Source: Solibacillus sp. FSL R7-0668 (GTDB lineage Bacteria; Bacillota; Bacilli; Bacillales_A; Planococcaceae). Taken from it: 64,000 nucleotides of DNA. Below the pieces are notes generated by a model. That model did no database searches. It had not been told where the DNA came from and worked only from the letters and a program-made list of their open reading frames with translations. The position numbers and the translations under genes were made by a program. Below are positions 1-64,000 of the stretch, one piece after another; within the stretch, counting starts at the first letter, position 1, and each line of letters opens with the position of its first letter. The stretch lies in NCBI RefSeq assembly GCF_038006205.1, contig NZ_JBBOUU010000001.1, positions 1,924,001 through 1,988,000 on the forward strand, in the 5' to 3' direction.

Positions 1-679
1 TTAAAGAAAGCCGCTTATCCAGCGACTCAATGGGTGTACCTGTTTTCTGTTTTGGTTGTTTTGGCAGTTTGCTGATAAGCGAGTTAGTAACCGCCATCCT
101 GCTAAAGATAAGACTATCCGTCAAATCTGGTGTTTCACTTTCCATGAACATGATCTTGTCTGCAAAACCAAGTTCAATGGCTTTATTCGCATTCATCCAT
201 GATTCTGCGTCCATCAGATGGGAGAGCTTTGTTCGGGAAAGACCCGTTTTTAACTCATAGGCATTAATAATGCTTTCCTTGACCTCATCCAATAGAGCCT
301 TTGCCCGCAACATTTCCTCACTGTCACCGATAGCAATAGTTGATGGGTTATGAATCATAAGCATGGAAACCGGGGACATATACACATCTCCACCAGCCAT
401 TGCAATAACGGATGCCGCACTTGCCGCAAGCCCATCAATCTTTACAGTGACTTTTCCGGTATACTCCATCAGCATGTTATAAATCTGAGCTGCTGCGAAC
501 ACATCACCACCAGGGGAATTAATCCACACCGTAATATCGCCAGTGCCTGCCAGCAATTCATCTTTAAAAATCTTAGGTGTGACCTCATCGCCCCACCACG
601 TTTCTTCGGATATCACTCCGTTTAAATAGAGGGTACGTTCTTCATCAGAATCTCGCACCCAGTTCCAGAACTTCCTCAT
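1..679 (-). CDS. ClpP-like prohead protease (partial)
   Basis: Phage head-maturation protease of the ClpP/S14 fold, which trims head proteins during capsid assembly. About 226 codons are present and the 3' end runs off the window. The N-terminus MRKFWNWVRD leads into a ClpP core: GDITVWINSPGGDVFAAA, the nucleophile region DGLAASAAS and the histidine region MLMIHNP. These give the Ser and His of the catalytic triad; the Asp should lie further on. The ATG follows the portal stop with no gap (TAA-ATG), and its ribosome site GGAGGT lies in the end of the portal gene, so the two are translationally coupled. The portal-protease-major capsid order is standard for HK97-like phages, so the capsid gene probably follows outside the window. 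Confidence 0.9.
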   Translation of the reverse strand, partial: MRKFWNWVRDSDEERTLYLNGVISEETWWGDEVTPKIFKDELLAGTGDITVWINSPGGDVFAAAQIYNMLMEYTGKVTVKIDGLAASAASVIAMAGGDVYMSPVSMLMIHNPSTIAIGDSEEMLRAKALLDEVKESIINAYELKTGLSRTKLSHLMDAESWMNANKAIELGFADKIMFMESETPDLTDSLIFSRMAVTNSLISKLPKQPKQKTGTPIESLDKRLSL

Positions 680-1924
680 TTACTGACCTCCTTCGGTTTT
701 GGCAAACGCGCCTGCGTCAGCCAGTTTTGTCATATTTCCGTTAACCAGATATAAATCGCCGCCTTCCTCAGCTGGTATGCGGTTCATATCCTCCAGTTCA
801 CGGATATCGTTGGCAGACATCCAGCCATTTTGCCGTCCTATTGCGTAGCCATTCATACGACTTTGGTAATCACCACGAAGCAGACCGTCCAAATTGAACT
901 TGATAAACAGTGAAGTTTTTTCAGAAGGCAAAATAAGCGATTGCTGGAGACTTTGTTCCCATCGCACCACCCACGGATCGAGGGTGTATTTTACAAACTC
1001 CAACGATTGCTGCTCAATATTGGAGAAACTAGACTTCTCAAGATCACCCACCATATGGGGCGGTACTCGGAAAATCCTCGCAATCTCATTAATTTGGAAT
1101 TTCCGTGTTTCAAGAAATTGCGCTTGTTCCGGCGGGATACCAATGGCTTGAAACTTCATGCCTTCTTCCAACACAGCAATTTTGTGAGCGTTGCCTGTGC
1201 CTTGGTAGGCGCTATTCCAACTATCCTTGACCCTCTGTATATCTTTGATTACTCCTGGGTGTTCCAGCACACCTCCGGGATTAGCACCATTGGCAAAGAA
1301 TGCCGCACCGTACTCTTCAGTAGCAAGTGACATACCGATTGCATTTTTCGCCATAGCGATAGGGCTATAGCCAATGAGTCCATCAAAACCTAAGCCAGGT
1401 ATGTGTAGAACTTCATCTTTACGGAGTGTGACATAGCCACCTTTTGGGTTTAGGCCACTTTCATCAGTATCACGATAGTAGGTATAGACCAGCTCTCCGT
1501 TTGTTGCTCGACTAACTTCCATCTTGTTGGGAAGTAGGGGATAAAGTGCAACTGCCTGCCCACGACCGTTTCTGACCACCTGTGCATAGGCATTTCCCCA
1601 AAGCAAAAGATGACTCATCAGTGTTTCTCGAAACACGAATGAAGTCATCTCTGGATTTGGTTCATCATGAAGAAGGTAATACAGCGGGTGGAAAGGAATC
1701 TTTTCTTTACCTCCATCAGAACGATATCTATATACATGTAGTGGCAGTCCTGCAATTGCTTCAGCTAGTATCCTTACGCAAGCATACACCGCAGTTGCCT
1801 GCATTGCAGTACGCTCATTAACCGTTTTGCCAGATGACGTACCGCCAAACAAAAAGGAAAATGCACTGCCCACACGGTTTTGCGGTTTGTCTCTTGAACG
1901 AAATAGTCCTTTTATTAGATTCAT
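680..1924 (-). CDS. Phage portal protein, HK97 type
   Basis: Forms the dodecameric portal ring at one capsid vertex through which DNA is packaged. The length (about 414 aa from the chosen start) fits HK97-family portals. Typical pieces include TAMQATAVYACVRILAEAIA near residue 40, LLWGNAYAQVVRNGRG near 110, DEVLHIPGLGFDG near 170 and RIFRVPPHMVGDLEKSSFSN near 290. The start is the ATG at 1924 (MNLIKGLFRS), 8 bases after GGAGG; an in-frame GTG at 1933 is too close to that site. It sits between the large terminase and the ClpP-like protease. Confidence 0.92.
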   Translation of the reverse strand: MNLIKGLFRSRDKPQNRVGSAFSFLFGGTSSGKTVNERTAMQATAVYACVRILAEAIAGLPLHVYRYRSDGGKEKIPFHPLYYLLHDEPNPEMTSFVFRETLMSHLLLWGNAYAQVVRNGRGQAVALYPLLPNKMEVSRATNGELVYTYYRDTDESGLNPKGGYVTLRKDEVLHIPGLGFDGLIGYSPIAMAKNAIGMSLATEEYGAAFFANGANPGGVLEHPGVIKDIQRVKDSWNSAYQGTGNAHKIAVLEEGMKFQAIGIPPEQAQFLETRKFQINEIARIFRVPPHMVGDLEKSSFSNIEQQSLEFVKYTLDPWVVRWEQSLQQSLILPSEKTSLFIKFNLDGLLRGDYQSRMNGYAIGRQNGWMSANDIRELEDMNRIPAEEGGDLYLVNGNMTKLADAGAFAKTEGGQ

Positions 1925-1967
1925 AGGCATCACCTCCGAATATAAACATTGTGCTAACCATTAAGGT

Positions 1968-3572
1968 TTAAAAGACAATCAAACCTCGCTCGTCATACAC
2001 CGAATCCCCACTATTACCTGAGCCACAACGAATAGCACGATCAAGTGCCATGATAGTTGCCACCGCGCCATCTATTTTTTCTGTACTTTTTTCTTTATCC
2101 GGCTTCACGTTGCCCGCCGGATCAGTTTTTATAAAGATGTTGTCCATCATCCACCGAAGCACTGGATGCCCACCGTGTGCTATTCTTTCTTCTAATGTCA
2201 ATTTCATCAGTTCTTTGGTTGGTTGTGACATATCTTTAAAGCCTTGACCGAAAGGAACGACAGTAAAGCCTAATCCTTCAAGGTTCTGAACCATTTGAAC
2301 AGCTCCCCAACGGTCAAACGCAATTTCTCGAATGTTATACTTTTCGCCCAGTTCTTCAATAAACCGCTCAATGTAGCCGTAATGCACTACATTGCCTTCT
2401 GTGGTTAGAATATACCCTTGCTTCTCCCAAAGATCGTATTGCACATGGTCTCTTCGGACTCGGAGGTCAATGTTGTCCTCTGGCATCCAAAAATACGGAA
2501 GAACAATGTATTTATCTGTTTCATCCTCTGGTGGGAACACCAACACAAAGGCTGTAATGTCTGTTGTAGAAGATAGGTCAAGACCCCCATAACATACCCG
2601 CCCTTCAAGACTTTCTGGTATAACCGGAAATGCACAGGCATCCCACTTTGCCATTGGCATCCAACGGACAGACTGTTTAACCCACTGATTCAATCTTAAC
2701 TGCCTGAAGCTGTTCTCTTCAGCAGGGTTTTGCTTTGCACTTTCACAAGCTGCCCTTACCTTGTCAATTCCCACCGTAATTCCTAAGCTTGGATTTGCTT
2801 TCTTCCACACTTTTGGATCTGTCCAATCATCCTCTTCTTTAGCACCATAGATTACGGGGTAAAAGGTAGGATCGTATTTTCTGCCCTCAATAATATCAAC
2901 CGCTTTTTGGTGTGTTTCGTAGCAGATACTTTGAGTATCCGTTCCCGCTGTGGTGATAAGAAAATACAGCGGTTGGGTCCTTGCATCCCCAGATCCCTTC
3001 GTCATAACATCAAATAGTTTCCGGTTTGGCTGAGTATGAAGTTCATCGAAAACAACACCATGTATATTGAAGCCGTGTTTGGAGTAGGCTTCAGCCGACA
3101 ATACCTGATAGAAGCTGTTGGTCGGCAGGTACACCAATCGCTTAGTTGAAGCCAGCAACTTTACTCGTTTATTCAGTGCCGGACACATCCGCACCATATC
3201 GGCTGCTACTTCAAATACAATTGATGCCTGCTGGCGATCGGCGGCACAACCATACACCTCCGCCCGTTCTTCACCATCACCGCAAGTGAGGAGAAGTGCA
3301 ATTGCTGCGGCAAGCTCGCTTTTTCCCATCTTTTTAGGTATCTCTACATAAGCAGTATTAAACTGCCGATATCCATCTGGCTTTAAAATTCCAAATAAAT
3401 CACGGATTATTTGCTCCTGCCAATCGATAAGTTCAAAAGGCTTACCTGCCCATAAACCTTTCGTATGGGAGAGTGCTTCGATAAAAGCTACAGCGTAATC
3501 AGCAGCATCCTTATCGTAATATGACCCATCAGCTATAAAGGCGGTCGGCTTATATTTCTTCAGTTTCCGCAT
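1968..3572 (-). CDS. Terminase large subunit
   Basis: ATP-driven DNA packaging motor and nuclease. The protein is about 534 aa. The N-terminal ATPase has a Walker A-like EIPKKMGKSELAAAIA near residue 80 and a Walker B VVFDELHTQ near 180. The C-terminal RNase H-like nuclease has GGLDLSSTTDITAF near 330 and EIAFDRWGA near 420, both carrying candidate metal-binding Asp residues. I chose the ATG at 3572 (MRKLKKYKP), preceded by AGGGGCGG; the frame also reads back to a TTG at 3602 that lacks a ribosome site. It lies upstream of the portal, but unusually seven genes including methyltransferases separate it from the small subunit. Confidence 0.93.
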   Translation of the reverse strand: MRKLKKYKPTAFIADGSYYDKDAADYAVAFIEALSHTKGLWAGKPFELIDWQEQIIRDLFGILKPDGYRQFNTAYVEIPKKMGKSELAAAIALLLTCGDGEERAEVYGCAADRQQASIVFEVAADMVRMCPALNKRVKLLASTKRLVYLPTNSFYQVLSAEAYSKHGFNIHGVVFDELHTQPNRKLFDVMTKGSGDARTQPLYFLITTAGTDTQSICYETHQKAVDIIEGRKYDPTFYPVIYGAKEEDDWTDPKVWKKANPSLGITVGIDKVRAACESAKQNPAEENSFRQLRLNQWVKQSVRWMPMAKWDACAFPVIPESLEGRVCYGGLDLSSTTDITAFVLVFPPEDETDKYIVLPYFWMPEDNIDLRVRRDHVQYDLWEKQGYILTTEGNVVHYGYIERFIEELGEKYNIREIAFDRWGAVQMVQNLEGLGFTVVPFGQGFKDMSQPTKELMKLTLEERIAHGGHPVLRWMMDNIFIKTDPAGNVKPDKEKSTEKIDGAVATIMALDRAIRCGSGNSGDSVYDERGLIVF

Positions 3573-3661
3573 AAACACCGCCCCTTTTATGAAAAAGGAC
3601 AAAAGAAAAGAGCCTCAATCCTATAGATGAAGCCCTTCTCCTTATCCTAGTTAAATTTTAT

Positions 3662-3850
3662 TTACTTCTTTTCATCCACTTCCCCCGTCAGTATGAAATG
3701 AGCATATTCCGTTTTATGGTCTATTAAATAGACTACCAATTCATAAAACCCTCGTTCATTTGCTTCATACTGGACTCGGTTTGCATCAAACATATTTGTG
3801 ACTCCACTTTCTCGGATGGAAAGGATTTGTTCTTTGATTATCTCATTCAT
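3662..3850 (-). CDS. DUF5049 small phage protein
   Basis: A 62-residue protein of unknown function that fits DUF5049, a family found in prophages of Firmicutes. The family pattern is visible: an N-terminal helix EQILSIRESG, then TNMFDANRVQYEANERGFYELV, then HFILTGE near the C-terminus. The start is an ATG 5 bases after AGGAGG. It sits in the packaging operon between the DUF4314 gene and the large terminase. I infer an accessory role only from position. Confidence 0.75.
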   Translation of the reverse strand: MNEIIKEQILSIRESGVTNMFDANRVQYEANERGFYELVVYLIDHKTEYAHFILTGEVDEKK

Positions 3851-3873
3851 TTATTACCTCCTCCGATTCATGT

Positions 3874-4101
3874 TTACTCTTCGATTCTCTTGCATAAATC
3901 CTCACCAAAGGCTACTCCAAGGGAACCACCCGAATCCCAACTGACATGAATCGTTCCTATGTCATCAACACTAGTAACCGTACCTTTAGATCCAGGCTGA
4001 AGTTTAGTATAAGGGTCGTTCATTTTAAGTAGCATCACACGTGTTCCTGGAGTGTAATAGCTTCTAAGTTGCTTTAGCATTTCTGGGTGAATGATATTCA
4101 T
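3874..4101 (-). CDS. DUF4314 small phage protein
   Basis: A 75-residue protein matching DUF4314, a small SH3-like beta-barrel domain. The hallmarks are PGTRVMLLKMNDPYTKLQPG followed by SKGTVTSVDDIGTIHVSWDSG. Its function is unknown; in prophages it commonly sits near DNA methyltransferases and the terminase, as here. The start codon overlaps the end of the upstream 230-residue gene by 4 bases, so the pair is translationally coupled, with GGAGG about 10 bases upstream. Confidence 0.75.
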   Translation of the reverse strand: MNIIHPEMLKQLRSYYTPGTRVMLLKMNDPYTKLQPGSKGTVTSVDDIGTIHVSWDSGGSLGVAFGEDLCKRIEE

Positions 4102-4790
4102 TGTTCACTCACCTCCTGCTTGGCCGTTCCGCTTTTGAAAGCGGAGCTACCTGAAAGCTTGGAAAGGAGAATCTTTCGTTCCATCTTATATTCTGGTCCG
4201 ATAAAACCAAGCCTTAGCAGGAAGCAACGGAAAGCATATTTTTCATTCTCTACTGATTTCTCGGTGGAGTTGACACGGGTCTGTTTTTTCGCCATTTCGC
4301 AAAGTGCCGTGACAAAATGGGTGTATGCCTTAACCTCCTCTGAGGAGCACTCACCTTGAAACCAAGGGAATGCTACAAATTCCTCATATACAATGATGGG
4401 AATGGAATCCGTATCAATTGCTTTCTTTATTAGAGTTGCTTTGCTCTCTACCAATCCTTTTAGGTTCTCGATTGCCGTGTCGGTAAAATCTGCCCGTGGC
4501 ATTTGAATTATCAGATTGATAGATTCTTCCGTTTCATTTGCTTCTGCTTTCGGAGGTGGTGCGTCAAATTCTTCTGAAATTGCTTTGAAGTCGTGAAGTC
4601 CCAATAGATCATCGACCAGTTCCTTTTTATCTGGTCCGCTTAGAACTCCGTTTTTGTTAACATTGTAGTCTGCCACCTCATATGCAAATGTAGGTGCTCC
4701 GAGATATTTTACAGGGGCGTTTAGTTGTTGGCTGATTGCGTTAACCAGTGCTTTTCTTTTTGGTCCCGTAACATTATAGTTAATCTTCAT
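4098..4790 (-). CDS. Conserved phage protein, unknown
   Basis: A protein of about 230 residues that I cannot assign by function. Similar prophage proteins carry the uninformative label virulence-related protein. The N-terminus MKINYNVTGPKRKALVNAIS looks like a compact alpha/beta domain, the middle is acidic (DAPPPKAEANETEESINL), and the C-terminal half is helical and basic (EKYAFRCFLLRLGF). The ATG at 4790 is 7 bases after AAAGGCGG; the ATG at 4796 is too close to that site. It is co-transcribed with the methyltransferase upstream and DUF4314 downstream. Confidence 0.6.
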   Translation of the reverse strand: MKINYNVTGPKRKALVNAISQQLNAPVKYLGAPTFAYEVADYNVNKNGVLSGPDKKELVDDLLGLHDFKAISEEFDAPPPKAEANETEESINLIIQMPRADFTDTAIENLKGLVESKATLIKKAIDTDSIPIIVYEEFVAFPWFQGECSSEEVKAYTHFVTALCEMAKKQTRVNSTEKSVENEKYAFRCFLLRLGFIGPEYKMERKILLSKLSGSSAFKSGTAKQEVSEQ

Positions 4791-4903
4791 TTTCATACCG
4801 CCTTTCTATTTTCGGTACGTACATATATCACTCTAAAAGCTGTTAATATCAAGTCATTTAGAGCATCTTTCTGTAGAAAATACGGTTTGAAAATACGGTT
4901 CCA

Positions 4904-7063
4904 TTAATCGGCGGTATTTTGTGTAGATAACACAATGCCAGTCAGCACAAAACAAACGCATGGAAGTGCTACGCCATTACCCCACATTTTATATTCAGCT
5001 GCATCGGAATGAGGATTGTTAAGCCATTTTATAATCTTATTTCTTGTTTTTGGCCTTTTGCTTTTACCTATAATTTTGCGGTGAGTTTCCCAAACCTGCG
5101 TCCAGAATGAAATTTCATCTTCTTTAGGATTTTCCGTACCAAGATCATCGCACCAATCATCGGGAAAACCTTGCAATCTTGCACATTCCGTTGGCGTAAG
5201 CCTTCGAACAATATAGTCCGGCTCAACCAATCCATTTTGATAGCCTGGATTGGTACCATTGATAATCGTATTTGATGTACCGTCCTGTCTGTAGCATTGA
5301 CTTTCAGCTTTCATCTGAGGATAAAACGAAGCTGGGTGCGCCACTGCTCCAGGACCTTTTGCTGTGAGCGTAGGTTGCTGTTCTTCATCTACAGTAGGTT
5401 TATATAGAGCATTCCTTCCTTGATTAAAAGCCGCCCTATCAATACCGTAACAAGGCTGAGTCACAACAGGGGCATCCTTATAATCTCTCGACAATAGAGT
5501 AGGTGCTTTATCTTCTTCAACCTGTGCATAGGCTCCGGTAGTCATGGCATAGGCAACAGCATGACGATCAGCGGTATTAAGCGTAAAAGAAACATCTTCA
5601 TCTATACCGCTTCCTTGGGGACCGTTTTTATCCTCTCTTCCAATCATCGAGCCTTGCAGAGCAACCACTGCAATACCACCTTGATTACATCCCGGATTTC
5701 CCCCATTGGCATCAATGGTCCGAGAAGTATCCGCTTCATATATACCGCTATGCGGATTGCTAGACTGCATGGAATTGCTTTTATCAGAACAGATGCCATA
5801 TGCGGTGGGCACAAAAACAGTCTGATCATTATTGCATCCAAGAGTTGCAGACTTGTCATCCTGTATCAATGCACCCTTGCCACCGCCTTCACAGCCGGAG
5901 CGGATTTTTAACGTTTTAGGAGTGCTCATGACAAGGGGGACATTCCCTCCACCAGTTCCCATACGAGAGGTAAGCGTCTGTACTTTATTATCCTCTGAGA
6001 GTTTTACACGGCTATCAGTTGGATAGTTTTCTATTACAACAGCTGTTTGATTATCTCCCATGCTTGCACGAAGTGATCCACTTAAATTTTCATCTGTATG
6101 ACCACCAATACGTGAAACCGCACCTGGTTCAAAGGACATGACTGTACCTGGAACAACAACTGCTCTAAGGGTAGGGGAGCGTTCTTCCTCATATCCTACA
6201 CTTCTACTCTTGGCACTGTGTTCGGTGCAAAATCCGCTTGACTGCATTACGCAAGGCTGATGGCCATGTTCCTCTGCTCGAAGTGTTGCTGTAATATCCT
6301 TCGAAACAGACATCACTCTTCCGCCTTGGTCATTTAGGCAAGTTATGCTATCGCCTGTTTTTCCAGTGCAGTTTTTAGCATTGTCGGCAGTTCTTTGCCA
6401 CGGGCTGCCGCTCGGCGTAAAATTCCTTGGCATGCCTTCGGACTCAAATAGTATTTCTCCGGCACTTCTGTCTGCAAAATCTGCGACAAGGTAGATTCTA
6501 CGACGACGTTGGGGGACTCCGAAATATTGCGCATCGATAGTTCGGTAAGCCACACTCCATCCGTCTCCCATATAGATGTCTGCGTAAGGCCATCGTCCTT
6601 TTTCAGGTAAAGGCACCGAGGCGTTCGGCTCTTTGACACTGATGACCGTTTCGAGGACTGCCTTGAAGTCTTCTCCTTTATTTGACGAGAATGCGCCGGG
6701 GACATTTTCCCAGACTGCGTACCTTGGATATTGTCCATTGGTCTTACACCTCATTTCTTTAATAATTCGGATTGCTTCATAAAAAAGGACGGATTGCTCT
6801 CCATCCAGACCGGCTCTTTTACCCGCCACACTCATATCCGTGCAGGGAGAGCCAAAAGTTATGATATCTACAGGTGGAAGCTCCGCACCATTCAATTTGT
6901 TTATATCCCCATAATGCTTCATCTGAGGGATGCGTTTAGTCGTAACCCGTATAGGAAACGGCTCAATTTCAGATGCCCATAACGGTTCGATGCCACAAAG
7001 CAAACCACCTAAAGGAAAACCACCACTGCCATCAAAGAGGGAACCAAGTGTCAATTTACTCAT
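4904..7063 (-). CDS. Phage C5-cytosine DNA methyltransferase with repeat insert
   Basis: Transfers methyl groups from SAM to C5 of cytosine, probably shielding phage DNA from host restriction. Catalytic motifs occur in order: I (GSLFDGSGG, near residue 8), IV with the catalytic Cys (GSPCTDMS, near 74), VI (ENVPG, near 120), VIII (QRRRRIYLV, near 186), and a motif X-like WGNGVALP near 695. At about 719 aa it is much longer than typical 330-450 aa enzymes. The extra is a region of about 350 residues (255-605) built of roughly ten degenerate units with a Thr/Ser-Leu/Ile core (TLRA, TLTS, TLGC, TIDA, TLNT). The start at 7063 (MSKLTLGS) is 9 bases after GGAGG and overlaps the upstream methyltransferase gene by 8 bases. 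Confidence 0.88.
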   Translation of the reverse strand: MSKLTLGSLFDGSGGFPLGGLLCGIEPLWASEIEPFPIRVTTKRIPQMKHYGDINKLNGAELPPVDIITFGSPCTDMSVAGKRAGLDGEQSVLFYEAIRIIKEMRCKTNGQYPRYAVWENVPGAFSSNKGEDFKAVLETVISVKEPNASVPLPEKGRWPYADIYMGDGWSVAYRTIDAQYFGVPQRRRRIYLVADFADRSAGEILFESEGMPRNFTPSGSPWQRTADNAKNCTGKTGDSITCLNDQGGRVMSVSKDITATLRAEEHGHQPCVMQSSGFCTEHSAKSRSVGYEEERSPTLRAVVVPGTVMSFEPGAVSRIGGHTDENLSGSLRASMGDNQTAVVIENYPTDSRVKLSEDNKVQTLTSRMGTGGGNVPLVMSTPKTLKIRSGCEGGGKGALIQDDKSATLGCNNDQTVFVPTAYGICSDKSNSMQSSNPHSGIYEADTSRTIDANGGNPGCNQGGIAVVALQGSMIGREDKNGPQGSGIDEDVSFTLNTADRHAVAYAMTTGAYAQVEEDKAPTLLSRDYKDAPVVTQPCYGIDRAAFNQGRNALYKPTVDEEQQPTLTAKGPGAVAHPASFYPQMKAESQCYRQDGTSNTIINGTNPGYQNGLVEPDYIVRRLTPTECARLQGFPDDWCDDLGTENPKEDEISFWTQVWETHRKIIGKSKRPKTRNKIIKWLNNPHSDAAEYKMWGNGVALPCVCFVLTGIVLSTQNTAD

Positions 7064-8297
7064 CCTCATTCACCTCCGGTAGGTCACAATATCTGAATTT
7101 CGAACCATCTCTTAAAAGAAACACACCATCAGAATTTCCGACTTGCTCAATATACCTTTTCACGATGACATCGCAGTACTTTTCATCCAGTTCAATGGTG
7201 TAACAAATTCTATCTGTCTGCTCACAGGCAATCAGTGTACTTCCTGAACCTCCAAAGGGATCAAGCACAATACAGTTACTAAGGCTCGAATTCATAATGG
7301 GGTATGCCACAAGTGCCACTGGTTTCATGGTTGGGTGGTCGCTATTTTTCTTTGGTTTCTCAAACTCCCAGATGGTGGTCTGCTTGCGGTCTGAATACCA
7401 GAGATGCTTGCCTTTCTTTTTCCATCCAAAGAGTACCGGTTCATGTTGCCATTGATAAGGAGAGCGACCGAGAACAAGGGACTGCTTTTTCCAAATACAA
7501 GTGCCTGAAAGATAAAATCCCGCATCCGAGAATGCTCTTCTAAAATTGAGGCCTTCCGTATCGGCGTGAAACACATAGATAGAAGCATCCTTCGCCATCG
7601 CCGTTTCGGAGTTCTGTAATGCCGCAAGCAGAAATTCGTAGAACGCTTCGTTTCCCATATTATCATTTTTAATTTTTCCGGCTGTTCCTTCATAGTTTAC
7701 GTTATAAGGAGGGTCAGTAACTACTAGATTGGCAGCTTTCCCATCCATCAAGACATCAAAGGTGTCTTTCTTTGTACTGTCTCCGCAAACCAACCGATGT
7801 CGTCCAAGTATCCAAACATCCCCGAAATGAGAAACAGCGGGCTTTTTCAGCTCGCTGTCCACATCAAAATCATCTTCTTTTATTTTATCTTTAAGGGAAT
7901 CCTTGAAAAGATCATCCAACTCTCCCGGATCAAAACCAGTCAAAGACACATCAAAGTCCGAAGCGTTTAGGTCCGTGATTAGAAGGGCCAGTTTATCTCT
8001 ATCCCAGTCACCGCTTATTTTATTAAGTGCTATGTTCAGGGCCTTTTCCTTTTGCTCATCCATTTCGACAACTACGCATTCTATTTCATCCATGCCCATA
8101 CTCAGCAGGACTTTCAAGCGTTGATGCCCTCCGATAACTCTGCCTGTGGTCTTATTCCATATAACGGGTTCTACATATCCAAACTCCTCAAGTGAGCGTT
8201 TAAGTTTCTCATATTCCGGATCACCAGGTTTTAAATCCTTCCTTGGGTTATATTCAGCGGGGATGAGTTGTTTCGTTTTAATCTTCTCTATCAACAT
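7056..8297 (-). CDS. ParB-domain DNA amino-methyltransferase
   Basis: A two-domain phage enzyme of about 413 aa. The N-terminal ParB/sulfiredoxin-like domain carries IPAEYNPRK and VIGGHQRLKVL (residues 10-90). The C-terminal domain is a beta-class N6-adenine or N4-cytosine methyltransferase with motif IV DPPYNVNYEG near 195 and motif I LDPFGGSGSTLIACEQ near 365. The motif order IV then I defines the beta class; adenine versus cytosine cannot be told from DPPY alone. The start at 8297 (MLIEKIKTKQ) is supported by AAAGGCGG upstream and overlaps the SAM synthetase gene by 20 bases. The methyl donor could therefore be made by the preceding gene in the same transcript. Confidence 0.88.
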   Translation of the reverse strand: MLIEKIKTKQLIPAEYNPRKDLKPGDPEYEKLKRSLEEFGYVEPVIWNKTTGRVIGGHQRLKVLLSMGMDEIECVVVEMDEQKEKALNIALNKISGDWDRDKLALLITDLNASDFDVSLTGFDPGELDDLFKDSLKDKIKEDDFDVDSELKKPAVSHFGDVWILGRHRLVCGDSTKKDTFDVLMDGKAANLVVTDPPYNVNYEGTAGKIKNDNMGNEAFYEFLLAALQNSETAMAKDASIYVFHADTEGLNFRRAFSDAGFYLSGTCIWKKQSLVLGRSPYQWQHEPVLFGWKKKGKHLWYSDRKQTTIWEFEKPKKNSDHPTMKPVALVAYPIMNSSLSNCIVLDPFGGSGSTLIACEQTDRICYTIELDEKYCDVIVKRYIEQVGNSDGVFLLRDGSKFRYCDLPEVNEDE

Positions 8298-9453
8298 ACT
8301 TTTCCACCGCCTTTCTAAATTCACTGTATTTATTTACATCCTCCCAAGGGAAAAGACAACTATTAAAATGACCATAAGCCGCTGTGTCAGAATAAATCAC
8401 ATTTCTAAGACGTAGTTTTTCAATGATGGCCGCAGGTCTTAAGTTGAAAGTCTCCTGAGAAGCAAGAGTTAATATTTCATCAGAAACAGTTCCAGTGCCA
8501 AGGGTATTTACAGTAAAGGCTACTGGATTTGCCTTACCAATGGCATAGGAAATACTCACTTCACACTTCTTTGCATAACCACACCAAACAATATGCTTGG
8601 CAATATACCGAGCCATGTAAGCACCACTTCGGTCAACTTTAGTTGGGTCTTTACCACAAAGGGCACCTCCTCCGTGAGATGCAAGTCCACCATAGGTGTC
8701 GACCATGATTTTTCTTCCAGTCAAACCCGTGTCGGCAGCGGGTCCACCAAGAACAAACTGACCAGATGGATTGACGAGAAGTTCTGTTTCATCATCAAAA
8801 GGGAAATCCTCAAAGCATTGCCATAAGACATTGTTAAGAATATCTGCCTTAAGTTCTTCCTGCGTTTTATTCTTATCATGCTGCACAGAAATCACAATCG
8901 TCTTTATTCTTACTGGAGTGTCATCTTCATACTCCACTGTTACCTGTGCTTTACCATCAGGAAGAATCCCTTTTATCAGTTTTCCTTTGCGACAATCATC
9001 CAGTCTCTTTACGATTCTGTGGGAAAGCACAAGAGGTAGGGGAAGCATTTCTCTTGTTTCCTTTGTAGCATAACCATACATAGTTCCCTGGTCTCCAGCA
9101 CCGATGGAACCGTACTGTTCGTTTATCCCATTTCGTGCTTCTAGTGCGATGTTCACACCAGCCGCAATATCTACACTTTGATTATGTACATATACATAAA
9201 TCAAAAATTTTAGAGGGTTGTATCCCACATCCTTCAGTACAGTTTTTACAATGTCTCTAATATTCACTTTCTCGCTGCAGGAGATCTCGCCCGCCACGAT
9301 AATTTTTCCCTTGGTTGCCATTACCTCACAAGCGACACGTGATGCCTTATCCTTACGTAGGCATGCTTCTAAAATGCTATCTGCAATGATGTCGCATAGT
9401 TTATCAGGATGTCCAGCACATACACTTTCTGCTGTTAAATATCTCTTACTCAT
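8278..9453 (-). CDS. metK: Prophage S-adenosylmethionine synthetase
   Basis: Makes S-adenosylmethionine from methionine and ATP. Full length (about 391 aa) with MetK signatures: SVCAGHPDKLCD near residue 9, GAGDQGTMYGYA near 115, DTYGGLASHGGGALCGKDP near 255 and KVDRSGAYMARYIAKHIV after it. The canonical nucleotide-loop sequence GGGAFSGKDPTKVDRSAAY has small substitutions here (GGGALCGKDPTKVDRSGAY), but the Lys and Asp residues remain. The start at 9453 (MSKRYLTAES) matches the usual MetK N-terminus; an in-frame ATG at 9471 is also possible. It is unusual in a phage operon, between the small terminase and two DNA methyltransferases, suggesting a dedicated methyl-donor supply. Confidence 0.9.
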   Translation of the reverse strand: MSKRYLTAESVCAGHPDKLCDIIADSILEACLRKDKASRVACEVMATKGKIIVAGEISCSEKVNIRDIVKTVLKDVGYNPLKFLIYVYVHNQSVDIAAGVNIALEARNGINEQYGSIGAGDQGTMYGYATKETREMLPLPLVLSHRIVKRLDDCRKGKLIKGILPDGKAQVTVEYEDDTPVRIKTIVISVQHDKNKTQEELKADILNNVLWQCFEDFPFDDETELLVNPSGQFVLGGPAADTGLTGRKIMVDTYGGLASHGGGALCGKDPTKVDRSGAYMARYIAKHIVWCGYAKKCEVSISYAIGKANPVAFTVNTLGTGTVSDEILTLASQETFNLRPAAIIEKLRLRNVIYSDTAAYGHFNSCLFPWEDVNKYSEFRKAVEKYVDRED

Positions 9454-9473
9454 TACATCATATCTCCTCATCT

Positions 9474-10025
9474 TTATTTTCCTCTGCGGGCAGATAGCAA
9501 TCGCTCCATCACATCGTCCTGTGGGTTTAAACCAGAGTACTCTGTAGCACAGTTCTCCCTAACGATTTGATATATCTCCATCCATAGCCTGTTTGTCTGA
9601 CTCATAAAGCTCTGGCTCATCGCTACATAAGGACTTTGAATTGCATTGCCGGTAGTTGGATGCTTTGCTAGAAAACCAAACTCGGTTACCGCTTCCTCAC
9701 ACTGTATCCATCTGGCCGCACTCATGGCATACCGTTCTAGAAGCTGTGGAAGTACCAAATGGGCACATTCTCGCTCCTCAAGCCATTTCCATGTAATTTC
9801 ATAGATTTCACTCGCTACTAGGGTTTTCCCATCCTTTTGCACTGCGGAGAGCATGGCCCTTGGCTTTGGCATTTCCTGTCCCTTCAGGTCAGCAGTATTC
9901 TTGAACTCGACAACTTCAAGCTTTCTTTTACCGGGATTTCCCTCTGCAATTTTGTCAGCAAGTGGTTTTTTCTTTTGACCGGAGCCTATACGGGCGCCGC
10001 CTCGATTTGTTCCATCTTTGGCCAT
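9474..10025 (-). CDS. Terminase small subunit, P27 family
   Basis: DNA-recognition subunit of the packaging terminase. At 183 aa with a basic N-terminus (GGARIGSGQKKKPLADKIAEGNPGK, given here only as the family hallmark), it fits P27-type small terminases. The C-terminal helical part includes AKHPTTGNAIQSPYVAMSQS and YSGLNPQDDVMERLL. The ribosome site AGAGGTGAG precedes the ATG. It follows the HNH nuclease gene, the usual arrangement for cohesive-end phages where HNH assists terminase. The MetK gene starts a few bases downstream. Confidence 0.88.
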   Translation of the reverse strand: MAKDGTNRGGARIGSGQKKKPLADKIAEGNPGKRKLEVVEFKNTADLKGQEMPKPRAMLSAVQKDGKTLVASEIYEITWKWLEERECAHLVLPQLLERYAMSAARWIQCEEAVTEFGFLAKHPTTGNAIQSPYVAMSQSFMSQTNRLWMEIYQIVRENCATEYSGLNPQDDVMERLLSARRGK

Positions 10026-10136
10026 TCACTCACCTCTTTTCATCGATGGGCCTATTACCCCGTTTGAAACCGCGAATTTTCACGCGTTGCCCCACGCCCG
10101 TTACACAAATGAAAAGCTGTGGAGATTTGACTCCCC

Positions 10137-10496
10137 CTACCGGGTTCCCCAACGGTCTCCATCTCTTGCTGTGATAGCAGAGTGGCAAGGAGTACAAAGA
10201 GCCATCAGATTACTTCTATCGTGAGTCCCTCCTCTTGCAAGAGGAAGAATGTGATGGACTTCATTTGCTGGGGTCAGCTTTCCTTGTCGTTTACATTCCT
10301 CACAAAGAGGATGAGCTGCAATGTAGCGGTCACGTATCCTTTTCCAAGCACGACCATAACGCTTACGGGTTGCTGGGTCACGGTCGTACTTTTCATACCG
10401 TGCGGCTTCCTTTTTAGCATGTTCTTCACAAAAACGTCTGTCAGTCAGCTCTGGACAACCAGGATAAGAGCATGGACGCTTAGGTTTTTTTGGCAT
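10137..10496 (-). CDS. HNH endonuclease
   Basis: A 119-residue HNH nuclease of the type that works with the phage terminase in genome cleavage. The core is EVHHILPLARGGTHDRSNLM then ALCTPCHSAI, giving the two His and the Asn, framed by CEEC and CTPC zinc ligands. An N-terminal Cys cluster (CSYPGCPELTDRRFCEEH) is also present. The frame is open far upstream, but the ATG at 10496 (MPKKPKRPC) has a perfect AAAGGAGGTG site 5 bases away, and upstream bases are promoter and terminator rather than coding. It is the first gene of the late packaging operon. Confidence 0.9.
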   Translation of the reverse strand: MPKKPKRPCSYPGCPELTDRRFCEEHAKKEAARYEKYDRDPATRKRYGRAWKRIRDRYIAAHPLCEECKRQGKLTPANEVHHILPLARGGTHDRSNLMALCTPCHSAITARDGDRWGTR

Positions 10497-10517
10497 ACTG
10501 CACCTCCTTTTGCCCAT

Positions 10518-10556
10518 AGAAAAAGCCCTCGCAGGAGAGATGCTCCCGTGAAGGCT
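10518..10556 (-). terminator. Intrinsic terminator before HNH gene
   Basis: On the minus strand a hairpin with about 12 paired bases (10524-10537 with 10543-10556) is followed by five U residues. It lies between the late promoter (-10 at 10585) and the HNH gene, so it could act as an antitermination or attenuation point for the packaging operon rather than as a simple end. Confidence 0.6.
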
Positions 10557-10584
10557 TCTGTTTTTTCTAATATTCCATACTACC

Positions 10585-10650
10585 ATTATATAACTTTCAC
10601 TACGGACAAACAGTGTCAACGTATGCCAAACTGTGCCACAGTGTGCCAAC
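10585..10650 (-). promoter_or_regulatory. Late promoter with upstream repeats
   Basis: A TATAAT -10 box lies on the minus strand at 10585-10590, about 90 bases before the HNH start. No good -35 exists at the right spacing (CTGTTT), which suggests an activator. Just upstream, at 10611-10650, four imperfect copies of a GTGNCA/GTGCCA-like word recur about every 8-11 bases (GTGTCAAC, TATGCCAAAC, TGTGCCAC, GTGTGCCAAC on the plus strand). The DUF1492 protein encoded further upstream is a plausible activator by analogy with late regulators; this is inference. Confidence 0.45.
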
Positions 10651-10719
10651 TTTTTGCGAGCATTCAGATTACTGCGTACAAAAACCACCAATAGATATTT
10701 TCAAAAATATCCAAAGTTA

Positions 10720-10753
10720 TTGACATGTTTATTGTAATTGTTATAATAACAAT
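10720..10753 (+). promoter_or_regulatory. Promoter and operator of xre gene
   Basis: TTGACA at 10720-10725, a 16-base spacer and TATAAT at 10742-10747 form a near-consensus sigma-A promoter on the plus strand. A 17-base palindrome (ATTGTTAT-A-ATAACAAT, 10737-10753) covers the -10 box, the expected operator position for autorepression by the Xre protein encoded downstream. Confidence 0.75.
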
Positions 10754-10782
10754 GTCCAATATCTTTGACATAGGTGATACTG

Positions 10783-10974
10783 TTGAAAAATAAAATTAAA
10801 GCAATACGGAACAAATTGGGGATAACACAAGAGCAACTTGCTAAGAAGTGTGGAGTTGTTAGACAAACAATAAATTGTATAGAGAATGATAAATATGATC
10901 CCACACTGGAACTGGCTTTCAAATTATCAAAAACGTTAAAAGTAAAGGTAGATGAATTGTTTATTTATGAATAA
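10783..10974 (+). CDS. Xre-family HTH regulator
   Basis: A small Cro/Xre DNA-binding protein (63 aa) consisting of little more than one helix-turn-helix. ITQEQLAKKCGVVRQTINCI and EYDPTLELAF-like text (here NDKYDPTLELAF) match the YgzD/Cro-like subfamily. The likely start is TTG at 10783, six bases after AGGTG; a GTG at 10774 is also in frame. It is on the plus strand, opposite the surrounding phage operon, behind its own promoter and palindrome. It overlaps the start of the peptide deformylase gene, so both are probably expressed from one short transcript. Confidence 0.85.
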   Translation: MKNKIKAIRNKLGITQEQLAKKCGVVRQTINCIENDKYDPTLELAFKLSKTLKVKVDELFIYE

Positions 10975-11542
10975 ATTTCATTCAAATTATATAATAACAA
11001 TGAAAGATATTGTAAGGGAAGGTAATGATATCTTACATCGACCAACACTGGAAGTGATGGTACCTCCCCCTGAGGAAGATAAGGAAACATTAACTAGTAT
11101 GATGAATTTCTTAAAAAATAGTCAAGACCCCATTCTATCCAAAAAATATAAATTACGTGGAGGAGTTGGATTATCCGCGAATCAGATTGGCTTGAATAAG
11201 CGAATGTTTGTAGCGTATTTCACTGACGAGATGGGGAAAGAACATGAATATACCCTTATTAATCCAAAAATTATTAGCCATTCCGTTTCTATGATTTACT
11301 TACCACCAAGTGAAGGGTGCCTATCTGTTGATCGAGATATAAATGGGTTCGTACCAAGATATGAGAGAATTAAAGTGAAAGGGTTTAATTTAGAAGGAGA
11401 AGAAATAATATTAAAACTCAATGGCTATTCCTCTATTGTTATTCAACATGAAATAGATCACCTAAATGGAATTATGTTTTATGAGCGTATCAATAAAGAA
11501 AATCCTTTCAAACTACCAGAAAACTGTAAAAGTTTATACTGA
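10952..11542 (+). CDS. def: Peptide deformylase, YkrB-like
   Basis: Removes the formyl group from nascent protein N-termini using a metal ion. All three motifs are intact: GVGLSANQIG (motif 1, Ser in place of the usual second Ala), EGCLSV (motif 2, metal Cys) and QHEIDHLNG (motif 3, HExxH). The order and the insert SQDPILSKKYKLRGG resemble the Bacillus YkrB (DefB) type. The conserved region begins at residue 17 (ATG at 11000), but only the ATG at 10952 has a ribosome site (AAAGG), inside the overlapping xre gene. Finding it on the plus strand in a prophage marks it as cargo. It could replace a host deformylase during infection or give resistance to deformylase inhibitors; both are inference. 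Confidence 0.88.
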   Translation: MNCLFMNKFHSNYIITMKDIVREGNDILHRPTLEVMVPPPEEDKETLTSMMNFLKNSQDPILSKKYKLRGGVGLSANQIGLNKRMFVAYFTDEMGKEHEYTLINPKIISHSVSMIYLPPSEGCLSVDRDINGFVPRYERIKVKGFNLEGEEIILKLNGYSSIVIQHEIDHLNGIMFYERINKENPFKLPENCKSLY

Positions 11543-11683
11543 GATCATGCATTAGGTCGGTATTCAAAGTGGGTAAGCAATGAGTTGTTGTTTTGACAGC
11601 TCATTTTAATTTAATAATCATTAAAAAGGAGAAACTAATTATTTAAATCACTGTAATTTTCATACAATGACTAAGGTAATGGT

Positions 11684-11707
11684 GAAGAGGGCCTTTTAAC
11701 CCTCTTC
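11684..11707. terminator. Hairpin between convergent genes
   Basis: A perfect 8-bp stem (GAAGAGGG/CCCTCTTC) with an 8-base loop lies between the deformylase gene (+) and the DUF1492 gene (-), where their transcripts meet. The U-tract is poor on both strands, so termination is plausible but weak. Confidence 0.4.
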
Positions 11708-11733
11708 CTGCACTATTTTCCGGTTACTCCTTT

Positions 11734-12147
11734 TTATTTTGGAACCTTTAAATGTTGCAAAGCGGATGAGTGGAGTCTGTGTACGGTTCTCATAGAAACA
11801 TTAAGGTTGACACAGATTTCTTCCCAGTTAAGAAAGTTAATGTATCGGTAGCGAAGAAGCAGCGTCTCATCCACATTTTCCATCTGGTTAATCGCTTCAC
11901 GGATATCTGATTTAAGCTTTATTAATCGCTCAACCTCATGTTGTATCTGTTGCTCCAAATCTATTATCCTAATCACATATTTTTCAAAGGGTGGGTCAGT
12001 ACTCTTGGTTCGACTGACTTTCTCATCAAGCACAGGGGATGAAACACTTCTTGATAAATCCCTTAAGTTTTGCAACTCTTCAAGGTCGGAGTTAATCAAT
12101 TCATTCAAACGGTAAGCCTGTTTTAAGAATTCCTTAGCTGTCATCAT
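11734..12147 (-). CDS. DUF1492 sigma-like late regulator
   Basis: A 137-aa protein of the DUF1492/ArpU-like group, small sigma-region-4-like proteins thought to switch on late phage genes. The N-terminus TAKEFLKQAYRLNELINSDL matches the family. The C-terminus LLLRYRYINFLNWEEICVNL then MRTVHRLHSSAL is a sigma-4 type helix-turn-helix. It is the last gene of the early/middle operon and lies before the packaging operon, whose promoter near 10590 lacks a good -35 box. It overlaps the stop of the upstream 73-residue gene by 4 bases. Activation of that promoter is inferred. Confidence 0.75.
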   Translation of the reverse strand: MMTAKEFLKQAYRLNELINSDLEELQNLRDLSRSVSSPVLDEKVSRTKSTDPPFEKYVIRIIDLEQQIQHEVERLIKLKSDIREAINQMENVDETLLLRYRYINFLNWEEICVNLNVSMRTVHRLHSSALQHLKVPK

Positions 12148-12365
12148 CGCACCACCTCCTCTTGTAGTTGTTGAATTAACATGTCAGGGTTTAGAGAGGT
12201 GAGGACATTGAACAATTCAGAATGAAAGAAGCACTCAACCTCACGTTTTGTATATAAAGCAGAATCATTGCGAGGGTGTTTTGCTAGTCTTTTCAGTGCA
12301 AAACGATAATCTTTAACTGCCTGTAGAATAATGGCATTCGCCAGTTTTTCAAATGCATCCATCAT
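12144..12365 (-). CDS. Small phage protein, unknown
   Basis: A 73-residue, probably all-helical protein (MMDAFEKLANAIILQAVKDY, then KRLAKHPRNDSALYTKREVE). No family recognised with confidence. It overlaps its neighbours by 4 bases on both sides (helicase upstream, DUF1492 downstream), which indicates a genuine translated gene in a tightly packed operon. Confidence 0.6.
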   Translation of the reverse strand: MMDAFEKLANAIILQAVKDYRFALKRLAKHPRNDSALYTKREVECFFHSELFNVLTSLNPDMLIQQLQEEVVR

Positions 12366-13723
12366 ACAGCATCCCTCTCTTTCCCAAGATTTGCTTTGAC
12401 AGCATTGATAAGGTCGGACTGTGTCTTTTCCTTTTTCTTCAAAGCATTCATAACATCTTCATCAATCGTGCCTTTAGTAATAATGTGATGGATAACCACG
12501 GTTTCATTTTGTCCTTGTCTCCAAAGTCTCGCATTGGTTTGCTGATAGAGTTCCAGACTCCAAGTAAGTCCAAACCAGATAAGCGTTGAACCACCACTTT
12601 GTAAGTTAAGGCCGTGTCCCGCTGATGCAGGATGGATAACCGCTACAGAAATATCGCCGTTGTTCCAATCCTTAATATCCTTGGAAGTCTTAATTTCTCG
12701 TACATTGAATTTTGCCTTAATACGCTCTAAATCGTGATTATACCAATAGGCAATAAGCACAGGTTTTCCGTTAGTACCTTCAATTAAATCCTCAAGAGCA
12801 TCTAGCTTGCGGTCGTGGATAATATGAGGATTTTTATCATCATCATAGATCGCACCATTTGCCATTTGCAGGAGTTTGCCTGAAAGGACGGCTGCATTCA
12901 TGGCATCTATTTCTTCATCAGCAAATTCAATAACCATCTCTTCACGAAAGTGATCATATACGGATTGTTCTTTGTCATTTAGATATACTGGTACTTCATT
13001 GATCACGCACTCTGGCATTTTCAGAAAATCGACTGATTTCATGGAAATGGTAATATCCGAAATGAGCTGATAAATGGCATCTTCAGCACCTGGCAATGGT
13101 TTATATGAAAATACGATTTGCTGATTACGTTTATCCGGTGTAAAAAAGGAATTGCGGTAGTGAGTTATGTATCTGCCGAGTCTTTTACCCATGTCGAGAA
13201 TACGAAACTCTGCCCACAAATCCATTAACCCATTACTGGATGGTGTACCCGTAAGACCCACGATCCGTTTTGCCCTCGGCCTTACTTTTAGTAAACTTTT
13301 AAATCTTTTTGCACCATAGGATTTAAAGGATGATAGCTCATCGATTACCACCATGTCATAGTCAAAAGGGATGCCACTTTTGTTTACCAACCAGTCCACA
13401 TTTTCTCTGTTTATAAGATAGACACTTGCAGGTTTCCTAAGAGCTGCCAACCGCTCCTGTTCTGTTCCGATGGCTACCGAATACTCTAGTCCTTTCAAGT
13501 GCTCCCACTTATTTATCTCAGCTGGCCAAGTATCCCTTGCTACCCGAAGTGGAGCAATAACCAGAACCTTTCCAACTTCAAAACGATCAAGACATAGGTC
13601 AAATATAGCAGTTAGAGTAATGACGCTTTTGCCAAGACCCATTTCTAAAAACACCGCAGCAATGGGATGCTCAAGTATGAAGTTGGTTGCATAGGTCTGA
13701 TATTTATGAGGATTGTATTTCAC
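12362..13723 (-). CDS. SNF2-family phage helicase
   Basis: A superfamily 2 DNA translocase of about 453 aa, probably involved in phage replication or recombination. The first RecA-like domain carries Walker A FLEMGLGKSVITL near residue 30, motif Ia VLVIAPLRVARDTW, motif II VVIDELSSFK near 125 and motif III IVGLTGTPSSNG near 155. The second domain carries VAVIHPASAGHGLNLQSGG and the motif VI-like QTNARLWRQGQ near 400. The GTG start at 13723 is seven bases after GGAGGG and fits better than upstream ATGs. It overlaps the VRR-NUC gene by 20 bases, and that nuclease is a frequent partner in this module. Confidence 0.9.
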   Translation of the reverse strand: MKYNPHKYQTYATNFILEHPIAAVFLEMGLGKSVITLTAIFDLCLDRFEVGKVLVIAPLRVARDTWPAEINKWEHLKGLEYSVAIGTEQERLAALRKPASVYLINRENVDWLVNKSGIPFDYDMVVIDELSSFKSYGAKRFKSLLKVRPRAKRIVGLTGTPSSNGLMDLWAEFRILDMGKRLGRYITHYRNSFFTPDKRNQQIVFSYKPLPGAEDAIYQLISDITISMKSVDFLKMPECVINEVPVYLNDKEQSVYDHFREEMVIEFADEEIDAMNAAVLSGKLLQMANGAIYDDDKNPHIIHDRKLDALEDLIEGTNGKPVLIAYWYNHDLERIKAKFNVREIKTSKDIKDWNNGDISVAVIHPASAGHGLNLQSGGSTLIWFGLTWSLELYQQTNARLWRQGQNETVVIHHIITKGTIDEDVMNALKKKEKTQSDLINAVKANLGKERDAV

Positions 13724-13985
13724 CCAGTATCCCTCCAATCTGCTTAACATCATCAATGACATAGCAGGTAAAGCCTAACTTCTGTAATTGCTTTATTCTT
13801 CTAATCTGTAACAGGCGAGGTTTCTTTCCGGGAGCCTTTAATTCCACAAATGCCATCTTTCCAAGTGGTAAAAGCACTAGGCGGTCTGGCATCCCATCCA
13901 AACCCGGACTAACAAACTTTGCTGCAATGCCTCCCATCTTTTTTACCTCAGCCACCAGTTTCTTTTCTATATATTTTTCAAGCAT
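13704..13985 (-). CDS. VRR-NUC domain nuclease
   Basis: A 93-residue stand-alone VRR-NUC protein, a PD-(D/E)XK nuclease fold that cuts branched DNA. The catalytic core is LDGMPDRLVLLPLGKMAFVE followed by LKAPGKKP, giving the Asp, Glu and Lys. MLEKYIEKKLVAEVKKMGG at the N-terminus is the usual opening. The start at 13985 has GGGAGGTATTT before it; upstream in-frame sequence is non-coding. It is co-transcribed with and overlaps the SNF2 helicase, suggesting a joint role at replication or recombination intermediates. Confidence 0.88.
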   Translation of the reverse strand: MLEKYIEKKLVAEVKKMGGIAAKFVSPGLDGMPDRLVLLPLGKMAFVELKAPGKKPRLLQIRRIKQLQKLGFTCYVIDDVKQIGGILGEIQSS

Positions 13986-14204
13986 AAATACCTCCCATAT
14001 AAAAAGGCTCGGAACAAGAAAACAACTTTGACCCAATTTTCCTATACGCGCGCGTATGCGTGTATGCACAGGCTACTATTACTTCTTTTTACTATTTATA
14101 AATAAATAGGATAATTCTTGTTCCACTTGTTCCGAACCGTTGATTTTCCTTATCGTTACTAGCTTTACGTAAAGAACCAGTATGGGAACAGAGTAAGGGA
14201 CAAC

Positions 14205-16571
14205 TTAGCGTTGTTCCTCGGCTCGGGAATAAGCTCGTTGCTTTCCGTAGACAGGAAACGTTACAACACCATTCTTGTTCCCAGTGTACTTGTTCCACTC
14301 ACTGATCTTTCTCATAATGCCACCGATGGCATAGGAATCTGAAGGCTTTAGCATTGATGCCTCTTTACCGAAACACTCACACCAAATTTCCATATTACAG
14401 ACAAGGGTTCTTTTTACTGTTCCAACACGGGTGCCGCCGCCAAATTCGCTACCGCCGAGGAAATTTCTACGCTCGTACAAAGACATCGTGTCCCAATCAT
14501 CCGGCAAGAGCGTATCCAAGTAAGTACGAACTAGTCCTTCTCGTTCATCTGTTTCCATGGCATCTGCCTGTTCACTAGTTGCCATGGATACATCATCACC
14601 TTCAAGGTAGAGTTTTTCACCCCTCTCATAAAGAACTAGTGCCTCTGCCCAAATCTGCTGTACTTCCTCTTTGGTCATCTGCCAAGCTTTCTTTTTACTA
14701 TTGCCACTAATGCGGACTGGCCAGAATCTACGGTTACCCGTAATATCCCGAAGAAATCCGCTTTCGGCATTGGTAGAACCTACAATCACGCATTGACGGG
14801 GATGGCTTTCCACGTTGACTCCATAACTGGCACGGTATTTATCATCTGCCCTCGAAATAAAGGACTTCACAATCTCCACATCCGTCTTACGCATTCCAGC
14901 AAGCTCACCCAGTTCTAACAACCAATATCCCTGAAGTTTTTCAGCACCTGATTTATCTTTCATGTCCGTAATGGTCAAACTATCTGAAAACCAATCCCCT
15001 GCAAGCTTCGCAAAGAAGGTTGACTTACCGATACCTTGAGGACCGTTTAAGATTAGAACACTATCAAACTTTGTACCTGGTCTATAAATACGGGCTACCG
15101 CTGCAACCATCGTTTTGCGAATAATTGCCTTTGTGTAGGAATTATCTGTTGCACCGAAATAATCAATTAGTAGATTTTCTACTCGGCTAATACCATCCCA
15201 TTTTGGCAGGGAGTCCAGATACTCCTTAACAGGATGGTAGGCTCGCTCAGCCGCTACCGCTAACACAGCGTCCTTGGTCTTGGTAGGTGAATAGACCCCG
15301 TATTTGCTGCTTAAATACACTTTAAGAAGTGCATTATCTGAATCATTCCAACCCGCCTTGATCTGTTCCCAAGGCAGACCACCTTTGGCATCAATACCAT
15401 CACGGTGGCAATTAAAAGCGATATGCTGTAATTCCTTATCATGCCGAATAATCAAAACGATGTTGTCCAGTGTGTCTTTTATTCGGCCTTGCTTATCCAA
15501 TTCCAAAGCTGTCTGCCAATCCTCATCACTAAACTCCTCTTCAGCCTGTGCCTGTCTCTCCTTAGCAAACTCAGCTTTTACTCTTTCATCTTTTATAGCA
15601 AACTCGCACATTGCCACAAAAGATGGCATCTTACCAGGAGCTGTAGTGGTAGTAGCTTTATCATCTAAAGAACCGAATTTATGAATACGAACGAGATCAA
15701 AAGCATTGAGGAGTAATCCACTTGCTGGGTCTGTAGCATGGTGGCTGTATGCGAATTTATCATCATAGATAATCACACCGGCACTACTATCAGCTGGAAT
15801 ATAATCGTATCGTCCTTCCATAGCAGAAGGGGCATAAACTGCACCTAAGAATTTCTCAATTGCTTCACGTACGGGATAGGCACGACAGAATGTTCCTACC
15901 ACACCTTCCTTTAAAAGCGGGTCTGCTTGCTCTTTAAGACTGCGATTAATAACCTCAGACTGCCTGCTTGATACGGGCCAAGTTGATGTATCTCGCCAGT
16001 TTTCATATTTTGAAAGATAAATATCCGGGTTAAGTAATGCTCCATCCTGCTCTTCGTAGACAAATTCACCGTTAGAGGAAGTGGATGGCCAATACATAAG
16101 GCGATGGGCTTCATATGTCGTATCATCGAAAAGATCTATGCCAATTTCTTTTGCCACCATACGTCCAACTGCTGCATATTCTTCTTCGCTGATTTCACGA
16201 GCAAGGGGAACGATAAGCCTGAGTCTTGGATTTTCCGGTGTGTGCTTATGGGTGGAGTAAACGCAACATTTGTAGTCGAAAAGCATACTGATTTGTTCCC
16301 AGATATCCGGTCTACCGTAATCCATATCAAGGGTAAGCAAAGAACGGCATAAAACATTGCCCTTCTTTCGCCTTCCTTCTTTTAAATGCCCTCCGACAAA
16401 GCCACCCACGTCTTTGATATCATCTTGCTGGCCTTTTTTAAGTTTCCGATATTCTTCTACCGTTTCTGTAGTACGTTGGGTTGTCTTTACACGGGAGCAA
16501 AAATCCTCCCAGGAGATATCTTTGTTTTTCCATTTTCTATCCATCCGGCTATTGCCCACTGCAATTTTCAT
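14205..16571 (-). CDS. VapE-type primase/helicase
   Basis: A 788-aa replication protein of the virulence-associated E family: an N-terminal bifunctional primase-polymerase-like part and a C-terminal superfamily 3-like ATPase. The N-terminal half has LLTLDMDYGRPDIWEQIS near residue 75 and PRLRLIVPL near 115, the usual metal and nucleotide contacts. The C-terminal half has Walker A LILNGPQGIGKSTFF near 500, LLELGELAGMRKTDVE near 550 and CVIVGSTNAESGFLRDITG near 600. The ATG follows GAGGAGG. Together with the polymerase, SSB-like and helicase genes it forms a near-complete phage replisome. Confidence 0.9.
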   Translation of the reverse strand: MKIAVGNSRMDRKWKNKDISWEDFCSRVKTTQRTTETVEEYRKLKKGQQDDIKDVGGFVGGHLKEGRRKKGNVLCRSLLTLDMDYGRPDIWEQISMLFDYKCCVYSTHKHTPENPRLRLIVPLAREISEEEYAAVGRMVAKEIGIDLFDDTTYEAHRLMYWPSTSSNGEFVYEEQDGALLNPDIYLSKYENWRDTSTWPVSSRQSEVINRSLKEQADPLLKEGVVGTFCRAYPVREAIEKFLGAVYAPSAMEGRYDYIPADSSAGVIIYDDKFAYSHHATDPASGLLLNAFDLVRIHKFGSLDDKATTTTAPGKMPSFVAMCEFAIKDERVKAEFAKERQAQAEEEFSDEDWQTALELDKQGRIKDTLDNIVLIIRHDKELQHIAFNCHRDGIDAKGGLPWEQIKAGWNDSDNALLKVYLSSKYGVYSPTKTKDAVLAVAAERAYHPVKEYLDSLPKWDGISRVENLLIDYFGATDNSYTKAIIRKTMVAAVARIYRPGTKFDSVLILNGPQGIGKSTFFAKLAGDWFSDSLTITDMKDKSGAEKLQGYWLLELGELAGMRKTDVEIVKSFISRADDKYRASYGVNVESHPRQCVIVGSTNAESGFLRDITGNRRFWPVRISGNSKKKAWQMTKEEVQQIWAEALVLYERGEKLYLEGDDVSMATSEQADAMETDEREGLVRTYLDTLLPDDWDTMSLYERRNFLGGSEFGGGTRVGTVKRTLVCNMEIWCECFGKEASMLKPSDSYAIGGIMRKISEWNKYTGNKNGVVTFPVYGKQRAYSRAEEQR

Positions 16572-17002
16572 AAGCTTTCAACCTCCTCATGCACCGGACT
16601 AAAATACCTGACCGTTTGCCTGCGTTTCTTGGCTACTTCAATCTCCCTTGCCATACCGCTTGAGATGGTATTGCCCAGCACCCACACCTCGGAGCATTTG
16701 CCCATAAGCACGATGTCCATAAATATGGCAAGCTCCCGTTCTTCGGGATTTTCATCATCCATAAACTGAGGAAACATAAGATGGGGAGCAATTGGGATAC
16801 AGTTTTGGTCTAGAGCAAACCTGCAAAAACTGCGAGCCTTTTTAATGTTTCCTTCTACATCACCGGAATAGGGAGAACAGATATATACAAGCGGCTTAAA
16901 GGCAGATTTTTTCTCTGCCTTTTCCTTTCTCATTATGTTGGTCAGTGCTTCATGGGGAGTTGGGTCATGGTATCCTTCATGGTTAAATTTGTTGATTCCC
17001 AT
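16568..17002 (-). CDS. DUF4406 nucleotide-metabolism-like protein
   Basis: A 144-aa protein with a DUF4406 domain, related to nucleoside 2-deoxyribosyltransferases and MazG-like/TIR-like Rossmann folds. The signature is PLVYICSPYSGDVEGNIKKA, then IAPHLMFPQFMDD and a catalytic-like region WVLGNTISSGMAREIEVAKK. The start at 17002 (MGINKFNHEG) is next to GGAGGGTG and shares a base with the antirepressor stop (TAATG), so the genes are coupled. A role in nucleotide salvage, or sensing a nucleotide-derived signal, is inferred from the fold only. Confidence 0.75.
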   Translation of the reverse strand: MGINKFNHEGYHDPTPHEALTNIMRKEKAEKKSAFKPLVYICSPYSGDVEGNIKKARSFCRFALDQNCIPIAPHLMFPQFMDDENPEERELAIFMDIVLMGKCSEVWVLGNTISSGMAREIEVAKKRRQTVRYFSPVHEEVESL

Positions 17003-17754
17003 TACACACCCTCCATTTCTATCTGTGGCAAAATACCGTCTGCCTTCATCAGTTCGTAAATGAAGAGTCTGCCTTTTTGTGTCCAATATGTATGGACCTT
17101 TGTATGCTGTTGCCCATTACTGCCAAGGTAGCTATGAGTCTTAGTGCTGGTGTAACCTTTTTCCGCATACTTCTGATATAAAAGCCAAATGCCGCCTTGT
17201 TTAAATTGGATGCCCTTTTTATTAAGATAGCGGTTCATCCAAATAGCTGACTTACCGTAATCTTTGGCGATTGCTGATGTGGAAATGAGGTCTTTGCAAT
17301 TTAAAACCACATCGTAATAAGACACTTTCGGTTTCATTTCTGCAATTTGCTGAATCTGAACAGCAATCGTACCTTCAAGCATTTTATTTTGTTTCCTTAC
17401 TTGAGTTAGCTGTTGATTGGCAATCTGAAGTGCCCTTGCCATGATCGCTTCTGGGGAATTCCATCTTCTTTCTATTTCAAGAAAGTATTGACGGCACTCT
17501 TTCCCTTTAGGAGTACGCTGTATCATGCACAGCTCTTTTGCCATGTCAATTGTTAACTGATGGTCTATGCTTGGTCTGCCTCCAGTACTTTCGCTCAAAA
17601 ATGAGCTAAAGTCTGATCCTTCCTCAAATCCGTACTCACACATTCTTGGAAACCAATCTTTATAAGCGGTCTTTACATCCAAGGCTTCATGTAAATCACG
17701 ACCGAGTACGGTTGGTCGTTGATTTTCATAATTGATTTTTACTAATTCGTCCAT
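17002..17754 (-). CDS. AntA/AntB phage antirepressor
   Basis: A 250-residue antirepressor that would neutralise a phage repressor. The N-terminal AntA/AntB domain runs from about residue 10 to 85 (VLGRDLHEALDVKTAYKDWF, then QLTIDMAKELCMIQRTPKGK). A coiled segment follows (ANQQLTQVRKQNKMLEGTI). The C-terminal KilA-C-like DNA-binding domain has LISTSAIAKDYGKSAIWMNR and GQQHTKVHTYWTQKGRLFIY. The start at 17754 (MDELVKINYE) is directly preceded by AGGAGG. It is the first gene after a break in the operon that holds the membrane-protein cassette. Confidence 0.88.
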   Translation of the reverse strand: MDELVKINYENQRPTVLGRDLHEALDVKTAYKDWFPRMCEYGFEEGSDFSSFLSESTGGRPSIDHQLTIDMAKELCMIQRTPKGKECRQYFLEIERRWNSPEAIMARALQIANQQLTQVRKQNKMLEGTIAVQIQQIAEMKPKVSYYDVVLNCKDLISTSAIAKDYGKSAIWMNRYLNKKGIQFKQGGIWLLYQKYAEKGYTSTKTHSYLGSNGQQHTKVHTYWTQKGRLFIYELMKADGILPQIEMEGV

Positions 17755-18087
17755 ACGAATTACCTCCTGCAATATAGTCAGAGGAAAGTTCCTCTACCTA
17801 ATAGCCACAGGAGGTAATGATTGTTGAGGATTTAAAAAAAATAAATTATACATCCGATTGTTTTTCGGAATTTGAGTATGTAAAATAGATTTAACAGTTG
17901 ATTCAGTAATTTTCTACTTTAACAAACGGACTAGATTGATAAACAAGAAATGGTAACGTAAACAGTAATAGGCCTATAGTGATTTGGGGCTAATAGGAAA
18001 AGAGAAAAACAGTCATTTTGGTATCATATTTTATCTATGACCTGGATGAGTAAGGTTGGTAGAGTCTGAGGAGAATCAATTAAAATA
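17755..18087. other. Intergenic leader with sigma-gene tail-like sequence
   Basis: No gene seen. On the minus strand, 17795-17835 contains ATCCTCAAC and GGCTATTAGGTAGAGG, which resemble the end of the sigma-like gene at 24330-24370 (ATCCTCAAC, GGCTAATAGGTAGAGG). Translated in the matching frame it gives a tail Ser-Ser-Thr...Ser-Cys followed by a stop, as in the intact gene. It looks like the remnant 3' end of a second copy, or a repeated leader. Confidence 0.5.
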
Positions 18088-18126
18088 AAAAATACAGAGC
18101 GAGAAATTCTCACTCTGTATTTTTTA
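18088..18126. terminator. Bidirectional intrinsic terminator
   Basis: A long hairpin, AAAAATACAGAG(C)GAGA against TCTC(A)CTCTGTATTTTT with a short loop, flanked by A and T tracts on both sides. It ends the minus-strand membrane-protein cassette at 18139-19097 and would insulate it from the phage operon. Confidence 0.85.
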
Positions 18127-18138
18127 TTTTTGCATCGT

Positions 18139-18357
18139 TCACTTATCGCTTTTACTTGATGTTATTTTACGAGTGGCTAAAGCTATGATCCCACCAACTG
18201 CAATAAATACAATGTCCAAAACGATTTCCAACCCTTGAAACGCATCAATATAATTTACTAAAAACCAACTTTTTCCTCCATTAGTCAAATGATTGATTAA
18301 TCCTCCTACTCCCTGAATAATAAAAAGTAGGCTGAGTCCACTGATAATTTCTTTCAT
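18139..18357 (-). CDS. Small two-helix membrane protein
   Basis: A 72-residue protein of unknown function with two predicted membrane helices (ISGLSLLFIIQGVGGLI and IVLDIVFIAVGGIIALATRK) and a short basic tail. The start at 18357 (MKEIISGLS) is six bases after AGAGGTG. It is the last gene of a three-frame cassette divergent from a TetR regulator. It is more AT-rich than neighbouring phage genes, which fits acquired cargo. Confidence 0.65.
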   Translation of the reverse strand: MKEIISGLSLLFIIQGVGGLINHLTNGGKSWFLVNYIDAFQGLEIVLDIVFIAVGGIIALATRKITSSKSDK

Positions 18358-18382
18358 GATGAACACCTCTTTAATATTTTTT

Positions 18383-19097
18383 CTAATTTAATATGCCTCT
18401 AAGACCGATATTAAAAAAAACTGCACCTATGACTCCTATCGCTACCAAGAGTGAAGAGATTGGAGCTTCATTTAATTTTGACCTCATTTTAACAAGAATT
18501 TGTTGCAACCTTTCTTTAAATATAATATTAACCCCTAATAGAAATAGAGAAGGAAGCACCATTACTAGATTGTATCCAATAATTATTAAGATAGCAGGTG
18601 TAGTCTCAATTGTTTGATGATACATTAAAAAGATTGAATAGAAGTAAGGCAGTGCCGTTACAAATTCAATTAGGAAAACAATGATCCCTAATATAATCAT
18701 CCCTTTAATAGTTGTATTATTGGGGATAAATGAAATTAAACGTTTTTTTTGTAGTCTCTTTTGGTTTACTGAAGCTTATAAGAACAAGAACTGCTCCAAG
18801 TAGGATATAAAACCAATTGATAAAGTCAAACTGAGACAATTGTTCTATTCTCTTCAATAATGAATTTCCACCAAAGTAGAGTAATAAACCCGTGATGAAA
18901 TAGCCTAACTGCGTGATGAATAAAAACACAAATAAACGAGAAGATAACTGATTCGGTTGTGTCAGTAATAAATAGGCTGTTACAGTCAGTACACCGGGAC
19001 TTAAAATATCAATTAAAGCACACAAAAAAATAATCATTAATGCTGAAGAAATGTCTAATGATGAAGAAGGCATCAATGCTTCAATAGTTTCGATCAA
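18383..19097 (-). pseudogene. GAP/LysE-like exporter split by A8 frameshift
   Basis: Two adjoining frames make one membrane exporter. The first (19097-18717, TTG start after AAGGAGG) has three membrane helices with DILSPGVLTVTAYLLLTQ, a LysE/GAP-family hallmark. The second (continuing to 18383) has further helices, FLIEFVTALPYFYSIFLMY and SSLLVAIGVIGAVFFNIG. They meet at a run of eight A on the minus strand (18743-18750). Removing one A gives a continuous protein through TTKKRLISFIPNNTTIKG. It could be a pseudogene, a phase-variable gene, transcript slippage or a sequencing error. Likely a GAP-type (Sap) small-solute or lipid exporter, repressed by the divergent TetR protein. Confidence 0.65.
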
Positions 19098-19137
19098 ACA
19101 AACTAGTCCTCCTTTAAATGTTGTGGTATTATCTATT

Positions 19138-19178
19138 TAACACATCGTGCTATAAAAAGATAATAACACACTGTGCTA
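19138..19178. promoter_or_regulatory. Paired TetR operators
   Basis: Two 15-base imperfect palindromes, TAACACATCGTGCTA (19138-19152) and TAACACACTGTGCTA (19164-19178), lie 26 bases apart in the gap between the exporter (-) and the tetR gene (+). Shared outer halves and variable centres are typical of a TetR-type autoregulated divergent control region. Confidence 0.7.
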
Positions 19179-19200
19179 AATAAAGGAAGTGATTTTTATA

Positions 19201-19800
19201 ATGCCAAAAATTGTTGATCATGATGAAAAGCGCAAACAAATTGCTGAGGCTGCATGGAATATTATTGGGAAAGAAGGGGTTGAGAAAGCGTCTATACGAA
19301 GAGTTGCAGCTGAGGCAGGGATGTCTTCTGGTGCGTTAAGACATTATTTTTCAACTCAAGATGAAATGTTATTATTTATTATGAATTACTACTTAGAAGA
19401 AGGGAAAAAACGTTCTCAAAATATAGAATGGTCAGAAAACCCAGTGCAGGCAGTAGAAGAAGTTTTATTAGAGCTAGTACCAATAGATGAAGAAAAGAAA
19501 ATTGAAACGAGTGTTTGGTGGATTCTTGCATTACGTTCACTTACAAGTGATACAATAAAGGACAAAAAAGATGAAATGACGGACGGTACATATGAATTAG
19601 CAAATTCAATGATTGAAATCTTAGCTCTAAAAGGCGTATTATCAGATTCAATGAATGCAGAATTAGAAAAGAGTAGGTTAACGGCATTAATAGAGGGATT
19701 GTCGATTCATGCTTTATTAAGACCTGATGTATACTCTCCAGAAAAGGTGAAGGAAGTTATTCGTTATCATTTAGAGACACTCTGCAATAAAATCAATTAA
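19201..19800 (+). CDS. TetR-family repressor
   Basis: A 199-aa regulator, with an N-terminal TetR helix-turn-helix (RKQIAEAAWNIIGKEGVEKA, then SIRRVAAEAGMSSGALRHYF) and a BetI/TetR-C_6 like ligand-binding half (WWILALRSLTSDTIKDKKDE). The start at 19201 (MPKIVDHDEK) has AAGGAAGTG upstream; a GTG at 19189 is in frame but less likely. It diverges from the exporter and small membrane protein genes, with two matching palindromes between them, so it most probably represses that cassette until a small ligand binds. Confidence 0.88.
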   Translation: MPKIVDHDEKRKQIAEAAWNIIGKEGVEKASIRRVAAEAGMSSGALRHYFSTQDEMLLFIMNYYLEEGKKRSQNIEWSENPVQAVEEVLLELVPIDEEKKIETSVWWILALRSLTSDTIKDKKDEMTDGTYELANSMIEILALKGVLSDSMNAELEKSRLTALIEGLSIHALLRPDVYSPEKVKEVIRYHLETLCNKIN

Positions 19801-19975
19801 GCTAATCGGTCGATGTATCAATTATTGTCCCATGTGTTTTTAATAGATTTAGTCTTACCCCTTGATTTATTATTAACTTTATAGAGAGAGGAGTCAAAAT
19901 CGGTTCTTTCACTATATTTCTTCAAGATTCGAATTTTAACCCTTTATTCCACAAAAATGGAGCGTTTATTAAACA

Positions 19976-20021
19976 AACAAGATAGCACGTGCCGGTCATA
20001 AAATAAGTGCTATCCTGTTTT
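19976..20021. terminator. Terminator bounding the TetR cassette
   Basis: GATAGCAC (19981-19988) pairs with GTGCTATC (20007-20014), followed by CTGTTTTC on the plus strand. It lies between the tetR gene (+) and the end of the DNA polymerase gene (-), closing the cargo cassette on that side. Confidence 0.6.
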
Positions 20022-20084
20022 CATTATTTAAAAATTGAAGGTCTTTTAACCTCCTCCCACACGATTATCCGATTACCAATTAAT

Positions 20085-22019
20085 TTAATCTTTTTGATAA
20101 AACAGACACTCATAGCCATCAGCACTAAGTAACAGGCCATTTGCCCATGTTGGTGTCCTAGCCATCTGTTCACAAATAGCGGAAAGTGACATTCCCATAT
20201 CCGCATCGATGATAATTTCATCGTGTACATGAGCCACAATAGAACAATTCTTTAACGTCTGCATGGCATGACACAAAATGTCACGACTGATTGCCTGAAC
20301 AATATTCTCTACAAATTTGGGTCCATAGCTTTCGATTCTTTCCCATTTCTTCGTCCCACCGACACCTTCATAAGTAACCGACTCACCGCCGAACACGTTC
20401 TCTCCCATACGGGGTTTCACATAGGCAAGCCGTCTACCAGAAGGAAGGACAATGAAGAGCATTCCACTTTGATAGATAAATTTAATGCCGTGTGTCGCTG
20501 TGGGAGTTTTTTGCTTAACACAAGTTTTTACTGCACGGTTAACATCCCACCACAATTTTGTGATATTGGGATTGGACTGTCTCCAAGCCGTTACAAGAGG
20601 CTGAAGTTCCTCTTCTTCAATTCCCATCTCTAAAGCACCCATTGATTTTAATGCTCCAATAGATCCTCCGTAACCGAGAGCAAGTTCAGCAATTTTCCCT
20701 TTTTGACGAAGGTGCCCGTTTACACCATGCTTTTCAACAGGTACATTAAACATCTGAGAGGCACTGGCACAGTAGATGTCACCGCCGTTTTGGAATACAT
20801 CTAATCTCCATTTTTCACCTGCAAGCCAAGCAATGACGCGAGCCTCAATCGCTGAAAAATCTGCCACAATGAACTTCATACCTTCTCGTGGTATAAAAGC
20901 AGTACGGATAAGCTCCGACAGTACCTCTGGGATTGAATCATATAGTAAAGTAAGAGCATCAAAGTTTCCGCTTCGAACTAAAGCACGAGCCTGTTCCAAA
21001 TCGGACATATGGTTTTGGGGTAGATTTTGCAACTGAATCAGCCTGCCAGAGAATCTGCCGGTTCTGTTGGCTCCGTAAAACTGAAACATTCCTCTTGCAC
21101 GACCGTCACTACATACCGCATTCTCCATTGCTGTGTATTTTTTCACCGATGATTTTGCAAGTTGTTGCCGAAGTTCCAAAACAGTGCCTAGTGGTTCAGG
21201 TGCTGTCTTTAACATCTCAGCAACCGCTTTTTTACCAAGGGTATCTGTTTCTAGCCCGTTATCGGCAAGCCAGTCTTTCATTTGTTGTACAGAGTTCGGA
21301 TTCTCTAAATTAGTTATATCTTGCATTAAAGCCATTAGCTTTTTACGGGAATGTTCATCTATTGCAACAGCCTGTTTTACGAAAGTCATGTCAATGGCAA
21401 TGCCACGGTCATTGATTACCTGGTCGAGATGATATTCCTCCCAGATGGCCTCCGGTACTGGAAACTTAGATAACTTCTGCTGTATTGACATTTCGGCTTC
21501 TACATCACGAAGGTTATATGCTTTAAAACGCTCCCATTTATCCACGTCATGTTCCGGCAGATTACGAATTCGGCCACCATTTGATTTAGTAGGGGAGCAA
21601 GGTGTACAGAAATATTTAATGAGGTCTTTACCCTCTGTTAACTTTTGTTTCTCCAAACCTAGAACTGCACCAACTCCCTCCAAAGAAAGAGGTAATCCCA
21701 TATATGCCGACCATATCATGGAACATTTCCAGGATGCAGGATCAAGATAATCTGCAAGGTTAAGCCATTTTGATAGACACACACGCTCAAACATTGCATT
21801 GAAAGCCCACTTGGTAACGAAATCATCCATAAGTGCGTTTATGATTTCATCGGGGATTTCCTCCCCACTGGCAAGGTCAACCACCTGTACTTCACCGCCA
21901 TCCACCGAATAACCAAATAGTAGAATTTCAAAATCATCACTCTCGGCATAACGGTAAACTCCAGACTTCTGAAGGTTGGCACTACTAAATGTTTCAATAT
22001 CAATAGAAATAGAATTCAT
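20085..22019 (-). CDS. Phage family A DNA polymerase
   Basis: A replicative DNA polymerase of 644 aa. The N-terminal 3'-5' exonuclease has SIDIETFSS near residue 4 and KWAFNAMFERVCLSKW near 70. The polymerase has motif A VADFSAIEARVIAWLAGE near 375, motif B RQKGKIAELALGYGGSIGA near 430 and motif C HVHDEIIID near 595, so catalytic residues are present. There is no 5'-3' exonuclease domain, as is usual in phage enzymes. The start follows GGGCGG. It is transcribed with the DUF2815 and DUF2800 genes upstream, a conserved Firmicutes prophage replication block. Confidence 0.93.
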   Translation of the reverse strand: MNSISIDIETFSSANLQKSGVYRYAESDDFEILLFGYSVDGGEVQVVDLASGEEIPDEIINALMDDFVTKWAFNAMFERVCLSKWLNLADYLDPASWKCSMIWSAYMGLPLSLEGVGAVLGLEKQKLTEGKDLIKYFCTPCSPTKSNGGRIRNLPEHDVDKWERFKAYNLRDVEAEMSIQQKLSKFPVPEAIWEEYHLDQVINDRGIAIDMTFVKQAVAIDEHSRKKLMALMQDITNLENPNSVQQMKDWLADNGLETDTLGKKAVAEMLKTAPEPLGTVLELRQQLAKSSVKKYTAMENAVCSDGRARGMFQFYGANRTGRFSGRLIQLQNLPQNHMSDLEQARALVRSGNFDALTLLYDSIPEVLSELIRTAFIPREGMKFIVADFSAIEARVIAWLAGEKWRLDVFQNGGDIYCASASQMFNVPVEKHGVNGHLRQKGKIAELALGYGGSIGALKSMGALEMGIEEEELQPLVTAWRQSNPNITKLWWDVNRAVKTCVKQKTPTATHGIKFIYQSGMLFIVLPSGRRLAYVKPRMGENVFGGESVTYEGVGGTKKWERIESYGPKFVENIVQAISRDILCHAMQTLKNCSIVAHVHDEIIIDADMGMSLSAICEQMARTPTWANGLLLSADGYECLFYQKD

Positions 22020-22091
22020 ATATTACCGCCCTTTCCAATGCAAACGAGGTGGCAGAAGAACAACCTCCACCACCTCGTCTGTATTTATTCC

Positions 22092-22640
22092 TTATGCTAG
22101 AAAATCATCATCATCAATAGTTGTGAAGTCATCAGCTGCATTGGTTCTTCCGCCTAAAGGCTCTCCATCTCTTATCTTCTGGATGTTGCCAAGACCACAC
22201 GCTACACCCTTATTGCCATTAGAGTTAAAAGCATAGAAATTTAGGGATACTCTTGCATAACAACCGCTGTAAACCTCGTTGCGATCCAAGATAGGTCTGA
22301 CTGCTTTATCTACTATTTGGGGTGGAGTCTTGCTGTTGGTATTTACAAAATAATGCCCTTTATAAGCCTCATCATCACGTTCTACATCACCATCACGAAG
22401 TGGTAGTTTAATAGCCGCCTTATTCGGCTTTTTACCACCAAACTTTGCAATGCCCTCTTCAATGGCTGCATCTACTGCTGCATTGATAGCATTGATAGTT
22501 TCCTTATCTGTTTTGGGAATCAATACGGATACACTGTATTTTTCCGCTCCGCCATTGATGGATACGGGTTCCCAGCCGTGAAAGTAGCTAAGACGTGTGT
22601 TGACGCTTGTAACAACCTTAGTTCTGTTTTGATTATTCAT
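22092..22640 (-). CDS. DUF2815 ssDNA-binding-like protein
   Basis: A 182-residue DUF2815 protein; the family is regarded as phage single-stranded DNA-binding proteins with an OB-like fold. Seen here: RLSYFHGWEPVSINGGAEKY, SVSVLIPKTDKETINAINAA, a conserved GHYFVNTNSKTPPQIVDKA and an acidic tail TIDDDDFLA. An acidic C-terminus is typical of SSB proteins that dock partners. It overlaps the DUF2800 gene by 8 bases and lies directly upstream of the polymerase. Confidence 0.82.
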   Translation of the reverse strand: MNNQNRTKVVTSVNTRLSYFHGWEPVSINGGAEKYSVSVLIPKTDKETINAINAAVDAAIEEGIAKFGGKKPNKAAIKLPLRDGDVERDDEAYKGHYFVNTNSKTPPQIVDKAVRPILDRNEVYSGCYARVSLNFYAFNSNGNKGVACGLGNIQKIRDGEPLGGRTNAADDFTTIDDDDFLA

Positions 22641-23781
22641 ATTCCGATTCCTCCGTTATTTCGTTAAATTCGTTTTTTACGTTTGATATATTCATAGCTG
22701 GCCGCTTATCCGAAATTGGAACCAGCGTTGGCTTACCTGGTGGTTTATGTATGAGACCACCGAGGATTTCTTCGAATTTCGATTTACTCATCAGCTTCTG
22801 CATTTCCGTAAGGGTAATGAGACTCTGACGGTAGATATCTTTATAGCCATTTGCCTTGGCTGCTTCAGCCACAGCCTCTTCGTCCTTATATTTACGGATA
22901 GACCTGCCCTCGACTACCTTAAAACCGTGCCACTCTTTCCCGTGATTAACGGCAGCATCCGTGGCATAAGCAATGATTTCATTTGCCCACTTTGTAAGGT
23001 CGGACAATTTAGAGAGAACTTCCTCAATTTCAGAATCCGTAAGCAGGGGTGGCAGTTTAAACTCCATCTGTGCTAATTTCAGCTTTTCTTCTGCTCTTGC
23101 ACGGCATTTGACAGCCGCTCGACAGAAAGTACACCATTCACCTGGAAGATAGTCACCTTCGCCTTCATAGGCCTTCTTCGCCTTTGGCTTCAGTTCATTT
23201 TCTGCCCAGTCTTTTAATTCCTTTACCGGGATTGTCCATGTGCTGACATTTTCCCTGCGGGGTTGGAAGATGGTCATGGAAACCTCCTCGATGTCATACA
23301 GGCTATCATAGATTTCCAAAGCTCCAAGGGCATATAATTTCATTTGCGGATTATCTACCGCATCTACCAGCACACCCAAACCATACTTAAAATCGATAAT
23401 ATGAAGCTTTTTATCGCCAATGATGATGCAGTCACCAGTTCCGAACCCCTGTGGTACATAGCAGGAAAAATCAAGACGTTGTTCAATAAGTATTAACGGG
23501 TCCGTACAGCTTTGCCTTGCCAGTTCAAGCTGCTCCATTACAAATTCCACATAGGCATCGCTGTGTTCTTCCATCTCATCGGTGTTATAAGCCGAGACAG
23601 GACGCTTACTCCTCATGTGAAGTCCTTTTTTAAGTTTATGTTCACAGAGAGCATGGGCGGCTGTACCTTCAGCGGCCGCATTGGATTCGCTATTTTCAAA
23701 TTCTAGTTCCAATCTTGCAGATGGAAGGCAATTAAGCCACCTATGGGACCCTGATGCGGAAAGTACTGCGTGATCACTCAT
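22633..23781 (-). CDS. DUF2800 nuclease-like recombination protein
   Basis: A 382-aa DUF2800 protein, a PD-(D/E)XK superfamily member related to Cas4/AddB-type nucleases. The opening SASGSHRWLNCLPSARLE with AAEGTAAHALCEHKL is diagnostic. The nuclease core is GTGDCIIIGDKKLHIIDFKY followed by GLG (catalytic Asp, Asp and Lys). A later cluster WCTFCRAAVKCRAR supplies Cys residues that, with the earlier ones, could hold an iron-sulfur cluster. It is placed before the SSB-like DUF2815 and polymerase genes, fitting a role in recombination-dependent replication. Confidence 0.82.
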   Translation of the reverse strand: MSDHAVLSASGSHRWLNCLPSARLELEFENSESNAAAEGTAAHALCEHKLKKGLHMRSKRPVSAYNTDEMEEHSDAYVEFVMEQLELARQSCTDPLILIEQRLDFSCYVPQGFGTGDCIIIGDKKLHIIDFKYGLGVLVDAVDNPQMKLYALGALEIYDSLYDIEEVSMTIFQPRRENVSTWTIPVKELKDWAENELKPKAKKAYEGEGDYLPGEWCTFCRAAVKCRARAEEKLKLAQMEFKLPPLLTDSEIEEVLSKLSDLTKWANEIIAYATDAAVNHGKEWHGFKVVEGRSIRKYKDEEAVAEAAKANGYKDIYRQSLITLTEMQKLMSKSKFEEILGGLIHKPPGKPTLVPISDKRPAMNISNVKNEFNEITEESEYE

Positions 23782-24097
23782 TACCTAGTACCTCCGCATC
23801 TTTCAACATATCTGCATAATGTTTTGGGTCAACTTCGCTTAATTTAGAGCCACCGTATTTTTGGATGATTTCCCTCACTTGGGCAGTAAGGCCAACCTGA
23901 CTTTTTTCAGCAAGTTTTGCTCTGACTTCCTCCAGAGTGATTTCCTTTTTCTTTGGCGCAGATTCTTTTACGGTTGTAGTCGGTTCTTTTGTTTCCACAG
24001 GTTCATTGCCGGCCATTACATCAGCAACCGCTTGTATACTGTCCGCCAAAGAACGCATATCAGAAACCACATCAAGAAGTAGTTTGATTTTGCTCAT
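23774..24097 (-). CDS. Small phage protein with lysine-rich linker
   Basis: A 107-residue protein of unknown function, common at this spot in related prophages. The N-terminus is helical (MSKIKLLLDVVSDMRSLADS), the middle is a Thr/Lys-rich linker (KEPTTTVKESAPKKKE), and the C-terminal domain ITLEEVRAKLAEKSQVG with REIIQKYGGSKLSEVDP resembles a small SAP/Rho-N-like helical module. It overlaps both neighbours (24072-24097 upstream, 23774-23781 downstream), consistent with an operon of coupled genes. Confidence 0.6.
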   Translation of the reverse strand: MSKIKLLLDVVSDMRSLADSIQAVADVMAGNEPVETKEPTTTVKESAPKKKEITLEEVRAKLAEKSQVGLTAQVREIIQKYGGSKLSEVDPKHYADMLKDAEVLGNE

Positions 24098-24290
24098 GGT
24101 TTAATCCTCCCTCCTTAATCTCACTGATGGCGAGTTCCTGAACGGTGTCACCCGGAACAAGGATAGTCAGTTTCTGCTTATCACCAAGTAAGAAACGAAG
24201 GAAACGCTCCCTTATGGTGACATTACGACAGGAAACAATCCCGCCAGATTGTGGAGTTTTTGAAACACTGATTTTCAAATTGTGTTTCAT
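24072..24290 (-). CDS. Small phage protein, unknown
   Basis: A 72-residue basic protein with no family recognised. It starts MKHNLKISVSKTPQSGGIVS and contains VTIRERFLRFLLGDKQKLTI, probably a small beta-rich domain. The ATG at 24290 is eight bases after AGAGG; the GTG at 24299 overlaps that site. It sits between the sigma-like gene and the 107-residue gene, overlapping the latter by 26 bases. Confidence 0.55.
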   Translation of the reverse strand: MKHNLKISVSKTPQSGGIVSCRNVTIRERFLRFLLGDKQKLTILVPGDTVQELAISEIKEGGLNHEQNQTTS

Positions 24291-24336
24291 GTTCTTCACC
24301 TCTTTCCGAGAGCGTTTATGTGTTGCCCTCTACCTA

Positions 24337-24870
24337 TTAGCCCTGGCAAGAGGGGAAAGTTGAGGATTCTGGAAAAACTTTTTTGAAATTCTTCTTAGCT
24401 GTATCTAAACGGTGTGAAATGGCACTTTTACTAACACCCTCACGCTCTGCATACTCTGTTACAGAAACACCATCTAGGAATATAGCAATCAATAACTCTG
24501 CTTGTTTTTCCTTGAGGGTCTTGCGGATAATTTCACAGAGGTATTCATACTCTACTTGTTTCTCTCGAATCACTTCATCGGTGTTATCAGGGAAATAGTC
24601 CATATGGTCCGTAGCATCTTCGGATTCATCATCCTTGCGGAATGGTTTCTTTGGCATCCCTCTGTGCCTATCAAATTTATGCCAGTTATTGTACTCAGGT
24701 TTGTTGAAACGCTCGTCCATAATCTCTTGTGGAGAACGGCGTGTTACAGTTCCCTTGTCCTCGACAGAAGACAGCCTGTCCTCGTAATCTGCATCAATCA
24801 TTAAGGTGAAGTCCTCGTCTGGTACCTCTAGATAGATAGATTTGTTTTCGTGCTGAATTCTAATTTTCAT
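24337..24870 (-). CDS. Sigma-70-like phage transcription factor
   Basis: A 177-aa sigma-like protein with region 4 at the C-terminus: VEYEYLCEIIRKTLKEKQAE, then IAIFLDGVSVTEYAEREGVS and KSAISHRLDTAKKNFKKVF, a helix-turn-helix. The N-terminal half MKIRIQHENKSIYLEVPDED is a small beta domain typical of such phage and ICE factors. The start at 24870 follows GGAAAGGATG; the open frame upstream covers a terminator and is not coding. It heads the early operon and probably drives or modulates its transcription. Confidence 0.8.
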   Translation of the reverse strand: MKIRIQHENKSIYLEVPDEDFTLMIDADYEDRLSSVEDKGTVTRRSPQEIMDERFNKPEYNNWHKFDRHRGMPKKPFRKDDESEDATDHMDYFPDNTDEVIREKQVEYEYLCEIIRKTLKEKQAELLIAIFLDGVSVTEYAEREGVSKSAISHRLDTAKKNFKKVFPESSTFPSCQG

Positions 24871-24918
24871 TTTGCATCCTTTCCGCCGGACTGCATTGGC
24901 GGCAAAGGATACAAAAAT

Positions 24919-24945
24919 AGGTCTGTGCCTCGAAGTACACAGACC
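24919..24945 (-). terminator. Attenuator hairpin upstream of sigma-like gene
   Basis: A perfect 8-bp stem GGTCTGTG/CACAGACC (24920-24927 with 24938-24945) is followed on the minus strand by TATTTTTGT. It lies about 50 bases before the sigma-like gene, so it would terminate or attenuate transcription entering the early phage operon. Confidence 0.65.
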
Positions 24946-25331
24946 CTTTGTCCTGAAAATGAGCGCAACAAGGAAAGGTACTTCTATTGCAACGTATAAC
25001 AATCCTTAACGGACTGAAGCGTAACAATATGTATCCTTTGCCCTTATTGCAAATCAGGCATTTGATATTTTTTTGTAGACAGGATCCGCTCGTCCTATCG
25101 GACTACAAAGAACCTATCCTTTGTCTGATTTCATTTTATGACTTCCAAAAAGTAACTGATAGTCAGCATATTAACTATTACTTTTTTAGAATATTTTTCT
25201 AATAGTTATTGTTAAGATTATGAAAATGAGATATTATTAACCTATAATTATTTTTATAATTACTAATTTTGGAAAATTAAAATAATAGGTTACTATTACC
25301 ATTACTTTTGAGTGTTAAGGGGGTTGCGCTA
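24946..25331. other. Intergenic region with inverted CAAAGGAT repeats
   Basis: No convincing gene. The word CAAAGGAT recurs: a perfect 12-base inverted pair GGCAAAGGATAC (24901-24912) and GTATCCTTTGCC (25031-25042), plus related copies near 24945 and 25115. A short minus-strand frame here is Cys-rich (C-x2-C pairs) but lacks a normal start. The last 130 bases before 25332 are very AT-rich and probably hold the promoter of the next plus-strand gene. Confidence 0.45.
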
Positions 25332-26537
25332 ATGGCTCAAAATACTGAAAATTTTTTTGAAAATAATTTATTTCGATTTGGCAGTTGCTCCTGTGATTGC
25401 GTTGAAGATATCATTCATACTGCACCTGGACAGCCAGAGAAACGAGTTTTAAAGATACAAGCTGTACCAACAGATACCATTCACTTTGCTTTCGCAGCTG
25501 GTGATGTAGGATTAGTTCGTCTTGGTACCAAAGGTGCATTAATTGAAAAGAATATACTGGGTAATTTAATCTCTATTAAAAGTGGGGACACTGCTGAATT
25601 ATTTAGTTTTTTCAAAAGAAATGGTTTCTTTTTTAACGTAAGCAGTACAGAATATGAGGAGATTGACGGGGCATTAATCTTTGAATTAATTAGTAGAATT
25701 AGAGCAACCGTAGAGCTTATGAGTGCCCTTACAGCGATCCGTAGAGATTATGACAGGATATTGCACTTAACTTTATATTTGCTTTTATCGGAGCCTATCG
25801 CTTTAGACCTTCCTTCACTGGAAACCCCATATACAACCTGTAAGCATCCTTTTTTAGAGAAAATAAAAAACGCCTCTAATCTACCAGTAGTAGACCGAGG
25901 TCAAGAAAGTTTTGATAAATATACATATTCGATTTGTGATACCATCTACTCTCCAATTTATGAGTTGGATATTAATGACTACAATGATATTGTTGGTGGT
26001 TATATGAAATCCAAAATTGGGTCTGATAATCCTTATTTTAAGAACCTAACACTTTTATACTGTAATGGAATTTATGAAGATCTGCGGCTCCGGGAAATCA
26101 TTGATTTTCTATTTCACTATCAATATGATGTTGGCATTATAAAAGCAATTGACTATGAAAATGGCATAGAATATTTCACAGCACCAGACAGAGACAATTT
26201 TGATAAACCTCTCAAAGATGCTTTAATTAAAGTTGCACAAATTGTGTTAGGGGAAGAAGTAAATGCTAATCTTGATGGCATTCACCCTCAATACGATGCT
26301 GTTAAAATGTCTCCATCTTGGAACATTGATACTTTGATGGCGGCACTTTACTTTTCAATTTTTTATATGACTCAATCTGAATTATATCGCCGTTGTGCTA
26401 ATCCAAACTGTGGTGTGTATTTTCTTGTAAGAACCACTTCAACACGGAAAAGATACTGTTCAGATGAATGCCGTAACAGATTCCAGCAACATAAACACCG
26501 ACAAAAGAAACGTTCCGAGCTAGAACGACTTGAATGA
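25332..26537 (+). CDS. Zinc-motif protein at prophage border, unknown
   Basis: A 401-residue protein of unknown function. Most of it is a large helical region. The C-terminus holds a zinc-knuckle-like motif, RRCANPNCGVYFL, RKRYCSDECRNRFQQ and HKHRQKK, resembling the CGNR or DUF6076-type C-terminal finger, which could bind nucleic acid. The ATG at 25332 follows AAGGGGG. It is the only plus-strand gene here, bounded by an AT-rich gap and a strong bidirectional terminator, so it is a separate transcription unit between phage early genes and the restriction system. A defence or regulatory role is possible but not shown. Confidence 0.6.
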   Translation: MAQNTENFFENNLFRFGSCSCDCVEDIIHTAPGQPEKRVLKIQAVPTDTIHFAFAAGDVGLVRLGTKGALIEKNILGNLISIKSGDTAELFSFFKRNGFFFNVSSTEYEEIDGALIFELISRIRATVELMSALTAIRRDYDRILHLTLYLLLSEPIALDLPSLETPYTTCKHPFLEKIKNASNLPVVDRGQESFDKYTYSICDTIYSPIYELDINDYNDIVGGYMKSKIGSDNPYFKNLTLLYCNGIYEDLRLREIIDFLFHYQYDVGIIKAIDYENGIEYFTAPDRDNFDKPLKDALIKVAQIVLGEEVNANLDGIHPQYDAVKMSPSWNIDTLMAALYFSIFYMTQSELYRRCANPNCGVYFLVRTTSTRKRYCSDECRNRFQQHKHRQKKRSELERLE

Positions 26538-26585
26538 AAAAAGGCCTCTGCTATACAGTTAAACTGCATAACAGAGACCTTTCTT
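26538..26585. terminator. Bidirectional terminator
   Basis: AAAAAGGCCTCTG pairs with CAGAGACCTTTC, enclosing a second inverted pair (CAGTT/AACTG), with A and T tracts at the ends. It serves both the plus-strand zinc-motif gene and the minus-strand restriction operon, which converge here. Confidence 0.85.
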
Positions 26586-27865
26586 CAGTTATTCTCTTGT
26601 AATTTAGGTGGCGGCACTTCACCTTTAGAAAGAACCGCCTCTATGCAATCTGCTAATTGCACTTTGAATTTTATAGGATTTCCAGTATACACGTACATTA
26701 AGTATCTAGTATCTACCACAATTCCTTGAATTCTTTCATAGTTTAATTTATTAGATTTCCAATCTCCAACTGCCTCTCCTATTGTTCCAATAGGTTCCCC
26801 TAAGTTAAAGTAGTTATCTGCCATATTGTATGGCATTATGAAAGCATTAAATAGTGACTCATTAGCTATTTTTCGAGTTTGATGTAAATACTCACCATAC
26901 GTAATCTGCTTATTTATCGAGGATGCATTAGGTAAGTCGTCTGGATTACCAGTTCGCCCATATTTATAGTACTTGGCATCTAATACATAATACTTACCGT
27001 TGTATATCATAATACTATCTGGAAGCAACGGACGCTTTTCTTTGTATTTACCATAGTCAAGCAGCCAGCGAGTTCGAGGAAAGTATTTGTCTTTATCCTT
27101 CTCTCCAAATACTCTATCTATCAATCTCTCCCAAACGCCTTCAAAGTTATCTGTACCAAAGTAAAATTGCTTTTCAGATGTCTTTTCATCCAAATATTCT
27201 AGCATATCCTTCATAGCCTTAAATAATCTCTTATCTTTATCATTGAAGGTGTGCATCAATTTATCATTGATTATGATAATTGATGTTTTTATATCAGGAT
27301 GTGGACCTGGTGGTGGCGGCATATATGGAACATATAACCAACCCAATTTTTCAAAGCTCTCATAAACGCAATACCTGTTAATCTGGGTTATAAGTTTTGT
27401 TTCATTAGGTGTAACCGAACGGACTGTAAATTGTGTATAAATAAGCGAGTTTACACCATCTTTTTGTTGTACAAGCGGAGTCTGATTCCGGAATGTTTTG
27501 GGCCAATGAGCACTACCTCTTGCACTTGTTACATAGGTTGGATCTGTTTCAACGTAATACTGCCCGCCTTTTCCTAAGTAATAATTGATTACTTCTAAGT
27601 AGGCATGGATGGGAAAGTCCACAGTCTGTGGTGCCTCGAATTTATTCATTGCAAGCACACGGTCTTTTTTTTCTGTGAATTCCGAAAGCACTTGAAAAAG
27701 ATGCTTTATATCAGTCCTAATTTCTGCATCTGTTTCAGGCAACTGATATCCTAATGGAAAATAGACGATAGCATCATCGGAATCCGCCTTCACTCCTACA
27801 AAACGATCTCCATCTTCATTCGTATTTACATGGCAGCGCCTTCTAATATCTAAATCTCTCTCCAT
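26585..27865 (-). CDS. LlaJI-family restriction endonuclease subunit
   Basis: The nuclease subunit of a GTP-dependent restriction system, 426 aa, matching the LlaJI/YdjA family. The PD-(D/E)XK site is RPLLPDSIMIYNG followed by KYYVLDAKYYKYG: Asp283, Asp296 and Lys298. The N-terminal half should bind DNA. It is the last gene of the operon, after the McrB-like GTPase; the pair corresponds to McrC and McrB, or to YdjA and YdiS of the B. subtilis BsuMI system. It should cut DNA that lacks the cognate methylation provided by the two methyltransferases upstream. Confidence 0.85.
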   Translation of the reverse strand: MERDLDIRRRCHVNTNEDGDRFVGVKADSDDAIVYFPLGYQLPETDAEIRTDIKHLFQVLSEFTEKKDRVLAMNKFEAPQTVDFPIHAYLEVINYYLGKGGQYYVETDPTYVTSARGSAHWPKTFRNQTPLVQQKDGVNSLIYTQFTVRSVTPNETKLITQINRYCVYESFEKLGWLYVPYMPPPPGPHPDIKTSIIIINDKLMHTFNDKDKRLFKAMKDMLEYLDEKTSEKQFYFGTDNFEGVWERLIDRVFGEKDKDKYFPRTRWLLDYGKYKEKRPLLPDSIMIYNGKYYVLDAKYYKYGRTGNPDDLPNASSINKQITYGEYLHQTRKIANESLFNAFIMPYNMADNYFNLGEPIGTIGEAVGDWKSNKLNYERIQGIVVDTRYLMYVYTGNPIKFKVQLADCIEAVLSKGEVPPPKLQENN

Positions 27866-27882
27866 ATAGAATCACCGCCCTA

Positions 27883-29868
27883 CTAGTTTTGCCTAGTGTT
27901 ATTCTGATTTGTAAATGCATCACGTACATTTTGTTTAAATATTTCAAAACGTTCAAATTTCTTAGATTGCATAAATTTACGGATAACTGCTTCTAAACTT
28001 TGATATTCGTTTGTCTCAAAGATTACCTCACGTGAGAATTTGAATGCATCATCCCACAAGTACTTGATAACCTTTTCTGGGAATCTACGATTTTGTTGCA
28101 TTGCATCTCTGATTTCAACAAGACGCATTTCTTCTTCAGAAGTAAGAATTCCTTCCTTTTCTTTTTCACAAAGGCTTTCATATTCACCCTCTGTCCTATC
28201 TTCAGATGCGGCATTATACTTTAAATCTCTCAAATGCACAAAATACGCACCCAATCTTTTGTCTTCTGCAGAAGTCATCCTTGCGTTGTTTCCAACAATA
28301 ATATCATTGATAGAAACACAGAAATTTTTCCATGTAACCGTTGTATCTAGAATCTCTGCATTTGCAAAGTTCGAATCCACTCTCTCAAAACTGTTTTCGA
28401 TCATACGCATTTCCCATCTACGTTGAAAAGCAGTATCCAAAGTAAATACATTTTGATCAGATGTATTCATTGTTCCTATAATAGAGAGGTTTGATGGAAT
28501 ACGAACCTTGCGTCTGGCATCCCCATAAACCACAAGCGCTATATTTTTATTAGTAATTCCATATTCGCTTGTACCAATAGGAAACTCGTCATCATCATCT
28601 TTAATTTCTACTTTTCTATCGAGTAGTTGGAACACTTCTCCAAAAATTGCTGGTGCATTTCCACGGTTAATTTCTTCAATTATAAGAATGTATTCTTTCT
28701 GAGGATTAACATATGCATCATGCAAAATAGTAGTGAATGGACCTGGGGTAAACTTGTAGCTAACTTGTCCATCTTCCGATACATCCGGTAAAATCTGACC
28801 AATAAAATCAGAGTAGGTGTAATCAGGGTGGAATACCAATCGTTCCACATTACTGTCCTTCTTGCAATACTCATGTTCGATAGTCCAACTCTTACCAGAA
28901 CCTGGAACGCCATAAAGCAGTATATTTCTCCCCCCAGCAACCCTAGATGTTTCGTATGTATATTCACTTGAGCCTTCCCGAAGATACATATTCTCTGTTT
29001 CACTAACTTCAGGCGTTAAAATATATCTAGTATTTGATAAGCTTAAAGACGCATCGACACGCTTTTGATATGCCCTCAACTTATCTCCTAACCCATCTTT
29101 AATAGCAACTCCATTTGCATTGCCATATGTTAAAAATGGATTTAATTTATCCGATAGTGCAGATTTTAATATACGGAGTGAACCCTTTGCTTCTTTTCTA
29201 TCGTTAATATCAACTGCAGATTCTTCTTCCTCCAGCAATTTCATATATACACTGTTCATATTAAAGATGATATCTTGATCCCCATCAGTTAGTTTGTACA
29301 CCGCTTCCTCAGATATATAAACAAGCAAATGCAACAAAGCTTCTTCAAATGTAGATTCAATAGGGATATTTAACCCTATCCATGATAAGAGAACTTTTGA
29401 ATACTGTTCATCGTCTGAGGATAGCACTGTATCAAGAATATCCATATTTTTTGTGAACAGGAGAGTTTTAGGATATCTTTTACCGCCAGTTCTCTCAGAT
29501 GATGCTGGCATATTGTTGTCAAACTTAATTTTTGCAACACGCCAAATTAATTCAAATGCCACAATCAATGATTCTAGCTGTGATTTGAACAACTGGTTAT
29601 TATTCACACGTTCAAGAAACTGTTCATCGGAAATTCCAATAGACGAATAAATAGGGTGATACTTTTCAATCAATCTAGTTTTTAACTCATCTGAAACTTC
29701 TATTGAATTACCTGCTTCTTTCGAGTATGCAAGTTCATCTGGATTGTTTGATGCTCTCCAAAACATCATTAATAATCCCAAGGTTGCCTTTACACTTGGT
29801 AAAGAAGATTTAATTCCTAGTTTTAAATCCACTTCTGGATATTTAACCATATTGTCTGGTCTTAACAT
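27883..29868 (-). CDS. McrB-like AAA+ GTPase of restriction system
   Basis: The motor subunit, 661 aa. The first 280 residues would be the DNA-recognition part. The AAA+ core has Walker A LLYGVPGSGKSWTIEH at 317-332, Walker B YILIIEEINRG at 393-403, the GTPase-specifying MNTSDQ at 467-472 (MNTxD motif of McrB) and arginines FQRRWEMR at 481-488. GTP use is inferred from the MNTxD motif. The ATG follows AGGAGG. Its partner nuclease follows 17 bases later. Confidence 0.88.
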   Translation of the reverse strand: MLRPDNMVKYPEVDLKLGIKSSLPSVKATLGLLMMFWRASNNPDELAYSKEAGNSIEVSDELKTRLIEKYHPIYSSIGISDEQFLERVNNNQLFKSQLESLIVAFELIWRVAKIKFDNNMPASSERTGGKRYPKTLLFTKNMDILDTVLSSDDEQYSKVLLSWIGLNIPIESTFEEALLHLLVYISEEAVYKLTDGDQDIIFNMNSVYMKLLEEEESAVDINDRKEAKGSLRILKSALSDKLNPFLTYGNANGVAIKDGLGDKLRAYQKRVDASLSLSNTRYILTPEVSETENMYLREGSSEYTYETSRVAGGRNILLYGVPGSGKSWTIEHEYCKKDSNVERLVFHPDYTYSDFIGQILPDVSEDGQVSYKFTPGPFTTILHDAYVNPQKEYILIIEEINRGNAPAIFGEVFQLLDRKVEIKDDDDEFPIGTSEYGITNKNIALVVYGDARRKVRIPSNLSIIGTMNTSDQNVFTLDTAFQRRWEMRMIENSFERVDSNFANAEILDTTVTWKNFCVSINDIIVGNNARMTSAEDKRLGAYFVHLRDLKYNAASEDRTEGEYESLCEKEKEGILTSEEEMRLVEIRDAMQQNRRFPEKVIKYLWDDAFKFSREVIFETNEYQSLEAVIRKFMQSKKFERFEIFKQNVRDAFTNQNNTRQN

Positions 29869-29871
29869 TTT

Positions 29872-30933
29872 TTATCCTCCTGTTATATCATTCATAACAA
29901 CCGTTGCAATAGCTTTGGCAAGCAATGGCGGAACAGCATTTCCAACTTGCTTCATCTGTGAACCTTTTGTACCTATAAAATGAAACGTATCAGGAAACGA
30001 CTGAATCCTTGCAGCCTCTCGCACGGTTATTGCTCGATGTAAAAATGGATGAGTGAACTTACCAGAAGAAGGAGTATCAAATCTAGTTGTAATAGTTACA
30101 GATATCTCATCTTTGACCATCCTAGTCCAGGTTCCACTATAGATTGATTTAGTTAAATGTTCTTTAGGTAATACCTCTTTCCCTCTATTTGGAGGTATCA
30201 TCTTTAATCTCTCAATTGCCAGCTCTGAATGTTTTGTCGCTTTATGATTATATAGATTATCGCTACCTTCGCGCATCATACGTTGATATTCACTTTGAGG
30301 AGGGTACCTATATGAATCACATTCTACACCTTCACCTGAATTTAAATATGCTAGATCACTAATTGCATCCCATATTGTAACTTTATAATCAAGTGGTCTT
30401 GGCATTGCAATTGCAGATTCTCCTTGTTTACCAATAATCACAGCTCTTCTTCTATTTTGAGGAACACCATAGTCGGCGGCATTGAGTGTGTCTGTTGACA
30501 ATGTATATCCTAAACCCTCAAATAAATCTATAATTTCTTCCTTAAAGTAACCATTCTCCGCAGTTAAAAGATTCGGTACATTTTCCATTACAAAATATCG
30601 TGGACGTACAAAATCAACAACAGCTACAAAGTACTTAAATAAAAAGTTCCGTTCATCGTTGATGGTTTTTCTTTGTCCTTTCTGGGAAAACCCCTGACAG
30701 GGAGGGCCTCCAATAATAACATCTACCTTTCTACGATACTCATGAAATATTTTTTCAATGGGTAAATTTGTAATATCCTCAACAATCATTTTTGTATTTG
30801 GATGATTTAATTTATATGCTTTAGCTATAGATTCGTCATATTCATTTGCGAGCACAATATTAAAACCGGCCATTTCAAACCCAAGCGAAAGACCACCAAC
30901 GCCCGCAAACAAATCAATCACTGTTGGCTTCAT
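29872..30933 (-). CDS. C5-cytosine DNA methyltransferase
   Basis: The protective methyltransferase of the restriction operon, 353 aa. Motif I is DLFAGVGGLSLGFEMAG at 7-23, motif IV GGPPCQGFSQKG with catalytic Cys79, motif VI ENVPNLL, motif VIII QNRRRAVIIG and motif X QVGNAVPPLLAKAIA near the C-terminus. The target recognition region lies about 185-290. It shares one ATGA overlap with the preceding amino-methyltransferase and ends 3 bases before the McrB-like gene, so all subunits are made together. The target sequence cannot be read from the protein. Confidence 0.9.
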   Translation of the reverse strand: MKPTVIDLFAGVGGLSLGFEMAGFNIVLANEYDESIAKAYKLNHPNTKMIVEDITNLPIEKIFHEYRRKVDVIIGGPPCQGFSQKGQRKTINDERNFLFKYFVAVVDFVRPRYFVMENVPNLLTAENGYFKEEIIDLFEGLGYTLSTDTLNAADYGVPQNRRRAVIIGKQGESAIAMPRPLDYKVTIWDAISDLAYLNSGEGVECDSYRYPPQSEYQRMMREGSDNLYNHKATKHSELAIERLKMIPPNRGKEVLPKEHLTKSIYSGTWTRMVKDEISVTITTRFDTPSSGKFTHPFLHRAITVREAARIQSFPDTFHFIGTKGSQMKQVGNAVPPLLAKAIATVVMNDITGG

Positions 30934-31655
30934 TCTTTCACCTCTTGAATACGGCGTGTAGCGATTTGAAAATAATCCTCACTTATTTCTACACCTATGA
31001 AATTCCTATTATTTAATTTTGCAGCCACACCGGCACTACCGCTACCCATAAAGGGATCAAGAACCGTCTCTCCTTCATTGGTCAGCACTTTAACAAAGAA
31101 CTCCATCAATTGTACAGGTTTTTGTGTTGGATGTTTACCAAACTTGCGCTCACCGTTTGCTGCAACGCCTGTTTCAATAAAGTCATGTAGCACCTTTCCA
31201 TCATTATTAAATGTGCCTGTTTTCTTCTTGTAAGTAAAATAAACCCACGCTTCCGTCGAATTAACAAAATGTAGATTCATGTTACGTGGCATAGGATTTA
31301 ATTTATGCCAAATACCAGTAGTCTTATAATATAGTCCATGTCGCTCTGCAATTTTAATAATACTCTCTACCTTAATAATAGCCATGAATACAATCATAGC
31401 TCCACCCTTTTTAAGAACTCGAACGGATTCTTCGAAAAAGCTATCCATTGATTTTTCCCAATCCTCAAAACTTAGATTATCCCAACCAGCAGCCCCAAAA
31501 AAGTTATCACGCATCTTCTTTAGATTTGTATCTCTGCCTTTCATGAAATTACCTAAATTGTATGGTGGATCAGTTAATATAAGGTCTATAGAACCATTAG
31601 CGAGACGCTTCATAGAACGTATACAGTCTTCGTTATATAATATAGAATCAGCCAT
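30930..31655 (-). CDS. N4/N6 amino DNA methyltransferase
   Basis: A 241-aa beta-class methyltransferase: motif IV DPPYNLGNFMKG near residue 30, then the C-terminal KHPTQKPVQLMEFFVKV and motif I VLDPFMGSGSAGVAAKL near 200. It is short for the class because there is little target-recognition insert. It is the first enzyme gene of the restriction operon. In LlaJI and BsuMI both modification enzymes are C5 type, so this amino-methyltransferase partner is a variation, perhaps modifying the other strand of an asymmetric site. Confidence 0.88.
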   Translation of the reverse strand: MADSILYNEDCIRSMKRLANGSIDLILTDPPYNLGNFMKGRDTNLKKMRDNFFGAAGWDNLSFEDWEKSMDSFFEESVRVLKKGGAMIVFMAIIKVESIIKIAERHGLYYKTTGIWHKLNPMPRNMNLHFVNSTEAWVYFTYKKKTGTFNNDGKVLHDFIETGVAANGERKFGKHPTQKPVQLMEFFVKVLTNEGETVLDPFMGSGSAGVAAKLNNRNFIGVEISEDYFQIATRRIQEVKE

Positions 31656-31692
31656 AACTCATTTCCTCTGCTTTAAATTTTATTAGTAGTAC

Positions 31693-31905
31693 TTATGACC
31701 GATTGTCGAGTTCAACCTCAACAATCTCACTCAACTGGCAATTTAACTCATTACAAATACGCACTAGTACATCAAGAGAAACATATTCATTTTTACGCAT
31801 CTTAGAAAAAGTACTAGGAGCAATGCCAGTGGCAAGATGCAAATCTGATACACATAACTCTTCATCTATCAATCTCTTCCAGAGTTTTTTATAGTTAACT
31901 CCCAT
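31693..31905 (-). CDS. Xre-type controller of restriction operon
   Basis: A 70-aa single-domain helix-turn-helix protein (LWKRLIDEELCVSDLHLATG, then IAPSTFSKMRKNEYVSLDVL), close to the YozG/DUF739-like Xre group. It is first in the restriction operon, 37 bases before the amino-methyltransferase, the position of a C protein that times methylation before cutting. The start follows CGAGAGGTG. Autoregulation is inferred from position. Confidence 0.78.
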   Translation of the reverse strand: MGVNYKKLWKRLIDEELCVSDLHLATGIAPSTFSKMRKNEYVSLDVLVRICNELNCQLSEIVEVELDNRS

Positions 31906-32144
31906 TTTGCACCTCTCGTTTACATGGTAAAGTCATACGATTATTAATTATATCACATCTAATTCGAGTTTTCAATATATATTTTGATATCTCGAAACAT
32001 ATTAGTAAAAGTCAAAATGGAGATCCGCACATTCCAATCCTACTTTTTTATACATCTAATCCATCTCCACAACCCCACAAAATTATCTAATCTGTCAACT
32101 CAACCCCACGCACTTTATTACATTCGACCTGTTTCCTCAATAAA
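31906..32144. other. Intergenic border of mobile DNA and chromosome
   Basis: No gene seen. The first 80 bases are AT-rich and should hold the minus-strand promoter of the restriction operon. The rest, up to the terminator of the rRNA methyltransferase gene, is unremarkable. This is the likely junction between accessory DNA and the ancestral chromosome, but no attachment repeat can be recognised with only one end in view. Confidence 0.5.
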
Positions 32145-32219
32145 CAAAAACAAGGATTTTCAAGATTGAAAGGCACTACCAGACATCCGGCAGAAAATCC
32201 TCCAACCTTGGAAATCCTT
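32145..32219 (-). terminator. Terminator of the rRNA methyltransferase gene
   Basis: On the minus strand AAGGATTTCCAAGGTTG (from 32219) pairs with CAATCTTGAAAATCCTT (to 32152), a 17-base stem with a few mismatches around a 34-base loop, followed by GTTTTTGTTT. It lies 25 bases past the stop codon at 32244. Confidence 0.75.
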
Positions 32220-32243
32220 TATTTATCAGCCTTTGAATAGACC

Positions 32244-33641
32244 TTATTTCTCTACCCTTGACATCAAGACAACACACTCAACGTGTGTCGTATGTGGGAA
32301 TAAGTCGACAGGTTGCACATTTTGAAGCTTGTAGCCAAACGGTAGCAATTCCGTTACATCCTTGGCGAATGTATCTGGGTTGCATGAAACATAGACGATT
32401 CGCTTCGGTTGTGAGCGGCCAATACGACGCATTACCTTTCCGCCAGCGCCAGAACGTGGTGGATCAATTAATAAAAGATCCGCAAATCCGAATTGCTCCT
32501 GCATTTCAGTTAGCCCTTTTCGTGCATCGCGCGCAAGGAATGTTGTATTATGCAAATCATTGTCAACCGCATTGCGTTTTGCTGATTCAATTGAAGTTTC
32601 GACAATCTCGATTCCTGCCAATTCTTTCACACGTGCTGCAAATGGTAGTGAGAATGTGCCAACACCACAAAACAGATCAATCATTCTCTCGTGTTCTTGT
32701 GGTTTCCCCACTTCTAACGCAAGCTCGACTAATTTTTCCGCTTGTTTTGGATTTGTTTGGAAAAATGTGTCGAACCATAGACGATAGCGATAGCCCGCCA
32801 TTTCATCATAAATAAAATCACGTCCCGCTAATAAATGCGTGTCCTCAGATTGTGTGCGGTCTGCCCAGTCGGTATTGACAAGCCACAGCAAGCTTTTCAC
32901 ATTCGGAAACTTTTTAGTAATCCGCGCAACAAGATTTTCAACTGCCCCTGCTAATTCCCCATCAGGTTTTTTTGTCGCAAACAAGGCCAGCATCATTTCG
33001 CCCGTTGCAAAGGACTCTCGCACCATTAAATGACGAAGAAGCCCTTCATGTGCATCTTTATTATAGCCTTTGAGACCAAACTCTTTTACCCAGTCGCGAA
33101 CTTCCAACATACCATCCACCATATTTTCCCCTGCAATTAAACAAGTTTCTAATGGTATAATTTTACGGAAGTTTCCTTGCTCATGCTGCCCCATTTCCCC
33201 ATCAGGTGAAAACGTGAACTCCATTTTATTACGGTAATGCCACGGATTATCCGCACCAATCGTATCTAGCACAAGCCCCGAATCTAATCCTTCTCGCTCC
33301 AGTGCGTTTTTTACTTGCGCCGTTTTATGCTTCAATTGCCCTTCATACGTCCAGTGCTGCCATACACAGCCTCCGCAAAGCTCAAAATGCGGACAAGCGG
33401 GTGCCGTTCGCTCTGGACTTGCTACTAAAATTTCGCCCGCCTCTACTTTTCTTCTGCGCTTCTCCGGATTATCAACAACAACCTGCACAGACTCCCCTAT
33501 GAGTGTTTGCGGAATTGTTAGCTTCAATTTTCTGGGATTATACCCTTTATCACTCTCACGCCAAATAACGGCTTGTCCATTGCCTCTATCATCTAAATGG
33601 TCAATTTTCGCAATGAGCGTTTCTTCTTTTATATTCGTCAA
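32244..33641 (-). CDS. rlmCD: 23S rRNA (uracil-C5)-methyltransferase
   Basis: An m5U methyltransferase of the TrmA/RumA family, 465 aa; in Bacillus the homologue RlmCD modifies U747 and U1939 of 23S rRNA. It has an N-terminal TRAM-like beta barrel, an iron-sulfur cysteine cluster ACPHFELCGGCVW near residue 82, SAM-binding MIDLFCGVGTFSLPF near 320 and the catalytic VYVSCNPDTFAKD near 410. The start is a TTG preceded by AAAGGGG. It is a host housekeeping gene with its own terminator. Its 3' end faces the accessory region; this gene is a known integration site for mobile elements in other Firmicutes. Confidence 0.9.
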   Translation of the reverse strand: MTNIKEETLIAKIDHLDDRGNGQAVIWRESDKGYNPRKLKLTIPQTLIGESVQVVVDNPEKRRRKVEAGEILVASPERTAPACPHFELCGGCVWQHWTYEGQLKHKTAQVKNALEREGLDSGLVLDTIGADNPWHYRNKMEFTFSPDGEMGQHEQGNFRKIIPLETCLIAGENMVDGMLEVRDWVKEFGLKGYNKDAHEGLLRHLMVRESFATGEMMLALFATKKPDGELAGAVENLVARITKKFPNVKSLLWLVNTDWADRTQSEDTHLLAGRDFIYDEMAGYRYRLWFDTFFQTNPKQAEKLVELALEVGKPQEHERMIDLFCGVGTFSLPFAARVKELAGIEIVETSIESAKRNAVDNDLHNTTFLARDARKGLTEMQEQFGFADLLLIDPPRSGAGGKVMRRIGRSQPKRIVYVSCNPDTFAKDVTELLPFGYKLQNVQPVDLFPHTTHVECVVLMSRVEK

Positions 33642-33926
33642 GAAATCTTGCCCCTTTCAATCGGTATTTCATCTATTGAAGGTTTGTTTCCACAATGCTT
33701 ATGTAGTACTTCAAAACAGATAGACATAGTCATTATAACGAATATGCGCCGGAATGCACATTAAGTTGTGACAAGCTTAGTAATTTGATATTGGGTAATA
33801 AAGAATTGTGCCTCATTTATTTTAGAGTTAAAGCAAAATTACCAAGGAACATTTTACATACATTAAACCGAAGTGTAAAATTATGCTAACCGCATGTCAT
33901 TATTTTCATTGAGAGAGGTGGATTGA

Positions 33927-36011
33927 ATGAATAAGGACTCGGAGTTATTAGAGCGTATCGCTACACTTGAACAAGAACTTCACGTATTGCGTACAGAAGT
34001 GCAGCGTTTAAAAGCCCATGTAAAGCTTGAACAAACTGTACCTATTCAAAAAGTAGTAGCACCAACAATTGAACGACCAAAACAGCCCGTTCAAAAAGAA
34101 GCACCTATTGTCGAAGAACGAAACGCTCCTATTAAAGAGGATCGGTCACTTGAAGAAATCTTTACAAGGGCATTACCAAGAATTTTTATGGTCATTTTAG
34201 TGCTCGGTGTTCTGTGGGGCTTGAAGCTTGTGAGTGATTATGGCTTTTTATCGGACAGTATAAAAATTATCGGTGGTTTTGCGTTATCCATTGGTCTTGG
34301 TATTTGGGCATTTATAATGGAAAAAAGGCAAAAAGGTTCACGCGTTGTGGCCTTATCGCTCTATGGTGGTGCATTCATTGTCGGGATTTTAGTGACGGCA
34401 GCCGGGGCTATTTTATACGATGTCCTTCATCTATATGTCGCACTGATGATGGCACTTGTCTACATTGCATATGGGGTTCTCATTAGTTATGTAAAAGGAA
34501 ATGAAGCATTAACTGCGCTCGTAATCTTTACATCCTTATTACTACCGTATTTACTTGAATATATGAAATTTAGCGCACTCATTATCGGTGTTTTCATCGT
34601 GCTACTCTTCGCTGTTGTGCAAATTGTTATTTGGAAGCATACACAACGCAAGGCGCTCTATATCGGGATGGCCTTTTCTATTTTGGCATTTGGCATCGTT
34701 TTCCTATTTAATCATGAGCAAAACGTCTTTTTCGCATTTGCAGTAGTAGTGTTATTTAGCGTCTTTATAGGGAGCTATTTACGATTATATTCTAGTAAAA
34801 GTAAAAAACATGCAGCCATGCTATTTAGCTTTACCATCCTAATTTTATCATTAATAAACGTGATGTTAATGCAAAAAGAAGGCGTCCTGCTTATCGTACT
34901 TATGCTCCTACTTGGTATTTTAGCTAGTTCTTTATACATCGTATTTAAACACGGGAACAGATTATTAATCGACATGTTTGGTACATTAGCGATCATTACA
35001 GTTTTAAATAGTATTGCACAGCTGAATATTTCACGTGAGGTCATACTACTGCTAATGATTATCGTGTCGTTTGCTGGATTGATCATTGCCGTAAAACATG
35101 CCATTGTGTTCATGAAATATTTGCAAGGAATGACGTTTTCAATCCTTTCATTTTTCGTTCTCGTCTATTATTTAGTTCAGCCATTTTTCTCTATAGAGCA
35201 TTTAACGATCGTGCTCGTAAATACGATGCTTGTCGTATTATACTGGGTACTTCGCCGCTATGAGCATACAGCAGCAGAGGAAGATCAACAAGGGCTAATT
35301 CGTTTGGAAGATGTTTACCCATGTCTATTATATGTGGTCGCCCTTCTATACATTTGGAAAATCAACTGGGCGTATTTGCCACCCCATTATACGGCCGATT
35401 TACTGTTTAGTGCGATTGCGCTTGGGCTTGTATTAGTACTTCTTTTCAAACGTAATCAGATTGGACGTTTCCTGCCATTCCTAGCTACGGGTATTTACGG
35501 ATTTGCGGCACTTGTGTTAATGTCCACACAATGGGTTGATGAACGGGCCATTACCGTCTCCCTTATCATTCGCATTTTATATGTAGCCATTCTTTGGGGC
35601 ATTGTTGCAGATTTTTGGAAGCAAGGTAGAATATCTAAGCAATACGAACACCTTGTTAGTCGTTATACAGAGCAACTTACGCTTGTGGGTATGATTATTT
35701 CAGTTGTGTGGCTCTTTAATGTAACACACTTCATGAATTTTCATGAGCTAATAAATTGGAGCGCGGCTGTTATTTTAAATACCGTTTCGGTTTTTGTTAT
35801 TGCTTGTTTATCACTCTTTTTAGCAGCAAAACGTGGTTACCAGCAGCTGAAATTAACCGGCATTGTCCTGCTCTTTTTAGGAATCATTAAAATGATTTTC
35901 TTTGATTTATCCGAACTGGATATTTTGATTCGTTCGATACTATTTATTTTCATCGGTGCCATTGGACTTGTAATTTCAAACAAGCTTCTAGGAAAAGGGA
36001 AAGCCGATTAA
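33927..36011 (+). CDS. DUF2339 polytopic membrane protein
   Basis: A 694-aa membrane protein of unknown function. The N-terminal 75 residues are cytoplasmic with a coiled coil (ELLERIATLEQELHVLRTEV) and a charged linker. The rest is about twenty membrane helices starting with IFMVILVLGVLWGLKLVSDY and ending with ILFIFIGAIGLVISNKLLG. Length and layout match DUF2339. Divergent from rlmCD, single-gene unit with a GAGAGGTGG ribosome site and a strong terminator after it. Confidence 0.8.
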   Translation: MNKDSELLERIATLEQELHVLRTEVQRLKAHVKLEQTVPIQKVVAPTIERPKQPVQKEAPIVEERNAPIKEDRSLEEIFTRALPRIFMVILVLGVLWGLKLVSDYGFLSDSIKIIGGFALSIGLGIWAFIMEKRQKGSRVVALSLYGGAFIVGILVTAAGAILYDVLHLYVALMMALVYIAYGVLISYVKGNEALTALVIFTSLLLPYLLEYMKFSALIIGVFIVLLFAVVQIVIWKHTQRKALYIGMAFSILAFGIVFLFNHEQNVFFAFAVVVLFSVFIGSYLRLYSSKSKKHAAMLFSFTILILSLINVMLMQKEGVLLIVLMLLLGILASSLYIVFKHGNRLLIDMFGTLAIITVLNSIAQLNISREVILLLMIIVSFAGLIIAVKHAIVFMKYLQGMTFSILSFFVLVYYLVQPFFSIEHLTIVLVNTMLVVLYWVLRRYEHTAAEEDQQGLIRLEDVYPCLLYVVALLYIWKINWAYLPPHYTADLLFSAIALGLVLVLLFKRNQIGRFLPFLATGIYGFAALVLMSTQWVDERAITVSLIIRILYVAILWGIVADFWKQGRISKQYEHLVSRYTEQLTLVGMIISVVWLFNVTHFMNFHELINWSAAVILNTVSVFVIACLSLFLAAKRGYQQLKLTGIVLLFLGIIKMIFFDLSELDILIRSILFIFIGAIGLVISNKLLGKGKAD

Positions 36012-36023
36012 GTGATTGTTTGG

Positions 36024-36060
36024 AAGTAGCCTTGACGGATTTGTTGGGGCTACTTTTTTA
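36024..36060 (+). terminator. Terminator of DUF2339 gene
   Basis: AAGTAGCC pairs with GGGCTACTT around a 15-base loop and is followed by a run of T. It is placed 13 bases after the stop codon. Confidence 0.85.
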
Positions 36061-36161
36061 TTTTCCTGAACCTGGTGCTAAATCAATATTAAGGTTAAAG
36101 CGTTATGCTATTCTACTGTTATAGAATTAATTTTCAATCAATTAATCGTGAGGTGTATTCA

Positions 36162-36773
36162 TTGAAGATGAGCGATAATTTAATAGGAGAAATCAAAGAA
36201 GAATATAAAAAACATAAATTAGATAGGCCATTTATTGTCGCAATCGATGGATTAGGTGGTGCTGGAAAAACTACGCTTGTAGATCAACTTGAATTTGAAT
36301 TAAATAATGTAGTAGCTATTCATATTGATGATCATATTGTTGATACTAGATTAAGATATAATACAGGTCATGATGAATGGTTTGAATATTATCAATTACA
36401 ATGGAATACTATTTTGTTAAGAGAGAATTTATTCGAAAAGTTACATCAGAATGCAAAGGAATTGTGCTTGTCATTTTATGATAAAGAAAAAAATATCTCG
36501 ACAATCCGAACAATTAACCTCCCATTAAATAGCATAGTAATTATTGAAGGTATTTTTCTTTTGAGAGAGGAATGGAAGGCGTATTATGATTATATAATAT
36601 ACCTTGATTGTCCTACAGAAGTAAGGTACGAGCGTGTACTTCTACGTGACACATATATAGGGGATTTTGAAGAACGTTTAAGGAAATATCAAAATAGATA
36701 TTGGTTGGCAGAGGAGTATTATATTAAAAAACAGAATCCTTTTAAAAATGCTCAGCGTATTCTACGGTTTTAA
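36162..36773 (+). CDS. Uridine kinase-like P-loop NTPase
   Basis: A 203-aa kinase of the uridine kinase/phosphoribulokinase-like P-loop group. Walker A is VAIDGLGGAGKTTLVDQLE near residue 29, the Walker B/substrate region is AIHIDDHIVDTR near 55, and VIIEGIFLL, then YYDYIIYLDCPTEVRYERVL form the lid and core. The best start is TTG at 36162, six bases after GAGGTG; ATG at 36168 is 12 bases away from that site. The substrate is not identifiable from sequence: nucleoside, or a small molecule as in antibiotic-modifying relatives. Alone, between two terminators. Confidence 0.78.
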   Translation: MKMSDNLIGEIKEEYKKHKLDRPFIVAIDGLGGAGKTTLVDQLEFELNNVVAIHIDDHIVDTRLRYNTGHDEWFEYYQLQWNTILLRENLFEKLHQNAKELCLSFYDKEKNISTIRTINLPLNSIVIIEGIFLLREEWKAYYDYIIYLDCPTEVRYERVLLRDTYIGDFEERLRKYQNRYWLAEEYYIKKQNPFKNAQRILRF

Positions 36774-36809
36774 TGTTCCTATTAATAACTCATTTTATTA
36801 TATAAATCT

Positions 36810-36850
36810 AGGACCTGTGCATATGCGATTTTTATACACAAGTCCTTTCG
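36810..36850. terminator. Terminator between convergent genes
   Basis: AGGACCTGTG (36810-36819) pairs with CACAAGTCCT (36837-36846) around a loop, followed by TTTCG. It separates the kinase gene (+) from the hydrolase gene (-). Confidence 0.65.
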
Positions 36851-36934
36851 TTAAGCTCTCACAGTCACTGACCCATTCCCTAGCTTTTGTTTCGCCAAGA
36901 ACAACAATATATTAGATAAAATGAACTGTTCTAT

Positions 36935-37705
36935 CTACTTACCATTTGCTAAAAATTGAAGCGTGACTTTGTTAAATTCTTCTGCTTGATCCACATTACA
37001 TACATGCCCACTATTATTTAAAACTACTAACTTACTTGAGGATTGCAGCTTCACTAAGCGCTTCACGGGTTCTAAAAATACGTAATCTTCATCTCCCATA
37101 ATATAGAGTGATGTGATTTTTGTATCTTTCTCATTGAATTTCACTAAATATTTGGCCATACCACCCGTTAATGTTAGCCAACGTAAAAATTCTCGGTGTT
37201 TAATTTTTTTCGCCTCTTGAATAAACAGATAACGCGAAGATTTATGTGTTTTTCTAGGCATTAATATCCACGCAAATAATTTATACAACCACATAAACGG
37301 GATAATTCTTTTAAATAGATTGGCTAAGCCCAGTAAAAAGTGAAGCCTTGGTGTAATGCGTATTACCGCCCCGGCGAGGACCATTGTATGAAATCTCTCT
37401 GGGTTCGATTCGGCTATTTGACGAATTAACATGGTTCCTAGTGAAATCCCAACAAAATGAGCCTTTTCAATATTTAATGAATCCAGCACTTCAAGAATAT
37501 CTTGACTTACTAAATCAAGTGTATATTTTGTAGGGCTGTTTTCTATTTCACAAGCACCATGTCCTCGTAAATCGACTACCAACACATTGAACTGCTTTCG
37601 ATAGGCACGAACTTGTTTATACCAAATCGTTGAGCTCCCGCCAGCTCCGTGCACTAAAACAACCCACTCTTTGTGTTGTTGACTATATATTTTATAATGT
37701 AACAA
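36935..37705 (-). CDS. Alpha/beta hydrolase
   Basis: A 256-aa hydrolase with the full triad: nucleophile Ser in HFVGISLGTML near residue 90, Asp in IMGDEDYVF near 205 and His in NNSGHVCNVD near 235; the oxyanion loop is VLVHGAGGSST near 18. A lid insertion around 125-165 (LLGLANLFKRIIPFMWLYKL) is hydrophobic and may bind lipids or a lipophilic substrate. The start is a TTG with AAAGGATG upstream. Single gene; the substrate is unknown. Confidence 0.85.
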   Translation of the reverse strand: MLHYKIYSQQHKEWVVLVHGAGGSSTIWYKQVRAYRKQFNVLVVDLRGHGACEIENSPTKYTLDLVSQDILEVLDSLNIEKAHFVGISLGTMLIRQIAESNPERFHTMVLAGAVIRITPRLHFLLGLANLFKRIIPFMWLYKLFAWILMPRKTHKSSRYLFIQEAKKIKHREFLRWLTLTGGMAKYLVKFNEKDTKITSLYIMGDEDYVFLEPVKRLVKLQSSSKLVVLNNSGHVCNVDQAEEFNKVTLQFLANGK

Positions 37706-38043
37706 CTACTTCTCATCCTTTGATTATTTTACGTCTATTATTAATACGAAAAGTAGCACGTGATAGTTTCATATAAATCAAATATTTACAAATTTCTTAC
37801 CTAATTACGATAAAAACGTGCCTGCTTAACCAATAAGGATGCGCATAAAAATCGCGAATATTAGTAAGATCACAGCCATATTAATTATTTTCCACATTAA
37901 ACTAGGGGATTTAATGGCGGTGTAGGTATCTTTTTCATAAAAAGAGCGTCTTATTAAGGATTGTTAAGTAATTCAATGGAATATCAACTTTAAACGTCCT
38001 ACAAAAAGTATCGTTCAATTTCGTTAATGAAAGGATAAATGCT
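37706..38043. other. Intergenic region, possible degraded small gene
   Basis: Divergent promoters of the hydrolase (-) and kinase-like (+) genes should lie here. On the minus strand, 37825-37925 has an open frame ending in a hydrophobic segment (IINMAVILLIFAIFMRILIG) but with no ribosome site and an upstream stop. It looks like the remnant of a small membrane protein gene rather than a working one. Confidence 0.4.
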
Positions 38044-38718
38044 ATGAATAACGAATGGGAAAAAGAAATAGGCTCACTTTCAACTATTAAAGTTTACTCA
38101 AACCCCAATAATATGCCGGTAACGATAAGTGGGGACGTTGCTAATTTGAAATGTATAGGTGTGGGGACAGATGCTGCTGTGTTTCAATCTCTTTCCTCCC
38201 CCACTTATGCATTTAAAATCTTTGCCCAGGACAAATTAGACAAGGTAAAAATAGAGGCAAGTATTTATCAACGATTAGGTGATTCTTCTTTCTTCCCAAC
38301 CTGTTTTGCTTCATACGAGGAATACTTGGTTTTAAGTTACGAAGAAGGAAAAACGCTCTATGACTGTGTTCTACAAGGCATTCACATTCCGAGACAGGTG
38401 GTAAATGAAGTAGAGGAGGCACGAGCGTTTATTCAGAGTAAGGGGCTTAACCCACGTGACATCCATTTAAAAAATATTATACTTCAAAATGGAAAAGCAA
38501 AAATCATCGATGTCTCGGAGTACACAGTACCGGGAAATGATTATCGATGGGAACATTTAAAAAGAGGATATGAGCAATACTATCATTTAATAGATGGTAA
38601 TTCTGTGCCATTTTGGATCATGGCAACCATTCAAAAATGGTATAATCAGCGTAAGGGCAATTCTTTTTCGTATGAAGAGTTTACAAAAACCATTTTGAAG
38701 TTTCTGTATAAAAAATAG
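38044..38718 (+). CDS. Protein-kinase-like protein (YrzF/YbdM type)
   Basis: A 224-aa protein with a reduced eukaryotic-like kinase fold. A Gly-rich loop CIGVGTDAAVFQS lies near residue 37, an ATP-binding Lys in YAFKIF near 56, a catalytic-loop equivalent LNPRDIHLKNIIL near 135 (RD followed by N) and a metal motif KIIDVSEY near 157 in place of DFG. This pattern matches the Bacillus YrzF/YbdM small kinases. The target is unknown. Single gene with GAAAGGATAAATGCT before the ATG. Confidence 0.75.
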   Translation: MNNEWEKEIGSLSTIKVYSNPNNMPVTISGDVANLKCIGVGTDAAVFQSLSSPTYAFKIFAQDKLDKVKIEASIYQRLGDSSFFPTCFASYEEYLVLSYEEGKTLYDCVLQGIHIPRQVVNEVEEARAFIQSKGLNPRDIHLKNIILQNGKAKIIDVSEYTVPGNDYRWEHLKRGYEQYYHLIDGNSVPFWIMATIQKWYNQRKGNSFSYEEFTKTILKFLYKK

Positions 38719-38781
38719 TTGAACATAAGTAAGCTTATCATTACTTACTTGCTTACCTGTAAAAAATGCTGCGTGAAGCAA

Positions 38782-39309
38782 TTACAATGAAATCCAATAT
38801 CTTCTCGTTAGCTTTTGGTCGCCAGGGTCTACACGTTTATCCTCTAATATGCCACCATTGTTTTCAATTACTCCATATGAAGCGATATTGTCATCTGTGC
38901 ATGTGATTAAAACGCGATCTAATCCGAATTTTTTTGCCTCGATTAAAGCAAGCTGCAACATTTTTGTACCTAAGCCTTGACGTCTTCTGCTTGGCGCAAT
39001 GGAATAGCCAATATGACCAATATAATTGAATAAATAGTCATTTAGCTCTTTGCGAAAATTAAGCATCCCAACAATTGAATTTGATGTTGAATCGACTGCA
39101 ATGTATTGCTCTGCTGGCATCCAACCTTCTTGCACAGATGCCCAATGGCGATTTTTTTCAACTTGATGAAGCCATTCTTCTACACTGTTGGCTAACATAA
39201 GCTCAGAACTACCTTCAATGCCATTCGAACAATCAGAAAATTCATCTTGATAAGTCAGTATTTGTGCCTTATAAGCAAGAGTTGGTGCAATTAATTGAAT
39301 GGCCGTCAT
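38782..39309 (-). CDS. GNAT acetyltransferase
   Basis: A 175-residue GCN5-related N-acetyltransferase. The acetyl-CoA binding signature is SRRRQGLGTKMLQLALIEAK near residue 108; preceding strands GMLNFRKELNDYLFN and IGHIGYSIAP and the later TCTDDNIASYGVIENNGG complete the fold. It resembles the YkkB/YhhY-type small-molecule or antibiotic acetylases, but the substrate is unknown. It has its own extended -10 promoter (39337-39345) and ribosome site GGGGGAGAT. Confidence 0.85.
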   Translation of the reverse strand: MTAIQLIAPTLAYKAQILTYQDEFSDCSNGIEGSSELMLANSVEEWLHQVEKNRHWASVQEGWMPAEQYIAVDSTSNSIVGMLNFRKELNDYLFNYIGHIGYSIAPSRRRQGLGTKMLQLALIEAKKFGLDRVLITCTDDNIASYGVIENNGGILEDKRVDPGDQKLTRRYWISL

Positions 39310-39336
39310 GAGATCTCCCCCTATTTGTTTCCAAAT

Positions 39337-39345
39337 ATTATAGCA
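39337..39345 (-). promoter_or_regulatory. Extended -10 promoter of GNAT gene
   Basis: TGCTATAAT on the minus strand, an extended -10 box, about 28 bases before the acetyltransferase start. The same TGCTATAAT word precedes the RHH gene and the recombinase gene elsewhere in this window. Confidence 0.6.
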
Positions 39346-39402
39346 TGAGTTTATATTTCATAGATACAATATATCGATTCTTTCGTATGATGTTAAAACA
39401 CC

Positions 39403-39526
39403 AAAAGAGGCGCTGATTCCATCACCTGGATCAACGCCTCTTTGTTTAAAGTAAAATAAAAAACGCCTGGTGACCAAACCAGACGTTGCACTGCAAGTTA
39501 TTCTTCACGACAAGAATTTTACTGCC
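39403..39526. repeat. 124-bp triple-hairpin repeat, copy A
   Basis: Matches 54161-54284 at 108 of 124 positions with no gaps, same orientation. Three hairpins: GAGGCG...CGCCTC (39407-39440), AACGCCTGGT/ACCAGACGTT (39462-39487) and ATTCTT/AAGAAT (39499-39516). On the minus strand the second is followed by TTTTTTATTTT, so this copy is a good tandem terminator for the pel operon, whose last stop is at 39537. A G-C pair in hairpin 2 is an A-T pair in copy B, so structure is conserved. Confidence 0.85.
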
Positions 39527-39536
39527 CTCCCTAATT

Positions 39537-40217
39537 TTATTGTGCATAATCTCCAGTATAATTAACTAGCGAACAAGAATGCAGGCCTTCAATGCTATTT
39601 AAATTATTCATAAAACTCGTATTATCATCGACTAAACGAATTTCTACCGTCATTTCAATAAACCCATTGCGGATTGTTTTTGATTTTAGCTTTGTATTTA
39701 ATTTTTGTAAGGTTTTACGTACTTCTTCCCCAGCCTCATCATTATGCTGGAGAATTAGCAAATAGGTTTCGCCACGCACTTTTTTCTTTGATAACCATGC
39801 TAATGTTGCGCCAAATGCAAGCGAGCCGATAATGGCTAGAGGGTACATTTTTGCACCGATTGCGATACCTACTGCAATTGCCCAAAACATGTACACGATA
39901 TCTAAAGGATCCTTTACCGCAGTACGGAAACGAACAATACTTAACGCACCAACCATCCCTAGAGATAGGACAATATTTGTGCTAATGGTCATAATAATAA
40001 GCGTCGTAATCATCGTCATTAAAACAAATGATACATTATAGTTGTAGCTATAAACGACACCACGGAAACAACGCTTATACACCCAATAAATAAACATACC
40101 AATACCGAATGAGCACAGTAATCCGATAACAATATCCAAGTATGAAACACTAGCAAAAGAATCTAGCTTAAGTACGCTTTTTTTAATAATATTTTGGAAA
40201 TTTAATTGATCATCCAT
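39537..40217 (-). CDS. DUF4956 membrane protein
   Basis: A 226-aa protein with three or four membrane helices (YLDIVIGLLCSFGIGMFIYW, MITTLIIMTISTNIVLSLG, VGIAIGAKMYPLAIIGSLAF) and the DUF4956 signature LSLGMVGALSIVRFRTAVKD then PLDIVYMFWAIA. The C-terminal 90 residues form a soluble ferredoxin-like domain. The function is unknown; DUF4956 genes are typically paired with VTC-domain and CotH genes. Last gene of the pel operon, 49 bases after the VTC gene and 11 bases before the triple-hairpin repeat that ends the transcript. Confidence 0.85.
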   Translation of the reverse strand: MDDQLNFQNIIKKSVLKLDSFASVSYLDIVIGLLCSFGIGMFIYWVYKRCFRGVVYSYNYNVSFVLMTMITTLIIMTISTNIVLSLGMVGALSIVRFRTAVKDPLDIVYMFWAIAVGIAIGAKMYPLAIIGSLAFGATLAWLSKKKVRGETYLLILQHNDEAGEEVRKTLQKLNTKLKSKTIRNGFIEMTVEIRLVDDNTSFMNNLNSIEGLHSCSLVNYTGDYAQ

Positions 40218-40266
40218 AAATAAACTCCTTTAATTGCTGCTTTATAATAAAAGTGGTTGCTGTTAT

Positions 40267-40977
40267 TTATACTTTAAAGTATTGAATCGTTCTTTCACGA
40301 CAGAGGACATATTTTGAAATCGCCGAACGTGTTAAGCGTTCGGGCTGAAGTAATTGCCGAATGACATCTGGTAAGAAATCATCGTATTTTACTTCTAAAA
40401 TGACTTGTTCTGGATAAAGAATTTCTTGAAAGACATTATTTTTATGAAATAAGTCGATCCCATTAATGCCTGCGCGTAATTCTTTATCAAATGTAATGCG
40501 CACATTCCCTAGTTCATAAATATAGGCCTCGCGTGTGTAATCTACAATCACGCGAGGCTGAAATCGCCGGAATTCTAATGCGCGGTAAAAATCGTGAGTG
40601 AGCACTTCGGGACGCTCTTTTAAACTATGGTATTCACCGCGCAAAATGGCGTCATAGTCTTCCCGAGTTAATGGTGCACCCTCTTTATTAATATAATCAC
40701 CATATTTACTCTTTCGTTCCAACTTGATAATGGCATCATTCTCGTTATAAATACGAATGCGGTATTTTTCGCGTCCGAAAATTCCGTCATTTTTATCGTG
40801 AAGGCTATGCTCATGCATTCCATCAAAATACAAGCTTCGTATATTATAGCCATCTGGGCTCGTCGCATGCTTATCTAGTGATAAAAAACTAGCTATCTTT
40901 TTTCGTAGTGCAATCATTTCAAAATACGTAATATAATATTTTAGTTCATGTCGAAAATGTTTATTTTCAAAAGCCAT
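40267..40977 (-). CDS. VTC-domain polyphosphate polymerase-like protein
   Basis: A 236-aa stand-alone VTC domain, the tunnel-fold (TTM) module that in yeast Vtc4 makes polyphosphate from ATP. Basic tunnel residues are seen: FRHELKYYI near 8, YNIRSLYFDG near 44, REKYRIRIYNE near 69, IIKLERKSKYGDYINK near 83, NVRITFDKELRAG near 157 and VILEVKYDDFLPD near 193 (metal Glu). Cytoplasmic, no signal. Its start overlaps the CotH stop by one base. It may make polyphosphate or act as a triphosphate hydrolase; the role beside Pel genes is unknown. Confidence 0.85.
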   Translation of the reverse strand: MAFENKHFRHELKYYITYFEMIALRKKIASFLSLDKHATSPDGYNIRSLYFDGMHEHSLHDKNDGIFGREKYRIRIYNENDAIIKLERKSKYGDYINKEGAPLTREDYDAILRGEYHSLKERPEVLTHDFYRALEFRRFQPRVIVDYTREAYIYELGNVRITFDKELRAGINGIDLFHKNNVFQEILYPEQVILEVKYDDFLPDVIRQLLQPERLTRSAISKYVLCRERTIQYFKV

Positions 40978-42659
40978 TACTCCACCTCAAATCGTAGGAC
41001 ACCAAAATGATTGATGTCTGTTTCTTCATCTCTATATAGCTCAAAAGACGTTTGTTGATTGCCTTGTGCATCGGTTACGGTCACTTCCCAATAATAAACA
41101 CCCTTAGCTAATTTGGGGACGCGATATTCGTTTGTTCGCAAGCGTTTTTCTGAATAAAGCACTTGCTGCATGTACGGATCACGGGCGACTGTCACATCAT
41201 AGTAAAGATCATCCCCTTGTAAATCAAAGGAAATTTCCCAACCAAAGACATGCTGATTGCCCTCCAATGGAATCTTTTCCGACATAAAAAATGGCTTTGG
41301 TTTTTCGAGATCATCATAATAGCGCATTATCGCATGTTCAGGTGTTTTTACGATACTTTCTACGAATTGATCATAGTTTTTACCGATGATTGGTAAATAT
41401 TGATTGTCGGGATAGCGTTGTATATAAGGTTTGACGATAGGTCTATATAAATCTAATTGGTTTAGTATCGTTTCTTCATTAATATACATGGCGTTTAGCT
41501 CTTCTATTTTAGCTGTTAATTGCTCAATATTTTCTTGTTTTCTGAAATACCGATTTAATAATCGATTCGACCAGTAATTGCTTATCCCCGCTTGATAAGG
41601 TCTTATATATTCCTTACTGCGCTGTACATCCCAACCGCCATCATAATCCCAAGGTAAGATGAGCCATGTATCTAAATTTAAAGGAGAATAGAGGAAAAAG
41701 TTATTGGCATCTGTATCCATATTATCCATCAATATATTGATTGCTACCCAAGTAAGGATATTTTCTTCATCAAAATGGCGTTCGATGACTTCATCAATCG
41801 GTATGCTGTAATCATTGACATCATCTAGCATCTGGATTAACTTATCATGCTCCTCTCGCCCCTTAATTTCTAAAATAGATTCGAACGCTTCTTTCTCATA
41901 CAGTTCATCTGTATGAGGGCGAATTTGGTCTGGATAACGATTAAATTCGAAAAAGCTGACCTTATATAAATAACCATTTGGATCAAAAAGATGATTCCGT
42001 AAAAACTGTTTGTTAGGCTGCTCAATATGTGTGTACAAGCCATAATCAACATATTCCGTTGATCCAGCAGTTGTATCTTTCACATAAAGATGAATAAATT
42101 GTGTGCGTAAGCTTGAAATATTCGGAATTGGCTCTATCAAATCAAAGCTTAATTTATTCAATAATCGACTGCCATCGGAAACATGCTTATTTAAATTAAT
42201 CGTTCTTTGATCATTCCAAGTCGCCGCGCTGTCCAGCAATTTAATTTTATAAGACTTTTGCGTTTTATTGCGTGATGAATTTCCTCGGATGCTAATTTTC
42301 GCATTTGCTTTCGTTGCGTCTGCTCCAAACATGCCCGCTTGTGGCCCTGCACCATTTGGCCCACCTTCTGAAACAATAATATCTAATTTTTCTTCGCTAT
42401 AACGCTCGGTAATGCGATTTAATCCGTACCAATCGAGTTCGGAGTTGTTTGCATTGGGTAAAACCGTTATATATAAGGCTTTGATTGCATCATCTTGATC
42501 GCGTTCATAAAGTCTTTTATCGTCTATTTGAATACGATTGTCGGCTGGTATTGTTGATTGTGCTAAGCTCGGTTTTACATCTTCATTCGGTAATTTTTCG
42601 GAACAGCCCACACTAATAAATGGAACTAATATAAAGAGTGCTAGTTTTGCAAATTTCAT
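40977..42659 (-). CDS. cotH: CotH kinase-like lipoprotein
   Basis: About 560 aa. A lipoprotein signal MKFAKLALFILVPFISVGC puts it on the outer face of the membrane. The CotH domain runs from about 40 to 400, with SIRGNSSRNKTQKSYKIKL and the kinase-site pattern DNMDTDANNFFLYSPL then WLILPWDYDGGWD (candidate catalytic/metal Asp). A C-terminal beta-sandwich (GWEISFDLQGDDLYYDVTVA) resembles a fibronectin-like module. CotH of B. subtilis phosphorylates spore-coat proteins. Nearly the same protein is fused to PelG just upstream. The start at 42659 is chosen for the signal; the ribosome site is weak. Confidence 0.87.
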   Translation of the reverse strand: MKFAKLALFILVPFISVGCSEKLPNEDVKPSLAQSTIPADNRIQIDDKRLYERDQDDAIKALYITVLPNANNSELDWYGLNRITERYSEEKLDIIVSEGGPNGAGPQAGMFGADATKANAKISIRGNSSRNKTQKSYKIKLLDSAATWNDQRTINLNKHVSDGSRLLNKLSFDLIEPIPNISSLRTQFIHLYVKDTTAGSTEYVDYGLYTHIEQPNKQFLRNHLFDPNGYLYKVSFFEFNRYPDQIRPHTDELYEKEAFESILEIKGREEHDKLIQMLDDVNDYSIPIDEVIERHFDEENILTWVAINILMDNMDTDANNFFLYSPLNLDTWLILPWDYDGGWDVQRSKEYIRPYQAGISNYWSNRLLNRYFRKQENIEQLTAKIEELNAMYINEETILNQLDLYRPIVKPYIQRYPDNQYLPIIGKNYDQFVESIVKTPEHAIMRYYDDLEKPKPFFMSEKIPLEGNQHVFGWEISFDLQGDDLYYDVTVARDPYMQQVLYSEKRLRTNEYRVPKLAKGVYYWEVTVTDAQGNQQTSFELYRDEETDINHFGVLRFEVE

Positions 42660-42716
42660 GCCCAAATTTTCACCTGATTTCAGTATCAATCGAAATGTTA
42701 CTTAGATTATGTGCTG

Positions 42717-45700
42717 CTAGTTCACTTCAAATCGCAGTACACCAAAATGGTAGATACCTGTTTCTTCATCTTTGTACATTTCAAATGACGTTTGTTGATT
42801 GCCTTGTGTATCTGTTACGGTTACCTCCCAATAATAAACGCCCTTATCTAATTTCGGAACGCGATATTCATTCGTACGTAAACCCTTTTCAGAATGAATG
42901 ACTTGCTGCATATTCGGGTCACGAGCAATTGTCACATCATAGTAAAGATCATCCCCTTGTAAATCATAGGATACCTCCCACTCGAAGATATGCTCATTTT
43001 CTTTTACTGGAATTTCCTGCGACATATAGAAAGGTTTTGGTTTTTCAAGATCTTTATAATAAAGTGCTAAAGAGTTTTTAGGTGTCTCTATAATATTTTG
43101 TAGGACTTGATCATAATTTTTACTAACAATCGGCAAGTACTGGTTGTCAGGAAACCGTTGGACATACGGTTTGACGATTGGAACATATAAGTCTAATTGC
43201 TTCTTTGCCATTGCTTCGTTAATATAGGTTGCGTGCAATTCTTCCAATTTGGCTGTTAATTTATCCACATTTTCTTGCGCTCTAAAATAACGATTCAGCA
43301 AACGATTTCCCCAAAAATTACTAATCCCAGATTGATATGGTCTAACGAAATTTTGGCTACGTCCAGCATCCCAACCATCATCATAATCCCATGGTAAGAT
43401 AAGCCATGTATCTAAATTTAAGGGGGAATAAATGAAAAAGTTATTGGCATCTGTATCCATATTGTCCATTAAAATATTAATGGCTACCCATGTTAGTAAA
43501 TTTTCTTCATCGAAATGCTTTTCGATGACATCATTAATAGGGAGACTGTAGTCATTAACATCCTCTAACATTTTAATAAGCTTTTCATGTTCTTCTCGCC
43601 CTTTTATTTCTAAAATCGATTCAAAGGCTTTTTTGTCATATTTTTCATCGGTACTAGCTCGTATTTTATCTGGATAGCGATTAAATTCAAAGAAAGTAAC
43701 TTTATAGAGATAGCCATTCGGATCAAAAAGATGGTTCCGTAAAAATTGCTTATTCGGCTGTTCCATTTGTGTATACAAGCCGTAGTCGACATAGTTCGTT
43801 GATCCAGATGTTGCATCCTTTACATAAAGATGAACAAACTGCGTGCGTAAACTTGAAATGTTTGGTATCGGTTCCATTAGGTCGAAACTTAGCTTATTTA
43901 ATAGTCGGCTACCATCAGAAACATGTTTATTTAAATTAATTGTTCTCTGATCATTCCAAGTACCCGCACTATCCATCAGCTTAATTTTGTAGGACTTTTG
44001 TGGTTGTTTTCGCGCTGAATTTCCGCGGATGCTAATTTTTGCATTCGCTTTTGTTTCATTCGCCCCGAACATGCCTGATTTTGGTCCAGCACCATTTGGT
44101 TCCCCCTCAGAAACGATGATGTCTAATTTTTCTTCGCTATAACGTTCTGTAATGCGATTTAATCCATACCAATCGAGCTCAGGATTTTTTTCATTCGGTA
44201 AAACCGTTACATACAGTGTTTTAATCGAATCATCTTGATCTCGTTCATAAAGCCGTTTATCGTCTATTTGAATACGGTTTATTATGGAGGTTGTCGGCTG
44301 ACCTGAATTGGCTTCCACATCATCGACTACTACATCTTCGTTACATCCTGTTAAAATGAATGTAAGCACTACAATGGATAGGAGTGTTGTCGGTCTTTTC
44401 CTAAAGAAATTTTTGGAATTTTTTTTAGCCCCAATCGTTAATAATGGCTGTGGACAGAACGTACCGTAGTCAATATTTACTGAAATATAATTTAATCGGA
44501 AAAATGTTAAGCATAGTCCGATAAAAGACGCTATAAACATCCCCATACCGTGCCAGTTAAATTCCATTGTGATATACGATAAACTGGCATTCAAAACGAT
44601 AAAAGTTCCGCTTATTACTAATAATCCTTTTCGATCATCGAAATACATGAGTAAATGGAGTAATAAAAACATCATTATAAAAAAGAAATAAGCGAAACAT
44701 AAAATGATAAATAAATCTAATTGTTCCATGGAGAAGCCCATTCTTGGTAATAATAAAATACCAAGCGCGATGGATAATGTTGTAAACAATAATTGAATTT
44801 CTGCTAAAAAGCCTGTTTTATGGATGATTACTTTTTGTAGGCGCTGTTTTGCCTGCTGTATACTTTCATATGTGCCACCATCAAGAATATTTTTATAGTA
44901 ATTTAAAAATTTCTCATAAAAGTCGGTTTCGATTATAACAACAAAGAATATTAAGGATGGTACCACTGTTAGATAGGCATAAAATACGGCCACATCATAA
45001 AGTGGCATCAGCAAAAACTGATTTGAAATTTGGGCATGATTATCTGCAAATAACCAATAAACAATATTGTGGATATAGACCCCTGAATAGACGAATAGCC
45101 CCGTAAATAGTGCTCCTGGATAGGTTTTAACTATTCGTAAAAATTGAAAATGATCACGCTGCTTATTGCGTGGAAATACATGCTCAAAATGCAAGGATGA
45201 CCAGATAATAATACTTGCAAAGCCGATATTCATCCCAAGTAGTGCAATAACAACTGGATCCCATGATGTGAAATAAAACAAAAGAAAGCTTGTTAAAATC
45301 GAAAGGACGACGGCGATTAAAAACCCTCTAAAAATACGCTTATAATCCTTTAAAGCAGACAAGAAAATATTTTGAATCCAAATGGTAATAAGCTCAATAA
45401 AATAAATATACGCGACAATTTTATAACTGATATGTTCATTAACACCCCATAAAAACAGCGCGGCGATAATGGCAGCAATCGGTATCATGACAGTTAAACT
45501 ACCGTAATAAGCCGTAATAATTTGCTCATATTGACGTTCATAGATTTTATCTGCGATGAATCTTGTCACAAGCATCGACAAGCCTGAAGTGACAATAACT
45601 GAAAACACAAAGCTATAGGCAATGGTCGCAATAAATAATTCATTTTGAAGAAAGGTACTATCGTTTTCACGCATCATCATTTGCTGTACGAATACAAGGA

Positions 45701-45818
45701 TTAAACAAAGAATCATAGGTCCGACTGTTGTCATCGTGGAATAGCTATACGCTTTAATATTTTGAGCAAGCCCTTGTTCTCGATATAGCTTTCGTAGTTC
45801 AAAACCAATTCCAGCCAT
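42717..45818 (-). CDS. pelG: PelG exporter fused to CotH lipoprotein
   Basis: A 1033-aa fusion. Residues 1-460 are PelG, a 12-helix exporter/flippase-like protein that with PelF and PelE forms the Pel synthase complex (start MAGIGFELRKLYREQG, end YGTFCPQPLL, the usual PelG end). After a 13-residue linker comes a lipoprotein signal-like segment TTLLSIVVLTFILTGC (476-492), then a complete CotH domain (513-1033) with DNMDTDANNFFIYSPL and WLILPWDYDDGWD. The CotH half is very similar to the next gene. No ribosome site or start codon is visible at the junction, so it reads as one protein, with the extra helix placing CotH outside the membrane. Confidence 0.85.
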   Translation of the reverse strand: MAGIGFELRKLYREQGLAQNIKAYSYSTMTTVGPMILCLILVFVQQMMMRENDSTFLQNELFIATIAYSFVFSVIVTSGLSMLVTRFIADKIYERQYEQIITAYYGSLTVMIPIAAIIAALFLWGVNEHISYKIVAYIYFIELITIWIQNIFLSALKDYKRIFRGFLIAVVLSILTSFLLFYFTSWDPVVIALLGMNIGFASIIIWSSLHFEHVFPRNKQRDHFQFLRIVKTYPGALFTGLFVYSGVYIHNIVYWLFADNHAQISNQFLLMPLYDVAVFYAYLTVVPSLIFFVVIIETDFYEKFLNYYKNILDGGTYESIQQAKQRLQKVIIHKTGFLAEIQLLFTTLSIALGILLLPRMGFSMEQLDLFIILCFAYFFFIMMFLLLHLLMYFDDRKGLLVISGTFIVLNASLSYITMEFNWHGMGMFIASFIGLCLTFFRLNYISVNIDYGTFCPQPLLTIGAKKNSKNFFRKRPTTLLSIVVLTFILTGCNEDVVVDDVEANSGQPTTSIINRIQIDDKRLYERDQDDSIKTLYVTVLPNEKNPELDWYGLNRITERYSEEKLDIIVSEGEPNGAGPKSGMFGANETKANAKISIRGNSARKQPQKSYKIKLMDSAGTWNDQRTINLNKHVSDGSRLLNKLSFDLMEPIPNISSLRTQFVHLYVKDATSGSTNYVDYGLYTQMEQPNKQFLRNHLFDPNGYLYKVTFFEFNRYPDKIRASTDEKYDKKAFESILEIKGREEHEKLIKMLEDVNDYSLPINDVIEKHFDEENLLTWVAINILMDNMDTDANNFFIYSPLNLDTWLILPWDYDDGWDAGRSQNFVRPYQSGISNFWGNRLLNRYFRAQENVDKLTAKLEELHATYINEAMAKKQLDLYVPIVKPYVQRFPDNQYLPIVSKNYDQVLQNIIETPKNSLALYYKDLEKPKPFYMSQEIPVKENEHIFEWEVSYDLQGDDLYYDVTIARDPNMQQVIHSEKGLRTNEYRVPKLDKGVYYWEVTVTDTQGNQQTSFEMYKDEETGIYHFGVLRFEVN

Positions 45819-47237
45819 TTACCTCACCGTCCCTAATTCTTGATAGATTTCTTTGTAGCTCCTAATAAACGCTTGACGTGTGTAATGAGATGACACACGA
45901 TTAAACCCATTTTGCCCCATCTCCAGTCTAAGTGATTCATCTAAACAGAGCTTAACGATGTAATTCGCCATCTCTTCATAATGCATAACGGGTACGATAA
46001 ATCCGGCAGGGCCAAACGGATCATTGGGACGCCCTTCTATCAATTCTCGGCAGCTTCCCACATTCGTTGAAATAAAAGGCTTACTGCAAGCAAAGCCCTC
46101 TAATATTGCTAATGGCTGACCTTCACTAATACTTGAAAGCAGCAGAAAGTCAATATCCCCTAAATATTCCTTAATATTAACCATACCTGTAAACGTAATT
46201 TTTTGACTATTTAATAGCTGGACAAGCTGCATACATTCCTCATAATACTCCTCGTTTTCCTCGGCTGGTCCCATAATAAATAATTCGACATTCGGCAGTT
46301 GTTGCTCTACTAATGCGAATGCTTGAATCATCATTTTAATATCCTTAATCGGCACAAGACGTACAATTGCGCCAATTCGTATTGTATCGTCCTGAACGGT
46401 TCGAACAATATGACGGTAATCGTGAATATCAATGCCATTCGGAATAATACGTATTTGCTCTGGGTCACAACCGAGTTCCACTTGAATTTCCTTATTACGT
46501 TCGAATAATGTAATAATTTCGTCGGCTAATGTATAAATAGAATTAGATAAGGTGTAAAAATAATTAATCCATAAATCTTTAAAATAGCCCTTTACCCAAT
46601 GTGCTTTAATGATTTCTTCTTCACGCTCCCTTGAATAAATGCCATGTTCCGTTAAAATGAGCGGCTTATTATAAATTACTTTTGCCAGGGCACCTACCAC
46701 TCCGGCATAGCCGGTCGAAACCGCGTGATAAATGTCGGCTTTTGGAATGTCACCGCGCACCAGCATGAACAAAGGTAAAAGCATGGAGCCTACCGTCCAA
46801 AATAGCTCCGTAAAAGGCACATGCGTATACTTTGTTTTCGCCAAATCTTCTACTAAATCATAATAGTCCTTGCTTGATAAAAACTCACCAACATTTGTGA
46901 AATGATTACTTCTAATCAGCTGGAATAATGCGGCCCAGTCTACATTATTTGAACCGTTTACTAATGAAATTAAGCTGTTTCTTTGCACATCGCTTAAATG
47001 ATAACGCTTTCCAGACTTGGCTTCTTCATATAAATGATCATCTAAAAAAAATTCATGGACTTCAATTGCGTTTGCTGGCAATGAATAGTTAAATTTCCCT
47101 TGCTGTTTACGTTCAGCGGCAATCGCATAAATGATAAATTCATGCTCTGGCATCGCATGCATCAAACTATGAATCCAACTAGAAACACCCCCCGCTACGT
47201 AAGGGTAAGAACCTTCTGCGATTAAACAAATTTTCAT
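45819..47237 (-). CDS. pelF: PelF glycosyltransferase
   Basis: A cytoplasmic GT4 (GT-B fold) enzyme of 472 aa that polymerises Pel from UDP-N-acetylhexosamines. The PelF opening MKICLIAEGSYPYVAGGVSS is clear, with PLILTEHGIYSREREEEI near 215, IRIIPNGIDIHDY near 265 and the retaining-transferase E-x7-E motif SEGQPLAILEGF near 370, then TNVGSCRELIEG. The length agrees with other PelF proteins. It is nine bases after pelA and directly abuts pelG. Confidence 0.93.
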   Translation of the reverse strand: MKICLIAEGSYPYVAGGVSSWIHSLMHAMPEHEFIIYAIAAERKQQGKFNYSLPANAIEVHEFFLDDHLYEEAKSGKRYHLSDVQRNSLISLVNGSNNVDWAALFQLIRSNHFTNVGEFLSSKDYYDLVEDLAKTKYTHVPFTELFWTVGSMLLPLFMLVRGDIPKADIYHAVSTGYAGVVGALAKVIYNKPLILTEHGIYSREREEEIIKAHWVKGYFKDLWINYFYTLSNSIYTLADEIITLFERNKEIQVELGCDPEQIRIIPNGIDIHDYRHIVRTVQDDTIRIGAIVRLVPIKDIKMMIQAFALVEQQLPNVELFIMGPAEENEEYYEECMQLVQLLNSQKITFTGMVNIKEYLGDIDFLLLSSISEGQPLAILEGFACSKPFISTNVGSCRELIEGRPNDPFGPAGFIVPVMHYEEMANYIVKLCLDESLRLEMGQNGFNRVSSHYTRQAFIRSYKEIYQELGTVR

Positions 47238-47246
47238 CTTTTATTA

Positions 47247-49067
47247 TTACTCCTTTAATGTCACTTCAAATTGTGCATCTAAAGCTTTGATTAAATAAGC
47301 ACCGTCATCAATTTTAGTAACCTTACAATTCTCAAGTTTGCTAATTTTTTTATCCGTTCGTAATATAAAATGTTGTTCATTCAAATAATTATCGATTGTT
47401 CCTTTCACGACATTGTCCTCTTTTTCGATTATAGTCGTCGTTTGCAAAGTGGAAGCAATGGCCATTGCTGCTTCTGAAGCCTTCATTGCGCGAAGCCAAG
47501 GATACGTTTCTTGAATGGTAGTCATAAAGTGATCAAACTCTTCATACATTTCTGACCAGCTGCCCCCAGCTCGGTCTGAACTAATAACATCGTCTGGGTG
47601 AACAAAGTGAGAAAATACACCGATACTTGTTAATGTATTAGCGATTGCCCAGTCATCAGAAACAGTGCGGGCATACCCAGAGGAAATACGCGGCATTTCA
47701 ATAATGCCATCGTCTGCAACTTCGAATTCCTGATGGTAAGAGTTGCCGCTGATATCTTCCAAATAGAGAGAAGATATCGTAGTTAAATCAGGCCAGCTAT
47801 TGATTAATGCCTGACGCCCCTCTTTTGATAAGACATTAGAAGGCGGTACATATGTCGTTATTTTATAGGATGGAAAAGCTTGTTTTGTATAGCTTTGTAA
47901 CTCAAGAATGGATTTTTCCATATCTTCACGACTTTTCCATGCGTTATAGCCAAACGTAGAAGAAACCTTTTGGTCCATCGTTAGAGACTGATGATTATAT
48001 CCGTGAAAGCCGATTTCCCCGCCATTTTGAATCAATTCCCGACCAAAGGAAATTAAATAGACAAATTCCTTATCTTCCACATTATCGAAAGGTGGAGTCA
48101 CATTATCCAAATAGGACTCAATGATCGCGCCAGTATATCGAATATCGGCCCTAGCAGAGCTTTTTAGCATATTTGGCCACCAAATGGATTGATAGAAGGA
48201 CGCAAGATTTTTTTTGTATTCATTGTAAATCATGTCATTTTGACTTTTGGCGATGGGTGCTGGGAAGTCATCAATGAAAAAGGTTTTTGTATTAAAAATA
48301 GGATACATATAATCCGGTTCCATTAAGCTAACGGCGCCAGCTATGATGCCTCGTGACGATTTTTGAAAAAGTAATCCGCCATTAAACACCATAAATGCCC
48401 CTTCGCCATAATTTGATTTCCAAAGTAACGGATTTTTTGTTGTGCTTTCCATATAGACGGTCGCATCATTATTGAGCGCAACGCCTAAGCCTACATCATC
48501 CATTGCATCTTCAAAAAATGTCTTTCCCGTTGTCCCAATTAAAACATTCGATTTCATATGCATTCCCGTTGTTGTGACATAGGTTTCATAATCTAAAATC
48601 CCTAATTTGCGATATAAAATTTCAAAGTGGGAATTCAGTGTCAGCACATTCATTAAGAACAGATGGCCACCAGCAGCTACATAGTTTTCTATTTCCTCCA
48701 CCGTTCCGAGATCCTCTAAATATGGCGTACTGAGCAAAATAGTAGGACAGCGATCGAATGCTATCTTTTCCGTTGCTACATCAAATGTTCGCGTGCTTTT
48801 TTGCATATATTCAAGTGTCTTTTCTGCATTATTTTTTAAATCAATCGAACTTTCATCGTAAACGATACAATAAGCTGGATTTTCTGTATCAATTTTTCGA
48901 TCTTTATTCATGTTTGCGGAAACAACGAGTTCCTTCATATCTAAAATGTCTTCATTATCCACCATTTTCAATACCATTTGAGAGCGTGTAATTTGTAAAA
49001 TGATCCCAAATAAAAAAATTAGTAGGACAACAAAGATCATTTTTTGGTTATTCCATAGCCATTTCAT
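47247..49067 (-). CDS. pelA: PelA-type polysaccharide deacetylase
   Basis: A 606-aa membrane-anchored deacetylase (DUF2194 type) that removes acetyl groups from the Pel chain at the cell surface. An N-terminal helix MIFVVLLIFLFGIILQ anchors it. The first 250 residues are a Rossmann/flavodoxin-like fold. The deacetylase follows: Asp pair TKTFFIDDFPAP near 265, metal His pair in EIGFHGYNHQSLT near 355, and VFSHFVHPDDVIS near 490. It lacks the glycoside-hydrolase domain of Pseudomonas PelA, as in the Bacillus cereus pelA-DA. It overlaps pelE by 20 bases. Confidence 0.88.
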   Translation of the reverse strand: MKWLWNNQKMIFVVLLIFLFGIILQITRSQMVLKMVDNEDILDMKELVVSANMNKDRKIDTENPAYCIVYDESSIDLKNNAEKTLEYMQKSTRTFDVATEKIAFDRCPTILLSTPYLEDLGTVEEIENYVAAGGHLFLMNVLTLNSHFEILYRKLGILDYETYVTTTGMHMKSNVLIGTTGKTFFEDAMDDVGLGVALNNDATVYMESTTKNPLLWKSNYGEGAFMVFNGGLLFQKSSRGIIAGAVSLMEPDYMYPIFNTKTFFIDDFPAPIAKSQNDMIYNEYKKNLASFYQSIWWPNMLKSSARADIRYTGAIIESYLDNVTPPFDNVEDKEFVYLISFGRELIQNGGEIGFHGYNHQSLTMDQKVSSTFGYNAWKSREDMEKSILELQSYTKQAFPSYKITTYVPPSNVLSKEGRQALINSWPDLTTISSLYLEDISGNSYHQEFEVADDGIIEMPRISSGYARTVSDDWAIANTLTSIGVFSHFVHPDDVISSDRAGGSWSEMYEEFDHFMTTIQETYPWLRAMKASEAAMAIASTLQTTTIIEKEDNVVKGTIDNYLNEQHFILRTDKKISKLENCKVTKIDDGAYLIKALDAQFEVTLKE

Positions 49068-49974
49068 TTGTATGATTCACTCCAGTCGACCAATAGCGTA
49101 GCGTGACTAACGCGTCATTTGTTAGCGTAATTGGTGCCTTTTTTAAACTATTTAAGACGATATTAAATTGGGTCGCGGCTTTTAATTCACAATAGATGGC
49201 TAGCAATTGTAAATAGGGCTTCTCTGAATGTGGATAAAGTTCTTTAAATAAGAGTGCGGTTTGTTCAGCAGCCTTTAATTCGCCTAGTGTTAGTTCCATA
49301 TTTATTTTTTCATTGAATAATGCTTCTGTTGCTTGATTACTGTCAATAATTGTTTGGATCACTTGTATAAAGGTCATACGATAGTTTTTAGTGGACTGCG
49401 TATCTAGGAAGCCACTGCGCAAATATTCTTTAATAACGTCAACATATGTGAGTCCTACTTCTAGATCTTCAGGGTTTTGACTAAATTCCACCGATAATTT
49501 CTGTAGCAGTAAAGATAGCTCACGTTTCACTTCGATTACCGCTGTGACAGCATAGTGAGATGTTTCCGTATCATCATTCAACACCGCCGTTTGTAAAATG
49601 TCTAAATAGTTCATCGCATCTTGCTTTAATAAGTCCAACATAACGCGGCGGCGAGTTGTATAGTCACTAATAATGAGCGCCTCTTCAATCGAAACAACCG
49701 CTAATTCACGCTCTTTTTCAATGACTGTTTTTGAGGAGCGCAATTCGATTGGGATATCCTCTGTTTGGGCGTTCATATAGGCATTGAACTGGTCACCTTC
49801 ATTTTTAAGCATCTTTTTCGGCCAAATGCTCGGAATCAACCAACCGATAATTGGTAAAAAAACAACCAGTATACATTTAAATAACCAAGCATGAAAATTG
49901 CCTCGTGCAAAGAACCATAAAACAATGACCGAAATCGCAACATAGAGTAAGTAAATAAATAAGAGAGCGGTCAT
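49048..49974 (-). CDS. pelE: PelE scaffold protein
   Basis: A 308-aa membrane scaffold of the Pel synthase: two N-terminal helices (LLFIYLLYVAISVIVLWFF and LFKCILVVFLPIIGWLI) and a cytoplasmic TPR-like helical region of about 230 residues. The segment SIEEALIISDYTTRRRVMLD with LLKQDAMNYLDIL is a recognised PelE feature. In Pseudomonas PelE links PelD to PelF/PelG. It overlaps the PelD-fusion gene by 4 bases (ATGA) and pelA by 20. Confidence 0.85.
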   Translation of the reverse strand: MTALLFIYLLYVAISVIVLWFFARGNFHAWLFKCILVVFLPIIGWLIPSIWPKKMLKNEGDQFNAYMNAQTEDIPIELRSSKTVIEKERELAVVSIEEALIISDYTTRRRVMLDLLKQDAMNYLDILQTAVLNDDTETSHYAVTAVIEVKRELSLLLQKLSVEFSQNPEDLEVGLTYVDVIKEYLRSGFLDTQSTKNYRMTFIQVIQTIIDSNQATEALFNEKINMELTLGELKAAEQTALLFKELYPHSEKPYLQLLAIYCELKAATQFNIVLNSLKKAPITLTNDALVTLRYWSTGVNHTNEMAME

Positions 49975-52139
49975 AGCGGTACCTCATCATAAATGACATT
50001 TTCGATACCTATGTTATTAAATCGATTTATAATAAGCGGGATATCTCCTTGCTTTGTATTTGAAAGTAAAATATAAAGCGTATCTTCCAAATAGCTAATA
50101 TAATCGGTCTCCCTCAATAAATGATTTACTTTTTCAGCCACTTGCTGCGATGTATGTGCGATGGCAGGAATTTTAATTAGGGCATAAGGCATATTATATT
50201 TTTCTTTTGCCAGTATTTTGCTATTCAATATTTCATGGAATACATCTGGCTGGAGCATGATGGATTGCCCGATGTATCGACTTTCTTCAGTAAATTGAAT
50301 ATATTCAAAGGCACGGCTTAGTGATGTTTCGATTAAACCTGCAATTACTTTGAATAAGTTTTCATGATAGTTAGAAAAGCTTGTAAAGGGTAAGCCGTCA
50401 ATCGTAATAATGGCCTTAATCGTATTATTATAGTAAATGGGTGCAGCCATTACGGGTACATTGGCAAGTAATTTTCGATTAGCAAAAAGAGTATTTGTGC
50501 TAATGATTTGCTGTATATACGGTGTATCCTCTACTTTTAATGAGCTCGAATATGTTTTTTCATTTTGTAAATACGAACTTGCTACTAGTCGAAGATATGT
50601 TTCATCTTTATTTAATAAATAAATGGAGACATTTTCACAACGCATAATCTTTTGTACAACCTCAATCGTACTCGTAAAAATTTTCTCCGGCTCTACCTCG
50701 TTTAACTCTTTGATGATAGAATAAATTTTCCCGAAGCTATCCTCGTTATTTAATACACGTAATTGTAATTCATCCTTTACATCGCGCAGTTCCTCATGAA
50801 TTGTTTCTAAAAAGTCATAGCGCATACGGAAATTTTCTAGCGCTTCTTTTTGTTCCGTAATTTTAATATTCTTTCGCTGCACAGAATAACCAACGACTAA
50901 GCCAATGAATAAGAAAATGGCGATTTGAAAAAAGAATGTTGTATCATACATAAGTGAAACGATTTCTCGTCCTTGACGGAAATAATCCAACAGTAGCAAA
51001 CTAATGGATAAGCAAACCGCAAAGAATGCTTGCTTATTCCCGTAAATCGCACCGACCGTAATAATATAGAAAATACCAACTTCAAAAACGGATAAAACCG
51101 GCATATTTATGTTTAGTACGAGTACACTTAAAATGAAGAATAATACCGCGTTTTCTAGGTATGATTTAATATGCTTATACCAATTTGGAATGTTCTTCTT
51201 TTCCTTAACAACCGCCTGTACAGTTGTTGTCCGTGTTGTACCCCATTCATATGTTTTTTGCAGCCCTTCTTCGAGCGAATACATGGGCACCCAATCTAAA
51301 TTTTGAATGATACGCCCGTTATCTAAAACAGAGCGTTGTATATCCCCTTCACGATGAGCCACTTGAATCGTTTGAATAGCTCCATGTAACGATTCATAAT
51401 GGCGAATAAGATCATTGACACTGGATTCGGTATTGGTGGACAAATTATAAGTGCCTGTGAGCGAACTTTGAGAAGCGCGATAGATTGCAAATGCAACATC
51501 TCCTACATAAATAAAATCCCGTGTTTGATGACCATCCCCGTGAATTTGAAGCACATTATTCGTTAAAAGGCGTTCCAAAAATATGGAAACGACACCGCCC
51601 TCTCCTTCATGCGTTTGGCGCGGGCCATAAACATTTGAAAAGCGGAAACAAATGGATGCTAACCCTTGACTTGCTGCCCAATTGCTGCAATATTTTTCTC
51701 CTACAAGCTTACTTAATCCATAGGGTGAAATCGGATTTGTAGGCATGTCCTCCGTTATTGGTAGCAAAGCCTGCTCCCCATACACAGCTGCTGATGAAGC
51801 AAAGATAAATTTCTTCACCTTAAATTCCGTCGCAAATTTCAGCATTTGAACGAGACCAACGATATTGCTCTGTGCATCATAGCTAGGATTTTGCATCGAT
51901 GTCGCCACACTTACTTGCGCTGCTAAATGGACAACGATATCAAAGTTATAAGCAGCAAAGATATCCCGACATTTCGGGTCATCTATCGAAAGCTGATAAA
52001 ATTTATGTTTAAATGTAATATTTTCAACTTTCCCGGTTACTAAATTATCGATAATATGCACTTCATAGCCTTCTTTAAAAAATCGATCTGCTACATGAGA
52101 ACCGATAAAACCATAGCCACCTGTTATTAATACTCTCAT
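49971..52139 (-). CDS. pelD: UDP-sugar epimerase fused to PelD c-di-GMP receptor
   Basis: A 722-aa fusion. Residues 1-305 are an extended SDR of the GalE/PelX type: NAD motif GGYGFIGSHVA at 7-17 and catalytic YGLSK near 147. It probably converts UDP-GlcNAc to UDP-GalNAc, the Pel precursor. Residues 325-425 hold four membrane helices (ending FLFIGLVVGYSVQR) and a coiled coil. A GAF domain (about 470-610) and a degenerate GGDEF-like domain follow, as in PelD. An inhibitory-site RxxD motif, LLRETDYI (Arg676, Asp679), is the expected c-di-GMP contact. In B. cereus and Pseudomonas c-di-GMP binding to PelD switches on Pel synthesis. I do not know of a described epimerase-PelD fusion. Confidence 0.88.
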   Translation of the reverse strand: MRVLITGGYGFIGSHVADRFFKEGYEVHIIDNLVTGKVENITFKHKFYQLSIDDPKCRDIFAAYNFDIVVHLAAQVSVATSMQNPSYDAQSNIVGLVQMLKFATEFKVKKFIFASSAAVYGEQALLPITEDMPTNPISPYGLSKLVGEKYCSNWAASQGLASICFRFSNVYGPRQTHEGEGGVVSIFLERLLTNNVLQIHGDGHQTRDFIYVGDVAFAIYRASQSSLTGTYNLSTNTESSVNDLIRHYESLHGAIQTIQVAHREGDIQRSVLDNGRIIQNLDWVPMYSLEEGLQKTYEWGTTRTTTVQAVVKEKKNIPNWYKHIKSYLENAVLFFILSVLVLNINMPVLSVFEVGIFYIITVGAIYGNKQAFFAVCLSISLLLLDYFRQGREIVSLMYDTTFFFQIAIFLFIGLVVGYSVQRKNIKITEQKEALENFRMRYDFLETIHEELRDVKDELQLRVLNNEDSFGKIYSIIKELNEVEPEKIFTSTIEVVQKIMRCENVSIYLLNKDETYLRLVASSYLQNEKTYSSSLKVEDTPYIQQIISTNTLFANRKLLANVPVMAAPIYYNNTIKAIITIDGLPFTSFSNYHENLFKVIAGLIETSLSRAFEYIQFTEESRYIGQSIMLQPDVFHEILNSKILAKEKYNMPYALIKIPAIAHTSQQVAEKVNHLLRETDYISYLEDTLYILLSNTKQGDIPLIINRFNNIGIENVIYDEVPL

Positions 52140-52160
52140 AAAACCTCTCTCTTTCTTTTT

Positions 52161-53405
52161 TTATTTACATAAAATGGTTGAAAACACGGATTCATTTTTG
52201 AAGCGATTATCCGTCGTTACTTTTTTAGAGATATTCATATGTTCTTTAGAGCTACATCTTAAATACGTATTGCTGGAAAATTCGATATTGCGTGTATGAT
52301 TCTGAATGGTAACTTCTCTATAGCCTTTGTTGGAACGATCATTAAAGGTAAATTTATTAGCAATAATCAAGATATTCTCGGCTCCGCCATTATCAATACT
52401 TGCTCCACCTAAAATAAGACCCGCCTTTGTGTTTTTAGAAACAAAATTATTTCTTACGACAATATTTTTGGCGGAAAAACCTTCTTCTTCACTTGAGACT
52501 GAAATTCCGAAGTCATTATTGATAACATGGTTTTTTTCCACGACGATGTTTTGTGCGCCATCAATATAAATACCTGCCGATGATCCCGAGCCTTCATAAG
52601 CCGGATTGTTTGCAGAAGACATATAGGAAACTAAATTATTTGAAATCACGCCATTGCGCGCATAATCTATACATCCATCTCGATCACAAGCACCGTACCG
52701 GCCAGCAGCATCAATGCCGATATTATTGTTGTTGGTCAATATATTTTTATCAATGACGAAATTTTCTATATTGCCACTCAACGTTAAGGATTCACTACGA
52801 CCGAGCGTTAAATCAGATAGTTTGTTGTTTGTTATTCGAATATCTTGAATGGGCTGTGGGTCATTACCGTATACAATAATGCCATGTGCATTCCCTTTTT
52901 TTGCATAATTCGCAATGTGATGAATGTTATTTTCTGTGATGTCAATATTTTCATTGTGTCCTCGTACTAAAATACCTGCTGGAAAGGATTCTTGAGAGTC
53001 GGCTTTCACATTTCGTATTTCAAAGCCTTCTATTCGAATCCCTTTCGAGTCTTTAATTTCAAACCCGGCTCTTTGTTTAGGCGTGATTTCTAAGCCTTCA
53101 GCATCGATAATCGGTGTTTCGTTCTGAAAATTTTTAATCGTTATCCATTGACCGTCTGCTGCCTCTTTATTCGAGATAACAACCAGTTCTTTGTAAGTAC
53201 CTTCACGAACAAATATGACATCACCTGGTTCAGCTCGATTGACCGCATATTGGATGGATTGCCAAGGTGAACTATATGTACCTTCTGATTCGTCACTTCC
53301 ATTGGGTGCAACATAATACGATGCTTGTACGGTTTCTATCGTTATCAAAAAAATAGCAATCGTAAGCATGTAACAAAAAAAGAAAACCGTTTTCCTATTT
53401 AACAT
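52161..53405 (-). CDS. Secreted right-handed beta-helix protein
   Basis: A 414-aa exported protein with signal segment FFFCYMLTIAIFLITIETVQ and cleavage after ASA-like VQAS. The mature start YYVAPNGSDESEGTYSSPWQ then IQYAVNRAEPGDVIFVREG is the DUF1565/PL9-like entry to a parallel beta-helix. Many NN-I-x-N and G-I-x-V turns follow. Three Cys residues could bond (GACDRDGC). Such proteins are polysaccharide lyases, hydrolases or epimerases. It is first in the pel operon, so it may trim or modify Pel, compensating for the hydrolase domain missing from PelA. Catalytic residues cannot be assigned. Confidence 0.78.
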   Translation of the reverse strand: MLNRKTVFFFCYMLTIAIFLITIETVQASYYVAPNGSDESEGTYSSPWQSIQYAVNRAEPGDVIFVREGTYKELVVISNKEAADGQWITIKNFQNETPIIDAEGLEITPKQRAGFEIKDSKGIRIEGFEIRNVKADSQESFPAGILVRGHNENIDITENNIHHIANYAKKGNAHGIIVYGNDPQPIQDIRITNNKLSDLTLGRSESLTLSGNIENFVIDKNILTNNNNIGIDAAGRYGACDRDGCIDYARNGVISNNLVSYMSSANNPAYEGSGSSAGIYIDGAQNIVVEKNHVINNDFGISVSSEEEGFSAKNIVVRNNFVSKNTKAGLILGGASIDNGGAENILIIANKFTFNDRSNKGYREVTIQNHTRNIEFSSNTYLRCSSKEHMNISKKVTTDNRFKNESVFSTILCK

Positions 53406-54160
53406 TTAATTGAAATGCCCCCTTCTTACTAGCCTATTTAATGCAAAAAATTACCCATTAGTATATTTAGAAAATCAAAAATAACGATTTATGTTGAAAT
53501 CTATCTGCCATAAAACTTAACCTTCTCCTCTCAAACTTTTTTCTAAGTAAGTTGACCCATTTCAAATTCTCAAGCTGAGCAAAAACATGTTGAACCGTGC
53601 GGAAAAATGCCCGTTTCGATTTCTTTTTTTGCTATTTGAAATAGTTTTAATCATTCTAGTTACGTTTGAGTATTAATTACAAAGGTTAAAATTAGGTTAA
53701 AAAATTGAATTAATTTGAAAAAAATAAATATTTGGGTAATCACAAATATCTTTATAATTTCGCAAATAAAACCCAAAAGTCGCAAATATATAACCACACA
53801 TCAAGTCAATACAGAAGATGATTACGAAAATTCAACTCCATGTTTCAATGGTGTTTCATAAAATCGAGTATTTACTAGTACATTACGAGTTTTCCTCTAA
53901 ATCGATTAAAATCCTCTCTCGAATGTTTATATTCTGTTTATTAGCTTATATAATCCAATTGAACAAAATCTGAACACATCAAAAAATAGTAAGGTAATTG
54001 GAGGATTTAGTTGATAAAATTGTATTAAGAGCATTTTTAGGAAAAGTTATTGTAGGGGAGAGTGCCATTTGTACTTGCTATGACTGCATTTGGCTTCCTC
54101 AAATAGAAAAAAAGAAAAAATTAAAAAATATAGAATCGTTTTGAAAAAAGAACAGCGTGA
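53406..54160. other. pel operon control region
   Basis: An AT-rich, gene-free stretch of about 750 bases. The pel operon must start here on the minus strand; a TATACT box near 53462 is a weak candidate -10. Further up are an inverted repeat ATATTTG-N8-CAAATAT (53728-53749) and a direct repeat TCGCAAATA at 53760-53768 and 53780-53788, spaced 20 bases, possible regulator sites. I looked for a c-di-GMP riboswitch and saw none. Confidence 0.5.
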
Positions 54161-54284
54161 AAAAGAGGCGTTGATTCCATAATCTGAATCAACGCCTCAT
54201 TGTTTTAAGCCAAATAAAAAACACCTGGTGACCAAACCAGATGTTGCACTGCATATGATTCTTCACAACAAGAATCTTATTGCC
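54161..54284. repeat. 124-bp triple-hairpin repeat, copy B
   Basis: Partner of 39403-39526, same orientation, 87% identical without gaps. Hairpin 1 is a perfect 13-bp stem (GAGGCGTTGATTC/GAATCAACGCCTC), hairpin 2 is AACACCTGGT/ACCAGATGTT, and hairpin 3 GATTCTT/AAGAATC. On the minus strand hairpin 2 is followed by TTTTTTATTT. Unlike copy A it is not at the end of a minus-strand gene; it lies between the pel promoter region and the HAD gene. Confidence 0.85.
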
Positions 54285-54371
54285 AAGGTTGTGAATTTTC
54301 TTAAATTGCTATCATTTCCTTAGCTTTTACGTCATAGCTAATAAATACACGCCAAAAGGATGGATACAGAT

Positions 54372-55019
54372 ATGAAACAAGCGATTATTTTTGATATGGA
54401 TGGTACACTTTTTCAAACAAATTACATATTAGAACCAGCGCTAGCCGCAACATTTGACTATCTACGCGAACAAGGACTTTGGAAAGGTGCTACTCCGATT
54501 GACCAATACCGCAAAATTATGGGTGTACCATTAACGGTTGTTTGGCAAACATTATGTCCCGAGCATGACAAGTCGCAGCATCAGGAAAGTAACCGTTATT
54601 TCCAACAGGCATTAATCGAACAAATTGAAAATGGGACAGGTTCATTGTATGAGCAAGTTGAAGAGACCTTGAATCAATTAGCTGCGCATTATCCCCTATA
54701 TATCGCAAGCAATGGTCAAATGCCCTATTTACAAGCGATTGTAAAGCAATATAAGTTAATGAAGTGGATAGAACGTGTTTACAGCATCGATACGGTTCCA
54801 TCTGGTAACAAATCCGAGCTCGTTGCGAATGTCATAAGAGAAAATAGCATTACTTCAGGCTTCGTTGTCGGGGACCGCGCTTCCGATATAAAAGCTGCAC
54901 AGGATAATGGCTTAACGGCGATTGGTGTACATTTTGACTTCGCACAGCCTGAAGAATTACAGCAGGCGGACTTTGTCGTGAAGTCATTCGCAGCAATTGT
55001 TCAAAAAATCCGTGCATAA
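54372..55019 (+). CDS. HAD-family phosphatase
   Basis: A 215-aa haloacid dehalogenase-type hydrolase of the PGP/beta-phosphoglucomutase-like subgroup. Motif I IIFDMDGTLFQTN near residue 4 (nucleophile Asp), motif II YIASNGQM near 115, motif III Lys in VPSGNKSELV near 147 and motif IV FVVGDRASDIKAA near 170 are all intact. A helical cap lies between motifs I and II. The ATG at 54372 is eight bases after AAAGGATGG; ATG at 54360 lies within that site. The substrate is unknown. Single gene after repeat copy B. Confidence 0.85.
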   Translation: MKQAIIFDMDGTLFQTNYILEPALAATFDYLREQGLWKGATPIDQYRKIMGVPLTVVWQTLCPEHDKSQHQESNRYFQQALIEQIENGTGSLYEQVEETLNQLAAHYPLYIASNGQMPYLQAIVKQYKLMKWIERVYSIDTVPSGNKSELVANVIRENSITSGFVVGDRASDIKAAQDNGLTAIGVHFDFAQPEELQQADFVVKSFAAIVQKIRA

Positions 55020-55049
55020 CAAACAACGATACTTTGTTGAATGCCATAG

Positions 55050-55424
55050 CTAACGTTCAATACGATAACGCCAATGGGCATGCTTAACATCATTAACATT
55101 AATATATGCGACGCTCGCCTCAATGCAATCATTTAAATTTAAGTCCTTTGCATGTGCAAAGTCTTTTAGGCATTGCAAAAGCTCCTTATCACATGTTGTA
55201 CGGAATTCAATGCGATCTTTGGGACGATTTTTTTTATTAAAGCTAATGACACCAGCTTCAAGTAAATTACTATAGCCATTTTCGAGCAAGTAGCTAATAT
55301 GGGTATCATGTGTTTCGGCCATTTGCTTAAGCTGCTCGAGTAGACTTGCGCTAATGCGGGTTTTATAACGCATGCGCGATTCATCCGCAGTTTGAATAAG
55401 TTTTCCGTTATGTATTTTCCACAT
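55050..55424 (-). CDS. Tandem ribbon-helix-helix-like protein
   Basis: A 124-aa protein with two similar segments, each a strand then two helices: RYKTRISASLLEQLKQMAET with HISYLLENGYSNLL, and IEFRTTCDKELLQCLKDFAH with LNDCIEASVAYI. This is the ribbon-helix-helix pattern, so one chain may form a pseudo-dimer that binds DNA. The start at 55424 (MWKIHNGKLI) is seven bases after AGGAG. A perfect palindrome overlaps its own promoter (55473-55497), suggesting autoregulation. Not recognised as a named regulator. Confidence 0.65.
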   Translation of the reverse strand: MWKIHNGKLIQTADESRMRYKTRISASLLEQLKQMAETHDTHISYLLENGYSNLLEAGVISFNKKNRPKDRIEFRTTCDKELLQCLKDFAHAKDLNLNDCIEASVAYINVNDVKHAHWRYRIER

Positions 55425-55457
55425 AGGCACGCTCCTATTCTAGTGAAGTTTTCCTTT

Positions 55458-55497
55458 ATTATAGCAAGAAAAACACTCCTTATGGGATAAGGAGTGT
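55458..55497 (-). promoter_or_regulatory. Promoter with palindrome of RHH gene
   Basis: Extended -10 TGCTATAAT on the minus strand (55458-55466) with a perfect 11-bp inverted repeat ACACTCCTTAT-N3-ATAAGGAGTGT (55473-55497) where the -35 should be, then T5. No gene ends here, so an operator fits better than a terminator. The recombinase gene promoter has the same layout. Confidence 0.6.
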
Positions 55498-55913
55498 AAA
55501 GTGTAAAGTTACGATCGAGTTGTTCGTATTCAGTTGTCATCATCATATTTCGTACATTGTTTAACGTCATTGATCCTGCTTGAGCTGAAATCTTTTCATG
55601 AAAACCTAAGTTCGCGTATGCATTTCACTCGTCAATTGCCTGACATCTTTCGAAAATCTTCGTTAAAGCATTTTACTTCAATCGTTTTAAATAAATTGTA
55701 ACGCATATCTTAATGGTCCAAAAACGCATACAACGAAGCTAATAGAAATCATAATACAAAATTTTTAGGTGTAAATCATTTATATAAAGTGATCGTAACT
55801 TTACTACAATTAGAATACCCCGTATAAACATCAATAAACCTATTTTGTAAAAAATATTTTTCATTTAGCAATTATCTTAAGAACGTATATAATAGAAGGA
55901 CTGGAGGTGCCTT
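55498..55913. other. Intergenic region
   Basis: Gene-free and AT-rich. It must carry the plus-strand promoter of the 457-residue gene; TATATAATAG at 55885-55894 is a plausible -10 and GACTGGAGGTG its ribosome site. No repeats or RNA structure noticed. Confidence 0.45.
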
Positions 55914-57287
55914 ATGCTTAAAATAAAAAATATAGAATTTATGAAAGTATTGTACGATGATGCATTAGCACAAAATATTTTTTCCATCGCAAATATTACA
56001 TTTTCAAACTATGAAACAATCAATGGCGCCCTTCTCTACTGGCAACAAAATCATTCAAAAGAGCCCTATACAAAAACAGGTGATTATAAATTCTTTTACG
56101 ATTTAGCCAAAGCCCAATATTTTGCATCGGTAAAGTTTCCAAAGGATTGTGAGCTTACGCGTGACCAGCGTCAGGAGCTTGCCTATATTTTACTGGAAGA
56201 GCGCGGCGCCATCGGAACATACAGCTTTCTTTCAAAAAAGCCAAAAGTTCAATTTCATCTAAAAAAGGCATTTGAGGCCATTCTATTTCCAAGTGACTTC
56301 GATGTAACGCATTTTAATTCATTAGCCATCCTTCGCGCATTAGAGGACGGAGACGAAGCCGTTTACGAAATGCTGCCGTATGACCGTGCATTTATTAATT
56401 CCTATTATAGCTGGCTGCATTTAGCCTCGCAGCAGCATCATAGCAAATTAGTACCGTATTTAGGCTATATTCCATTTACGTATCTATGCTATGCCAATCC
56501 ACTATTATCGGAGCAGTTTTTAATCGAGCATTTACAGGATGTCAATTTAGAAGCGCTGCAGCATAATAAAAGTGTATTAACCCGCCTTACAACAAGCTTC
56601 AAACGTTATTTAATCGATGAATTATTAAAAAACAAAAAGCATATTCATCCGGATTTTGTGGATCAAATAGATGATTTGATCGAAAGTAATGTTTTTTATC
56701 GCTCATTTGATATTGTGTACTTACCTGAAGCAGATGAAATACCGATTATGGACTTACAATACTTCGAGTACGACCGAGGACAATACAAATGGCCGGGCAG
56801 TGAGCATTTAGTAAAAGGAATTCCCTCATTAAAAAGTCAAAAATACGACCGCTATGGTGATATGCGCCTGACAAACAATGAGATGGACGACAAGTTTGCT
56901 AATCTGTCAAAGACCCAGCAACAATTATTTACAGCCGTATCCGAATTACACTGGATCAATCGCTACAAAAACGAAATCAATTGGTCGTATGTCTGTCAAT
57001 ATAATGAACATTTAACGGAAGATTTTTTAATGGCCCATATCAAATATTTAGATTTTGAAGCACTTGGTCAAAATACAGATATTGCGGTCAATACAGCATT
57101 TTTAGAAAAGTACATTCATCGTTTCAACCATTCGAAAGTAGTGCCATTAATTATTCGCCATTTGACGGAGGATTTCTACTTGTCGCATAAGGACCAAATC
57201 CAAGTCAATATCGATGTGCTTTACAAATATATCGAAAGCATTGATTTAGAGGAGTTTGCCCGCATTGAAAGTCATTTGAAACATTAA
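55914..57287 (+). CDS. Unknown protein with LTEDF-type repeats
   Basis: A 457-aa cytoplasmic protein, not recognised as a named family. The N-terminal 280 residues are helical. The C-terminal 110 carry repeats of a short helical unit: NEHLTEDFLMAHIKYLDFEA, then RHLTEDFYLSHKDQIQVNID, with a related earlier copy LLSEQFLIEHLQDVNLEALQ. The pattern L(T/S)E-x-F(L/I)-x(4)-(L/V)(D/N)-x-EAL-x(2)N resembles leucine-rich-like repeats seen in large-virus and bacterial proteins that mediate protein contacts. The start follows GGAGGTG. Single gene with a strong terminator. Confidence 0.6.
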   Translation: MLKIKNIEFMKVLYDDALAQNIFSIANITFSNYETINGALLYWQQNHSKEPYTKTGDYKFFYDLAKAQYFASVKFPKDCELTRDQRQELAYILLEERGAIGTYSFLSKKPKVQFHLKKAFEAILFPSDFDVTHFNSLAILRALEDGDEAVYEMLPYDRAFINSYYSWLHLASQQHHSKLVPYLGYIPFTYLCYANPLLSEQFLIEHLQDVNLEALQHNKSVLTRLTTSFKRYLIDELLKNKKHIHPDFVDQIDDLIESNVFYRSFDIVYLPEADEIPIMDLQYFEYDRGQYKWPGSEHLVKGIPSLKSQKYDRYGDMRLTNNEMDDKFANLSKTQQQLFTAVSELHWINRYKNEINWSYVCQYNEHLTEDFLMAHIKYLDFEALGQNTDIAVNTAFLEKYIHRFNHSKVVPLIIRHLTEDFYLSHKDQIQVNIDVLYKYIESIDLEEFARIESHLKH

Positions 57288-57326
57288 AAAAGGAGTGTCC
57301 CTCATGCTACGGGACGCTCCTTTTTT
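57288..57326. terminator. Bidirectional terminator
   Basis: AAAAAGGAGTGTCCC pairs with GGGACGCTCCTTTTTT around a 9-base loop, with A and T tracts on both sides. It serves the 457-residue gene (+) and the GGDEF-EAL gene (-). Confidence 0.9.
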
Positions 57327-59025
57327 AATGTTTAGCTATGAATGCGATAAGCTCTTGTAATGGGAGTGGATCATTTAAGTATAAGCCTTGTACGAATGCA
57401 CAGTTTAACTCTTTTAAAATGGCTAAGTCTTCCCCATTCTCGACTTTGGTCGCAACTACTTGTATGTTCAGTGCGTTTGCCAATGAAATAATGGCCGCAA
57501 CCATCTTAGCGTTAGCTGGCACAAGATTTAGTTCATGTGTGAAGGATTGATCGATTTTTAGTAGGTTAATCGGAATTTCACGTAAATAGCTCAGTGATGA
57601 ATAGCCCATACCGAAATCATCAACGGAAATGGAAATACCCATTTCATGTAATTGATTGATTTTATCATATAATTGTAGATCTGTATCTAATAAGCTTAAC
57701 TCCGAAATTTCGATTTCAATGTAGTGAGGCTCGAGCTGAGTTTCCTCTAAATACGTCGTTAAATCAACAATAAAGTTCGTATCTTTTAAATAATCCGTAG
57801 ATAAATCCACTGAAATTTTAAAATCATCCGCCACATATGGTTTGAGCTGTGCCATCTGTTGGATTGTATGTTTTAATGTATATTGATCAATTTCTATAAT
57901 TAAGCCACATTGTGCTGCAAATGGTAGAAACTCCACCGGATTCATTTCACCATAATCCTCATCATGCCAATAAATAATTGATTCGGTTCCAATGATTTTG
58001 CCTGATTGTAAATTATAGGTTGGCTGGAAACGTAGTTCAAAAATGTTTTCACGTAATGCTTTATGCAGCTTCGTTTCTAATATTAAAAACTGGTCATTCG
58101 AACCACGCATTAATTTTTTATAGACACTAAAGCTATTGCCTTTTTTCGCTTTCGCTGCGTACATCGCAACATCTGCGGTTTTTAATAGCTTCGATACATT
58201 TTCTCCATGATCCGGATACACACTAATCCCAAGGCTGACGCTCGCATAAAATTCATATTCATCGAAGACAAAGCTTGCTTTAAAGACATCCAAAATTTTC
58301 TCTGCCATCTCATTTACAAGTTTGACATCCTCTAAAATATATACAAATTCGTCACCATTTAACCGGTAGAAAGAGTTTGATTGTGTATCGATTTCTGTTA
58401 AACGTCTCGCCAATTCAATTAAAAATAAGTCGCCGATTTTATGCCCAAGGCTGTCATTAATATTTTTAAAACGATTTACATCAAAGAAGAATACCGCAAA
58501 TTGATTTTTATTGCGTAAACCATTTGAAATTTCGTTTTCAATGCGTTTTGAAAGACTACGTCGGTTCGGTAAGCCTGTTAAATCATCATGATAGGCGATA
58601 TGTGCAATTTTCTTGATGTTCTTTTGGGCTGTAATATCTGTTCGGATGGAGATATAGCGTTCTGGTTTTCCATTTTGGCCAAGGAACGGAACAATGGTCG
58701 TTTTTACCCAATAGAGCGAGCCATCTTTTGCACGGTTGCATACATCGGCTTGCCACGTTTCCCCATTCCCAATCACACGCCACATTTCTTTGAAAAATGA
58801 TTTCGGGTGGTAGCCAGAATTTAAAATGCGGTGGTCTTGGCCGATGAGCTCTTCACGGCTATATTTCGAAATCTCGCAAAATTGATCATTTACTTGTAGA
58901 ATGAGCCCTTTTTTATCTGTTACTGCAACAATTGATGTCTTATCAAGTGCAGCCTTTAAATCGACAAGCTGCTCATATGTAAATTCCATTGATTCAAGAA
59001 TTTTCGAATCGGTCATTTTTTGCAT
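57325..59025 (-). CDS. PAS-GGDEF-EAL protein, degenerate EAL
   Basis: A 566-aa c-di-GMP signalling protein without membrane segments. A PAS domain (20-135) is followed by GGDEF (about 140-300) with the site RLNGDEF (223-227, Asn for the first Gly) and an upstream FFDVNRFKNIND; there is no RxxD inhibitory site. The EAL domain (320-560) is eroded: TESI at 347-350 replaces EAL-L, and VVATKVEN replaces VVAEGVET, so metal and catalytic residues are lost, though VDDFGMGYSSL is intact. Most likely a cyclase or a c-di-GMP effector rather than a phosphodiesterase. It lies 4 kb from the pel operon. Confidence 0.87.
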   Translation of the reverse strand: MQKMTDSKILESMEFTYEQLVDLKAALDKTSIVAVTDKKGLILQVNDQFCEISKYSREELIGQDHRILNSGYHPKSFFKEMWRVIGNGETWQADVCNRAKDGSLYWVKTTIVPFLGQNGKPERYISIRTDITAQKNIKKIAHIAYHDDLTGLPNRRSLSKRIENEISNGLRNKNQFAVFFFDVNRFKNINDSLGHKIGDLFLIELARRLTEIDTQSNSFYRLNGDEFVYILEDVKLVNEMAEKILDVFKASFVFDEYEFYASVSLGISVYPDHGENVSKLLKTADVAMYAAKAKKGNSFSVYKKLMRGSNDQFLILETKLHKALRENIFELRFQPTYNLQSGKIIGTESIIYWHDEDYGEMNPVEFLPFAAQCGLIIEIDQYTLKHTIQQMAQLKPYVADDFKISVDLSTDYLKDTNFIVDLTTYLEETQLEPHYIEIEISELSLLDTDLQLYDKINQLHEMGISISVDDFGMGYSSLSYLREIPINLLKIDQSFTHELNLVPANAKMVAAIISLANALNIQVVATKVENGEDLAILKELNCAFVQGLYLNDPLPLQELIAFIAKH

Positions 59026-59202
59026 GATAATCTCTCCAGTCCATTTAGATGTTAAAAAATAGGAATGTTCTTATCTATAAAATTATAAATCGATTTGCCT
59101 ATTTTAGCCAATCTTTTATGAGAAATAGCACGAATATTTTATCGTCAGCAATATGAAATTCACAATTTTATCATATTCTTATAAGTGAAATGGCTATTCA
59201 TT

Positions 59203-59244
59203 AAAAAAACTATTTCAAAAGAAATACTTTTAAAATAGTTTTTT
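59203..59244 (-). terminator. Terminator of chemotaxis receptor gene
   Basis: AAACTATTTCAAAAG (59207-59221) pairs with CTTTTAAAATAGTTT (59227-59241) with one mismatch and a 5-base loop, followed by T on the minus strand. It is 46 bases past the stop codon. Confidence 0.8.
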
Positions 59245-59289
59245 ATAATATAAATTAAAGGAACTATACGCAAATATCCCCTTCCAATC

Positions 59290-60813
59290 TTAGGGATGCA
59301 CTTGATCTGTTAATGATTTTAGTTGAGCAGTGACGCCGTTTAATTGGGTAATTACCTGCTCTAAACTTTGCGAAGCGGTATGTTGCTGATGGGCAGAATC
59401 GGTAATGACACGAACCGTATGAAGGGATTGCTCGTTCATTTGTGCAATTTCATGGAATACAGCTAAAGATGATTGCGTTTGATTGACGACATCCTTTGTA
59501 GCAGTTGAAATATGATCGATATCCTGCTCTAATATTGAAATAGTCTTGTAGATTGTTTCAAAAGCATATTCACTTTCACGGATAAACTGATTCCCCTTAT
59601 AAACTTCTTCCATACCGGTATTCATTTTTTGTGCGACATTCCCAATTTGAAGCTGAATTCCTTCCAATACATTGTCCATTTTAACCACCGACTCTTGTGT
59701 GCTTGATGCCAAATTTCGAATTTCGCTTGCCACAACTGAGAAACCTTTCCCTGCCTCTCCCGCACGAGCAGCTTCAATCGATGCATTGAGTGCCAATAGC
59801 TTTGTTTGTTCAGATATTTTATGTACAACCATTAAGGAATTAGAAATATCCTTCGAATGGGCTTCTAAATTTTCAATCAGATGCTTAATCGATGTAATGG
59901 TATCTGTAATGACAAGCATTTGGTTTGTTACAGCGGTTACTTTTTCTTTCCCTAGTGTGACCCTTTCAAGGCCATTTTTCGCATGATGCGTTACCTTTTC
60001 GGTGCGTTCATGAATGCTTGCTAATTGTACGATACTTTCCTCGTTTTGACGTACACTGATGTTCAATGAATGCGCTTCTGTTTCTGCGTTTTTCTGAAAT
60101 TTTGCTAATGCCTTTGTAATATTAAGACTTGAATCCGCCGATGCAGCAGAATCGATGGCAATTTGTCCAGATAGCGCTTGTAAATGATGACTTTCTTCAT
60201 GAATGAGACGCAATAATTGTTGCATTTGTTGCTCTGCTAGTGCATTATCCGCCGCTAAACGTGTTTCCACTTTGCGAGTAGATAGGATAACAATGCTTGT
60301 AGAAACAGCCGTCATCACTAAGTAAATGGCATGAATCATGAGCAGTGAAAAGCTATAGTCCTCAGTCCCACATAATAATTGCGGAAAGAAAAAATACCCA
60401 GATAAATGATGAACAGCAAAAATAACCGTACTGATAATAATGTACTTTATTTGTTGAAAACTGGCGATCATGGCCAACACCATAAAAATGGAGAAATGAT
60501 ATTCTGTTAAACCATCCCCACCAGCAATGATGGAAATACTACTAAATGTTAACGTGAGTGTCATGAATAATTGCTGTGCACCGTGCTGAATTCGGTATAG
60601 CCAAATCGTAACTCCTATTAAAATGAGTGGAATAACAAGTAGCATATTCATCATAAAATACAGGCCACCTGTAACATTCGTAATGCCTTGCAGTAATAAA
60701 TAGCCGTCTAAAAAATGAAATTGACGGTGTAATAAATGAGTAAAGATGGATAATACGACAACAAATGTCGTGATAATCAGCATCGTTTTGGAGTTGTTGT
60801 GTTCTTTATTCAA
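59290..60813 (-). CDS. Methyl-accepting chemotaxis protein
   Basis: A 507-aa receptor. The N-terminal 190 residues contain about six membrane helices with almost no outside domain, e.g. [19 protein letters not shown] and [20 protein letters not shown]; conserved-looking His residues ([16 protein letters not shown]) could bind a metal, heme or quinone. The cytoplasmic part is a coiled-coil MCP domain with the hairpin tip [20 protein letters not shown] then [10 protein letters not shown]. No HAMP domain is evident. The TTG start follows AGAAGGG. It probably senses an energy- or membrane-related cue. Confidence 0.88.
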
Positions 60814-61011
60814 TTGTATCCCTTCTTTTATTGTTATAAATTACGTGGATTGGGTATAAAATCATGCTTATACATATTACTAATTTCCTTCAAAAAAGTA
60901 AAGTATCGTTTCTTATTACGTAAATTATATTCGAAAGTCTATCTTTTTCTAAATATGCCAAATATAAAAAAGTCATTTTACACTATTTTTAGGTAAAATG
61001 ACTCATTATGA

Positions 61012-61182
61012 TTATAAATTTGCAAGTTCGGATTTCCCCCTTTTCTCAAGCGCGTGAGTATGATAAGCAGATAATTGGTCTTGCGATAAATTGATAAGGA
61101 AATAATGGAAGTTAACGGGCTCTAAATGATGTCGCTCGCAAGCTTCTTTATAATTTTCGAAGCCGATTCGGTAATCCATCAT
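61012..61182 (-). CDS. Micro-protein, paralogue 1
   Basis: A 56-residue protein: MMDYRIGFENYKEACERHHL, then EPVNFHYFLINLSQDQLSAY and HTHALEKRGKSELANL. Not recognised. Its start overlaps the stop of the upstream paralogue by 4 bases (ATGA) and GGAGATGG lies before it. The shared block with the neighbour, LEPVNF-(H/R)Y-x4-LS-x(2)-QL-x-AY-x-T, shows tandem duplication and supports both being real genes. Probably a short helical cytoplasmic protein. Confidence 0.72.
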   Translation of the reverse strand: MMDYRIGFENYKEACERHHLEPVNFHYFLINLSQDQLSAYHTHALEKRGKSELANL

Positions 61183-61337
61183 TCGATTTCCATCTCCATT
61201 TCGGATGCATAAGTATTATAAGCTTGGAGCTGCTCCGATGATAATTGCATAACATAATAGCGGAAGTTAACAGGCTCTAAACCAAATTGCTCGCATTTCT
61301 TTACGTATACTTGATACCCTTGTTGGAACATTGTCAT
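61179..61337 (-). CDS. Micro-protein, paralogue 2
   Basis: A 52-residue protein: MTMFQQGYQVYVKKCEQFGL, then EPVNFRYYVMQLSSEQLQAY and NTYASEMEMEIE. First of a two-gene unit with the paralogue downstream. Start is the ATG at 61337 with AAGGGGATG upstream, behind a near-consensus promoter flanked by inverted repeats. The acidic tail contrasts with the basic tail of its partner, so the two may pair. Function unknown. Confidence 0.72.
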   Translation of the reverse strand: MTMFQQGYQVYVKKCEQFGLEPVNFRYYVMQLSSEQLQAYNTYASEMEMEIE

Positions 61338-61354
61338 TGTTCGTCATCCCCTTT

Positions 61355-61413
61355 GTACTATAACAGTTTTTGTTTTGTGAGTTAAATATATAACAGTTAT
61401 AGTACAGTGTCAA
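61355..61413 (-). promoter_or_regulatory. Promoter and inverted repeats of micro-gene pair
   Basis: On the minus strand TTGACA (61408-61413), 17 bases, TATATT (61385-61390). The 10-base arms GTACTATAAC (61355-61364) and GTTATAGTAC (61396-61405) form an inverted repeat, one arm in the promoter spacer and one just upstream of the ribosome site, a layout resembling GntR/YtrA-type operators. Confidence 0.65.
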
Positions 61414-61433
61414 TAAGTTTTCTGAAAAAAATT

Positions 61434-61475
61434 AAAAAAACACATGTAAGTCTTTGCAACTCGAAATGTGTTTTA
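61434..61475 (-). terminator. Terminator of recombinase gene
   Basis: AAACACAT on the minus strand (from 61473) pairs with ATGTGTTTT (to 61438) around a 20-base loop, followed by TTTTTTTAATTTTTTT. It lies 20 bases after the recombinase stop. Confidence 0.75.
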
Positions 61476-61493
61476 GTTTACATAATCTTATTA

Positions 61494-62435
61494 TTATAAA
61501 CTATTGAATGGATTGTTTTTTAATACTTCTTGAATTTGCTCATCTTCAATATGTGTATAAATTTGTGTTGTTGCAACGCTGGAGTGCCCTAAAATTGCTT
61601 GCAAGCTCCGGATATCTGCTCCTGCTTTATACATCATTGTCGCCGAGGTATGTCGCAGCTTATGCGGTGTTAGTTTCTCCTTTGGTGTCACGCTATTTTG
61701 GTTGATTTGCTTGACGATTTTGGCAATCGTTTGGCGTGCAAAACGTGTTCCCTTTTGTGAAACAAATAGCGGCTCTGGTCCTTCCCCTTTATAGGGTTTG
61801 CGCTCCAGCAAATAATTTTCAAGCGCAGTCAAACAGGCATCGTTCAAATACACTTGTCGTTCTTTATCCCCTTTTCCGATAACTGTCAGCATCCGATCAT
61901 TTATCGAATGAAGATTCAAGGAACAAAGCTCGGAAACACGGATGCCTAAATTCAAAAAGAACACCATCATGCAATAATCACGTGAGCTATGATGCTGATA
62001 ATCAACGGCCCCGATAAATTGCTGCGCTTCTTGGAAATTCAAATAGACCGGCTGTCGTTTCCCAATTTTCGGGGTTTCTAAATGTTCAGCAGGATTCTCC
62101 TCCAGTAAGCGCCGTTTCCCTTTTAAATATTTGAAAAAGGACTTTAATGTAGCAACCTTGCGTGCACGCGATGCTGCCGAATTGCCACGCTGCACCTCAC
62201 AATATTCCATAAATAAATATAAGTCCTCCAGCGCTAATTCTTTGATGCTATCAATCGTCACGTCAGAAATATCAATCTTATGTATGTTCTTCATATCAAG
62301 GTCCTGCTCGATCGCTTTAATAAAACGCAAAAATAAAATTAAATCATATTCATATTCTTTTCGAGTACGAGGAGATTTCCCGGTAATCGTCGTTAAGTAA
62401 ATTAAAAAGTCTCGTAAATATTTTGGCAGTTTCAT
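61494..62435 (-). CDS. Tyrosine recombinase, XerC/D-like
   Basis: A 313-aa site-specific recombinase. The N-terminal SAM-like core-binding domain (1-115) has SPRTRKEYEYDLILFLRFI. The catalytic domain has the full residue set: Arg in NLGIRVSELCSLN near 175, Lys in VIGKGDKERQVYL near 197, HKLRHTSATMMYKAG near 258 (His, Arg), GHSSVATTQIYTH near 284 (His and nucleophile Tyr). It is related to XerC/XerD and its usual chromosomal paralogues rather than to phage integrases: it is 30 kb from the prophage, among host genes. Behind a promoter with a perfect 16-bp inverted repeat. Confidence 0.88.
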   Translation of the reverse strand: MKLPKYLRDFLIYLTTITGKSPRTRKEYEYDLILFLRFIKAIEQDLDMKNIHKIDISDVTIDSIKELALEDLYLFMEYCEVQRGNSAASRARKVATLKSFFKYLKGKRRLLEENPAEHLETPKIGKRQPVYLNFQEAQQFIGAVDYQHHSSRDYCMMVFFLNLGIRVSELCSLNLHSINDRMLTVIGKGDKERQVYLNDACLTALENYLLERKPYKGEGPEPLFVSQKGTRFARQTIAKIVKQINQNSVTPKEKLTPHKLRHTSATMMYKAGADIRSLQAILGHSSVATTQIYTHIEDEQIQEVLKNNPFNSL

Positions 62436-62462
62436 AGATATAAATCTCCCTTTCTAAGTTCA

Positions 62463-62509
62463 ATTATAGCACGAAAAACGTTCCCAAATTTATATTTGGG
62501 AACGTTTTT
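62463..62509 (-). promoter_or_regulatory. Promoter with inverted repeat of recombinase gene
   Basis: Extended -10 TGCTATAAT on the minus strand (62463-62471), preceded by a perfect 16-bp inverted repeat AAAAACGTTCCCAAAT-N4-ATTTGGGAACGTTTTT (62474-62509) covering the -35 region. A related word GGAACGTACATTCC (62560-62573) is further up, resembling but not matching a LexA box. Confidence 0.6.
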
Positions 62510-62720
62510 AAAGAAATGGACGATTTTCGGTGAATTTTGGGAGAAAATAGCCCTTTTTAGGAACGTACATTCCCTTTTAGTGATTTCGCATTCAGACGAA
62601 GTGAAATAATGATTTGCGGGTGCTAGTGCGTCTCGATTTGTCTGAGGTGGATTTTACAGACGATGGCGAAAGGGGTTATTTTTGAGTGATTATCGGGAAT
62701 ATTTCAAAGGGGGTGATTCA

Positions 62721-64000
62721 ATGCAATCTGTGGAAAGTCATTATATATTCTATTATCCATTTAATTATCGGCAATTTCATTTTAAAGAATTAACCGAAAC
62801 TTTAAACAAAAATCACTTTTATCATTTTCGGATAAAGCAAGAAAAAATGCATGAAGCGCTATATGGACCCGATGTTCAAATTAACTATCAATTATTGGAG
62901 CAGTTCTACTTCCCTTTTATTGAGGAAAAATTGCTGAATGATCGTGTTTCGCTTGTTCACTTTAACCGCTTTTCAAAAGATATTGGAGAAACCGGCCATA
63001 TGCAAACCAAGTTTTGTAATATTAAGTTTACATTGCATAGTGCTGATATTAATTTATGCCCTTTTGGAATTGGTATTATTGCGCTAAGAATTCAACTGCA
63101 TGATGTTCCTGATGTAACAACCGCATTGTCGTTCGCCCATTTTTTCCGCGTGTTACTTCCTAAAATCGATGAAGAACTTGGTGCACAATTATTTTTAGGT
63201 GAGCTACCGTATCAGCATACAGAGCAGCTAATATTAGAAAAGATTGCACCATTTTTATCTTATTTCTTTATTGATTATCAAAGGCAAAAAGCGAGTGCAA
63301 GTAAAATGCCATTTTTTGAGGATGAGCGGATGTATGTCAGCGGCTTTATGCAAGTAGATCCTACAATTGTATTAACCGATGAGCTATTATACCGTGCGGG
63401 CCAATTGAATGGCTATGATGAAACAGGGGCGGCCTACATTTCAAGTACTAACCCTGATTATATTCGGGCATTTGTCGATGAACATTTGTATATGCGCTGG
63501 ATGCCAGATTTTGCTATTATGACAACATTACAGAGCCATATGCAACTAACAACGATACAGGATGCACGCTTAGACAAATATTTGTGCAATTTTCATTCAA
63601 TCTCGTATTATAATGTGCTTATCCACTATTTTTATAAGATGATGCTCCTAAAATTAGCGTTTGAACATAGTGAGTTGAAGTTTTCGAAGGATAAAGATAT
63701 TGTCGAAGAATTGATCGAACAAATAACAAAATTTGCTTCACGTTACTACTTTTCTGAAGTATCAGTTCGAACGGAAGGGAAAGAAATGGCTCAGTTTTTC
63801 AGGAAAACATTTCGTATAGATGCCCAATATCGTGAAATCAAAGAAACGCTCGATGAACTCTATCGCATACAGGAAGATCGTTCGACGGATCGTTTAAATG
63901 AATTGATTTTTATTTTAACTGTGTTTAGTATGATTTCAGGTATTTATGGTATGAATCTTGTCATAGATAAATTAGATAAGCCTTTTGAATTTTCGAATGT
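62721..64000 (+). CDS. CorA-like protein with novel N-terminal domain (partial)
   Basis: Open from the ATG at 62721 (AAAGGGGGTG before it) through the window end, at least 426 codons. The last visible part, LNELIFILTVFSMISGIYGM then NLVI, is the first membrane helix and GMN signature of CorA-type divalent-metal channels; the preceding charged helix (QYREIKETLDELYRIQEDRS) is the CorA stalk. The N-terminal 370 residues (MQSVESHYIFYYPFNYRQFH...) do not look like a standard CorA cytoplasmic domain. The second helix should follow outside the window. May be a CorA relative with a different ligand sensor. Confidence 0.7.
   Translation, partial: MQSVESHYIFYYPFNYRQFHFKELTETLNKNHFYHFRIKQEKMHEALYGPDVQINYQLLEQFYFPFIEEKLLNDRVSLVHFNRFSKDIGETGHMQTKFCNIKFTLHSADINLCPFGIGIIALRIQLHDVPDVTTALSFAHFFRVLLPKIDEELGAQLFLGELPYQHTEQLILEKIAPFLSYFFIDYQRQKASASKMPFFEDERMYVSGFMQVDPTIVLTDELLYRAGQLNGYDETGAAYISSTNPDYIRAFVDEHLYMRWMPDFAIMTTLQSHMQLTTIQDARLDKYLCNFHSISYYNVLIHYFYKMMLLKLAFEHSELKFSKDKDIVEELIEQITKFASRYYFSEVSVRTEGKEMAQFFRKTFRIDAQYREIKETLDELYRIQEDRSTDRLNELIFILTVFSMISGIYGMNLVIDKLDKPFEFSN

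Follow-up and report, generated by a model that had tools for sequence, protein, structure and literature searches.

What are genes for CotH, VTC-domain and DUF4956 proteins doing in an operon for a Pel-type exopolysaccharide? The question is raised by a locus of Solibacillus sp. FSL R7-0668 (Planococcaceae; GCF_038006205.1), which was analyzed within a window of 64,000 nt (NZ_JBBOUU010000001.1, positions 1,924,001-1,988,000, forward strand). A first-pass annotation had described nine tightly packed genes and proposed that they constitute one machine in which Pel, or a Pel-associated surface protein, is modified with phosphate.

A putative c-di-GMP-gated Pel operon

The description of the locus proved accurate. 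All nine open reading frames were recovered, with the claimed domains in every one but PelE (Pfam and NCBIfam; Table 1). They occupy positions 39537-53405 on the minus strand, and neighboring genes overlap by no more than 20 nt or are separated by no more than 49 nt, forming a single operon. Control by a known riboswitch was rejected, given that Rfam searches produced no match at a gathering threshold within the window. A lone Rfam match at 54026-54216 falls far below its gathering score.

Table 1. Features of the Solibacillus locus, in operon order
Feature	Coordinates	Strand	Remarks
Right-handed beta-helix protein, first gene	52161..53405	-	414 aa, hydrophobic N-terminus; Pfam Beta_helix 5e-14
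pelD with GalE-like SDR (1-300), hydrophobic segment, GAF (483-608) and degenerate GGDEF	49971..52139	-	one 722-aa ORF; SDR epimerase 6.3e-60, GAF 1.1e-7 (Pfam/NCBIfam)
pelE	49048..49974	-	slot and conservation in pel loci
pelA deacetylase-type gene (DUF2194/DUF2334)	47247..49067	-	DUF2194 3.7e-152
pelF, GT4 glycosyltransferase	45819..47237	-	NCBIfam equivalog; DUF3492 6.5e-83
pelG-cotH fusion	42717..45818	-	1033 aa; PelG 9.4e-123 (1-454), Cys492 signal, CotH 7e-60 (595-911), beta-rich C-terminal domain
Second cotH	40977..42689	-	570 aa; copy of fused CotH; Pfam CotH 4.6e-59
VTC-domain protein, polyphosphate-polymerase type	40267..40977	-	236 aa, catalytic domain alone; Pfam 9.2e-37
DUF4956 membrane protein, C-terminal ACT-type domain	39537..40217	-	Pfam 5.9e-12
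Terminator-like hairpin 3' of DUF4956	39462..39487	-	

Because PelF (equivalog NF038011, 391 bits; cut-off 100) and PelG are both encoded in the operon, we assign the locus to the Gram-positive Pel clusters (pelDEADAFG), whose polymer is rich in GalNAc. The PelA deacetylase occupies its syntenic slot and matches DUF2194/DUF2334. PelE yielded no match in a Pfam search and is identified solely by synteny, taking its name from its slot and from conservation at the same slot in pel loci. The degenerate GGDEF domain of PelD carries an I-site (R676xxD679) and R706, which correspond by motif and spacing to R363/D366/R395 of Bacillus cereus PelD, a protein outside our alignment, and which are kept in 42 of 43 aligned rows. 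The window PelD thus appears to combine a GAF domain with a degenerate GGDEF that has the residues for binding c-di-GMP, and its epimerase motifs are also intact; the genome contains 19 GGDEF matches. Of 20 close VTC loci, 7 contain the beta-helix gene, which is therefore best viewed as a lineage accessory; in PDB searches its product aligned with a xylosidase over 73 residues (2.1e-8), with three further matches at 0.26. Overall, identification of the locus as a putative c-di-GMP-gated Pel-type exopolysaccharide operon is well supported.

Both the association of pel genes with a CotH/VTC/DUF4956 cassette and the joining of an SDR to PelD have been published before. A 2020 study (PMC7112168) reported that, in streptococci, clostridia and bifidobacteria, pelDEADAFG is accompanied by genes for CotH, a polyphosphate polymerase (PPP), DUF4956 and DUF4832. 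Those clusters share with Solibacillus the core, the same three contiguous added genes and an SDR on PelD. Solibacillus is distinguished by its placement in the Bacillales, the fusion of PelG to CotH, the second CotH and the leading beta-helix gene, whereas DUF4832 has no match among its nine genes. That study also reports SDR residues altered outside Brevibacillus and streptococci without GGDEF, whereas the SDR motifs and c-di-GMP site of Solibacillus are intact.

A lipoprotein-type signal inside the PelG-CotH fusion

The PelG-CotH fusions, found in 18 loci, fall into a single clade (SH-aLRT 99, quick tree), and the fusion arose once. An artefact caused by a missed stop codon was rejected on finding the identical open frame in 18 distinct loci. 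Lipoprotein signals consist of a basic n-region, a hydrophobic h-region and a lipobox ([LVI][ASTVI][GAS]C, or a looser PROSITE-type rule), and all three elements are found in the linker of the window fusion. The lipobox is canonical in 15 of 18 distinct fusions, including that of the window (LTGC), and conforms to the looser rule in all 18. Moreover, Cys492 is the sole invariant residue between positions 453 and 520 (18/18 fusions) and is always preceded by A or G, while the surrounding linker is poorly conserved.

From this internal signal and its invariant cysteine we predict, with moderate support, that PelG-CotH is made as a polyprotein that would be cleaved and lipidated at Cys492, with CotH then remaining beside the exporter as a lipoprotein. 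To our knowledge, a lipoprotein signal within a membrane exporter would be an unusual way of siting an enzyme at a secretion exit, and a literature search for an internal lipobox returned none among the matches listed. It is doubtful, in our estimation, that the protein instead stays uncut, with the internal hydrophobic segment serving only as one more pass through the membrane, which keeps CotH on the outer side, and with the cysteine persisting as an ancestral lipoprotein leftover. The cysteine would be inherited in any case because the fusion has a single origin, and three of the 18 lipoboxes are non-canonical; against this stand the strict conservation of Cys492 and its small neighbor amid a poorly conserved linker. 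Production of CotH from a conserved internal start was rejected, since 6 of 20 loci, including the window, lack any candidate start codon within the tested stretch and only 1 of 20 has one with a Shine-Dalgarno-like match of at least 5. The predicted structure of the fusion has a pLDDT of 70, falling below 50 in the linker.

CotH matches 5jd9 (4.3e-10) with its motifs aligned to the NFDG.. and PWDYD motifs of B. cereus, which are invariant in 18/18 fusions, and the fused domain gives a Foldseek match at 5.3e-10. Fold and motifs are thus those of CotH kinases; we know of no case in which a CotH kinase acts on sugars. The separate CotH arose later, as a duplicate of the fused domain, and its N-terminus bears a lipobox-like SVGC that is non-canonical at -3 and lies outside the pattern of the lipobox finder. 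By its signal, CotH should be extracellular.

Distribution of the VTC-DUF4956 pair and its partners

The search for each family covered one even sample of 299 Bacillota genomes. The 46 genomes with VTC are exactly those with DUF4956 (Fisher 2.8e-55, a p value that ignores relatedness), and the two families also coincide among 14 control genomes, in 3 of them, one an archaeon. All 146 neighboring pairs in the fetched loci, one of which is a repeat, lie on the same strand. CotH is encoded in 37 of the 46 genomes and the secreted protein Cthe_2159 in all of the other nine; each of the three control genomes likewise has one or the other. It is therefore well supported that CotH is the usual extracellular partner of the pair.

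The RxR and ExK motifs of VTC polymerases have a role in catalysis, and in yeast the VTC polymerase domain is coupled to a membrane part. The window protein has the same domain by profile (8.9e-14 against the Vtc4 structure; yeast complex PDB 3g3q, 8i6v), with both motifs aligned and R73, R75, E87 and K89 invariant in 14/14, as expected of a VTC polymerase, the type of enzyme that makes polyphosphate from ATP. In contrast to yeast, the window VTC domain stands alone and its membrane partner, DUF4956, is a separate chain. The two matches of DUF4956 at E <=0.001 cover only its ACT domain, which resembles MgtC C-termini (E 0.002-0.008). The protein falls outside the MgtC/SapB family (27.7 bits versus 214 for NF007431), and a search of its profile against the PDB gave one match (E 0.13), with no structure among the matches to support a channel. 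R96 and R98 of DUF4956 are invariant, and a literature search found three papers that mention the family by name. That VTC and DUF4956 would act as one functional unit, a polyphosphate-polymerase domain with a membrane partner, is well supported by their co-occurrence. Because the genome also encodes a canonical polyphosphate kinase, VTC is not the only possible source of polyphosphate.

Just two of the 54 VTC loci from this sample are linked to pel, which indicates that the trio stands on its own and was recruited as a module by some pel loci. In locus counts made on six-frame stretches, 31 of the 80 named VTC loci are linked to pel, each of them with CotH, and 38 of the 49 others have CotH with VTC; these CotH tallies are minimum values because the first CotH profile missed divergent proteins. 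Hence, as the first-pass annotation held, the added genes genuinely belong to many pel loci. However, most trios lie away from pel, and genomes with PelG show no enrichment of VTC (3 of 12; Fisher p 0.28 across the 299 Bacillota, relatedness ignored). We therefore reject the trio as a Pel-specific accessory. Nor does the PelD fusion argue for the added genes, since SDR-PelD also occurs in pel loci of genomes lacking VTC (L177-L179).

The trio is thus free-standing, contrary to a 2025 study (PMC12345266), which reported finding no such trio outside Pel. A related arrangement is the NELoc-2 locus of Clostridium perfringens, for which two papers list VTC genes, adjoining membrane proteins of 222-226 aa, CotH and a glycosyltransferase (PMC2879425, PMC11677781), the 2024 paper adding a polysaccharide deacetylase (PMC11677781). 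The glycosyltransferase is a GT2 (chitin-synthase-like) enzyme in the 2010 table (PMC2879425), whereas Solibacillus has PelF and PelG. A paper on Zetaproteobacteria stalks reports CotH, but without VTC or DUF4956.

Possible functions of the recruited module

Genetic data come from Streptococcus intermedius, whose pel operon genes were deleted singly in the 2025 study (PMC12345266). Its SIR_1591-1594 genes include CotH (1594), a polyphosphate-polymerase domain (1593) and an MgtC/ACT membrane protein (1592) that we take to be DUF4956. In that study, deletion of CotH lowers Pel and deletion of the MgtC/ACT gene raises it, both with changed aggregation, whereas cells lacking VTC continue to aggregate and to make Pel, only the former two mutants being named as altered. 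This species has a class IV PelD without GGDEF and a separate CotH gene; in Solibacillus, the GGDEF residues are kept and CotH is fused.

The explanation we favor, to which we would give slightly less than an even chance, is that a c-di-GMP-gated Pel-type operon recruited the free-standing VTC-DUF4956-CotH module. In this scheme, PelD (the c-di-GMP receptor, which also carries a GalE-like epimerase), PelE, PelF and PelG would make and export the polymer and a PelA-type deacetylase would trim it, steps that are well supported. With moderate support, the PelG-CotH polyprotein would be cut at Cys492 by the lipoprotein machinery. VTC may make polyphosphate, which DUF4956 may pass outward or whose making it may control; outside, CotH might act on phosphate chemistry at the polymer exit, and Pel would form the matrix together with a polyanion or a phosphorylated surface component. 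Counting against this explanation are the S. intermedius VTC deletion, the canonical polyphosphate kinase, the ACT-only matches of DUF4956, the middling PelG-CotH model and the non-canonical SVGC.

The original proposal, that CotH directly phosphorylates Pel itself or a surface protein associated with it, using ATP or VTC polyphosphate in a Pel-dedicated machine, seems unlikely. It draws strength from operon position, fusion to PelG, the conserved B. cereus motifs and the lowered Pel on CotH deletion, but is at odds with the rarity of pel-linked VTC loci and the prevalence of CotH in non-pel ones. Somewhat less probable still is a regulatory role, close to suggestions in PMC7112168 and PMC12345266, in which the ACT-type DUF4956 and VTC would set phosphate or ATP status while CotH, through phosphorylation of a protein, would tune Pel synthesis. 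The ACT domain and weak MgtC similarity of DUF4956, the opposite effects of the two deletions, and the histidine kinase, response regulator or foldase beside some stand-alone trios all fit such a role; however, CotH, by its signal, would lie outside the membrane, away from the cytosolic Pel parts, and the window PelD already has c-di-GMP residues. We regard as improbable a bolder reading in which VTC-DUF4956 is a widespread prokaryotic polyphosphate synthase-exporter, the counterpart of yeast VTC, handing its product outside the cell to an interchangeable secreted partner, CotH or Cthe_2159. In Bacillales pel loci, the cut polyprotein would then bring CotH to the exporter, and polyphosphate or phosphate would be built into the emerging Pel; with exported polyphosphate as donor, CotH would not need extracellular ATP.

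Whichever function applies, VTC and DUF4956 are inseparable in our sample and always accompanied in the genome by CotH or Cthe_2159, turning loosely annotated families into one testable system. Pel loci are minority users of this system, which corrects the published statement. What is new is that the module, whose core is a polymerase strictly paired with a membrane protein, mostly stands alone, and that a kinase-like CotH has been fused to the Pel exporter with an internal lipoprotein-type signal kept.

Layout of the pel operon

The first-pass annotation had described a nine-gene operon on the minus strand at 39537-53405, and nine ORFs are found at these coordinates, eight of which (all except PelE) are identified by domain scans. 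Adjacent genes either overlap or are separated by gaps of at most 49 nt, and a terminator-like hairpin lies downstream of DUF4956. No Rfam family scores at or over threshold in the 64-kb window.

Genes of the pel operon in the window, from first to last
Gene	Coordinates	Strand	Basis
beta-helix (first gene)	52161-53405	minus	domain scan
SDR-PelD	49971-52139	minus	domain scan
PelE	49048-49974	minus	synteny
PelA-type deacetylase (DUF2194)	47247-49067	minus	domain scan
PelF	45819-47237	minus	domain scan
PelG-CotH fusion	42717-45818	minus	domain scan
separate CotH	40977-42689	minus	domain scan
VTC	40267-40977	minus	domain scan
DUF4956 (last gene)	39537-40217	minus	domain scan

The joining of a Pel operon with CotH, polyphosphate polymerase and DUF4956 is already in print. 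Whitfield et al. 2020 (PMC7112168) report that in streptococci and clostridia pelDEADAFG is contiguous with CotH, poly-phosphate polymerase, DUF4956 and DUF4832. They also describe a variant of this set from bifidobacteria and an epimerase domain in PelD. The Clostridium perfringens locus NELoc-2 (PMC2879425, PMC11677781) is described with CotH and VTC alongside a glycosyltransferase.

A 124-bp direct repeat (87% identity) flanks the entire operon at 39403-39526 and 54161-54284. Each copy contains two terminator-like hairpins, and the stretches holding them fold with z scores of -5.7 and -6.1. The exact 16-base core has no further occurrence in the genome, and no copy of the repeat was present in those relative loci that were compared; two weaker copies (75-76%), ~12.5 kb from each other, lie on contig C5 (15 kb). 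The repeat pair may be a trace of past duplication or insertion.

The VTC-DUF4956 pair and its probable secreted partners

VTC and DUF4956 form an obligate pair. They occupy the identical 46 of 299 evenly drawn Bacillota genomes (Fisher 2.8e-55), and CotH occurs in 41 of the 299, 37 of them with VTC (Fisher 3.4e-34), p values that treat genomes as independent although they are related. Cthe_2159, a secreted protein, is present in 33 genomes, 27 with VTC. Among the 46 VTC genomes, 19 carry CotH alone, 18 carry both proteins, 9 carry Cthe_2159 alone, and none lacks both; ten of the 299 have CotH or Cthe_2159 without VTC. Within a control set of 14 other genomes, VTC and DUF4956 occur in the same three (Bacteroides ihuae, Corynebacterium glutamicum and Methanosarcina acetivorans), each of which has CotH or Cthe_2159. 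We found no account of this strict pairing in the open-licence PMC literature, where three papers mention DUF4956 and a single one mentions CotH along with a polyphosphate polymerase.

DUF4956 lies close to 52 of the 54 VTC matches in the even sample, 51 located by script and one by hand (L157, ordered DUF4956-CotH-VTC); the other two are a locus at a contig start (L166) and a partial VTC (L171). In 32 of the 54, CotH is encoded on the same strand no more than 5.5 kb away, and Cthe_2159 lies within 6 kb in 14, with both at one locus and neither at nine. Across all compared loci, the pair is co-oriented in 146/146 cases (including one repeat, L114 = L142) and ordered VTC-DUF4956 in 134. At locus L159, an LRR and lamin-tail-domain protein (7791-8966) follows DUF4956-VTC and is possibly a third kind of partner.

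The trio occurs mostly outside pel loci. The first-pass annotation had read the pel genes and the cassette as one machine, to be checked by co-occurrence. The cassette does stand beside pel in other genomes, including 31 of 80 named loci, but a tie to Pel is not borne out in the even sample, where VTC is not associated with PelG (3/12, p 0.28; PelG found in 12/299 at E 0.001, 11 exceeding the cut-off). Only 2/54 VTC loci are pel-linked; contig ends cut several of these regions, and PelG is found anywhere in just three of the 46 VTC genomes (G000, G164, G195). The cassette is present in two of the eight pel loci of this sample showing at least PelD, PelA, PelF and PelG (the window, L143 and L174-L179); the L175 contig ends 484 bases past PelG, and the L176 genome has VTC on a different contig.

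Among Solibacillus genomes, PelG is found in 6/16 and VTC in 10/16. PelG exceeds the cut-off in 11 of 61 relative genomes; VTC accompanies it in nine and is missing from G046 and G051. DUF4956 adjoins VTC in all 20 close loci (19 from relatives plus the window); nine of these are pel-linked, eight with the PelG-CotH fusion. The named loci, the best-matching 80 of at least 575 VTC loci, include two duplicates (L042 = L034, L043 = L026). DUF4956 is present in 79, the exception being L104, whose contig runs 541 bases beyond the VTC midpoint. A strict profile finds CotH in 69, and 31 have pelG (24 of them Bacillales; 12 with the fusion). Of the 49 without pel, 38 have CotH by the strict profile; the 11 misses comprise divergent CotH found by Pfam (L091, L104, L116, L121) or by a broader profile (L090, L097, L098, L115) and three loci with no CotH seen by any of these searches (L070, L085, L113). 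Less than 5 kb upstream is visible in nine of the 49, where a pel locus could be hidden. With ~10 kb upstream visible, CotH-VTC-DUF4956 stands in pel order without pelG in L060, L061, L063 and L072, and the same pelG-free order recurs in relatives L025, L027, L029, L036 and L037.

Various genes neighbor these stand-alone trios. An OmpR-type regulator and histidine kinase adjoin the trio in L025 and L030, a kinase in L120, and a PrsA-like PPIase in L025, L038 and L101. A purple-acid-phosphatase-like metallophosphoesterase is divergent from VTC-DUF4956-CotH in L033 (5663-6904) and L074 (8579-9817), and many other Paenibacillus loci have a divergent ORF of comparable length at this spot. In a second cluster type (L063, 11472-19840), the trio is joined by a PelF-like GT4 (DUF3492), an HD_5 protein and three proteins lacking a Pfam match (415, 537 and 600 aa), of which two are rich in hydrophobic spans; PelG and PelD are absent from this locus. 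L060 (11534-15544), where the domain scan covered the epimerase alone, resembles L063 in layout. In L061, a Paenibacillus MAG locus without pelG, a GH114-family hydrolase (11423-12217) immediately follows the trio, with HD_5 genes on both sides.

The PelG-CotH fusion

PelG and CotH share one ORF in 18 distinct loci from Solibacillus, Rummeliibacillus, Psychrobacillus, Paenibacillus, Brevibacillus and kin. In a quick tree of PelG they group as a single clade (SH-aLRT 99), and the fusion has a single origin. Cys492, the cysteine of an internal lipoprotein-type signal, is the sole invariant column across residues 453-520 of the 18 fusions, and the residue before it is A or G in every case. Of the 18, 15 carry a strict lipobox (exceptions L044, L046, L052), and all match a looser PROSITE-type rule; 2 to 9 K/R residues fall among the 15 residues ahead of the hydrophobic stretch. 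A crude lipobox finder is positive for 20/20 fused entries (18 distinct), 11/28 separate pel CotH and 24/83 non-pel CotH, and most negatives have a hydrophobic stretch only. No conserved internal start for CotH was found within the fusion, nor any account of its internal lipobox in the open-licence PMC literature. The structure model is of middling confidence (pLDDT 70.2; linker 451-530 below 50). It shows PelG as 12 long helices, the CotH domain and a C-terminal part rich in beta structure, with Foldseek matches to CotH 5jd9 and MATE/MurJ-type flippases. We infer that PelG-CotH is made as a polyprotein, which the lipoprotein pathway would then cleave.

The separate CotH of the window is nested inside the fused clade, in a set of three fused and two separate rows that has support 100 in a quick tree, which marks it as a later copy of the fused CotH. 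Its N-terminal signal is the counterpart of the internal segment of the fusion; in L041 the lipobox reads IVGC, and in the window it is SVGC, which is non-canonical.

Control of Pel and predicted roles of the cassette

The PelD of the window, like most Bacillales rows, keeps both SDR motifs (GxxGxxG and YxxxK), which are altered in the clostridial PelD rows possessing the domain. A passage of Whitfield et al. (PMC7112168) reports mutation of Bacillus cereus PelD residues R363, D366 and R395, which correspond here to R676, D679 and R706 by motif and spacing rather than by alignment of the B. cereus protein. All three are kept in 42/43 PelD rows (exception L054). Given these retained binding residues and 19 GGDEF matches in the genome, c-di-GMP control of this operon is likely.

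Compared by family profile, VTC hits yeast Vtc4 at 8.9e-14, and the RxR and ExK motifs of the two line up; R73, R75, E87, K89, E195 and K197 are invariant (14/14). The DUF4956 model (pLDDT 85.5) has an N-terminal helix, five further helices and a C-terminal ACT-type domain. The five score as membrane spans in a hydropathy scan, compared to four given for SIR_1592 in the relevant passage of PMC12345266. Both structure matches at E <=0.001 are to one ACT domain, and MgtC C-termini match at E 0.002 and 0.008. G90, R96, R98 and G117 are invariant (61/61), and the positive-inside rule would place R96/R98 and the ACT domain on the cytosolic side.

VTC would make polyphosphate, and DUF4956 may pass this polymer or control its making. 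Against a strong polyphosphate role, the genome encodes a separate polyphosphate kinase, and in a 2025 report on Streptococcus intermedius pel-locus deletions (PMC12345266) the VTC mutant retains aggregation and Pel, with no altered phenotype named. The same report describes less Pel in a CotH mutant and more in an MgtC/ACT mutant; in 10% artificial sputum medium, aggregation of both falls by more than half. We equate the MgtC/ACT gene with DUF4956, a term not used there. CotH, for its part, would act at the exit of the Pel exporter.
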